Below, piece after piece: positions 1 to 35,981 of a DNA stretch of 35,981 bases; within the stretch, counting starts at the first letter, position 1, and each line of letters begins with the position of its first letter. A program made the position numbers and the translations under genes. The notes beneath the pieces are model-generated. The model ran no database searches and was not told where the DNA came from. It saw nothing but the letters and a program-made list of their open reading frames with translations. Source of the stretch: Coriobacteriaceae bacterium (lineage in GTDB: Bacteria; Actinomycetota; Coriobacteriia; Coriobacteriales; Coriobacteriaceae); NCBI GenBank assembly GCA_902363875.1, contig CABJBO010000023.1:1-35981 (forward strand), read 5' to 3'.

Positions 1-21
1 GAGCCGTCTGATGACTTGAAG

Positions 22-54
22 AAGGGGGAGGCCTCGCGGCCTCCCCCTTTTTTT
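22..54 (+). terminator. Rho-independent terminator of the gene left of the window
   Basis: A 12-bp perfect GC-rich stem (22-33 with 38-49) closes a TCGC loop and is followed by a run of T. It ends transcription of whatever lies left of the window. The first 21 bases may be the tail of that gene, but its frame cannot be decided. Confidence 0.9.
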
Positions 55-104
55 GCGTTTACGGGCTTTTGTCTCACATAGTAGCTGTGTTTTATAACCC
101 TCGT

Positions 105-134
105 TTGTCGCATCTTCTGTGAACGGGCTACAAT
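105..134 (+). promoter_or_regulatory. Candidate sigma-70 promoter of the acpS operon
   Basis: TTGTCG (105-110) and TACAAT (129-134) are separated by 18 nt and lie about 30 nt before the acpS start, with a terminator upstream. The -10 box is good and the -35 box is partial. The downstream genes are so closely packed that this may drive the whole run to 6987. Confidence 0.5.
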
Positions 135-163
135 AACTTAGTCTGTGCGATATGGAGGTGAAC

Positions 164-703
164 ATGGCTGAAGCTGGTATCGGCGTTGATATCGTCGAGA
201 TTTCCCGCATGAAATCAATTCTTGAAAAGACGCCATCGTTTGCTCGGCGTGTGTTTACCGAAGAAGAGCGTGCGTATTGTGATGCATCATCGCGTCCCGC
301 TGCTCACTATGCCAGCCGCTTTGCTTCGCGCGAGGCGGTACTTAAAGCTCTCGGCACGGGTTTTAGTCAAGGCGTTGGTCGCAAGGATGTTTCGGTTACG
401 CGTGATAAACTCGGCAAACCGAAGGCGCTGCTTTCGGGCCGTGCTCTCGAGATCGCTCAAGAACTGGGTGTTGTTGAGGTCGTTCTTTCCATTACGCTTA
501 CGGGAGACTTGGCCGTTGCGAATGCCATCGCGATTACCGAAGATGCTCGGCCTAAGCCAAAAGATGAAAAGGTGAGCACCAAGAAACGCGTTGCGCAGAC
601 ATTTAAAGAGGCTCGCTCTGTATTAGATGAGCTCGAGCAGCTGCAGAATTCAGCATTGACGGAGCACCTGGGCGATGCTTCGCAAGATACGCTAGGAGCA
701 TAG
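164..703 (+). CDS. acpS: Holo-[acyl-carrier-protein] synthase with C-terminal extension
   Basis: This enzyme transfers 4'-phosphopantetheine from CoA to a serine of acyl carrier protein, switching on fatty acid synthesis in the cytoplasm. The family motifs are visible: GIGVDIVEISRM at the N-terminus (the metal-binding Asp), then FASREAVLKALGTG, where the Glu binds Mg and the Lys binds CoA, then a TGDLAVANAIA strand. An in-frame ATG at 152 sits on the ribosome site. ATG 164 is preferred because GGAGGTG (155-161) lies just before it. AcpS is usually about 120 residues; here about 55 charged, helix-prone residues follow the fold (KPKDEKVSTKK... to the end), which is unusual. It is first in the operon; nnr starts on the base after its stop. 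Family assignment is secure; the role of the tail is unknown. Confidence 0.93.
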   Translation: MAEAGIGVDIVEISRMKSILEKTPSFARRVFTEEERAYCDASSRPAAHYASRFASREAVLKALGTGFSQGVGRKDVSVTRDKLGKPKALLSGRALEIAQELGVVEVVLSITLTGDLAVANAIAITEDARPKPKDEKVSTKKRVAQTFKEARSVLDELEQLQNSALTEHLGDASQDTLGA

Positions 704-2320
704 ATGAAACCGGTTTTGAGTACCGAAGAAGTCGTTCGTCTCGAGGATATCATCGAACGCGAAGGGACTTCGAAGGCCGAGCTTATGGAGCTAGCGGGTG
801 AGTTTGCCGCTAACGAGGTCTTGAAGCTCAATCCCGATCGGGTTCTCGTTTTGGTCGGTTTTGGTAATAATGGCGGCGACGGTTGGGTTGCCGCCGATAT
901 CCTGAGCCATAAGGGTGTGGACGTGGATATCGTTTCTCCGGTTGAACCGGATGAGATTCCTGCTGCTCTGGCACGTCATGTTGCTCGTCGTACTGCCGGC
1001 CGCGATGTGCACGTTTGCGTCGGCCCCTCGCGTGATGAACTCGAGGTTTTGATCGATAAGGCCGATGTTGTTGTCGATGCCATTTTTGGTACCGGTTTCC
1101 ACGGGAATCTGCGTGCGCCGTTCTCCATTTGGATTCCTACTGTAAACGAAAACGCCGACCGCGTTGTCTCTATCGATGTTCCCTCGGGCCTCAACGCCGA
1201 GACGGGCGTGGTCGATGATGATTGCATTCGCGCCGAGCGCACCGTGACGATGATTGCTCCTAAGATTGGTTTGTATAGCGCCGATGGCCCCGAGTATGCC
1301 GGCGACTTGGTATGCGGGGGTCTGTACGATCGCCTTGACGAGGTGATCGACGACGTGGATCATGCTGCCGAGATCGTTGAGCCCGGTGACCTTGTTGACT
1401 ATTTTGCACCGCTGCCGAGCAATATCGATAAGTATTCTCGTGGCTCGGTGCTCATCGTTGCTGGTTCGGCACAGTATCCCGGTGCCGCTATTATGGCCGC
1501 TAAGTCCGCGGCACGTGCCGGTGCTGGATATGTCGCCGTCGCAACGCCCGATGCCTGCGCTAATCTCATTCGCATGGCGCTTCCGTCTATTCCAGTCTTC
1601 GCCATTCCCTCCGATTCCCGTGGCTCCTTTGGCGCCGCAGCGCGCATGACGGTATGCGAGATTGCTAAGAAGTACAGCTGCGTTTTGTGCGGACCGGGCA
1701 TGACGACATCCGCCGGCGCTATGCAGGTGGTTTCTGGCCTACTTGAGCTCGACGTTCCGCTTATCCTGGACGCCGATGCGCTCAACTGTCTCTCTAAGAT
1801 TGCGATTGACGGTATCGACAGTAATCCCGAGATGTATCGCCGTGAGCAACCGCTGGTCATGACGCCGCACTATCGTGAGCTTTCACGTTTGGTTGCCGGT
1901 GACGAGGTCAACGATTTGGGGACGGCAATCGCTGCCGCACAGAAGGTTGTCTGGGCTGCGGGCTCCGATAACCTTGTCGTCATCGCCAAGGGGCCAACGA
2001 CGGCTATTTGCGGTGTTGAGCGCGTGCTCCTGCCGCTGTCGGGCCCGGCATCGTTGGCGACTGCCGGTTCCGGCGATGTTCTCGCTGGCATCCTTGCCGG
2101 CACGCTGGCAACTATGCGTGACGATATGGATCGCTGGGAGCTGCTGTACTCGTACGCCGTCGCACTTCACAGCTACGCCGGTTTTGCCGCGGCGACGGAG
2201 TATGGTGAGAAGAGCGTCATCGCGACCGATCTTATCGACTTGATCGGTCCTGCCATGGAGCTGGCGGCAAAGGATGCGCTCGAAGATCTGGGAATCATGG
2301 ACGAAGGGTCGGATGACTAA
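704..2320 (+). CDS. nnr: Bifunctional NAD(P)H-hydrate epimerase / ADP-dependent NAD(P)H-hydrate dehydratase
   Basis: This is a metabolite-repair enzyme. The N-terminal YjeF_N domain (about residues 1-215) epimerises damaged NAD(P)HX, and the C-terminal ribokinase-like domain (about 230-525) dehydrates it back to NAD(P)H using ADP. Visible signatures are GFGNNGGDGWVAA in the first domain, the IDVPSGLNAETG strand, the GSAQYPGAAIMAAKSAARAG nucleotide-site loop, DADALN, and AGSGDVLAGILAG, which carries the catalytic Asp. At 538 residues it is slightly longer than the usual ~500. The start directly abuts the acpS stop, so translation is probably coupled. acpS-nnr-alr-tsaE is a widespread bacterial order, which supports the call. 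Confidence 0.95.
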   Translation: MKPVLSTEEVVRLEDIIEREGTSKAELMELAGEFAANEVLKLNPDRVLVLVGFGNNGGDGWVAADILSHKGVDVDIVSPVEPDEIPAALARHVARRTAGRDVHVCVGPSRDELEVLIDKADVVVDAIFGTGFHGNLRAPFSIWIPTVNENADRVVSIDVPSGLNAETGVVDDDCIRAERTVTMIAPKIGLYSADGPEYAGDLVCGGLYDRLDEVIDDVDHAAEIVEPGDLVDYFAPLPSNIDKYSRGSVLIVAGSAQYPGAAIMAAKSAARAGAGYVAVATPDACANLIRMALPSIPVFAIPSDSRGSFGAAARMTVCEIAKKYSCVLCGPGMTTSAGAMQVVSGLLELDVPLILDADALNCLSKIAIDGIDSNPEMYRREQPLVMTPHYRELSRLVAGDEVNDLGTAIAAAQKVVWAAGSDNLVVIAKGPTTAICGVERVLLPLSGPASLATAGSGDVLAGILAGTLATMRDDMDRWELLYSYAVALHSYAGFAAATEYGEKSVIATDLIDLIGPAMELAAKDALEDLGIMDEGSDD

Positions 2321-2322
2321 TC

Positions 2323-3468
2323 ATGAATAAAGCCGATTTGACGCGCTGGTCCTGGGTCGAGATCGACCGCGGGGCGCTCCGTCGCAACACGAGGGCCTAT
2401 AAGAACTTGCTGAATCCGCGTCAGCGCCTGTGCTGCGTGGTCAAGGCCGATGCTTATGGTCATGGAGCTGTTGAGTGCGCCAAGATCATGTATTCGGCCG
2501 GTGCCGACATGTTTGCCGTGGCGACGGTTAACGAGGGCGTTGAGCTCCGACAGGGCGGGAATACGAAACCCGTCCTCATCCTAAGCGAGCCGCCTATCGA
2601 GGCTATTCCGACGTTGCTCGAGTTTGATATCATGCCCTCGGTCTATACGTCTGACTTTGCTCTTGCGTATGGCGAATGTGCCGTCGCGGCGGGCAAGGTG
2701 GGCAAGTACCATCTTGCCATCGAGACGGGCATGAATCGTATCGGCGTTCACTACACACAGGTGCTCGACTTTGTCCGCGGCATCAGCTTCCATCGCGGTA
2801 TTCAGTGCGACGGCGTATTTACGCACTTTGCCACGGCCGATGAACCTTCGGGTTGGGACTACAAGCTGCAGTGCCAGCGTTTTACCGAGGCCGTTCAGGC
2901 CATTAAGGACGCAGGTTTTGAATGCGGTATCGTGCATTGTGCCAATACGCCGTCCTCGATGCTCGATTCTTCAATGCACTTTGACATGATTCGTGCCGGC
3001 ATCGGTTTGTATGGTCTGCAGCCATGTGAGCTGAGTGGTCGTGTGATGCAGCTTGATCCCGTCATGAGCGTCCACGCGCGTGTGACGCGCGTGGCGCATC
3101 CTGCGATGGGCGAGGGCGTGGGCTACGGCTTTACCTACCGCGTACCGCGCACGCGCGTTCAGATCTGCACCCTTCCGATCGGTTATGCCGATGGCCTTTC
3201 GCGTACGCTTTCCAATCGTATGGATGTGCTGTATCGCGGCGAGCGCGTGCATCAGGTTGGCAATATCTGCATGGATCAGTTTATGGTCGCCATTCAGTCC
3301 AACCCGGCGCATGAGATTCCCGAGGCCGAGTATGGTGACGAGATGATCATTGTCGGCTGCGATGGAGATGCCGAGATTACCATGGACGAGATGGCGCGCC
3401 TACGCGGCACGATTAACTACGAGGTCGCTTGCGGCTTTGGTATGCGTCTCGACAAGGTCTACGTGTAG
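2323..3468 (+). CDS. alr: Alanine racemase
   Basis: This is a PLP-dependent enzyme that interconverts L- and D-alanine, supplying D-Ala for peptidoglycan. The fold-type III barrel starts with VEIDRGALRRN. The PLP lysine is K41 in VVKADAYGHG. The glycine-rich phosphate site is in the barrel (HCANTPSS, RAGIGLYG). The second catalytic base is the Tyr in GYGFTYRVPR, and CMDQFMV lies in the C-terminal beta domain. Length (381 aa) is normal. The ATG lies two bases after the nnr stop, with only a weak ribosome site, so translational coupling is likely. Confidence 0.96.
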   Translation: MNKADLTRWSWVEIDRGALRRNTRAYKNLLNPRQRLCCVVKADAYGHGAVECAKIMYSAGADMFAVATVNEGVELRQGGNTKPVLILSEPPIEAIPTLLEFDIMPSVYTSDFALAYGECAVAAGKVGKYHLAIETGMNRIGVHYTQVLDFVRGISFHRGIQCDGVFTHFATADEPSGWDYKLQCQRFTEAVQAIKDAGFECGIVHCANTPSSMLDSSMHFDMIRAGIGLYGLQPCELSGRVMQLDPVMSVHARVTRVAHPAMGEGVGYGFTYRVPRTRVQICTLPIGYADGLSRTLSNRMDVLYRGERVHQVGNICMDQFMVAIQSNPAHEIPEAEYGDEMIIVGCDGDAEITMDEMARLRGTINYEVACGFGMRLDKVYV

Positions 3469-3476
3469 GAGTCGCT

Positions 3477-4097
3477 ATGGGCGTCATGCACATTCCCGGC
3501 CATAGCCATCAGGCGCCGCGTGAGGTCGCACTCGAGGAGATCGAGGCCGTTCTGGGCGATTGTCACCTTTGCCAGCTTTACCAGTCGCGCCACAACATCG
3601 TGTTTGGCGTGGGAAACCCCCGCGCTCGCGTGATGTTTATTGGCGAGGCGCCGGGCCGTAATGAGGATTTGCAGGGCGAGCCCTTTGTGGGGGCGGCAGG
3701 CGAGGACCTCAACGGCATTTTGTCGCTGGCGGGGCTCAAACGCGAAGACGTCTACATTGCCAACGTGCTTAAGTGCCGCCCGCCGGGAAACCGCAATCCG
3801 CGCCCCGAGGAAGTGCTGGCTTGCTCACCGTTTTTGCGCGAGCAGATTCGAAGCATCTGGCCCGATATCATCGTGACGCTCGGCAACCCCGCAACGCACT
3901 TTGTGCTCAAGACCGAGATCGGCATTACCAAGCTGCGCGGCAGGTTCCATCAGATGGGGCACTTTGTGGTGATGCCCACTTTCCATCCGGCAGCAGCGCT
4001 ACGCAATCCAGCGTGGCAGGAGCTGCTGGAGGAAGACTTTAAGATGCTGGGCGACTATCTGGGGCGACATCCCGCACCAGAGGACGCCTCGGAATAA
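3477..4097 (+). CDS. Family 4 uracil-DNA glycosylase (Fe-S type)
   Basis: This enzyme removes uracil from DNA in base-excision repair. Motif 1 is GEAPGRNEDLQGEPFVG, and motif 2 carries the catalytic His in FHPAAALRN. Four cysteines are placed as in the Fe4S4-containing family 4 enzymes: CHLC near residue 20, and KCRPPGNRNPRPEEVLAC later. Length is about 206 aa. A longer frame from TTG 3429 overlaps alr and is unlikely; ATG 3477 has AGGAG (3467-3471) in front. A start at ATG 3486 is also possible. It sits between alr and tsaE with 8- and 12-nt gaps, so it is part of the operon. Confidence 0.9.
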   Translation: MGVMHIPGHSHQAPREVALEEIEAVLGDCHLCQLYQSRHNIVFGVGNPRARVMFIGEAPGRNEDLQGEPFVGAAGEDLNGILSLAGLKREDVYIANVLKCRPPGNRNPRPEEVLACSPFLREQIRSIWPDIIVTLGNPATHFVLKTEIGITKLRGRFHQMGHFVVMPTFHPAAALRNPAWQELLEEDFKMLGDYLGRHPAPEDASE

Positions 4098-4109
4098 TAA
4101 GGAGCATAT

Positions 4110-4616
4110 ATGTCCCTGGAGCGCCTGGGGGTAGGTACTTACAAAACGACTTGCGCTGCCGATACGGAGTACTTTGGCGAGCTAATTGCACCGTGCCTTG
4201 AGGACGGAGATGTGCTCATCCTGACCGGTGGCCTGGGAGTGGGCAAAACTCACTTTACCAAGGGCGTCTCGCGCGGGCTGGGCGATGGGCATATGGTTAC
4301 GAGTCCTACGTTTGCGCTCATGGCCGTTCACGATCAAGGTCGTATTCCGCTGTTTCACTTTGATCTATACCGCCTGGAGCATGCCTACGAGCTCGAGGAT
4401 ACGGGCATTTTCGATGTGCTGGGCTATGAGGGTGCTTGCCTGCTGGAATGGGGCGAACAATTCCAGGACGAGCTGACGGATGAGTATCTTTCGGTGACGC
4501 TCAGGCGTGATGAGGGCGACAGCGATGTGCGAACGATAACGCTTGAGGCGCACGGTGACCGCGCAATGGAGCTTTCCCATTTGATTGATAAGGCTGTACA
4601 AGATGAGCTTGCATAA
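4110..4616 (+). CDS. tsaE: tRNA threonylcarbamoyladenosine biosynthesis ATPase TsaE
   Basis: TsaE is the ATPase that drives turnover of the TsaB-TsaD complex making t6A at position 37 of ANN-decoding tRNAs. The P-loop GGLGVGKTHFTKG, switch-like SPTFALM and the HFDLYRLEH segment typical of TsaE are present, and the length (168 aa) is normal. The ribosome site AAGGAG (4099-4104) sits just before the ATG. Its end overlaps the next gene, which encodes the TsaB and TsaD partners, so all three t6A proteins are made from adjacent, coupled frames. Confidence 0.94.
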   Translation: MSLERLGVGTYKTTCAADTEYFGELIAPCLEDGDVLILTGGLGVGKTHFTKGVSRGLGDGHMVTSPTFALMAVHDQGRIPLFHFDLYRLEHAYELEDTGIFDVLGYEGACLLEWGEQFQDELTDEYLSVTLRRDEGDSDVRTITLEAHGDRAMELSHLIDKAVQDELA

Positions 4617-6987
4617 CGACAACGCGCTGGTGGTGGCGCTCGATACCTCGACCGACATGCTTGCCTGCGCGGCAAGCTGGATTGATGGGCAGACGGGTGA
4701 GACGAAGCTCGTGAGTGGCGACCACATGTGTCGCCGTCACGCCAACGTTGAGCTCGTGAATACCGTTGATGGCGTGCTGGCTCAAGCCGGTCTGGATCGC
4801 AGCGATGTTGGTTGCTATGTGGTCGGCCGCGGCCCGGGGTCCTTTACGGGTGTGCGCATCGGCATCTCCACTGCCAAGGGCCTCGCGCGTGGTGCCAATG
4901 TTCCGCTGCTGGGCGTGTCGACGCTCGACGCTTGCGCTTGGACGGCGTGGAAGGCTGGCGTGCGCGGCAAGCTTGGTATCTTGGCCGATGCTATGCGCGG
5001 TGAGGTATATCCGGCGCTGTATATGCTGGTCGATGAGGGTCCCGAGCGTCAATTTGAGCGCGAACACGTGGTCAAGGCCGCCGTGGCGCTCGATGAGTGG
5101 CGCCAAGCAGCGGACTGGGGCCAGGTTCAGCTGACCGGTGACGGTCTCGTGCGCTATGGCAAGCTGCTGGGTGAGGACGAGGCCGCCCGCTGCGTGGAGC
5201 GCGACCTGTGGTGGCCTTCGGGCGAGGGCTTGCTGCTCGCGCACGCTGCGGGTGACGGCGATCCGGCCCGCGTCCTGCCGATTTACACGCGCCTTTCGGA
5301 TGCCGAGGAAAACGAGCGCAAGCGTCTTGGTCTTGCCGAGAGTGCGCAGAGCGAAATTACGGGTGTTGCCGATGAGCTCGCCGGTCGTCATCTGCAGTTC
5401 CGTCCCATGGGCGCGGCGGATGCCGAGGGCGCGAGCGCGCTGGAGGCTGCCTGCTTTGAAGGTGCCGGACACGAGACATGGACGCCGGGCATGTTCCTGT
5501 CCGAACTGGGCGAGGACGTCGCTGCGCCGCGTAGTTGGTGGGTGGCACACGACGACGGCAAGCTGCTGGGCCTTGCCGGCGGTATGGTCGTGGACGGTGA
5601 TGTGCAGATTCTGGATGTCGCCGTCGACCCGGCACATCGCCGTGAGGGCATTGCCCGCAAGCTGCTGTCGCACGTGAGCTATGATGCCCAGATGCTCGGC
5701 TGCACCACGGCTTCGCTCGAGGTCGAGGACGGTAACGAGGGAGCGATCGCGCTTTATAACGCTCTGGGCTTTACCGAGGCTGGCCGTCGCCGCGGCTACT
5801 ATGGTGCCGGCAAGGACGCCATCGTCATGACGGCTCCGCTGCCCCTGGTGCTTCCGGTCGACAATGCTTCGCCCGAGCCGACGGCGGCAGAGCAGCGCGT
5901 ATGGCCGCTGCCTGCGCCTGGGCGCTCCGAGGGGGAGCGTGCCGAAATTGAGCGCCGCCGCCTAGTGCTCGCTATCGAGAGTTCCTGCGACGAGACGGCC
6001 GTGGCGATTATCGATGCGGATGGCAATATGCTGGCCAACCAGGTGTCGACACAGATTGATTTTCATGCCCGCTTTGGCGGCGTGGTGCCCGAGATCGCCT
6101 CGCGCAAACACGTTGAGGTGATTGTGAGTGTCGTGGATGCGGCGCTCGAGGATGCCGCAGCATCGCTTGGTCTTGAGGGTGGAGCCATCGCGCCGAGCGA
6201 ACTCGCCGCTGTTGGCGTGACACAGGGTCCGGGCCTGGTGGGTGCTCTGGTAGTGGGCGTCGCCTTCGCCAAGGGCTTTGCCTATGCCGCCGGTAAACCG
6301 CTCGTGTGCGTCAACCATCTGGAGGGCCATCTGTTCGCCAATCTGCTGGCGCAGCCCGATCTCAGGCCGCCGTTTATCTTCACGCTCGTCTCGGGCGGTC
6401 ATACCATGCTCGTGCACGTGAAGGCATGGGGCGACTACGAGGTACTTGGTGAGACACTCGACGATGCTGTGGGCGAGGCCTTCGACAAGGTAGCCAAGGC
6501 GTTGGGTCTGGGCTATCCCGGTGGCCCCATCATCTCCAAGCTGGCCGAGACGGGCAACCCCAAGGCGATCGATTTTCCTCGCGCGCTTAACAGCAGGGGA
6601 GACTATCGTTTCTCGCTTTCGGGTCTTAAAACGGCCGTGACGCTCTACATCGAGCAGGAGACCAAGGCCGGGCGCACGATTCACCTGCCCGATCTGGCGG
6701 CTTCGTTTGAGGCAGCCGTCTTTGACGTTCAGTACAAGAAGGCCAAAAACGCCCTGCATGCCACCGGATGCAAGGAATACTGCATCGGCGGCGGCGTCTC
6801 GGCTAATCCGCATCTGCGCGAGATGATGATCAAGAAGCTTGGGCGTCAGGGGATCCGCGTGACGGTACCGCCGCTTTCGGCGTGCACCGATAACGCTGCC
6901 ATGATCGCGGAGGTCGCCCGCCGTAAATTCGACCGAGGTGAAATCTCGCCGTTCGACGTCGACGCCGATCCAAACATGACGCTGTAG
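4603..6987 (+). CDS. TsaB-RimI-TsaD triple fusion
   Basis: One 794-residue protein joins three enzymes that are usually separate. Residues about 1-230 are TsaB (VALDTSTDMLACA, GPGSFTGVRIG). Residues about 264-410 are a RimI-type GNAT acetyltransferase (VAVDPAHRREGIARKLL, the acetyl-CoA loop). After a Pro/Glu-rich linker, residues 454-794 are TsaD (LAIESSCDET, the metal pair in HLEGH at 572-576, SGGHT, GEAFDKVAKALG, DNAAM). TsaB and TsaD form the complex that transfers threonylcarbamoyl to tRNA A37; RimI acetylates the N-terminus of ribosomal protein S18 in E. coli. ATG 4603 overlaps the end of tsaE by 14 nt; an upstream TTG at 4585 is less likely. All active-site motifs look intact. A fold-back repeat follows 12 nt after the stop. 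Confidence 0.93.
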   Translation: MSLHNDNALVVALDTSTDMLACAASWIDGQTGETKLVSGDHMCRRHANVELVNTVDGVLAQAGLDRSDVGCYVVGRGPGSFTGVRIGISTAKGLARGANVPLLGVSTLDACAWTAWKAGVRGKLGILADAMRGEVYPALYMLVDEGPERQFEREHVVKAAVALDEWRQAADWGQVQLTGDGLVRYGKLLGEDEAARCVERDLWWPSGEGLLLAHAAGDGDPARVLPIYTRLSDAEENERKRLGLAESAQSEITGVADELAGRHLQFRPMGAADAEGASALEAACFEGAGHETWTPGMFLSELGEDVAAPRSWWVAHDDGKLLGLAGGMVVDGDVQILDVAVDPAHRREGIARKLLSHVSYDAQMLGCTTASLEVEDGNEGAIALYNALGFTEAGRRRGYYGAGKDAIVMTAPLPLVLPVDNASPEPTAAEQRVWPLPAPGRSEGERAEIERRRLVLAIESSCDETAVAIIDADGNMLANQVSTQIDFHARFGGVVPEIASRKHVEVIVSVVDAALEDAAASLGLEGGAIAPSELAAVGVTQGPGLVGALVVGVAFAKGFAYAAGKPLVCVNHLEGHLFANLLAQPDLRPPFIFTLVSGGHTMLVHVKAWGDYEVLGETLDDAVGEAFDKVAKALGLGYPGGPIISKLAETGNPKAIDFPRALNSRGDYRFSLSGLKTAVTLYIEQETKAGRTIHLPDLAASFEAAVFDVQYKKAKNALHATGCKEYCIGGGVSANPHLREMMIKKLGRQGIRVTVPPLSACTDNAAMIAEVARRKFDRGEISPFDVDADPNMTL

Positions 6988-6999
6988 CTGGTACGGCGC

Positions 7000-7134
7000 G
7001 GTCCCCGGACGGAGGGGCCGGATATAAGGTTTCCTGCTCTACAGTCCTGCGCAAGACGAAGGCCACATTAAGTGGCCTTCTTTGCGTGCGGAACTCGCGA
7101 TAAACCTTATATCCGGCCCCTCCGTCCGGGGACC
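7000..7134. repeat. Fold-back element, copy 1 (33-bp perfect arms, 69-nt core)
   Basis: Arms 7000-7032 and 7102-7134 are perfect reverse complements. The 69-nt core (7033-7101) itself folds: GAAGGCCAC (7058-7066) pairs with GTGGCCTTC across an ATTAA loop. The core begins CCTGCTCTACAG and ends GCGGAACTCGCGAT. A second copy at 11930-12074 has a core of exactly the same length but unrelated arms, again perfectly paired. It lies just after tsaD and may also act as its terminator, although there is no long T run. Confidence 0.9.
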
Positions 7135-7394
7135 TTTCTGTATCGATATAGCTTCTGAGCTGGTTTGGCGTCGACAACGTCCGGCAAGGTTAGCCAGCTG
7201 CGTCGAATTTCCGGCGTGCTTTAGCTGAAAGAAAAAGATGGTGTGCGGAGCTTTGCTCCGCATTTGGGATGGGAGCTCCCGCGGCTCCCGAGGGGCATCT
7301 CTCATGCAAAAACTTTTGTTGGGTAAAGTCCGAGGTCAGTGGCGTTTTATACCGAGAATTTCAAAAAAAGTTGAAAATTCATTACAAATTTGCG
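7135..7394. other. Intergenic stretch upstream of the cstA promoter
   Basis: No convincing gene is present. The stretch contains a tight hairpin TGCGGAGC-TTT-GCTCCGCA (7244-7262) and a weaker GGGAGC/GCTCCC hairpin a few bases later. Neither is followed by a T run. The stretch becomes AT-rich near 7350-7394, just before the promoter. Confidence 0.5.
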
Positions 7395-7423
7395 TTGACT
7401 TTAGGTAACTAAAGTTTCATACT
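7395..7423 (+). promoter_or_regulatory. Candidate cstA promoter with overlapping inverted repeat
   Basis: TTGACT (7395-7400), a 17-nt spacer and CATACT (7418-7423) resemble a sigma-70 promoter. A perfect 7-bp inverted repeat ACTTTAG-GTAA-CTAAAGT (7398-7415) fills the spacer, the usual place for a repressor operator. The regulator is not identifiable here. Confidence 0.5.
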
Positions 7424-7494
7424 GCTTTTCATCCACTGGGGGATGTGAACACGCACGGATCGTTCGCATCATGATTGAAGAGGATTTCTTAGAC

Positions 7495-7539
7495 ATGTTC
7501 ACGCATCAGCTAAACATTATCAGCGTAGTAATTATCTGA
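7495..7539 (+). CDS. Leader peptide MFTHQLNIISVVII (putative attenuation peptide)
   Basis: A 14-codon frame contains four Ile and two Val in its last seven codons (ATT ATC AGC GTA GTA ATT ATC, then TGA). GAAGAGG (7476-7482) precedes ATG 7495; an in-frame ATG at 7471 would add eight residues. The frame lies in an untranslated leader that ends in a terminator just before cstA. CGCATCAG within the peptide frame pairs with CTGATGCG at its end, as expected of the first arm of a ribosome-controlled attenuator. By analogy with ilv/leu leaders, Ile/Val-tRNA shortage would stall the ribosome here. There is no direct evidence that it is translated. Confidence 0.6.
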   Translation: MFTHQLNIISVVII

Positions 7540-7630
7540 TGCGGGTTAGCACATACAGCTAGCCCGTACGATAACGGGCGGCTGATGAAGATGAGGGCCG
7601 TCGAGCGCAACCGACGGCCCTCATTTTTTA
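7503..7630 (+). promoter_or_regulatory. Attenuator leader of cstA
   Basis: Mutually exclusive helices can be drawn. CGCATCAG (7503-7509 region) pairs with CTGATGCG near 7537-7544. GGGTTAGC pairs with GCTAGCCC (about 7543-7565). GCCCGT pairs with ACGGGC (about 7563-7580) and competes for the same GCCC. A second CTGATG near 7583 can replace the first. The series ends in a terminator at 7592-7628. The layout matches transcription attenuation by a leader peptide. Pairings were drawn by eye. Confidence 0.55.
7592..7629 (+). terminator. Terminator hairpin inside the cstA leader
   Basis: TGAGGGCCGTCG pairs with CGACGGCCCTCA around a short GCGCAAC loop and is followed by TTTTTTA. It lies 36 nt before the cstA ATG with no gene between, so it must be read through for cstA to be expressed. 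Confidence 0.85.
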
Positions 7631-7664
7631 TGTCTAGGAAGTTCTTTTTAGAGGAGGAAATGTA

Positions 7665-9554
7665 ATGAACGGAGTTTTGCTCATGGTTGTGGCCGCGGCG
7701 GTGCTCGCCTGCGGCTATCTGGGCTACGGCCGCTGGCTGGCCAACAAGTGGGGCGTTGACAAAGAGGCCCTCACGCCGGCCAAGCGCATGAAGGACGGCA
7801 AGAGCTTCTCACCCGTCTCCGCCTTTACCGCGTTCTCGCACCAGTTCAGCTCGATCTGCGGTGCTGGCCCTGTCACGGGTACGATCGTCGCCATGGCCTT
7901 TGGCTGGCTGCCCGTCGTGCTCTGGGTCCTCGTCGGCGGCATCTTCTTTGGCGCCGTCCACGACTTTGGTGCTCTGTATGCTTCGATGAAGAACAACGGC
8001 AAGTCCCTGGCTCAGCTCATCGAGAAGTACATCGGCAAGACCGGCCGTCGCCTGTTCCTGCTGTTCTGCTGGCTGTTCTGCATCATCGTCATCGCCGCCT
8101 TCACCGACATGGTCTGCAAGACGTTCATGTTCACCCCGGCCGTTGACGCTTCTGGTGCTGCTACCGGTGCCATCGACTTCACCAAGTCCTATGCCGCCGG
8201 CTGCGCTGGTACCATCTCCATCCTGTTCACCTTCGTCGCTATCGCCTTTGGTTGGGCCCAGAAGAAGTTCAACCTCACCGGTGCTACCGAGTTCGTCACC
8301 GGCGTGGTCCTCATGGTTCTCATGTTTGCCGTCGGTATGCAGTTCCCGGTCTACCTGGATAAGTTCCAGTGGTTCGCCGTCGTCATGGTCTACCTGGTCT
8401 TCGCTGGCGCTATGCCCATCCAGATGCTCAAGACCCCGCGTGACTACCTCACTTCCATCATGATGATCGTCATGATCGTTTGCGCTGTCCTCGGTATCGT
8501 CGTCCTGGGTGTTAACGGCCAGGCCACCATCACCGCTCCGGCCTTTACCGGCTTCTCCAGCGCTTCTGGCATGATGTTCCCGGTCCTGTTTGTTTCCGTT
8601 GCCTGCGGTGCCCTCTCCGGCTTCCACAGCCTCGTTTCTTCTGGTACCTCCTCCAAGCAGGTCGAGAAGGAGCAGGACGCCGTCAAGGTCGGTTATGGCG
8701 CCATGATCGTCGAGTCCTTCGTCGGCATCCTTGCCATCATCGTCGCCGGCATCATGTTCTCCGACATGAACACCGCCGGTACCGGCGCCCTCAACGCCGG
8801 CGTCGCTTCCACCCCGTTCCAGATCTTCGCCGCTGGTATCTCCCGCGGTATGCAGGCCTTCGGTGTTGACGGTACGTTCGCTACCGTCTTCATGACCATG
8901 AACGTTTCCGCTCTGGCCCTGACCTCGCTCGACGCCGTCGCCCGCATCGCCCGCACCTCGTTCTCCGAGTTCTTTGCCCAGACCAACGACGCCCTGGCCA
9001 TCGAGTCCAAGGCCGGCTACATGAAGGTTCTCGGCAACCCCTGGTTCGCCACGGTCGTCACCCTGCTTCCCGGTCTCGCCCTCGCCTTTGGCGGCTATGC
9101 CAACATCTGGCCGCTCTTTGGTGCTTCCAACCAGCTGCTCGGCGGTATGACCATGATTACCCTCGCCGTGTTCTGCAAGTGCACCGGCCGCAAGGGCTGG
9201 ATGCTCTACGTGCCCGTCGCCTTCCTGCTCTGCTGCACCTTCACCTCGCTGGTCCAGAGCGCCATGGGCTGCATGACCGCTGTCCAGGCTTACGGCTTCT
9301 TCGGCACCATCCCGGCTACCGCCACCACGGCCGCCGTCTCCGTCGCCGCCACCAAGGGCCTGCAGCTCGTTTTCGCCGTCCTGCTGATGGTCCTGGGCCT
9401 CATCGTTGCCGTCAACTGTCTCAAGGAGTTCTTCGGCAAGGAGGCCGGCTCCATGCCCGACGAGGAGCCCGAGTGGTCCGAGATGGGCAAGGCCGAGTAC
9501 GGTCGCGCCGCTGCCGCTGAAGCTCCTGCCGACGCCGAGGCCGCCAAGGCCTAG
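7665..9554 (+). CDS. cstA: CstA-family transporter (carbon starvation / peptide-pyruvate permease)
   Basis: This is a polytopic inner-membrane transporter of the CstA family, whose studied members import pyruvate or peptides under carbon limitation. The N-terminal CstA signature runs from residue ~10 (GYLGYGRWLANKW) through SPVSAFTAFSHQFSSICGAGPVTG and the AVHDFGALY segment. Many hydrophobic segments follow, with the conserved FHSLVSSGTSSKQ loop in the middle and ANIWPLFGASNQLLGG near the end. Length 629 aa is close to the family range. The last ~40 residues are acidic and alanine-rich. AGAGGAGG (7651-7658) precedes the ATG. Codon use is strongly C-biased, suggesting high expression. The leader carries an Ile/Val-rich attenuator, so branched-chain amino acid or peptide supply is a plausible signal. 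The transported substrate is not shown by the sequence. Confidence 0.92.
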   Translation: MNGVLLMVVAAAVLACGYLGYGRWLANKWGVDKEALTPAKRMKDGKSFSPVSAFTAFSHQFSSICGAGPVTGTIVAMAFGWLPVVLWVLVGGIFFGAVHDFGALYASMKNNGKSLAQLIEKYIGKTGRRLFLLFCWLFCIIVIAAFTDMVCKTFMFTPAVDASGAATGAIDFTKSYAAGCAGTISILFTFVAIAFGWAQKKFNLTGATEFVTGVVLMVLMFAVGMQFPVYLDKFQWFAVVMVYLVFAGAMPIQMLKTPRDYLTSIMMIVMIVCAVLGIVVLGVNGQATITAPAFTGFSSASGMMFPVLFVSVACGALSGFHSLVSSGTSSKQVEKEQDAVKVGYGAMIVESFVGILAIIVAGIMFSDMNTAGTGALNAGVASTPFQIFAAGISRGMQAFGVDGTFATVFMTMNVSALALTSLDAVARIARTSFSEFFAQTNDALAIESKAGYMKVLGNPWFATVVTLLPGLALAFGGYANIWPLFGASNQLLGGMTMITLAVFCKCTGRKGWMLYVPVAFLLCCTFTSLVQSAMGCMTAVQAYGFFGTIPATATTAAVSVAATKGLQLVFAVLLMVLGLIVAVNCLKEFFGKEAGSMPDEEPEWSEMGKAEYGRAAAAEAPADAEAAKA

Positions 9555-9594
9555 TCGGTCGGACGGGTTGAATCTCCCATCTATTTGACTCGGA

Positions 9595-9633
9595 AAGACT
9601 GGGTCCGCAATCAAGCGGACCCGGTCTTTTTTC
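9595..9633 (+). terminator. Terminator after cstA
   Basis: AAGACTGGGTCCGC (9595-9608) pairs with GCGGACCCGGTCTT (9615-9628) over an AATCAA loop and is followed by a T run. It separates cstA from the next gene. Confidence 0.92.
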
Positions 9634-9737
9634 TTGTGAGAACAGGTGGTGCAAGGGCGTTCTCGCAGATGTTTTGCGTGGATAGGCTCGTGCGTTGTAC
9701 CATATGGACGTATATGTGTGCATATGAAAGGGGCCCC

Positions 9738-11927
9738 GTGGCCAAGACGGTATATTCCGATAATCAAAACAATGTCGATGCTCTGGCTGAGCGTCTGAGC
9801 AGCCAGACATCGCTTTCTGCCGAGCGCGCCAAGCTGGTTGCCTACGACCTGCTCTGCCGCAAGGCGCTCAAGATTAAGTCGAGCGCGCTGGCGCAGATTT
9901 TCCGCTCCGTCGATAAGGAATGCGACACCAAGGCGATGCGCGATGAGCTTATCGCGGCAAATATCGTGACCAAGATCGAGGGCAGCGGCATTAACGGGCG
10001 CCCGGCGTTCTATACCATCAATGTCGAGATCCGCGATGCCCAGGAGCAGCCTGCCGAGTCCGTCGAAGATTTTGTCGTCGAGGATTCCGCTGACGTGCCT
10101 GCTGTGGAAGAAGCTGCTCCGCGTGAGCATGTCGATACCGATGAGTTGCTCGATGAGAACGTCGTGCGTGCCTTTACGGCCAAGGCGGGACGCGGCGGTT
10201 TTGGCGGGGGTGGCAAGCGCGATGCGCAGCGCCGCGCCCAGCAGGAGCGCTTCCGTCGTGCCGTTGCTCAAAAGGGTGAGACGGATGCCGAGGCTGTTGA
10301 GAACGAGGTTGCTGCCGAGTCGCAGAGGCCCGCGAAGGAGCAAAAGCCCGTGGAGGCCCAGGAGCCCCAGCGTCGCCGTGGTGCCCACTTTAAGGCTGCG
10401 CAGCAGGATGTCGCGCATGAGGTTGAAGAGCCTTCCGAGGCTGCAGACGATGTTGAGGAGTCTGCCAAGAAGGCTCCGGGTTCATGCCGTCCCGGGCGTG
10501 GTTTTGCGAGGCGCGCGTATCCCGTAAGGCGTCAGGAGAAGGGCGAGCCGGCTTCGCCCGCTCAGGCCGAGAAGGCCGAACAAACCGAGAAAACCGTTGA
10601 GCCGGCGACTCGCGAGCAGCAACCTTCCGAGTCGCAGCCTGCGGCTGACGCTGAGGTCAAAGCTCAACAGACCGCTGATAAGCAGGCGGGGGAGAGCACC
10701 TCAGGCAAGCCCCGTCGTCGTCACCGCGGCGGTCGTGGCTCAAATGCCGAGGCCGCGGCCGAGAAGGCAGCGACACAAAACGGAGATGAGAAGGCCGAGA
10801 CTCCGGTGGATCAGGTCAAGCGCCAGCCGGCGAAGGAGGCCAAGTCCGATCGTCCGCAAAAGCGCTCGTCTGCGCCCAAGCAGAAACGTAATACCCGGGC
10901 AGATTCCAAGCGTAAGCCTCATGCACAGGCTGAGCCTGCCGCGGCTGATAGTGCTACCCAGCAGCCCGAGTCGGCCGTCCACGGCGAGGTATCGGCGTTT
11001 GCCCTTGCCCGCGTTTTGGGCAGGCAGCTGCTCAAAGTTGTCCCTACGCCTACGGCGCTCTCTAAGATCAAGGAGCAGCAGACACAGATCGTAAAGGTCG
11101 AGGGCAAGGACGGCAAAAAGGCTCCGCAGCGCACTCAGCACAACGAGATGTCCAACCGCAAGATTGCCGAGGAAATCGCAATCATCCAGGCTTGGATCGA
11201 GCAGAACCGAGGTGCCGATACGCCGGTTGCCTCGCGCCGCCAGCGTGCCTACCAGATCTTTAACGATGAGAAGGCTTTTGACGGCAAGCACGGTGAGCGC
11301 CTAATAAGGCGCATGACCGAAAAGGGCGTCAGCATGCAGGCGATCAAGGTCGCCCCCAACCGCCCCGTGCACTTTACGGGTTTCTTTACGCTGGGCGCCG
11401 ATAAGCCGTTCATTATGGTCGAGAACCTGGACACCTATGACGAGATCGTCAAGCTGCTGCGTGGCCGCAAGCACGCCAAGCTCTTTGGCATCAAGGTGGG
11501 CGGCGTGATTTTTGGCGGCGGATGCAAAGCGAGCGTCTCGCATGCCCTGGACGATTATCTGGCCGAGATCGGCTATCGCTTTAACTACGTCTACTACGTG
11601 GGCGATATCGACCGCGAGGGCGCGCGCATCGTCGAGCAGGCTCGCAATGCCAATGTGGTTGAGATTCGCCTGCATGCCGGCATGTACCGCGCCATGCTCG
11701 CCGAGCACAAGCGTCGCGTGAAGGCCGGCGGAGAGTGCGAGCCCGCGGCTGCCAACCAGGGCGTGCCGCAGAACTTGGCGGCGACGATCAAGGATCTGCC
11801 CATGGTCACGCGCGTGCAGTTCCGCAATGTGCTGCGCGAGGGCGGGCGCATTCCGCAGGAGATTCTGATGACCGCCGACTATCGGGATGGCGACTCGGGA
11901 AGCTTCGACCGCATGCTGAATAATTAG
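9738..11927 (+). CDS. JetD-like (DUF2220/Toprim) domain protein with long disordered middle
   Basis: A 729-residue protein in three parts. Residues ~1-95 are helical, ending in a region that looks like a winged helix. Residues ~100-410 are low-complexity and rich in Ala, Glu, Lys, Pro and Arg, hence probably disordered. Residues ~470-729 resemble the C-terminal Toprim-like domain of Wadjet JetD (DUF2220): RQRAYQIFNDEK, then VENLDTYDEIV (E562), FGGG, and YYVGDIDREGARI with the D-x-D at 623-625. JetD is the nuclease of the Wadjet anti-plasmid system. No JetA, JetB or JetC genes are adjacent, so this appears to be a stand-alone relative. GTG 9738 is chosen because GAAAGGGG (9726-9733) precedes it; the frame stays open upstream across the cstA terminator, which is not coding. 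Nuclease activity is inferred only. A primase- or topoisomerase-related role is an alternative. Confidence 0.7.
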   Translation: MAKTVYSDNQNNVDALAERLSSQTSLSAERAKLVAYDLLCRKALKIKSSALAQIFRSVDKECDTKAMRDELIAANIVTKIEGSGINGRPAFYTINVEIRDAQEQPAESVEDFVVEDSADVPAVEEAAPREHVDTDELLDENVVRAFTAKAGRGGFGGGGKRDAQRRAQQERFRRAVAQKGETDAEAVENEVAAESQRPAKEQKPVEAQEPQRRRGAHFKAAQQDVAHEVEEPSEAADDVEESAKKAPGSCRPGRGFARRAYPVRRQEKGEPASPAQAEKAEQTEKTVEPATREQQPSESQPAADAEVKAQQTADKQAGESTSGKPRRRHRGGRGSNAEAAAEKAATQNGDEKAETPVDQVKRQPAKEAKSDRPQKRSSAPKQKRNTRADSKRKPHAQAEPAAADSATQQPESAVHGEVSAFALARVLGRQLLKVVPTPTALSKIKEQQTQIVKVEGKDGKKAPQRTQHNEMSNRKIAEEIAIIQAWIEQNRGADTPVASRRQRAYQIFNDEKAFDGKHGERLIRRMTEKGVSMQAIKVAPNRPVHFTGFFTLGADKPFIMVENLDTYDEIVKLLRGRKHAKLFGIKVGGVIFGGGCKASVSHALDDYLAEIGYRFNYVYYVGDIDREGARIVEQARNANVVEIRLHAGMYRAMLAEHKRRVKAGGECEPAAANQGVPQNLAATIKDLPMVTRVQFRNVLREGGRIPQEILMTADYRDGDSGSFDRMLNN

Positions 11928-11929
11928 TT

Positions 11930-12074
11930 CCGCCGGCCCGGGAGAGCGGGGACACCGACTTAGGTTTCCTGCTCTACAGTCCTGCTCACGACGGAGGCCA
12001 CATTAAGTGGCCTCCTGTTCGTGCGGAACTCGCGATAAACCTAAGTCGGTGTCCCCGCTCTCCCGGGCCGGCGG
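11930..12074. repeat. Fold-back element, copy 2 (38-bp perfect arms, 69-nt core)
   Basis: Arms 11930-11967 and 12037-12074 are perfectly complementary. The core 11968-12036 is 69 nt, as in copy 1, and shares its first 18 and last 18 or so bases with it. The inner stem here is GGAGGCCAC/GTGGCCTCC, a compensated change from copy 1. The next stem also changes on both sides (CACGA/TCGTG here, GCAA/TTGC there). Arm sequences are unrelated between the copies except for AGGTTT/AAACCT next to the core. Confidence 0.92.
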
Positions 12075-12132
12075 CTACTTGGTTGTCGCAGACGGCTCGC
12101 TTTTCGGAACTGGGCTGATATTTTCTAGATGT
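12075..12132. other. Short gap, nothing recognised
   Basis: No gene or structured site was recognised between the fold-back element and the next hairpin. Confidence 0.4.
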
Positions 12133-12133
12133 A

Positions 12134-12174
12134 AGGCGCTCTTGGTTCTAATGGGCTTGGGGCGCCTGTCTTTT
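12134..12174 (+). terminator. Terminator-like hairpin resembling the one at 12433
   Basis: AGGCGC (12134-12139) pairs with GCGCCT (12162-12167), followed by GTCTTTT. Its loop side ATGGGCTTGGGGCGC is nearly repeated at 12449-12463 beside tRNA-Gln, so the two hairpins are probably duplicates. Confidence 0.5.
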
Positions 12175-12289
12175 GAGGGTGGATTTTTGGGACATGCCTG
12201 AAAATCTACCTTTTGCAACTTCTCGTCCTGCGCGAGAAGTTTCGGCTTGGCTGGAAAGTCGAGATGCGGGGAGCCCGTTACTGATATGG

Positions 12290-12422
12290 GACGGAGGGAT
12301 TCCGCGTCCGCCTTTTCGGCGGCCGCGCCCCGCTGCGTCGCTTCGCTCCTTGCGTGCTGCGCTAGAAAACGCTTCGCGTTTCCTCAGCTCCGCACCCTTG
12401 CGGGTTCGAATCCCTCCGCTTG
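12290..12422. other. Palindrome-rich stretch with a tRNA T-arm remnant
   Basis: GGGACGGAGGGATTC (12289-12303 region) repeats the T-arm/acceptor part of the neighbouring tRNA-Gln. Near 12402-12418, GGGTTCGAATCCCTCC reads as a T-arm on the opposite strand. Between them lie small hairpins such as AAACGC-TTC-GCGTTT. No complete cloverleaf can be drawn, so this looks like tRNA-derived debris, not a functional tRNA. Confidence 0.45.
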
Positions 12423-12432
12423 CCCACAAGAA

Positions 12433-12472
12433 AGCGCCCTGGGCCGTTATGGGCTTAGGGCGCTCAGTTTTA
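12433..12472. terminator. Bidirectional terminator downstream of tRNA-Gln
   Basis: AGCGCCCT (12433-12440) pairs with AGGGCGCT (12457-12464). A T tract follows on the plus strand (CAGTTTT), and on the minus strand TTTCTT lies just past the stem. It is placed correctly to end the minus-strand tRNA-Gln transcript. Confidence 0.7.
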
Positions 12473-12473
12473 A

Positions 12474-12548
12474 TGGCTGGGACGGAGGGATTCGAACCCC
12501 CAACAGCCGGCACCAAAAACCGGAGTTCTACCGTTGAACTACGTCCCA
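12474..12548 (-). tRNA. tRNA-Gln (anticodon UUG), CCA encoded
   Basis: On the minus strand, acceptor TGGGACG pairs with CGTCCCA. The D-arm is GTTCAACGGTAGAAC. The anticodon stem CCGGT/GCCGG holds loop TTTTGGT with anticodon TTG. The T-arm is GGGGG-TTCGAAT-CCCTC (one mismatch). Discriminator G and an encoded CCA follow (12474-12477). All arms are canonical. Confidence 0.95.
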
Positions 12549-12586
12549 ATGTGTGGTGTTGCCCAAAAGCAACTCGTCTAGTTTAC

Positions 12587-13492
12587 CTAATCTGCGAGGG
12601 CATCGCAAACACCATCGAGCAGGCGTACCGCGAGCGTCTGGGCGTCGCTGGCGGTAAAGGTGCCGTTGTAACGCGTCATGCCGGTGAGCTCGATGCGAAT
12701 TCGTGCCGGCTTTTGCTGTGCGGCGACATTGGCGGTACGGATGCGCTGGGCCAGGTTGTGGCACTCGGCGAGGGCGATCGTGGCGCGCGGGGCGGCGTCT
12801 GCAGGCAACCCGTCGCTTGCAATCTCGAGCACCAGGTCGACATCGGTCGGAACCTCGGAATCGCAAAGCATCATGCCGCTGCTGTCGGTCGTCGCCGTGG
12901 CGATGTTCCACATGCGCGATGCTACGCTGCGCGCGATAGGGTCCTCGCCGATGACGGCAATCTGGAAACGCTCGAGCACGTTGGCGGCGCGCGCAAAACC
13001 GATGCGAGACTCGGCTTCGGTGACCGAGGGCTTGCCCTCCCACACATGGTGCAGGCGGTTGATGTAGGCGTAGGTGTCCTGGAAGGCCATGCCGTCGGCA
13101 AACAGGCCGACATTTTCCTGGAACTGCTGCAGGGCGGCCTCGGTATGCGGACCAAAGTAGCCGTCGTCCTCGCCGCAGGCAAAGCCCAAAACGTTGAGAG
13201 CGCGCTGCAGGGCCTGCACATCGGCGCCATGGAAATTGGGCATGCGCAGATACAGGGTGCGGTCGCCCAGCTTATACGAGGCGTCGACCAGGGCGCTCCA
13301 ACAGGGGATATCGACGGCATGACCGGCAGCAAGGCCGCTGTCGAGCCTGAAGGTGCTGACGGCCTGCTCGGTGGTGGTGCCAAAGCGCTTGTCGACAACC
13401 TCGGCGTCATCGATTGTATAGCCGAGCTGCAGAAGGCGGGACTGAACATCCTCGACGGCTGCTCCCTGCATGCCCGTGGTAATAGGTTCCAT
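12587..13492 (-). CDS. Peptidoglycan-binding protein with two PGBD domains and a degenerate amidase-like C-terminus
   Basis: A 301-residue protein without a signal peptide. Two PG_binding_1-type repeats occupy about residues 5-70 (GAAVEDVQSRLLQLGY...FGTTTEQAVSTF) and 85-150 (GADVQALQRALNVLGF...FGPHTEAALQQFQ). The C-terminal ~130 residues have an alpha/beta pattern recalling amidase_3 (DLVLEIASDG, PARIRIELTGMTR, LAVRLLDGVCDAL), but the zinc-binding His/Glu set is missing. Two N-terminal PGBDs plus an inactive amidase resemble actinobacterial CwlM, a cytoplasmic regulator of peptidoglycan synthesis; that comparison is inference. AAAGGGG lies 8 nt before the ATG. A perfect inverted repeat GTACGA-T-TCGTAC (13511-13523) just upstream could be an operator. 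Confidence 0.72.
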   Translation of the reverse strand: MEPITTGMQGAAVEDVQSRLLQLGYTIDDAEVVDKRFGTTTEQAVSTFRLDSGLAAGHAVDIPCWSALVDASYKLGDRTLYLRMPNFHGADVQALQRALNVLGFACGEDDGYFGPHTEAALQQFQENVGLFADGMAFQDTYAYINRLHHVWEGKPSVTEAESRIGFARAANVLERFQIAVIGEDPIARSVASRMWNIATATTDSSGMMLCDSEVPTDVDLVLEIASDGLPADAAPRATIALAECHNLAQRIRTANVAAQQKPARIRIELTGMTRYNGTFTASDAQTLAVRLLDGVCDALAD

Positions 13493-13631
13493 GAACGAAC
13501 CCCTTTCGGCGTACGATTCGTACTATTTTGAGCGCGTGTCGGATAGACAACGCGAGACAATGCATAAACATGCACTCAACAGTGTAGCAACTTGTACCCA
13601 AACGCGCTGCCCACAGGTTTTGTGACCCCCG

Positions 13632-14657
13632 CTAGTTGAGGCGCTCCACAAAGAAATCTGCCATGGAGAGGAACAGTTCGCGTGCGTGCGGGTCAAGCTC
13701 AACGTTCTCGATGGCAGCCTTGGCTTTTGCGGTCAGGTCCAGCGCGTAGGCGTGAGCATATTCGATGGAGCCGGTCTGCTGGAAGATCTCCACGGCGCGC
13801 GCGAGCTGCGCGGGGTCCTCGGTGCCCGAGGAAAGGATTGCCTCGACCTCGTCGTGATGGCGCTCATCAGACAGGGCGTGCACGGCAACGAGCGTGCGTT
13901 TACCCTCGGTGATGTCGGTGCGGAAGTCCTTGTTGGCGGCCTCTTTGGTGCCGATCAAGTTGAGCAGGTCGTCTTGAATCTGGAAGGCAAGGCCCGTGTG
14001 CAGCCCAAAGGCGCGCAGTGCCTCAATCTGCTCTTCGCTGCCGCCGCCGATAATGGCTCCGGCGGCAAGCGGCGTCGCTCCGCTGTAGTACGCGGTCTTG
14101 TGCGTCGCCATGTCCAGATAATCGTCGACCGAAATGTCAAAGCGCCCGTCGCGGACCCAGCCCAGGTCGAGCGCCTGGCCCTCGATGGTACGGACGATCA
14201 TCTCGGTAAGCTCGTGGAGCACGCGAAGCTTCACGTCTGCGTTGAGTGTGGGGTCGTCGAGAACCGTCTTGGTGACCATGGTGAGCGCCAGGTCACCGCA
14301 GTTGATGGCAAGACCGGTACCCTCGGTAAGGTGCATGCAGGGCTTGCCGCGACGAATCTGCCCGTTGTCGGCGATGTCGTCGTGGATGAGTGCGCCCGAC
14401 TGAAAGTGCTCGATGGCCGCCGCGGCGCTGCGGGCGCTTTCGAAGCTTCCGCCCACCGCGGTGGCGGCGAGCATGCAGATGAGCGGGCGGTGGCGTTTGC
14501 CGGCGTTGGCCGTAAAGGCCGAAAGTGGTGCGTACAGGTAGCGCTCGATATCGGCGGAAGTCGCCTGTCCGTCAAAGAACGTGGCCAGATAGTCGTTAAT
14601 CTGGTCAAAGTGCTGGGCTAAAAAGCTGGTAAACGGACTGGACACGGGTTCTCGCAT
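13632..14657 (-). CDS. Polyprenyl diphosphate synthase
   Basis: This is an all-helical trans-isoprenyl diphosphate synthase that adds isopentenyl diphosphate units to an allylic primer. The first Asp-rich motif is HDDIADNGQIRRGKP, and the second is FQIQDDLLNLIG, where the last Asp of the usual DDxxD is Asn. The residues four and five before the first motif are small (Ala, Gly), which in this family usually permits long chains, so a heptaprenyl- or octaprenyl-type product for quinones or lipid carriers is likelier than FPP. Length 341 aa is normal. The start has no strong ribosome site (GTG 14645 is an alternative). It stands alone between the PGBD gene and the PTS gene, all on the minus strand. 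Confidence 0.88.
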   Translation of the reverse strand: MREPVSSPFTSFLAQHFDQINDYLATFFDGQATSADIERYLYAPLSAFTANAGKRHRPLICMLAATAVGGSFESARSAAAAIEHFQSGALIHDDIADNGQIRRGKPCMHLTEGTGLAINCGDLALTMVTKTVLDDPTLNADVKLRVLHELTEMIVRTIEGQALDLGWVRDGRFDISVDDYLDMATHKTAYYSGATPLAAGAIIGGGSEEQIEALRAFGLHTGLAFQIQDDLLNLIGTKEAANKDFRTDITEGKRTLVAVHALSDERHHDEVEAILSSGTEDPAQLARAVEIFQQTGSIEYAHAYALDLTAKAKAAIENVELDPHARELFLSMADFFVERLN

Positions 14658-14772
14658 TCTTTGATAGGTTGCATCGTTGCATTATGCAGACAACATATTG
14701 CCACATTAGGGCGTCGAGCGCGGCGGTTGAAGACGATTGGTCCATGCGGCCGCAAGTGCAGTAGGGGCTTGG

Positions 14773-17223
14773 CTAGATAAGCCCAAAGTGTTCGAGCGCG
14801 GTGACGACGCCGTCGTGGTCGATGCTGTCGGTGACATAGTCGGCCTTTTCCTTGAGGAAGTCCGGTGCATTGCCCATGGCGATGCCGACGTCGACGGCGT
14901 TCATCAGCGAGATGTCATTGCTGGCATCACCGATGCCATACACCGTTCCATGGTTGGGGTCGAGAGCGTCGAGTACGGACTGGATACCCTCGCGCTTGGT
15001 ACATTCGCGAGGCGAAATCTCGGTCACTTCGAGCTCGAGCTCGTTAAAGCAGAGCAGCGGCTCAAACGTTTGATCCTGAGCGATGCGGTTGGCAAGCGAC
15101 GTGGACATTAAGATCTTGTAGGCGCTGTAATGTTGCAGCTGCGTAATTGCATCGCCCACGGTGCGGGCATATCCGGGGGCGTCGGGCGCATCGGCACCCA
15201 TGCGAACGACGCCATTGAGTCCCTCAAAACGAATCACTTCGTCCGATTGCTCAAGAATGGGAGCAAGACGCTGCAGCATACCGGGCGTCATCGCCAAATC
15301 GCGGATCACGTGTCCCTCAAGTTCGACATAGCCACCCGCGAGGCAGACGATGCCGGTCCAGGGCAGATCGAGCAGCTTTGGATGGATGCAGCTCAGCGTG
15401 CGCCCTGTGCAGATAAACGCCATATTGCCCTTGGCGACAAAATTACGGATGGCTTGCGAGACCGCTTCATTGGGATAGGGGGAGAGGTCTCGCTCGCTCT
15501 CGGGAAGCTCTTGTGCCACTCGAGGGTCTTGCCAGGCGAGTGTTCCGTCGATATCGAAGAAGCAGATATCGCCGCGCTTATGGGCTGCGCTGGCGGCAGG
15601 GGAGGCCGAGGTGGTGGGCACAAATCCCGGCTCGAGGCCCATGATCTGGTCAAAATGCTCTTTAACGCGGGGAACGGAGATGCCGATAATCACCTGGGCG
15701 GTCTTGCCCGTAATGATGAGGCCCTTGGCGCCCACCGCGACAAACGACGCGTTATCTGCAACGATGGAAGGGTCTGCGACCTCGACGCGCAGGCGCGTGG
15801 CGCAGTTGGTTGCGCCCACGATATTGCCAACGCCACCTAAAAGCTGAATTACCCGCTCAGCGAGGACGTGATCTTGATCGGATTGAATACTGACCTCGCC
15901 ATTGGGAGATTGCTCTTTGGCAAAGCCGCTTCCCGTTAAACGATCGATTGCCGCGCGATTGGAGACATGATCCTCGCGGCCCGGCGTCTTAAGGTCATAG
16001 ACCAAGATGAGTGCTCGAAAACTAACAAAAAAGATGAGGCTAAAGGCAAGACCGATACCGAGCGCCAAAAGGTAGGAGCCGGCATGCATTCGCATGAGTG
16101 GGATGAAGTTGAAGGCCGTCATTTCCATGAGACCGCCCGAGAAGATGCCGACGATACCGAAGAAGTTCATGGTCATGGCAAGGCAGGAGGATAGGACGGC
16201 GTAGAGCAAAAAGAGTCCAGGATAGGTGAACATAAAGAGAAACTCGAGCGGCTCGGTGACACCGCAGACCACCGAGGCGACGATGGCGGGCAAAAGGATG
16301 ACCTTAAGGCCGGCGCGGCGTTCGGGTTTGGCGGTGAAATAGAATGCTGCCGCGATGGCGGGAAGGCCAAAGAGCTTGCCCCAGCCGGTGGCGGTAAAAC
16401 CTGCCCAGGGCGCAAGTTCATTTAAAGGGCGCGTGCTATGGGAGAGAATGGGGAGCAGGTTGGTCCACGTGGCGTAAATACCGTCGTGAATGACCAGATT
16501 GTCGTAATAGATGGGCATATAGAGCAGGTGGTGCAGCCCCATGGGCTCGAGTGCTCGCTCCAAAAACACAAAGATGCCCACGCCGAAGGGGCCGACGCCC
16601 GCAAGTGCGTGGCGCAGCGTTTCGGTCACGGCGTATGCGAAGGGCACGATGGCGGCCGAGATGGCGGCAAGGGCAAACACGGCAAAAAAGCTGATGAGGT
16701 AGACCAGCGAGGAACCCGAGAAGGTGCCGAGCCAATCGGGAACCTTGGCATCGTAGAAGCGGTCATGGATGGCGACGACGGTTGCCGATACCGCCAGCGG
16801 GCCGATAATGCCGGTGTCGAGCGTCTTGATGCCGTCGATGACGGTGATACCGCTGGCGGGGGTCAAAGATGATGGGTACTTAAGCCCAAGGTTGTCTCCG
16901 CTCAGCTTAATGATCTCGCTCAAAAAGAAGCAATAGGCAAAATAGGCCACGAGTGCCTCGAGGCAGCAGCGTGCCGGTTGCTTTTGGGCAAGACCGATAG
17001 GCAGCGCTACGGCAAAAAGGAGCGGGAGACGTTTAAAGACCGTCCACGAGCCGCGCTGGATGATGGTCCAGAAAACGTACCAAGGGGTTCCGTATACGGC
17101 GAGGTCACCGACGATGTCTACGGTCGTGGCGAGGGCGGAGATGCCGACCATGAGGCCTGATATAGAAAACAGCATGGCGGGCGCGAACATTGCCCCGCCA
17201 AAGCGTTGGATTTTCTGCAGCAT
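14773..17223 (-). CDS. PTS EIIC-EIIB permease fused to a Cof-type HAD phosphatase
   Basis: An 816-residue three-part protein. Residues ~1-420 are a glucose/maltose-family EIIC membrane domain (FGGAMFAPAML, EPMGLHHLLYMPIYYDN, GVTEPLEFLFMFTYPG). Residues ~450-530 are EIIB, with the phosphorylated Cys at C474 in TNCATRLRV. After a short Ala/Ser linker, residues ~550-816 are a HAD hydrolase with D557-x-D559 (FFDIDGTLAW), the ICTGRT motif, and GIGDASNDISLMNA. EIIC/EIIB import a sugar while phosphorylating it; the HAD part could then remove the phosphate. No EIIA domain is present, so one must act in trans. The start is ATG 17223, with GGAAGG 7 nt upstream; a TTG at 17259 is less likely. Divergent from the GntR gene, with GTTTAAAC sites between. 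The likely substrate is an alpha-glucoside, judging by the EIIC family and neighbours. Confidence 0.9.
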   Translation of the reverse strand: MLQKIQRFGGAMFAPAMLFSISGLMVGISALATTVDIVGDLAVYGTPWYVFWTIIQRGSWTVFKRLPLLFAVALPIGLAQKQPARCCLEALVAYFAYCFFLSEIIKLSGDNLGLKYPSSLTPASGITVIDGIKTLDTGIIGPLAVSATVVAIHDRFYDAKVPDWLGTFSGSSLVYLISFFAVFALAAISAAIVPFAYAVTETLRHALAGVGPFGVGIFVFLERALEPMGLHHLLYMPIYYDNLVIHDGIYATWTNLLPILSHSTRPLNELAPWAGFTATGWGKLFGLPAIAAAFYFTAKPERRAGLKVILLPAIVASVVCGVTEPLEFLFMFTYPGLFLLYAVLSSCLAMTMNFFGIVGIFSGGLMEMTAFNFIPLMRMHAGSYLLALGIGLAFSLIFFVSFRALILVYDLKTPGREDHVSNRAAIDRLTGSGFAKEQSPNGEVSIQSDQDHVLAERVIQLLGGVGNIVGATNCATRLRVEVADPSIVADNASFVAVGAKGLIITGKTAQVIIGISVPRVKEHFDQIMGLEPGFVPTTSASPAASAAHKRGDICFFDIDGTLAWQDPRVAQELPESERDLSPYPNEAVSQAIRNFVAKGNMAFICTGRTLSCIHPKLLDLPWTGIVCLAGGYVELEGHVIRDLAMTPGMLQRLAPILEQSDEVIRFEGLNGVVRMGADAPDAPGYARTVGDAITQLQHYSAYKILMSTSLANRIAQDQTFEPLLCFNELELEVTEISPRECTKREGIQSVLDALDPNHGTVYGIGDASNDISLMNAVDVGIAMGNAPDFLKEKADYVTDSIDHDGVVTALEHFGLI

Positions 17224-17261
17224 AATATGCCTTCCGGATGCAACATGCTGTGCGAGCAAGA

Positions 17262-17273
17262 ACGTTTAAACAA
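17262..17273. promoter_or_regulatory. Candidate operator, PTS-proximal
   Basis: ACGTTTAAACAA matches the shared palindrome TTGTTTAAACAA at 10 of 12 positions. It lies 39 nt before the PTS start codon (minus strand). Confidence 0.5.
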
Positions 17274-17383
17274 TGAACTCATTGTAGAGGACTGGCTGCT
17301 TGCCGCATTGACGGTTTTGATTCGGTCCGATTTGGGTTTCGGGGGAACCGTCGACGGTAAATAATCCGTACTTTACCGATAAT

Positions 17384-17395
17384 CGGTTTAAACAA
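17384..17395. promoter_or_regulatory. Candidate operator, gntR-proximal
   Basis: CGGTTTAAACAA matches TTGTTTAAACAA at 10 of 12 positions. It lies 52 nt before the gntR ATG, where autoregulation would act. Confidence 0.5.
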
Positions 17396-17447
17396 CTTTA
17401 AGAAATGCTATCGTGCCTAGCCATACATATTCATTAGAGGTGAAGTT

Positions 17448-18167
17448 ATGCCAAAAGCGATTTACGAAGGAATCTACCGCGAGATCCGTTCGCGCATCAT
17501 TAACGGGACCTATGCGTTTCAGGAGATGCTGCCAACCGAAGCCGAGCTGACCGCGGAGTTTGGCTGCACGCGCAATACCGTTCGACGCGCCTTGAGCATG
17601 CTGGCCGACCAGATGTTTGTGCAGCCTATACACGGCAAGGGCGTGCGCGTTATTTGGCTTAAGGGCGAAACCGACATGCTGGGCGCACTCGAAGAGGTTG
17701 AGTCGTTTGGCGAGTTCGCAAAACGCAACAATGCCGTCGCATCGACCGAGGTCAAGTCTTTTGAACATTTGATTTGCACTGAGCAACTGTCGCGCCGCCT
17801 TGGCTTTAAGGTGGGCGAGGAGCTGATTCGCGTCGTGCGTGTCCGAAGCCTCAACGGCAGCGCGCGCCAGGTGGACCACGGCTACTTTTTGGAGTCGATC
17901 GCCAAGGGCCTGACCCCCGAGATTGCGGCAAGCTCTATCTACGACTATCTGGAGCACAAGCGTGGCGTCAAAGTGATGGCGAGCCGCCGTACGGTGAGCG
18001 TCGAGCTTGCCAACGATGAGGACTGCAGCTACTTGGACCTTGGCAAGTACAACTGCGTCGCCGTTATGGAGAGCCAGTCGTACACCTCGGACGGCATCTT
18101 ATTTGAGGTGACGCATGCCCGCACGCATCCCGAGATCTTCCACTACCGCGTCAACTCCAAGCGATAG
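17448..18167 (+). CDS. GntR-family regulator with UTRA ligand-binding domain
   Basis: A 239-residue repressor-type protein. Residues ~1-70 form the GntR winged helix (YREIRSRIINGTYAFQEMLPTEAELTAEFGCTRNTVRRAL, with GKGVRV ending the wing). Residues ~85-235 form a UTRA effector domain as in TreR and related HutC-subfamily regulators. AGAGGTGA sits 6 nt before the ATG. It is divergent from the PTS-HAD gene and upstream of the malE operon, and TTGTTTAAACAA-like palindromes lie before all of these, so it probably senses an alpha-glucoside or its phosphate. The effector cannot be read from sequence. Confidence 0.88.
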   Translation: MPKAIYEGIYREIRSRIINGTYAFQEMLPTEAELTAEFGCTRNTVRRALSMLADQMFVQPIHGKGVRVIWLKGETDMLGALEEVESFGEFAKRNNAVASTEVKSFEHLICTEQLSRRLGFKVGEELIRVVRVRSLNGSARQVDHGYFLESIAKGLTPEIAASSIYDYLEHKRGVKVMASRRTVSVELANDEDCSYLDLGKYNCVAVMESQSYTSDGILFEVTHARTHPEIFHYRVNSKR

Positions 18168-18205
18168 CCGGCTAGCTCGCAGCCTGACGAGACTCATGTC
18201 CTCAA

Positions 18206-18260
18206 AGAGAAAACGCCCGGTCAAACCGACGATGCATCGGCTTGACCGGGCGTTTTCTCT
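18206..18260. terminator. Bidirectional terminator after gntR
   Basis: A 19-bp stem beginning AGAGAAAACGCCCGGTCAA is closed by its exact complement at 18242-18260, with a further CCGA/TCGG pair inside. A-rich and T-rich flanks on the two sides let it work in both directions. Confidence 0.88.
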
Positions 18261-18278
18261 GCATTCGATAACAAGTAA

Positions 18279-18290
18279 TTGTTTATACAA
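18279..18290. promoter_or_regulatory. Candidate operator 1 of the malE operon
   Basis: TTGTTTATACAA differs from TTGTTTAAACAA at one position. It lies 195 nt before the malE ATG. Confidence 0.5.
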
Positions 18291-18353
18291 AACTTGTCAA
18301 GTATCAAGTTGAAATTACCGTTCACCGAAGTTTTTCTACCGCTCTAGTAATAC

Positions 18354-18365
18354 TTGTTCAAACAA
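18354..18365. promoter_or_regulatory. Candidate operator 2 of the malE operon
   Basis: TTGTTCAAACAA differs from TTGTTTAAACAA at one position and is centred about 115 nt before malE. A promoter nearby is expected but no clear -35/-10 pair could be fixed. Downstream, GGCGGC-AAAGGGT-GCCGCC (18431-18450 region) can fold in the 5' leader. Confidence 0.55.
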
Positions 18366-18473
18366 CTAGCCAAATAGCGTATTGTACAAATCAGCAAAAG
18401 GGGCAAAGTCCCCGAGCCAATCTCCGAAGGCGGCGGCAAAGGGTGCCGCCACGGTGTGAAAGGGTGGATTGTA

Positions 18474-19790
18474 ATGAAGAACGAAATGAGCAGAAGGCAG
18501 TTCCTGGGCTTCGCTGGCTCCGCGGCTGCGGTTCTTGGTCTGGGTCTCGTGGGCTGTGGTGGTTCTGCCGGCTCCGGCTCCTCTGCTTCTGGTGACGCTG
18601 CCGAGGTCTACTTCCTCCAATTTAAGCCTGAGGTCGACAAGGAGTGGAAGGAGATCGCCAAGGCGTACAAGAAGGAGAAGGGCGTCGAGGTCAAGATCGT
18701 GACCGCCGCCTCCAACACCTACGAGGAGAAGCTCAAGTCCGAGATGTCCAAGAGCTCCGCTCCGACGCTGTTCCAGGTCAACGGCCCCACCGGCCTTAAG
18801 AACTGGAAGGACTACTGCGCCGATCTTTCCGACACCAAGCTCCGCGGTGAGCTCATCGACGACTCCCTGGCGCTGCAGTCCGACGGCAAGGATCTGGGTA
18901 TCGACTGGGTTCAGGAGAGCTACGGCATCATCTACAACAAGGAGCTCCTCGAGAAGGCCGGCTACAAGGCCGAGGACATCAACTCCTTCGACAAGCTGAA
19001 GGCTTGCGCCGATGACATCCAGGCCCGCAAGGACGAGCTCGGCGTTGACGGTGCCTTCACTTCCGCCGGCATGGATGACTCCTCCAGCTGGCGCTACACC
19101 ACGCACCTCGCCAACCTCCCGCTCTACTACGAGTTCGAGAAGGAGCACAATCAGGAGGACGACGAGATCAAGGGCGAGTATCTCGACAACTTTAAGCAGA
19201 TCTTCGACCTGTATATCACCGACTCCACCTGCGATCCTTCGCAGCTCGCCTCCAAGACCGGTGACGACGCCACCAACGAGTTCGCAACCGGCAAGGCCGT
19301 CTTCTACCAGAACGGCTCTTGGGCCTACGCCGACCTCACCAAGGCCGGTATGACCGACGACCAGCTCGGCATGCTGCCGATCTACATCGGCGTCGACGGC
19401 GAGGAGAACCAGGGCCTGTGCTCCGGCGGCGAGAACTACTGGTGCGTCAGCTCCCAGGCTTCCGAGGATGCCCAGAAGGCCACCGAGGACTTCATGTATT
19501 GGTGCGTCACTTCTGACACCGCCACCAGCATCATCGCTGACAAGATGGGTCTGACCGCCCCGTTCAAGAGCGCTAAGGAGACCACCAACGTCTTCTCGCA
19601 GCAGGCCGTTGCTATGGCCAAGGACGGCAAGAAGACCGTCGCTTGGGACTTCGTTTACATCCCCTCCGAGGAGTGGAAGAAGAACCTCAAGCAGGCTCTC
19701 ATCGCTTATGCTGCCGACAACACCAAGTGGGACGGCGTCAAGAACGCCTTCGTCGATGGCTGGAAGACCGAGAAGGCTGCTTCCGAGTAA
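18474..19790 (+). CDS. malE: Sugar ABC transporter substrate-binding lipoprotein (maltodextrin type)
   Basis: An extracellular solute-binding protein anchored by a lipid. The N-terminus has a twin-arginine-like signal (MSRRQFLGFAGSAAA) and a lipobox ending LVGC, followed by a Gly/Ser-rich tether, then a bacterial SBP family 1 fold (ESYGIIYNKELLEKAGY, GKAVFYQNGSWAYADL, NYWCVSS, PFKS). The ATG at 18474 is preferred over GTG 18456 because AGGGTGG lies 6 nt before it. Codon use is strongly C-biased, as expected for an abundant binding protein. It is followed by a stable hairpin and then two permeases. Maltodextrin specificity is inferred from malQ, glgP and malK-like neighbours. Confidence 0.87.
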   Translation: MKNEMSRRQFLGFAGSAAAVLGLGLVGCGGSAGSGSSASGDAAEVYFLQFKPEVDKEWKEIAKAYKKEKGVEVKIVTAASNTYEEKLKSEMSKSSAPTLFQVNGPTGLKNWKDYCADLSDTKLRGELIDDSLALQSDGKDLGIDWVQESYGIIYNKELLEKAGYKAEDINSFDKLKACADDIQARKDELGVDGAFTSAGMDDSSSWRYTTHLANLPLYYEFEKEHNQEDDEIKGEYLDNFKQIFDLYITDSTCDPSQLASKTGDDATNEFATGKAVFYQNGSWAYADLTKAGMTDDQLGMLPIYIGVDGEENQGLCSGGENYWCVSSQASEDAQKATEDFMYWCVTSDTATSIIADKMGLTAPFKSAKETTNVFSQQAVAMAKDGKKTVAWDFVYIPSEEWKKNLKQALIAYAADNTKWDGVKNAFVDGWKTEKAASE

Positions 19791-19820
19791 GCAGTTGCTG
19801 CCCAAGCTATCTGATTAGCG

Positions 19821-19858
19821 ACAGGGGGCGGGCAGACGTAGGTTTGCCCGCCCCCTGC
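19821..19858 (+). promoter_or_regulatory. Strong hairpin between malE and malF
   Basis: CAGGGGGCGGGCA (19822-19834) pairs with TGCCCGCCCCCTG (19845-19857). No T run follows, so it more likely protects the malE message from 3' decay or partly attenuates malFG than fully terminates. Such hairpins commonly raise binding-protein over permease levels. Confidence 0.7.
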
Positions 19859-19877
19859 ATATTGAAAGGACCCTTCT

Positions 19878-20732
19878 ATGGGCAAAGCACTCAAGCGCTG
19901 GTGGCCGCTCTTTATGCTGCCCACGTGCCTGGCGTTTATGATCGGGTTCGTGATTCCCTTTATCCAGGGTTTCTATCTCTCGTTCTGCCAGTTTATTACC
20001 ATCAATAACGCGCACTTTGTCGGTATCGAGAACTACGTGCGCGCGCTGTCCGATCCGCAGTTCTCCACGTCGTTCTTCTTTACCGTGGCGTTTGCCTTCC
20101 TGTCGACGGTGCTCATCAACGTGATCGCGCTGGCCATCGCGCAGGCGCTCACCCGCAAAGCGCTCAAGGGCACCAACATCTTCCGTACGATCTTCTTTAT
20201 GCCTAACCTGATCGGCGGCATCGTGCTGGGCTACATTTGGCAGATTCTGATCAACTGCCTGCTCTCCAACGTGGGCGCCCAGCTCATCGCCCTTAACTCT
20301 GCTGCTGGCTTCTGGGGCCTTATCATCCTGACCCTGTGGCAGCAGGTCGGCTACATGATGATCATCTACATCGCCGGTCTGCAGTCCATCCCGTCTGACT
20401 ACATCGAGGCCGCCAAGGTCGATGGCGCTACGGCATGGCAGACGTTTTGGAAGGTTAAGATCCCCAACCTGATGCCGACCATCACCATCTGCCTGTTCCT
20501 GTCCATCACCAACGGCTTTAAGCTGTTCGACCAGAACCTCGCCCTTACCGGTGGCGCCCCGGCGCACTCCACCGAGATGCTCGCCCTGAACATCTACAAC
20601 ACGTTCTATTCGCGTGCTGGCATCGCATGGCAGGGCATCGGTCAGGCCAAGGCAGTTATCTTCTGCATCCTGGTTGTCGCTATTTCTATGATCCAGCTTA
20701 AGGCCACGAGGTCCAAGGAGGTGCAGCAGTAA
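19878..20732 (+). CDS. malF: Sugar ABC transporter permease (MalF type)
   Basis: This is one half of the membrane channel of the binding-protein-dependent sugar importer. It has six hydrophobic segments, the first at residues ~10-30 (LFMLPTCLAFMIGFVIPF). The cytoplasmic EAA loop that contacts the ATPase reads YIEAAKVDGATAWQTFWKVKIP near residues 175-195. At 284 residues it is the short Gram-positive form, without the large periplasmic loop of E. coli MalF. GAAAGGACC precedes the ATG. Its TAA overlaps the malG ATG by one base. Confidence 0.88.
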   Translation: MGKALKRWWPLFMLPTCLAFMIGFVIPFIQGFYLSFCQFITINNAHFVGIENYVRALSDPQFSTSFFFTVAFAFLSTVLINVIALAIAQALTRKALKGTNIFRTIFFMPNLIGGIVLGYIWQILINCLLSNVGAQLIALNSAAGFWGLIILTLWQQVGYMMIIYIAGLQSIPSDYIEAAKVDGATAWQTFWKVKIPNLMPTITICLFLSITNGFKLFDQNLALTGGAPAHSTEMLALNIYNTFYSRAGIAWQGIGQAKAVIFCILVVAISMIQLKATRSKEVQQ

Positions 20733-21571
20733 TGAAACGCGATAAGGCTATCAACCGCGCGCTCTCGATCTTCTTTACGATTCTGTCGCTCGCATGGATC
20801 TACCCCGTGTTCATGATTGCGCTCAATTCCTTTAAGAAAGCGACCGCAATCAGCACCACCACGGCGTTCGATCTGCTCACGCCCGAGACGTTCAACGGCC
20901 TCGCAAACTACGTGCACGCTCTGAACGAGCAGGGCTTTGCCTCGGCGTTTATGTACTCGCTCATCATCACGGTCACGTCGGTCGTGCTGATTCTGGTGTG
21001 CTGCTCCATGTGCGCTTGGTACGTGGTGCGCGTCAACAGCAAGATCTCGAACTTCTTCTATTACCTGTTCGTCTTCTCGATGGTCGTACCGTTCCAGATG
21101 CTCATGTTCACGCTGTCCAACCTCGCGGACCGCATCGGCTTTAACACGCCGTTTAACATCTGCTTCATCTACCTTGGTTTTGGCGCGGGCCTCGCGGTCT
21201 TTATGTTCGCCGGCTTTGTAAAGAACATCCCGCTCGAGATCGAAGAGGCGGCCATGATCGACGGCTGCAACCCGGTCCAGGTGTTCTTTAAGATCGTCCT
21301 TCCCATTATGAAGCCCACCTATCTTTCGGTCGGTATCCTTGAGACCATGTGGGTCTGGAACGACTATCTGCTGCCCTACCTTACGCTCGACTCCACCAAG
21401 TACAAGACCATTCCTATCTTGATCCAGTACTTCCGTGGCGGCTATGGCCACGTCGAGCTCGGCCCCATGATGGCATGCATCATGATGGTCGTCATCCCCA
21501 TCGTCATCATGTACATCTTCTGCCAGAAGTACATCATTGACGGCGTTGTGGCAGGTGCCGTCAAGGGCTGA
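20732..21571 (+). CDS. malG: Sugar ABC transporter permease (MalG type)
   Basis: The second membrane subunit of the importer, 279 residues with six predicted membrane segments. The EAA loop is EIEEAAMIDGCNPVQVFFKIVLPIMKP. The end shows the usual short C-terminal tail (YIIDGVVAGAVKG). It starts inside the malF stop (TAATG) behind GGAGGTG, so both permeases are made together. The next gene, the ATPase, follows 68 nt later. Confidence 0.9.
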   Translation: MKRDKAINRALSIFFTILSLAWIYPVFMIALNSFKKATAISTTTAFDLLTPETFNGLANYVHALNEQGFASAFMYSLIITVTSVVLILVCCSMCAWYVVRVNSKISNFFYYLFVFSMVVPFQMLMFTLSNLADRIGFNTPFNICFIYLGFGAGLAVFMFAGFVKNIPLEIEEAAMIDGCNPVQVFFKIVLPIMKPTYLSVGILETMWVWNDYLLPYLTLDSTKYKTIPILIQYFRGGYGHVELGPMMACIMMVVIPIVIMYIFCQKYIIDGVVAGAVKG

Positions 21572-21639
21572 TGCCGTAACTGTTTTGCAAGTTTTGGCGG
21601 CGCCCCTCAGCGCGGCGCCGCGTATCGAAAGGTAAAGAC

Positions 21640-22839
21640 ATGGCCGAGATCGTTCTCAAACATGTTCAGAAGGTGTATCCCAACAACGAGTCAAAAAAGA
21701 AGGGCTTCTTTGGCAAAAAGAAGAAGACCGAGGAGAAGAAGCACAACCTTAAGGTTACCGAGGACGGTGTGCTTGCTGTAGAGGACTTCAACCTCACCGT
21801 TCACGACCAGGAGTTCATCGTCCTCGTTGGCCCCTCTGGCTGCGGTAAGTCCACGACGATGCGCATGATCGCCGGCCTGGAGGACATCACCTCGGGCGAT
21901 GTGCTCATCGATGGCAAGCGCGTCAACGACGTCGCTCCCAAGGACCGCGACATCGCCATGGTGTTCCAGAGCTATGCTCTGTATCCCAATATGACGGTGT
22001 ACGAGAACATGGCGTTTACGCTCGAGCTCAAGAAAGTCCCCAAGGACGAGATCGACCGCAAGGTCCGCTCCGCTGCCGAGATCCTGGGTATTACCGAGTA
22101 CCTCGACCGTAAGCCCAAGGCGCTTTCGGGCGGTCAGCGTCAGCGCGTCGCCATCGGCCGAGCCATCGTGCGTGACCCCAAGGTCTTCCTGATGGACGAG
22201 CCGCTGTCCAACCTGGACGCCAAGTTGCGTAACCAGATGCGCGCCGAGCTCATTAAGCTGCGTCACGAGATCAAGGGTACCTTCATCTACGTTACCCACG
22301 ACCAGACCGAGGCTATGACCCTCGGCGACCGTATCGTGGTCATGAAGGACGGCGTCGTCCAGCAGATCGCCACGCCGCAGGAGGTCTTCAACCATCCCGC
22401 GAACATCTTCGTCGCCGGCTTCATCGGCGTGCCGCAGATGAACTTCTTCGATGCCCAGCTGGTGCGCTCGGGCAACGGCTTTACCGTCAAGACCGAGGAT
22501 ATGAACGTGGCGCTCGCCCCCGAGACTTGCGCACGGCTTGCCCTCAACTGGGACGGCGGCGACGTGAAGGAGATTACGGCCGGCGTGCGTCCCGAGCAGA
22601 TCCTGCTTGCCGACAAGGGCGAGGAGGGTGCGCTCCAGGGCACCGTCGAGGTGACCGAGCTCATGGGCTCGACCGAGCATGTCCACGTGACCGCTCCCGA
22701 CGGCCAGTTTGTCCTGATTATCCCCGTCGTCGACCTCGAGGCCAAGGGCGCGCTCAAGGCGGGCGACCCCATCTGGTTCAAGTTCGAGAAGAACGCGACC
22801 CACCTCTTCGATAAGGTCTCTGGCAAGAACCTTATCTAG
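21640..22839 (+). CDS. malK: Sugar ABC transporter ATPase (MalK/MsmX type)
   Basis: This is the energising ATPase of the importer. Walker A is GPSGCGKST, the signature is LSGGQRQRVAIGRAIVRDP, and Walker B is VFLMDEPLSNLDAK; the D-loop and H-loop (THDQTEAMTLGD) follow. The C-terminal ~120 residues are the TOBE/OB domain that can serve as a regulatory platform. An unusual Lys-rich insertion (about residues 14-40, SKKKGFFGKKKKTEEKKH) interrupts the N-terminal beta domain, where family members go straight from VYPN to the next strand. Length 399 aa is otherwise usual. GAAAGGTAAAGAC precedes the ATG. Confidence 0.92.
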   Translation: MAEIVLKHVQKVYPNNESKKKGFFGKKKKTEEKKHNLKVTEDGVLAVEDFNLTVHDQEFIVLVGPSGCGKSTTMRMIAGLEDITSGDVLIDGKRVNDVAPKDRDIAMVFQSYALYPNMTVYENMAFTLELKKVPKDEIDRKVRSAAEILGITEYLDRKPKALSGGQRQRVAIGRAIVRDPKVFLMDEPLSNLDAKLRNQMRAELIKLRHEIKGTFIYVTHDQTEAMTLGDRIVVMKDGVVQQIATPQEVFNHPANIFVAGFIGVPQMNFFDAQLVRSGNGFTVKTEDMNVALAPETCARLALNWDGGDVKEITAGVRPEQILLADKGEEGALQGTVEVTELMGSTEHVHVTAPDGQFVLIIPVVDLEAKGALKAGDPIWFKFEKNATHLFDKVSGKNLI

Positions 22840-22907
22840 GCCCGGTGCATCCAGACCCTCCCTTTGGGCGACTGCGGTATTGCCATCCTTTTGCCGCGGT
22901 CACATAT

Positions 22908-22953
22908 AAGGCTTCCCTCCCGTCCACTGGGCGAGAGGGGAGCCTTTCTTTGT
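22908..22953 (+). terminator. Terminator of the malEFGK operon
   Basis: AAGGCTTCCCTC (22911-22922 region) pairs with GAGGGGAGCCTT (22934-22945 region) and is followed by TCTTTGTG. It lies about 70 nt past the malK stop. Confidence 0.8.
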
Positions 22954-22979
22954 GTTGGGGCTGTCTGGCCGGTCGTTTG

Positions 22980-23034
22980 TCTCGATCTGTAACAGGTGGG
23001 GCCGATTTCGGACGTTAGATGTTACAGATCGAGA
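22980..23034. repeat. 55-bp palindromic unit 1
   Basis: TCTCGATCTGTAACA (22980-22994) and its exact reverse complement (23020-23034) enclose 25 bp. It is the first of three equal-length units and the only one with fully perfect 15-bp arms. Confidence 0.9.
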
Positions 23035-23059
23035 CGGTTCCGCTGAGCTAACCATTTCA

Positions 23060-23114
23060 TCTAAATCTGTAACACCAAAGACGAATTTCAGCTGCTAGAT
23101 GTTACAGATTGAGA
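23060..23114. repeat. 55-bp palindromic unit 2
   Basis: TCTAAATCTGTAACA (23060-23074) and TGTTACAGATTGAGA (23100-23114) enclose 25 bp. The outer bases of the arms have one mismatch. It starts exactly 80 bp after unit 1. Confidence 0.9.
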
Positions 23115-23140
23115 TAAACCCAAGGGGAGGGGCCGGTATG

Positions 23141-23195
23141 TCTCAATCTGTAACAGCTGGGACCGTTTTGGTTGAGTAGTTGTTATGGATCGAGA
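23141..23195. repeat. 55-bp palindromic unit 3
   Basis: TCTCAATCTGTAACA (23141-23155) and TGTTATGGATCGAGA (23181-23195) enclose 25 bp. The right arm has diverged at two positions. It starts 81 bp after unit 2. Confidence 0.85.
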
Positions 23196-23237
23196 TTGTT
23201 TGGCCGAGTCGGATCACAGGGTAACGTGCGGGCACAA

Positions 23238-23270
23238 AAAACGGAGCCGCGTTGCCGTGGCTCCGTTTTC
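23238..23270. terminator. Terminator of glgP (minus strand)
   Basis: AAAACGGAGCC (23238-23248) pairs with GGCTCCGTTTT (23259-23269). Read on the minus strand, the stem ends in a T run, suiting the glgP transcript that ends at 23295. Confidence 0.88.
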
Positions 23271-23294
23271 AAGAGGATGGGCGATGAAACCGAA

Positions 23295-25562
<2,268 letters not shown>

Positions 25563-25690
25563 GTTTCCTCCTGTGATGGGTTGATTACATGTCAGAAATT
25601 CAAAAGAAGCCCGCGCGAGGGATTGGAGTGGCCTCGCGCGGGGAAAACGGACGCGTCCGCACGATGGGGTGGGGTCGGGCGCGGTGGCTC

Positions 25691-27196
25691 CTATTGGGGA
25701 AGCTCAATTTCGTCTTCCGACGGGATGCGGAAGTAGGTCTCGGTCCAGCCGGTGAGCTTGTGCTCGAGCTCGCGGGTGATGGCGCCATCGAGCATGCGCC
25801 AGGTCCAGTTGCCGCCCATGGTGGCGGGAGTGTTGATGCGCGCCTCGTTGCCCAGGTTGAGCAGGTCCTGCATGGTGTAGATGCAGGTATCGCTTACGCT
25901 GGCGGCGATGGCGCGGTTGAGTGCATCGGCCATGGGCTCGCCTGCCTGCTGGTGGGTGTACAGGGCCGCCTGCTCGCGCTGACGCGGGGTGGCCGTTCCC
26001 TCAAACCAACCGCGCGCCGTCTCGTTGTCGTGTGTGCCCACATAGGCGACGGTGTTGGCAATGTAGTTGTGCGGCAGGTAGTACGAGTTGGTGCCCTCAA
26101 AGGCGAACTGCAAGATCTTCATGCCGGGGAAGCCCGAGTTGTCGCGCATGTCGATGACGCCGGGGGTGAGGAAGCCCAGGTCTTCGGCGATGATGGGCAG
26201 CGTGCCGAGCTTTTCCTCGAGCGTCTTGAAGAACTTGAGGCCGGGGCCCTGCGTCCACGAACCGTAGGACGAATCGGGTGAGGAGAACGGCACCTCCCAA
26301 TAGGCCTCGAAGCCGCGGAAGTGATCCAGGCGGATGACATCGTACATGTCGAGGGCGGCGCGGATACGGCCCTCCCACCAGGAGAAACCGTCGGCTTCCA
26401 TGGCGTCCCAGTCGTAGATGGGATTGCCCCAGTACTGGCCGGTGGCCGAGAACTGGTCGGGCGGCGTGCCGGCGACACTCACAGGATTACCGGCGGCGTC
26501 GATCTTAAAGAGCTCGGGCGTGGCCCACATCTCGACGGAGTCGCGCGAGACATAGATGGGCAGGTCGCCGATGATGAGGATATCGCGCTCGTTGGCATAG
26601 GCCTTGAGGCGGCTCCACTGACGATTGAAGAAGTACTGCGTCATCTGGTGGTAGAGCATGCGCGCGGGATGGGCGGCGCAGACCTTGGCAGAAGCCTCGC
26701 CGCGGGTACGGAGCTCTGCGGGCCACTCCCAAAAGGCCTTGAGACCGCACTCCTCCTTGACGGTCATGAACTCGCAGTAGGGGATGAGCCAGTCTTCGTT
26801 TGCTTGGACAAAGTCGTCGAAGTCGGCCGGCTTGTCGGCGGCAAAGCGCTCGGCGGCGCGGTCGAGAATCTGACGACGGCCACCAAAGATGGCACCATAG
26901 TCGACATTGCTGGGGTCGGAGCCCAGGTACACGCCGTCGATATCGCACTGCTCCAGATAGCCGGCCTCGATAAGCTCGGCAAAGTCGATGAAATTGGGGT
27001 TGCCCGCACGGGCCGAGAACGACTGATAGGGCGAGTCGCCATAGCTCGTTGTCGTAAGGGGGAGAATCTGCCAGTAATGTTGTTTGCACGAGGCGAGGAA
27101 ATCGACAAAGTCATAGGCGTTCCAGCCAAAGCCGCCGATACCGTAAGGTCCGGGCAATGACGAAACGGGCATCAGAACGCCGCTTGCACGCTCCAT
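25691..27196 (-). CDS. malQ: 4-alpha-glucanotransferase (amylomaltase)
   Basis: A GH77 enzyme that moves glucan segments between maltodextrins, releasing glucose and making longer chains for phosphorylase. The family start MERASGVLMPVSSLPGPYGIG is plain. Catalytic landmarks follow: IRLDHFRGFEAYWEVP (nucleophile Asp), IIAEDLGFLTP (acid/base Glu), and YVGTHDNETARGW (third acidic residue). The frame stays open to 27268, but a -10 box at 27282-27287 would leave almost no leader there. ATG 27196, with an upstream AAAGGACGGTGAG, matches where the family begins. Length is then 501 aa, typical for bacterial amylomaltase. 128 nt separate it from glgP; the two are probably co-transcribed. Confidence 0.94.
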   Translation of the reverse strand: MERASGVLMPVSSLPGPYGIGGFGWNAYDFVDFLASCKQHYWQILPLTTTSYGDSPYQSFSARAGNPNFIDFAELIEAGYLEQCDIDGVYLGSDPSNVDYGAIFGGRRQILDRAAERFAADKPADFDDFVQANEDWLIPYCEFMTVKEECGLKAFWEWPAELRTRGEASAKVCAAHPARMLYHQMTQYFFNRQWSRLKAYANERDILIIGDLPIYVSRDSVEMWATPELFKIDAAGNPVSVAGTPPDQFSATGQYWGNPIYDWDAMEADGFSWWEGRIRAALDMYDVIRLDHFRGFEAYWEVPFSSPDSSYGSWTQGPGLKFFKTLEEKLGTLPIIAEDLGFLTPGVIDMRDNSGFPGMKILQFAFEGTNSYYLPHNYIANTVAYVGTHDNETARGWFEGTATPRQREQAALYTHQQAGEPMADALNRAIAASVSDTCIYTMQDLLNLGNEARINTPATMGGNWTWRMLDGAITRELEHKLTGWTETYFRIPSEDEIELPQ

Positions 27197-27281
27197 GGAT
27201 GCACTCACCGTCCTTTTGAATAAGGGGCTGCGCCGTAGATGGATAGACGGCTCGTCCCGAGTTTCCATTGCTATTGTCCCT

Positions 27282-27306
27282 ATTGTAGAACATGTTGTTT
27301 AAACAT
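27282..27306 (-). promoter_or_regulatory. malQ promoter with overlapping operator
   Basis: On the minus strand TACAAT (27282-27287) is a good -10 box. Immediately upstream lies TTGTTTAAACAT (27295-27306), differing from the shared palindrome at one position. It sits inside a longer inverted repeat ACATGTT-GTTTA-AACATGT (about 27290-27308). The palindrome would cover the -10/-35 spacer, as expected for repression. No good -35 box is seen. Confidence 0.6.
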
Positions 27307-27511
27307 GTATAGAGAGAATGAAAAAGTTGCCGACTTTCGGTGAATGGTAGTGCGCCATAGACGATATGAGTTGAACATTGGGAGCTCCTCCCCTTGCGGC
27401 TCTTTTGTGGGTCGGGCGACAATGGTCGTCGTCATTAAAGACCGGCTGCCAGCCAGGTTGCAACAATGCAAGAAGGGTTCACATTCAGTTGGCCGTTGAC
27501 ACAAACAATCG

Positions 27512-27778
27512 CGCGAAGACCTCGTCTTCTTCGGTAAGTCCAGGCGCGGCAAGACGCGCATGGCAGTCGCCCTCACGATGCGCGCGGTCGCCGCGGACAT
27601 GTCGGTCAGGTTCTGGCAGACCGCGCAGCTGGTTCTCGAGCTCGGCAACGCGAAGCGCAAGGGAACGCTGTCGAAACTGTTGAACGACGTGTCGCCCGCG
27701 AGGCTGCTCGTGCTCGACGAGTTCGTCTACGTCCCCTGCGACGTAGACGGTGCGAGGGTTCTCTACCAGGTCATTTCC
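27512..27778 (+). pseudogene. IstB (IS21-type helper ATPase) fragment
   Basis: An open stretch encodes about 89 residues resembling the middle of IstB. It has a P-loop FFGKSRRGKTRMAVAL, VRFWQTAQLVLEL, then Walker B ARLLVLDEFVYVPCD and ending GARVLYQVIS, where IstB proteins have GA-LLFQVIS. The N-terminal ~90 and C-terminal ~60 residues are missing. The match stops abruptly where the IS110 fragment begins, so this is a truncated relic. Confidence 0.75.
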
Positions 27779-28140
27779 GTCCATGTAGTGCTCGTAGGCC
27801 GCGGCGTCGTCGGGCTCGTCGAAGGAGAGGGACTCCGTCCAGTCCCAGTAGGCCCCCGTCCAGGCGCCCCTGCGCCTGCCGGCCGGCGTCGTCTCGTCGA
27901 AGACGAGGCCGTGGCGCAGCAGGAACTTCGACATCCGCTGCTTGGCGTGTTGCAGGTCGTCGCGCGCGTCCTCGAGGGCGCTCGTCGGGGACCCACACCT
28001 CGACGACGTTGCGGCGCGCCAGCATGCGTGCCAGCCACTCGGCGTGCGGCGGTCGTTCTTGCGGCCGCGGTCGGCCGCGGGCCGGTGCATCTTCGGGACC
28101 GCCCCGACGACGCAGCCGAGGCCGAGGGCCCGCAGCGCGC
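27779..28140 (-). pseudogene. IS110-family transposase fragment, frameshifted
   Basis: On the minus strand, pieces typical of IS110 transposases occur in two frames. VGAVPKMHRPAADRGRKNDRR lies in one, EWLARMLARRNVVEVWVPDE in another. ALEDARDDLQHAKQRMSKFLLRHGLVF and WTGAYWDWTESLSFDEP follow in the first frame. At least two frameshifts are needed to join them, and both the DEDD N-terminus and the C-terminal Ser domain are missing. Non-functional. Confidence 0.72.
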
Positions 28141-28225
28141 GGCCGCGGTTGATGGTACGACCATTGTCGCCCGACCCACGAGAGAGCTGCAAGGGGAGAG
28201 GCCCCAATGTTCAACTCATATCGTC

Positions 28226-28479
28226 TGTTGTGCCAGAGTCGCTCGGGAAAGCGCGACCGACGCAGCGCGCTGTTTTCCAGTCACATCCAGTTCGGGTTGA
28301 TTTCAGCATGCGATAAGAAACTGGATTTGAATTTCGACTCGAAAGATGGGCAATGCTGATGAGAAACGCTTGGAGTTCGGGATTGCGCGGCGTGAAGCGA
28401 CCCTCTTCTTATCGAGTTCGTTACAATGTAGGAAAAACAGTAAGTAAGAAGACCTCTGATTGCTTTAGGAGGAGCTGTG
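28226..28479. other. Gap between the mobile relic and the DUF2975 gene
   Basis: No gene recognised. TACAAT (28422-28427) before GTAGG is a possible -10 box for the DUF2975-XRE pair, 52 nt before the start codon. No clear -35 box pairs with it. Confidence 0.4.
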
Positions 28480-29016
28480 GTGAATAGCGCCCAGAAGATC
28501 GATAAGTCCATCCAGAAGATGATGACTCTCGGAAGAAGGCTTGGGATTCTGTTTACGGCGCTGTTTATAGCGGTGTGTTGCTGTTCGGTGGTGGTGGTTA
28601 TTTCCATTGGGCTTATGGCTGCTCAAGGAAACCTATATGATCCATCAAAGACGGTTTCCGTAGTGGTTCCTTTGATGTATCTTCTGATTTCCGGAGGGGC
28701 CACATGGACCCTGCGGGGAATCAGCATGGACATGGCTCATGGCGAATCGCCCTTTACCCTTTCGCATGCTCGAAGAATCTCGATTATCGGGTGGCTGTTT
28801 GTTGCAGCGGCAATAGGTGACCTCTTGTTTTCTCCGGGGTTTCTTTCGATAGTGATTGGCCCCTTCGACTTGCTGGGGAACGCCTATTCGATGTTTGAAA
28901 ACCTGGCCCTGCCCATAGATATTGGTGCTGTGCTGGGGGCCGTTTGCTGCTTCTCGATTTCTGCGATATGGCGCTACGGAGCTCTGCTTCAAGACCAGAC
29001 CGAGGATTTGGTGTGA
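28480..29016 (+). CDS. DUF2975-type membrane protein
   Basis: A 178-residue protein with four hydrophobic segments (about residues 20-45, 60-75, 100-125 and 140-165). A short amphipathic N-terminus holds KIDKSIQKMMTLGRRLG. The layout, with WTLRGISMDMAHGESPFTLSHARRI between segments 2 and 3, matches DUF2975 proteins, which are often coded beside a small XRE regulator, as here. Function is unknown; a role in sensing or self-protection is a guess. Two adjacent GTG codons exist; the second (28480) is better spaced from AGGAGGAG (28468-28474). Next gene starts 8 nt after the stop. Confidence 0.65.
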   Translation: MNSAQKIDKSIQKMMTLGRRLGILFTALFIAVCCCSVVVVISIGLMAAQGNLYDPSKTVSVVVPLMYLLISGGATWTLRGISMDMAHGESPFTLSHARRISIIGWLFVAAAIGDLLFSPGFLSIVIGPFDLLGNAYSMFENLALPIDIGAVLGAVCCFSISAIWRYGALLQDQTEDLV

Positions 29017-29024
29017 GGGGCGGC

Positions 29025-29354
29025 ATGGACTATCTGATTATTGAGCTTGAAAGCTTATTGCTTCGACGCGGAAAGACGAGTACGGATATCATTCGGGCGA
29101 CCGGGCACACACCGGCAAGTATCTCAAAAATACGAAATGGCAAGGTGAAGGCAATTAGGTTAAAGACATTGCTGGATATTTGCGTAGAGCTTGATTGCCA
29201 GCCTGGCGATCTTATTAAGCGCGTCAACGAAAGAGAACTTGAGGAACTGGCGACGCGGCGCGCCCGCAACGCGCTGAGCAGGGCGACCGCGACGGGTGAT
29301 GACCCGGTCCTGGAGTCAGATCATGTTTACGTGGTCGATCTTAGAGACGACTGA
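29025..29354 (+). CDS. Small XRE/Cro-type helix-turn-helix regulator
   Basis: 109 residues. Positions ~1-65 form an HTH of the YozG/Cro type: LESLLLRRGKTSTDIIRATGHTPASISKIRNGKVKAIRLKTLLDICVELDCQPGDLI, where the recognition helix is near SISKIRNGK. The tail is charged. ATG 29025 follows GAGGGGCGG; the longer upstream frame overlaps DUF2975 and is not needed. The pair DUF2975-XRE sits just before the peptide gene cluster and could control it through the inverted repeat at 29551-29586, but that link is inference. Confidence 0.8.
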   Translation: MDYLIIELESLLLRRGKTSTDIIRATGHTPASISKIRNGKVKAIRLKTLLDICVELDCQPGDLIKRVNERELEELATRRARNALSRATATGDDPVLESDHVYVVDLRDD

Positions 29355-29385
29355 GGCTGGAGAATAAAAAAGTATTGAGCAGGTG

Positions 29386-29420
29386 CAGCCCGTGAAAACA
29401 ACGGTTTTCACGGGCTGTTC
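29386..29420 (+). terminator. Terminator after the XRE gene
   Basis: CAGCCCGTGAAAAC (29386-29399) pairs with GTTTTCACGGGCTG (29404-29417) over a 4-nt loop. The T run after it is poor (TTC ATTC), but the stem is 14 bp and perfect. Confidence 0.75.
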
Positions 29421-29537
29421 ATTCAACGTCCTGCAGTGGCCTGTATTTCTCGCCGCGTCACTGGGGAACGAGAGAGTCATTTCCTGTGCTGGATGCAGGG
29501 GGGTGCTTACCTTGTGTAATATATAAATAAGCTTATA

Positions 29538-29566
29538 TTGAAATATGATACATATCGAATTAGAAT
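29538..29566 (+). promoter_or_regulatory. Promoter of the precursor-peptide operon
   Basis: TTGAAA (29538-29543), exactly 17 nt, TAGAAT (29561-29566) in a very AT-rich stretch: the best promoter in the window. The precursor ATG lies 39 nt past the -10 box. Upstream, ATAAGCTTAT (about 29527-29536) is a perfect palindrome. Confidence 0.8.
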
Positions 29567-29586
29567 AACATTATCAATTCGGTATG
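29551..29586. promoter_or_regulatory. Inverted repeat across the -10 box (candidate operator)
   Basis: CATATCGAATT (29551-29561) and AATTCGGTATG (29576-29586) are complementary over 11 bp with one mismatch, and enclose the -10 box and start-site region. The position fits a repressor site. Confidence 0.5.
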
Positions 29587-29604
29587 CAAGGAAAGGAGGG
29601 AGAG

Positions 29605-29724
29605 ATGGATTGGATTAACGAGCCGGAGGAAGGCGTTGCACCCGCGTGCGGCAACTGCTTCTTCTACGCGCACGGGGGATGCACGAAGAGGTGCCCCAAT
29701 CAGTCCTGCACGTTCCGTTTCTAG
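29605..29724 (+). CDS. Cys-rich precursor peptide A (39 aa)
   Basis: A 39-residue peptide too short for routine gene calling. It opens MDWINEPEEG, has cysteines at 15, 18, 26, 30 and 35 (C-x2-C-x7-C-x3-C-x4-C), holds NCFFYAHG at 17-24 and ends CTFRF. GAAAGGAGGG is 4-5 nt before the ATG. Peptide B downstream shares 23 of 39 residues, including all cysteines, so selection acts on the protein. With a radical SAM/SPASM maturase and exporters behind it, it is best read as a RiPP substrate: residues ~1-13 leader-like, ~14-39 core. Cys residues would be thioether donors. It recalls short Cys-rich substrates of CcpM-type maturases, without a proven match. Confidence 0.85.
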   Translation: MDWINEPEEGVAPACGNCFFYAHGGCTKRCPNQSCTFRF

Positions 29725-29733
29725 GGGGCAGAG

Positions 29734-29769
29734 ATGAACTGGCTTTCTACCGCGAAAGGAGGGGAATGA
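29734..29769 (+). CDS. 11-codon frame MNWLSTAKGGE between the two precursors
   Basis: It starts MNWL, echoing MDWI and MEWI of the two precursors, behind AGGGGGCAGAG, and ends one base before the ATG of precursor B. The ribosome site of precursor B lies inside it. It may be the stump of a third precursor, a translational coupler, or chance. Confidence 0.35.
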   Translation: MNWLSTAKGGE

Positions 29770-29770
29770 A

Positions 29771-29890
29771 ATGGAATGGATTACCGAGCCGTCAGCCGGG
29801 GCTGAGCCCATGTGCAGCAATTGCTTCTTTTACGCGCACGGCAGCTGCAGCACCAAGTGTTCTTCACAGGAGTGCACTATCCGCTTTTAG
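29771..29890 (+). CDS. Cys-rich precursor peptide B (39 aa)
   Basis: A paralogue of precursor A with identical length and identical cysteine positions (15, 18, 26, 30, 35). It opens MEWITEPSAG, keeps NCFFYAHG at 17-24 and ends CTIRF. The ribosome site AAAGGAGGGG is 6 nt before the ATG. Variable residues cluster at 8-14, 25-34 and 37, as in two-peptide or diversified bacteriocins. Stop is followed at once by a small hairpin and a perfect palindrome, which may keep precursor mRNA in excess over the downstream genes. Confidence 0.85.
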   Translation: MEWITEPSAGAEPMCSNCFFYAHGSCSTKCSSQECTIRF

Positions 29891-29916
29891 CGGATAGCGC
29901 ACGCCGTACGGCGTGC
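29879..29916 (+). promoter_or_regulatory. Tandem hairpins after the precursor genes
   Basis: ATCCGC-TTTTA-GCGGAT (29879-29895) includes the end of precursor B. It is followed by the 18-bp perfect palindrome GCACGCCGTACGGCGTGC (29899-29916). No T run follows, so partial read-through or mRNA protection is likely. Confidence 0.6.
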
Positions 29917-30055
29917 ACAGACTGTTCAAAGATATTTTGGCCAGCAGCGCCTGAGGGGCGATGTGGCATTGCAATATGGGGGGCGAACCGACGTTACCTA
30001 TAACCCCGCACAATTGCCATGTCGTCCCTTTTTATTGACGGGGAGGATGTCGTCC

Positions 30056-30975
30056 ATGCGGGAAGTCCCAGTTGAATTGCGTGCCATATCCAAGAGATAT
30101 GGCGGGTTTGAAGCGGTTAAATCAGTCTCGTTCTCTTTAATGGAAGGCGAGCTGTGTGCACTCATTGGGGAGAATGGTGCCGGCAAGAGCACGTTAATTC
30201 GATTGATCACGGGGCTTTCGGAGCCATCGTCAGGAACGATCTCGATGTTTGGGCAAACCGGGAGACGTGAAATACGGAGCTGCAGGGAAAGGCTGGGTTA
30301 TATGCCCGACCTCAATGCTTCGTATCCTAATCTGACCGCGCGAGACAACTTGGTCGTTCGCTGTATTGAGTGGGGCCTCCCACCGATCGTTCCATCGACG
30401 GTGTGTTATCAACCGTCGGTTTGGGGGAGGCCGGCGGGAAGAAAGTGAAGAACTTCTCAATGGGAATGAGGAGGCGTCTCGATCTGGCCATAGCGTTGCT
30501 GGGCGATCCGGAGCTGTTGATCCTGGACGAGCCGACAAACGGCCTGGATCCGATGGGGATAGTCGAAGTAAGAAAAATCCTTACGCATCTTAACAAAGAT
30601 CAAGGTAAAACGATTCTCGTATCCAGCCACAATCTTGAGGAGATGCACAAGCTGGCAACTGATTACCTCTTCATAAGTCATGGTCGCCTCATTCGAAGGA
30701 TGACCGCACCTCAGCTGGAAAAGTCATGCCGCGGTGGTTTCGTGTTGCATGTGGACGATCTGGAGCGAACGAGATCGGTTCTCGGAGATGAGACCTCACA
30801 TTCTTTTCTGCCGGACGGCAGCGTCCTTATGCGCTATGAGGAGAAAAAGGAAGGGCGGGGCATTGCAATCGAAGCGCTCTCGACCGCAGGTGTGAGGGTT
30901 GCGGAGGCGTATTCTCATAGGAAGAGCCTTGAGGAGTTTTATTCGGAGCTCATCGGTCGAGAGAGCGAGCTGTGA
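30056..30975 (+). CDS. ABC transporter ATPase (BcrA/LanF-like), two frames
   Basis: The ATPase of an efflux or immunity-type ABC transporter, split by one frame change. The first frame runs from ATG 30056 (GGGGAGG nine nt upstream): ELRAISKRYGGFEAVKSVSF, Walker A IGENGAGKST, then YMPDLNASYPNLTARDNL. Homology leaves this frame near 30375-30385. The second frame, to 30975, continues VGLGEAGGKKVKNFSMGMRRRLDLAIAL, Walker B LLILDEPTNGLDP, and H-loop SSHNLEEM. The first frame alone stops at 30448. A backward slip of one base at CTCCCACC (30377-30384) would restore one protein. This could be a disabling deletion, programmed slippage or a sequence error. The end overlaps the next permease by TGATG. 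Confidence 0.75.
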
Positions 30976-31793
30976 TGAAACGCGAGTTCATCTCAGCTTT
31001 TCGGAGCGAGGTATGGTTGCTCGCCAGGCACCCGGCGACCGCTCTGATGATTGCGCTTGCGGCTGTGCTGTATGTGGTTGCGGCTGCGACTTCGTCTGAG
31101 GTGCTGATCATGGTCGCCGGTGATGACCCGTATACGCTTGGAGGGGCTATAGGTTTTATTGGAAACCTAGTGGATGCAGGGGACGTTTTGGGCTCTGTTG
31201 CCCGGACGTCTTTTGCGTCTACAGTGGTCTGGATTCCGGTGACGATTCTCTACGCGGTTTACGCTACGTCGAGAGACTTTGAATCCGTGGCTTACGCCGT
31301 ATCGAGATCGCGAGGGGTGTCGCAGGCGGCGATTGTGATCACGAAGCTGTTGGTGAACTGCACTCTGGTCGGTGCCGTGTATCTTCTTTCTACGACTGCG
31401 CTGTATTTAACCAAGATGGCCCAATGGGACGTTGGGGCCTCGTGCTCAGGGTTTGCCCAATTTGTATCGATTGCGCTGATGATCGCGCTGCTGCTCATTT
31501 CGATGTACGCCGCTACCTTCGCCCTGTATTTGCTCACGAGGAGTGTGGTGGCGAGCAGCGTCGTTGCAATAGCGGTTTCGACATTTGTGATGGTGTGGTT
31601 CCCAAGTACATACGGAAGCGGTCAGCCCAGCTTGCTGCTCATGCTCTCGCCCGTGTATTACCTGATGAACCTGTGTTCCCTGAGTATGCAGAATGTTGGT
31701 GTAATTCAGGTTTTGCTGTATGCGGGCGGCACTGTGCTTGTGTCGGTTGGAGTTGCGCTCGTCTCGCTATTTGTAAGGACGGCGGTTCGATGA
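30975..31793 (+). CDS. ABC-2 type permease subunit 1
   Basis: A 272-residue membrane protein with six hydrophobic segments, the first at ~20-45 and the last near the C-terminus (VLVSVGVALVSLFV). The segment order and the small loop ATSRDFESVAYAVSRSRGVSQAAIVITKLLVN between segments 2 and 3 match ABC-2 transporters of bacteriocin-immunity type. It starts at ATG 30975, overlapping the ATPase stop. It is followed by a second permease with an ATGA overlap, so ATPase and both permeases form one translational unit. Probably expels the mature peptide from the producer; inferred from context. Confidence 0.75.
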   Translation: MKREFISAFRSEVWLLARHPATALMIALAAVLYVVAAATSSEVLIMVAGDDPYTLGGAIGFIGNLVDAGDVLGSVARTSFASTVVWIPVTILYAVYATSRDFESVAYAVSRSRGVSQAAIVITKLLVNCTLVGAVYLLSTTALYLTKMAQWDVGASCSGFAQFVSIALMIALLLISMYAATFALYLLTRSVVASSVVAIAVSTFVMVWFPSTYGSGQPSLLLMLSPVYYLMNLCSLSMQNVGVIQVLLYAGGTVLVSVGVALVSLFVRTAVR

Positions 31794-32578
31794 ATCTTGG
31801 GATGTCGGTCAGGGCGGAACTGTTCCGTGCAAGGAGAATGAAACTCGCCGTGATAATAGCGCTGATGTATTTGGGCATCGCGGGGATTTATGTGTTTGCC
31901 GGGTCCGGCGCATGGGTCTCCGCAGGGGGAGAGGGCCAGTTCTTTGGCTTTTCCGCCGATCCGGGCTATCTTTTCTCGATAGGGGTTGGGCCAACGGGTA
32001 TCTCTTCCTGGCTAAGTGTCGTCTCCATGGCGCATACGGTGTTCTTCCCAATCGTCTCTGTTGTTGTGGCGGGGACGCTATTCGGTGATGCGACGAGCGT
32101 GTCGGCAAGGGGAGTTTCGATTGCTCGGGGCTTCCGCAGCTGGCAGCTGTTTGCGGCAAAGACATTGGCTTGCGAAGTGTATACGCTGTGCCCCTACATC
32201 GTGTTTACTCTCGGTGTCGCTGCGGTCTTTGCCGTGTGCTCCGGAAGCGGTCTAGACAGCCTTACGGTTGGTAATGTGACCTCGGCACTCCTGTCGAATA
32301 TCGTTATAGACGCCGCTTATACGCTGATGGTTGCGGTTGCATATGAGGTGTTCAGGATCAGATCTCTTGTGTCGGGAGCCTTGCTGGTCGCAACGTTCGC
32401 GGGCCTTGTTATCGCGATGAGTTTCCCAACCGTTTTACCCCCGGTTCACATGGCTTATTGGATGAGGGCGTGCGGGGCTGCCGGCGGGACGGTCCTGATG
32501 GCTGCATGCGGCCATGCGGTCATCGTGTCGCTCGCATGTCTATTGCTGCTTTCGTGCAGTTTTTATCGAAGAAGGTAG
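31790..32578 (+). CDS. ABC-2 type permease subunit 2
   Basis: A 262-residue membrane protein with about six hydrophobic stretches, beginning MNLGMSVRAELFRARRMKLAVIIALMYLGIAGIYVFAG. The loop VSARGVSIARGFRSWQLFAAKTLACEVYTLCPYIVF is the counterpart of the loop in the first permease (short basic loop, then KTLA/KLLV). The first codon overlaps the preceding stop (ATGA). The two permeases resemble LanE/LanG pairs in arrangement only; individual sequence identity to those families cannot be shown here. Confidence 0.7.
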   Translation: MNLGMSVRAELFRARRMKLAVIIALMYLGIAGIYVFAGSGAWVSAGGEGQFFGFSADPGYLFSIGVGPTGISSWLSVVSMAHTVFFPIVSVVVAGTLFGDATSVSARGVSIARGFRSWQLFAAKTLACEVYTLCPYIVFTLGVAAVFAVCSGSGLDSLTVGNVTSALLSNIVIDAAYTLMVAVAYEVFRIRSLVSGALLVATFAGLVIAMSFPTVLPPVHMAYWMRACGAAGGTVLMAACGHAVIVSLACLLLLSCSFYRRR

Positions 32579-32644
32579 TGCGCTGGCGTATGCGCAGCGT
32601 CTGAGGGTCGATATGGATTTGGTTGGAAATGGAGATGGTGCGAA

Positions 32645-33943
32645 GTGAAACTGTCGCAATTTAATGTGGTGCATGAACATAACGGAAGTCTTCTTATCAT
32701 GAATGCGCGAACCGGCGGCATCCTGTCGTTAAATCCGGAATACGCGCAGAAATTCAAAAGGATTCAAGAAGGGGACGTTCGGGATGCCGATGATCTTGTC
32801 GCGGAGCTGATAAGGGGAGGCATCCTAGTCAATGAGGAGAGGGACGAGCTTGGGGAGATCAGGTTGCAAAGTCGCGCCGCGCGCTTTGCGAATACTGCTC
32901 TGTCCCTTACCATTGCGCCAACGATGGCTTGCAACTTTTGCTGTCCCTACTGCTATGAAAAGGGACAGGCGTACACGACGATGGGCGAGGAGGTTTTGAC
33001 ACAGCTCTCCAAGTTCGTGAAAGATTACTATCCTGGTATCGCAAGTCTCTCAGTTGGATGGTACGGCGGCGAGCCTCTGCTCGGAATGAAGATGATCGAA
33101 CGGATTACGTCGGATCTGAAAGATGTCGTGGGGCCAACGTGTGAATATTCCGCATCGATAGTGACAAATGGCTATCTGCTGACGCCTGATGTTGCAAGGA
33201 GGCTCGCGGCATGTGGTGTGACGAGCGCGCAAGTGACTATAGATGGATCGAAGTCGGATCACGATTCGAGAAGGATTCTTCACGACGGAAGCCCTACATA
33301 CGAACGTATTCTCAAGAACGTCAAAGAGTGTGCCGACATCATCGATATTTCGATAAGGAGCAACGTCGACAAGACCAACATCGAGGCCGCTCAAGAGCTA
33401 TTGGATTATCTCGAGCTAAATGGCCTGATGAATAAGGTTCACTTCTATTTAGCCCCTGTTGACGATATCAATCAGGTATGTGCGAACGACAGCCACTGCT
33501 TTACTGTAAAAGAGTTCTCGTATGAGGAGACTGAGTTTTCTAAAAGGGCAATTGCGCGGGGCTTCAAAGTTCAACCTTTTGGTGGGACGAATTTCGGGAT
33601 ATGTTGCGCCGTTGGAATCAACTCGTACGTGGTTGATCCCGTCGGAGATTTGTATAAGTGCTGGGATGACATTGGAATGAAGGAGCGGAGGGTCGGAACT
33701 ATTTTCGAGCCGCCAATGTTGAGCAAGAACATGATTAACTGGATGGCATATGAGCCGGATGACCCGGAATGCCAAGAGTGCTTTGCTTTTCCCATGTGCA
33801 TGGGAGGGTGCCCCAACCACGCCTTAAACGGTGAGGGGAAACGTTGCGTTTCCTTCCGGTATGATGCCGAGCAAAAAATGCTGCTCTCCCAGATGATGAA
33901 TACGGCAAAACGGGGTGCGGGGCAAAATGAGGCTGATGCTTAA
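32645..33943 (+). CDS. Radical SAM/SPASM peptide maturase
   Basis: A 432-residue maturase. Residues 1-85 are PqqD/RRE-like (FNVVHEHNGSLLIMNARTGGILSLNPEYAQKF), the usual peptide-recognition module. The radical SAM centre CNFCCPYC holds the three cluster cysteines in C-x3-C-x2-C spacing near residue 97, and GWYGGEPLLGMKMI is the SAM-binding GGEP motif. The C-terminal SPASM region has CCAVGINSYVVDPVGDLYKCWD, then CQECFAFPMCMGGC, giving cysteines for two auxiliary Fe-S clusters. Such enzymes make thioether (sactionine or ranthionine) or C-C links in RiPP cores. Start GTG 32645 has GGAG 10 nt upstream. Best functional partner: the two Cys-rich peptides upstream. Confidence 0.9.
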   Translation: MKLSQFNVVHEHNGSLLIMNARTGGILSLNPEYAQKFKRIQEGDVRDADDLVAELIRGGILVNEERDELGEIRLQSRAARFANTALSLTIAPTMACNFCCPYCYEKGQAYTTMGEEVLTQLSKFVKDYYPGIASLSVGWYGGEPLLGMKMIERITSDLKDVVGPTCEYSASIVTNGYLLTPDVARRLAACGVTSAQVTIDGSKSDHDSRRILHDGSPTYERILKNVKECADIIDISIRSNVDKTNIEAAQELLDYLELNGLMNKVHFYLAPVDDINQVCANDSHCFTVKEFSYEETEFSKRAIARGFKVQPFGGTNFGICCAVGINSYVVDPVGDLYKCWDDIGMKERRVGTIFEPPMLSKNMINWMAYEPDDPECQECFAFPMCMGGCPNHALNGEGKRCVSFRYDAEQKMLLSQMMNTAKRGAGQNEADA

Positions 33944-35561
33944 TCTCTGTAGAAAATATATACTGGGCGGTCGATTCTACGCCTATCTTGTCGTAACAGT
34001 TTTGGTCGGGCTGCTTGCGCTTGCGGGTCCCTTTCTTACCGGCATAGTGGTAAACCGATTGGCGATGCCGGCCAGCGCCGATCTTGCCGCCGTTCTCGTT
34101 TGTTGCCTTATTTTGGTTGCGGTCCAAGCGGTTCGAGCGGGACTAGTGTATTGCTCAGAGATGCTGTACATCAACCTTCAGTCGCATGCGGGGTTCGGCT
34201 TAAATGCGGATACGCTTGAGCACGTGAAGCACCTTCCCCAGGCATTCTTCGAGGGCTTCAACGCGTCGTATTATAACCAGCAAATCAATCACGACGCTAA
34301 TGACCTTGTCATCTTCGTAATCAACTCGGTTGTGGGGGTTTCAAGCAACGTTATCACCCTTTTGTCCGCCCTGTTTGTTCTCGGTAGCCTGAATATCAAG
34401 TTGAGTGTGGTCTGCCTTGTTCTTGCGGCAGCGAGTGCCGCTTTTTATGCGGTTTCACGCGCAAGGCTGTTTGAGAGAAGTTTTGACGTACAAGAGCAGA
34501 GCGCGAGGTTTTTTTCCTGTCTACAAGATCAGTTGGAGAAAGTTGATTTCATCCGCAAACATGCTTTGTTCGATAGGTCCCGCGCTGTACTGGTCGAAGC
34601 TTTTAATGGGCTCTATCCAACGATGAGAGCAAATCAGGAAGTAGGGTCTAGATTTACCTTTGGCAACGCGTTGGTCGCTTCCGCCGCTCAAGGATGTCTT
34701 CTTGCTGTGGGCGCGGTTGAAGTGATGGGCGGGAGACTGTTGCCTGGTTTTCTCGTGACTGCTGTTGGATATTATTCGAACTTAAGCTCAGCGGTACAGT
34801 ATTTGTTGGGCTGGGGAAGGGATTACCAGACTAATCGCGTATGCTATGAGCGGCTGAAAAGAATTTGGGATGTCCCGGTGGAAGCGAATGGCAAATTGGC
34901 GCTTGGTCCGATTGAGGAAATCCGTCTAGAGAACATCAAGCTACGTTATCCAGGGGCGGAAAGGGTCGCGTTAAGCATTGAGGGGCTCGCGTTTTCCAGG
35001 GGTCGGCTATATGGAATCTCGGGGCCGAATGGTTCGGGGAAGAGCTCGCTGCTGTCAGTGATATTGGGGCTATATCCAGATGACACAGAAGGGGCCGTTC
35101 GCTACAACGGGGTGTCACAGCGTTGCATCGATCGATATGCATTGCGGCGGTGTCGAGTCAGCATTACGGAGCAAGAACCCCCTATCGTTGAGGGGACGAT
35201 TCTCGATAATCTTACGCTGCTTTCTGATGATTACGAGATGGATAAGCTGAATCGGATGCTTGTCATATTGGGGCTAGACGAAATGGTTGCTTCTGTGGAG
35301 AACGGGGCAACGGCGATGCTTGACGGCGGGAAAGGAGGGGTGTCCGGCGGCGAGAAGCAAAAGATTGCAATTGTGAGACAGCTGTTGAAATCGCCGGACG
35401 TTATGCTTTTTGATGAACCGACCTCAGCACTTGATGCGAAGAGTCGAGGCGCGCTGATCAAATTGCTTCATGAAATTAAGAGAGACCATATTGTAATCGT
35501 TGTCACTCATGACGAGGAGATGCTTGCCGCCTGTGACGAGGTCATTTCGACGGCTGGATGA
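33927..35561 (+). CDS. ABC exporter (membrane and ATPase domains in one chain)
   Basis: A 544-residue half-transporter. Residues ~15-300 are six membrane helices. Residues ~330-544 form the ATPase with Walker A GISGPNGSGKSSLLSV, Q-loop ITEQEPPIVEGTI, signature GGVSGGEKQKIAIVRQ, Walker B VMLFDEPTSALD and H-loop VVTHDEE. No N-terminal C39 peptidase domain exists, so it can export the modified peptide but not cut the leader itself. ATG 33927 overlaps the maturase stop (33941-33943) by 17 nt, which favours coupled synthesis. Codon use with many AGG/AGA/ATA differs from the housekeeping block. Confidence 0.87.
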   Translation: MRLMLNLCRKYILGGRFYAYLVVTVLVGLLALAGPFLTGIVVNRLAMPASADLAAVLVCCLILVAVQAVRAGLVYCSEMLYINLQSHAGFGLNADTLEHVKHLPQAFFEGFNASYYNQQINHDANDLVIFVINSVVGVSSNVITLLSALFVLGSLNIKLSVVCLVLAAASAAFYAVSRARLFERSFDVQEQSARFFSCLQDQLEKVDFIRKHALFDRSRAVLVEAFNGLYPTMRANQEVGSRFTFGNALVASAAQGCLLAVGAVEVMGGRLLPGFLVTAVGYYSNLSSAVQYLLGWGRDYQTNRVCYERLKRIWDVPVEANGKLALGPIEEIRLENIKLRYPGAERVALSIEGLAFSRGRLYGISGPNGSGKSSLLSVILGLYPDDTEGAVRYNGVSQRCIDRYALRRCRVSITEQEPPIVEGTILDNLTLLSDDYEMDKLNRMLVILGLDEMVASVENGATAMLDGGKGGVSGGEKQKIAIVRQLLKSPDVMLFDEPTSALDAKSRGALIKLLHEIKRDHIVIVVTHDEEMLAACDEVISTAG

Positions 35562-35710
35562 TTATCGGATTGTGGCGTTGAAGACCAAGAAACTTGAAAT
35601 GGCGTGGGCTCTGGGTAGGTCTCCACGGGTACGCCGTCGGTGCTGTACTCGACCGCCCGGCAAGAAGGTTTTATAGCGTGTTTCCCCAGAGAGGTCCCTT
35701 TGTCCGGTAG
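35562..35710. other. Gap after the exporter, ending in a terminator
   Basis: No gene recognised. A stem AGAGAGG (35688-35694) pairs with CCTCTCT (35723-35729), CCCT/AGGG inside it, and TTTT follows. It is the likely terminator of the peptide operon, and overlaps the start of the next partial frame. Confidence 0.5.
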
Positions 35711-35981
35711 TGGCGAGGGGAGCCTCTCTTTTGCTCACCTCTTGCGGCGGAGGGGGACACCATGCGCCTATGCAGGACAAACTGCGCGTTCTTGTCGAAT
35801 GATGGGCTATGTGTAGAGATGATGGTCTCGGGTAGAGGCCGTGTCGCGCTCGGCTGCGATGAGCCAGGCAATTCAATCTTCATCCGGGAGGACCTTGGCA
35901 AGACAAGCAGGGCGAAGACCTTGGCGACGTTCGGGAGCCGTGTGGCGCCCGGCTCCACGCTCATCCACGACATGGAGCCGG
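35711..35981 (+). pseudogene. Partial transposase-like frame (IS1595/ISXO2-like), cut by window end
   Basis: An open frame from the stop at 35708 to the right edge, with the first ATG at 35762. Its last part, SGRGRVALGCDEPGNSIFI then TFGSRVAPGSTLIHDMEP, resembles the catalytic part of IS1595-family transposases (GSTLIHD-E motif). The zinc-ribbon N-terminus expected in that family is not visible, so the copy may be truncated or continue from elsewhere. Marks the right flank of the peptide cluster. The family assignment is tentative. Confidence 0.45.

Follow-up and report, generated by a model that had tools for sequence, protein, structure and literature searches.

A radical SAM peptide cassette with twin five-cysteine precursors and a putative immunity transporter in Collinsella-like DNA

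What might two short cysteine-rich peptides encoded side by side in Collinsella-like DNA be made for, and does the enzyme that accompanies them belong to a known family of peptide maturases? The window, i.e., the whole stretch of DNA analysed (35,981 nucleotides of contig CABJBO010000023.1), carries a precursor pair and, after it, genes for an ABC transporter (ATPase plus two permeases), a maturase of the radical SAM/SPASM type, and an exporter of the ABC type (Table 1), all on one strand and in the order given by a preliminary description. The genes listed there as the set are present, but the cassette begins earlier than was claimed, at 28477, and includes a membrane-protein/HTH pair. Its assignment as a RiPP-type cluster was borne out, as were the SPASM maturase with its RRE-like part and the conservation of the small ORFs. 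Rfam gave no match at gathering thresholds over positions 27000–35981. In a plasmid collection, the cluster matched a single record, from Collinsella aerofaciens; the match covers 12% of the query at 83.9% and lies at the end of the exporter gene and beyond it.

Table 1 Coordinates of the cassette genes and candidate control elements in the window.
Feature	Position	Strand	Details
Small membrane protein, first of regulator pair	28477..29016	+	179 aa
HTH_26 (Cro/C1-type) regulator	29013..29354	+	113 aa; Pfam PF13443, 61.7 bits
Strong hairpin, regulator/precursor gap	29383..29420	.	29380-29425 folds with z -6.8
Promoter-like TTGAAA-17-TAGAAT	29538..29566	+	one -35/-10-like match; weak
Precursor peptide A	29605..29724	+	39 aa, 5 Cys; leader MDWINEP...; C-terminal motif CTFRF
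Precursor peptide B	29771..29890	+	39 aa, 5 Cys; leader MEWITEP...; C-terminal motif CTIRF
Two back-to-back hairpins, peptide B stop codon	29877..29916	+	no T run; 29875-29960 at -37.3 kcal/mol, z -3.55
ABC ATPase, immunity-like transporter	30047..30975	+	two overlapping frames in window
ABC permease 1	30972..31793	+	273 aa
ABC permease 2	31790..32578	+	262 aa; query lacked first Met (31793-32575)
Radical SAM/SPASM maturase	32645..33943	+	432 aa, GTG start, RRE-like residues 1-85
ABC exporter	33915..35561	+	membrane and ATPase domains fused; C39 peptidase domain not listed

Peptides A (MDWINEPEEGVAPACGNCFFYAHGGCTKRCPNQSCTFRF) and B (MEWITEPSAGAEPMCSNCFFYAHGSCSTKCSSQECTIRF) are 59% identical, have cysteines at the same positions (15, 18, 26, 30, and 35), and are each preceded by a purine-rich site of the ribosome-binding type. 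Their codons agree at 32, 29, and 22 of 40 first, second, and third positions, respectively, a signature of coding DNA under selection. Among 26 window ORFs (start-defined, 25–60 aa, at least five Cys), they form the only separate, i.e., non-nested, pair with the same cysteine spacing. Both are as first described. Neither 39-mer matched a family in NCBIfam or Pfam; close forms occur as predicted proteins in public data.

SPASM radical SAM enzymes are defined by a CX3CX2C motif and a seven-cysteine SPASM motif. The maturase has both (C96/C100/C103 and Cys 320/339/376/379/385/389/401), and these ten residues are invariant or nearly so among the relatives aligned. Maturases 66–77% identical to it are encoded on metagenome contigs (P0002–P0015). 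Its N-terminus, described at the outset as RRE-like, does resemble RiPP recognition elements in predicted fold over residues 1–85, which matched TbiB1, lasso B1, PbtF, TigE, and MccB; Foldseek E values were no better than 5.6e-3, and a PqqD-like RRE domain is predicted by fold alone. The top-scoring named family was TIGR04463 (308.3 bits over residues 6–412), whose cut-off of 525 bits was not reached. The maturase also fell below the cut-offs of TIGR04334, the Clo7bot maturase model (273.8 of 600 bits), PapB (122.4 of 340, residues 87–397), SCIFF TIGR03974 (84.4 of 425), and CcpM TIGR04068 (79.3 of 500). On TIGR04334, the maturase of the related locus L066 (positive control) scored 775.4 bits and that of L051 589.9, just under the cut-off. 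The Clo7bot peptide model TIGR04333 (cut-off 31 bits) gave no match to A or B at E 10; one L066 peptide scored 47.9 bits and one L051 peptide 40. On the maturase score and the unmatched peptides, a canonical Clo7bot cluster was rejected.

The short leader had been presented as setting the peptides apart from Clo7bot-type systems, and this view did not survive comparison with related loci. Leaders of the form M-x-[WYF]-[IVLM]-x-[EKQRM]-P recur beside related maturases across phyla, Clo7bot included, which rules out MxWIxEP as a unique feature. Of the peptides tested, two pass TIGR04333; their N-termini read MKYIVKP and MKYIVEP, and their cysteines start at residue 16 in the L066 peptide and at residue 9 in that of L051. 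The small ORFs are conserved beside homologous maturases in other genomes (22 of 80 loci under a strict rule), and the peptides called by the leader rule, which required at least three Cys, have between three and nine. Trp, as opposed to Tyr or Phe, at leader position 3 was tried as a mark of a single clade and rejected (12 labelled rows for each state; 5 changes against 8.3 in shuffles).

What is new here is a maturase clade, delineated from sequences of Collinsella, Blautia, and other gut Bacillota, in whose precursors a core motif recurs, C-x-hydrophobic-[RNQHK]-[FYLWTI], which falls at C35 in both A and B. It was present in 8 of 10 leader-rule peptides inside the clade and in 0 of 39 outside, a count in which peptides were picked by leader alone and many are identical to those behind the pattern. 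The pattern itself was written after 14 peptides had been viewed (11 of which have it), so the shuffle and Fisher values for it are inflated. Both trees (79 rows in the first, ten more in the second) were quick ones with SH-aLRT support only; the L078 row, read in the wrong frame, was excluded from both, and L110 was not aligned. Of the 15 stretches in a later set, L163 and L164 duplicate L041 and L112, which leaves 13 new ones; the motif was found in three of the 15: L151, twice in one peptide that ends in CLVRF; L155, whose peptide ends in CYVHF; and L161, where it is internal. On the second tree, L151 lies inside the clade (17 rows, SH-aLRT 95) and L155 and L161 outside, i.e., one clade member with the motif and two outsiders that also have a copy. 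The motif was absent from the Clo7bot-like peptides of L152, L153, L154, L157, and L162 and from the peptides of L158–L160, and no peptide was seen in L150, L156, L163, or L164. L023, a clade member on the second tree, is without it, and the pattern misses naturally occurring L022 peptide variants, in which +3 is Tyr (CVVYF, CGVYS).

The motif bears on the chemistry, for which we infer thioether formation; such links run from Cys to an alpha-carbon in sactipeptides and to a beta- or gamma-carbon in ranthipeptides. A carbon–carbon or other non-thioether link (cyclophane, epimerisation, or oxidation), with the cysteines later serving in disulfides or as metal ligands, seems distinctly unlikely to us: the radical SAM/SPASM fold is common to many chemistries, the YhhB and FxsB cyclophane models do match, far below cut-off, and the last motif position is aromatic or bulky, but Cys alone is invariant in it (position 37 is Phe in A and Ile in B), the top named families include maturases of Cys-rich peptides (TIGR04463 and Clo7bot), and the best Foldseek match is CteB. 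A more tentative thought, which we hold to be doubtful, is that the clade forms a separate RiPP class, which would keep the Clo7bot-type leader, use the motif as a distinct, repeatable core unit, link its Cys to a residue three (or four) positions further along, and drive a polymorphism between producers and immune non-producers within Collinsella. The acceptors at +3 would then be Arg, Asn, Gln, His, or Lys, unlike the Asp and Glu acceptors of PapB, which acts at CX3D/E motifs (PMC9413430). Peptide A has no CX3D/E motif and B a single CX3E, with none common to both.

A total of eight Collinsella loci, seven of them fully seen, have the regulator and ABC module without a peptide; the seven miss exactly the precursor and maturase–exporter block and keep the regulator and ABC genes. 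This loss was seen for the L022-type relative, not for the type found in the window. Related strains thus appear to have dropped the peptide-making genes and kept apparent protection genes, which suggests that the ABC genes probably provide self-immunity, as first proposed. For these loci, dN/dS was computed on frames of the same length, i.e., the ATPase in six of seven (L116 is shorter), permease 1 in six of seven (L115 is one codon shorter), and the membrane protein, HTH, and permease 2 in all seven. Both pieces of the window ATPase match ABC_tran (Pfam); they also match galliderm_ABC (lantibiotic protection) and drrA, with scores below cut-off. The permeases matched no Pfam family above cut-off; permease 1 has weak relatives (24–29% identity) in other Collinsella clusters, with its position conserved where checked (L022 and L023), and permease 2 has a 31% identical relative at the equivalent position in L023. 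The tight linkage of the regulator pair and the peptide-free modules might also fit quorum-sensing-like signals imported or sensed by the transporter. We regard this as unlikely, since the ATPase resembles lantibiotic-protection and drug-efflux ATPases, albeit below cut-off, and an immunity transporter retained after producer-gene loss is the usual mark of self-immunity. From the immunity-only loci we infer an antibacterial (bacteriocin) role.

The preliminary description of the transporter stands as regards the presence of the ABC genes, but in the window the ATPase lacks a continuous frame. It is split into overlapping frames (29963–30448 and 30370–30975), whereas two 99% relatives have the gene as a single 309-aa frame, and the split is either a sequencing error or a real break. 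Together with a displaced maturase start in G001, one of these relatives, recombinant forms of A and B in public data, and producer genes gone from related loci, it could indicate a once-active cluster breaking down. Such decay is quite improbable: the other genes of the set are open, A and B keep the codon pattern of selection, and the mapped ATPase and maturase frames of Collinsella sp. 4_8_47FAA (L031) are open, scaffold gap aside. An apparent precursor–ATPase duplication in L031 abuts a run of N and was rejected as a scaffolding artefact.

The remaining genes recur in similar settings. The exporter matches Pfam ABC_membrane and ABC_tran, with overlapping P-loop matches, and has 46–47% identical counterparts placed after the maturase in L021, L022, L023, and L024. 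The small membrane protein had no Pfam family above cut-off and was found as 20 copies in 19 of 65 Collinsella-family genomes, the HTH gene adjoining every time; copies of the HTH regulator (63–68% identity) stand at the related maturase clusters L021, L022, L023, and L030. The hairpin behind the pair has no long T run and was negative in a terminator scan; it may mark where the regulator transcript ends. The one strong promoter suggested earlier found no backing, as the lone match is at chance level (1 found, 0.9 expected). The hairpins at the stop codon of B may be a processing or attenuation point between the precursors and downstream genes.

We consider it fairly probable that the locus is a radical SAM RiPP cassette of the Clo7bot/TIGR04463 kind making thioether peptides. 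The maturase RRE would hold the 14-residue MxWIxEP leader in the manner of an extra beta-strand, and the radical SAM cluster would generate a 5'-deoxyadenosyl radical to abstract hydrogen from an acceptor residue; a core Cys, probably guided by the SPASM cluster, would then close the thioether, each costing 2 Da. The core motif would mark one such site, C35. The modified product would be secreted by the ABC exporter and its leader removed by a protease placed outside the cluster because no protease gene was found within it. Expression would be governed by the membrane/HTH pair, while the ATPase and two permeases would shield the producer from the peptide it makes. The product would most likely be one antibacterial peptide or a pair directed at close relatives.

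In the literature collection searched, none of the papers mentions Clo7bot, TIGR04463, or TIGR04334, the nearest NCBIfam families, although the leader family spans several phyla; publications on Collinsella, radical SAM, and RiPPs included none on this cluster, as far as titles and the beginnings of abstracts tell. The cassette offers a compact test system, with two 39-residue substrates, one enzyme, a common leader, and a clade-linked motif that predicts the link site, and the Collinsella loci with the transporter but without precursor and maturase are natural immunity controls in a common human gut genus.

Compared with known systems, the cluster is probably a new branch of a known, little-studied family, making two short sulfur-bridged peptides. 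Its behaviour recalls orphan immunity loci of bacteriocin systems, where the immunity transporter is likewise retained after producer loss; the present case, known from sequence alone, differs in that the genes lost belong to a cassette of the radical SAM peptide kind, in an L022-type relative within Collinsella. With CcpM it shares the superfamily and a Cys-rich target, the maturase scoring well below cut-off. Among ranthipeptide maturases, PapB makes freyrasin and CteB makes SCIFF/thermocellin; the fold is like that of CteB (residues 4–419), and the PapB and SCIFF cut-offs were missed. The SCIFF peptide has six Cys in about 45 residues, whereas the window peptides have five in 39. TIGR04463 is the nearest named family by score, short of its cut-off. 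With Clo7bot (TIGR04333/TIGR04334, NCBIfam) the cluster has in common the short leader M-x-aromatic-[IV]-x-[EK]-P and the RRE-radical SAM-SPASM type of maturase, which is 34–35% identical to the L066 and L051 enzymes; it differs in that its maturase lies elsewhere on the tree and in its twin precursors, with Trp at position 3 and the endings CTFRF and CTIRF.

The window is Collinsella-like, with 61% of sampled 31-mers in common with the nearest genome compared, and its closest named record is Collinsella sp. 4_8_47FAA. The whole gene set is carried on one strand in the order tabulated here. We judge it to be a real RiPP cassette, as the preliminary description proposed, and a variant of an already known type.

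Features of the RiPP cassette in the window
Feature	Position	Strand	Remark
Small membrane protein	28477-29016	+	
HTH_26 regulator	29013-29354	+	
Precursor A	29605-29724	+	
Precursor B	29771-29890	+	
Two strong back-to-back hairpins	29877-29916		at precursor B stop codon; without T run
ABC ATPase	30047-30975	+	read in two overlapping frames in window
Permease 1	30972-31793	+	
Permease 2	31790-32578	+	
Radical SAM/SPASM maturase	32645-33943	+	
ABC exporter	33915-35561	+	

The two precursors were indeed five-cysteine paralogues: all five Cys align, identity is 59% and third codon positions differ most. No second pair of separate Cys-rich small ORFs with common spacing was found elsewhere in the window. 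Searching databases with both returned 30 proteins, all A/B forms, fragments or read-on versions, including A-B recombinants. P0126 (on 20 contigs) and similar proteins combine the leader of A with the core of B, as if the tandem pair collapses to a single copy; assembly collapse is an alternative. The hairpins closing precursor B are a possible processing site and, we guess, could raise precursor over enzyme expression. The ABC ATPase is read in one frame in two 99% relatives versus two in the window. No peptidase domain was listed for the exporter, and no protease gene was recognised within the gene set. Upstream of the regulator pair, inverted repeat arms (27352-27429 and 28157-28233; 49 and 41 nt, 83-88% complementary, ~730-800 nt apart) flank a stretch that is perhaps a small mobile element. 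Elsewhere (4585-6987), a single 800-residue frame fuses GNAT acetyltransferase and TsaD domains.

Among 65 Collinsella-family genomes, 19 carried the membrane-protein and HTH genes side by side, with 20 such pairs in all, and the DNA behind each pair was inspected (L020, L022-L024, L030, L031, L113-L127). The full set was present in five (G001, G023, G013, G017 contig 62, and G010 on two contigs), and ABC genes only in eight (L115, L116, L117, L118, L120, L121, L123, L124), seven fully visible and L117 ending at a contig edge. One locus (L119) had precursor and ABC genes without maturase and exporter; its genome (G037) is 72% complete, yet the contig spans the maturase-exporter site. The stretches fetched for six others (L113, L114, L122, L125, L126, L127) held no precursor and at most distant ABC matches. 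In L020 (G001; a 99% relative), the normal start position of the maturase, near 8490-8515, is not in frame, and the open frame starts some residues later. Upstream of the pair, L114 (G064) has a maturase N-terminus match (41% over residues 3-80), and L127/L021 (G048) has maturase and exporter, the reverse of the usual order, with no precursor seen.

The seven fully visible ABC-only loci (~91-96% DNA identity to the reference locus, L022) were without two of its blocks. The precursor gap spans the third codon to past the stop, leaving a scar that still holds the start and second codons; its junction, measured from the HTH end, lies at +154/+313 in six loci and +153/+346 in L124. The other gap runs from the maturase start to just beyond the exporter stop (+2716/+5632, shared by all seven and L119). 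Loss of production is favoured over late gain by the existence of two distinct junctions at the precursor, by the residual start codon and by L119 as an intermediate. Trees of the two shared blocks intermixed full and ABC-only loci and partly conflicted, and spread by recombination is therefore likely.

The ABC frames were open in these seven loci, save a shortened ATPase in L116 (220/241 aa), and permease 1 of L115 was shorter by one codon. Median dN/dS in ABC-only loci was 0.13 for the ATPase, 0.28 and 0.26 for the permeases, 0.29 for the membrane protein and 0.035 for HTH. Retention of the transporter under selection without peptide, maturase and exporter is what self-immunity predicts, and it speaks against the transporter serving maturation or export. 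This pattern belongs to the L022-type relative, whose ATPase is ~50% identical to that of the window, and not to the window's own type. The eight ABC-only loci (L117 judged to the contig end) may represent natural immune non-producer alleles.

Of the 396 genomes of this class, 10 had maturase relatives (E <= 1e-70), so the system has a patchy distribution. Across 80 loci with maturase relatives, we searched for ORFs starting M-x(0-1)-[WYF]-[IVLM]-x-[EKQRM]-P (25-80 aa, at least 3 Cys). Within 4 kb of the maturase, 49 lay on the same strand and 3 on the opposite strand, versus 2 in 1,281,402 strand-bases farther out. At least one was present at 22 loci, from Collinsella, Lachnospiraceae, Peptostreptococcus, Clostridium, Fusobacterium, Aminicenantes, Wallbacteria, Mesoaciditogaceae and others, and none at 58. 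Relaxed variants included MNWVIDP (Collinsella L023) and MKWINKA (Blautia hansenii L033).

In a quick tree of 79 maturases, the window grouped with L031 and L032 (Collinsella) and L033 (Blautia), with starred (supported) nodes, inside a starred 14-row group also taking in L034-L038, L040-L042, L047 and L050. Peptides of this group carry a core motif, C-x-[IVLFWM]-[RNQHK]-[FYLWTI], often as the final five residues: CTFRF and CTIRF in the window, CLVNL in L022/L032, CVVNF in L030, CVIRY in L033, CYINY in L038, and CGINI, CGIQI and CKIQT within a single L034 peptide. It occurred in 8 of 10 leader-rule peptides inside the group versus 0 of 39 outside (13 copies versus 0.7 expected from shuffles, and 0 versus 2.3, respectively), figures that indicate consistency rather than an independent test, as these same peptides were the source of the pattern. 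Among 15 later-fetched stretches, three had the motif: L151, in the clade, with CYVKF and terminal CLVRF in one peptide, and L155 (terminal CYVHF) and L161 (internal), both outside; L023, within the clade, was without it. The motif is therefore strongly enriched in the clade, neither universal there nor wholly confined to it. Every clade shares the leader but not the core motif, which probably makes the motif the stronger candidate for where modification occurs. Both this clade-linked motif and the immunity-only loci merit further study.

The nearest family names (Clo7bot, TIGR04463, TIGR04334) were absent from the literature searched, which covered few subscription papers, so reports may exist in print. 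The short MxWIxEP leader had been taken as new and as a contrast to Clo7bot-type classes. One peptide each of L066 and L051 passed the Clo7bot model for peptides; in the corresponding maturase model, the L066 enzyme passes and that of L051 falls narrowly below. As these peptides have the same leader type, the contrast fails on both length and start, and the leader is no new type, being common to related maturase loci across clades. In the maturase tree, L066, the Clo7bot row, is placed with its neighbours L051 and L055 apart from the 14-row group of the window.
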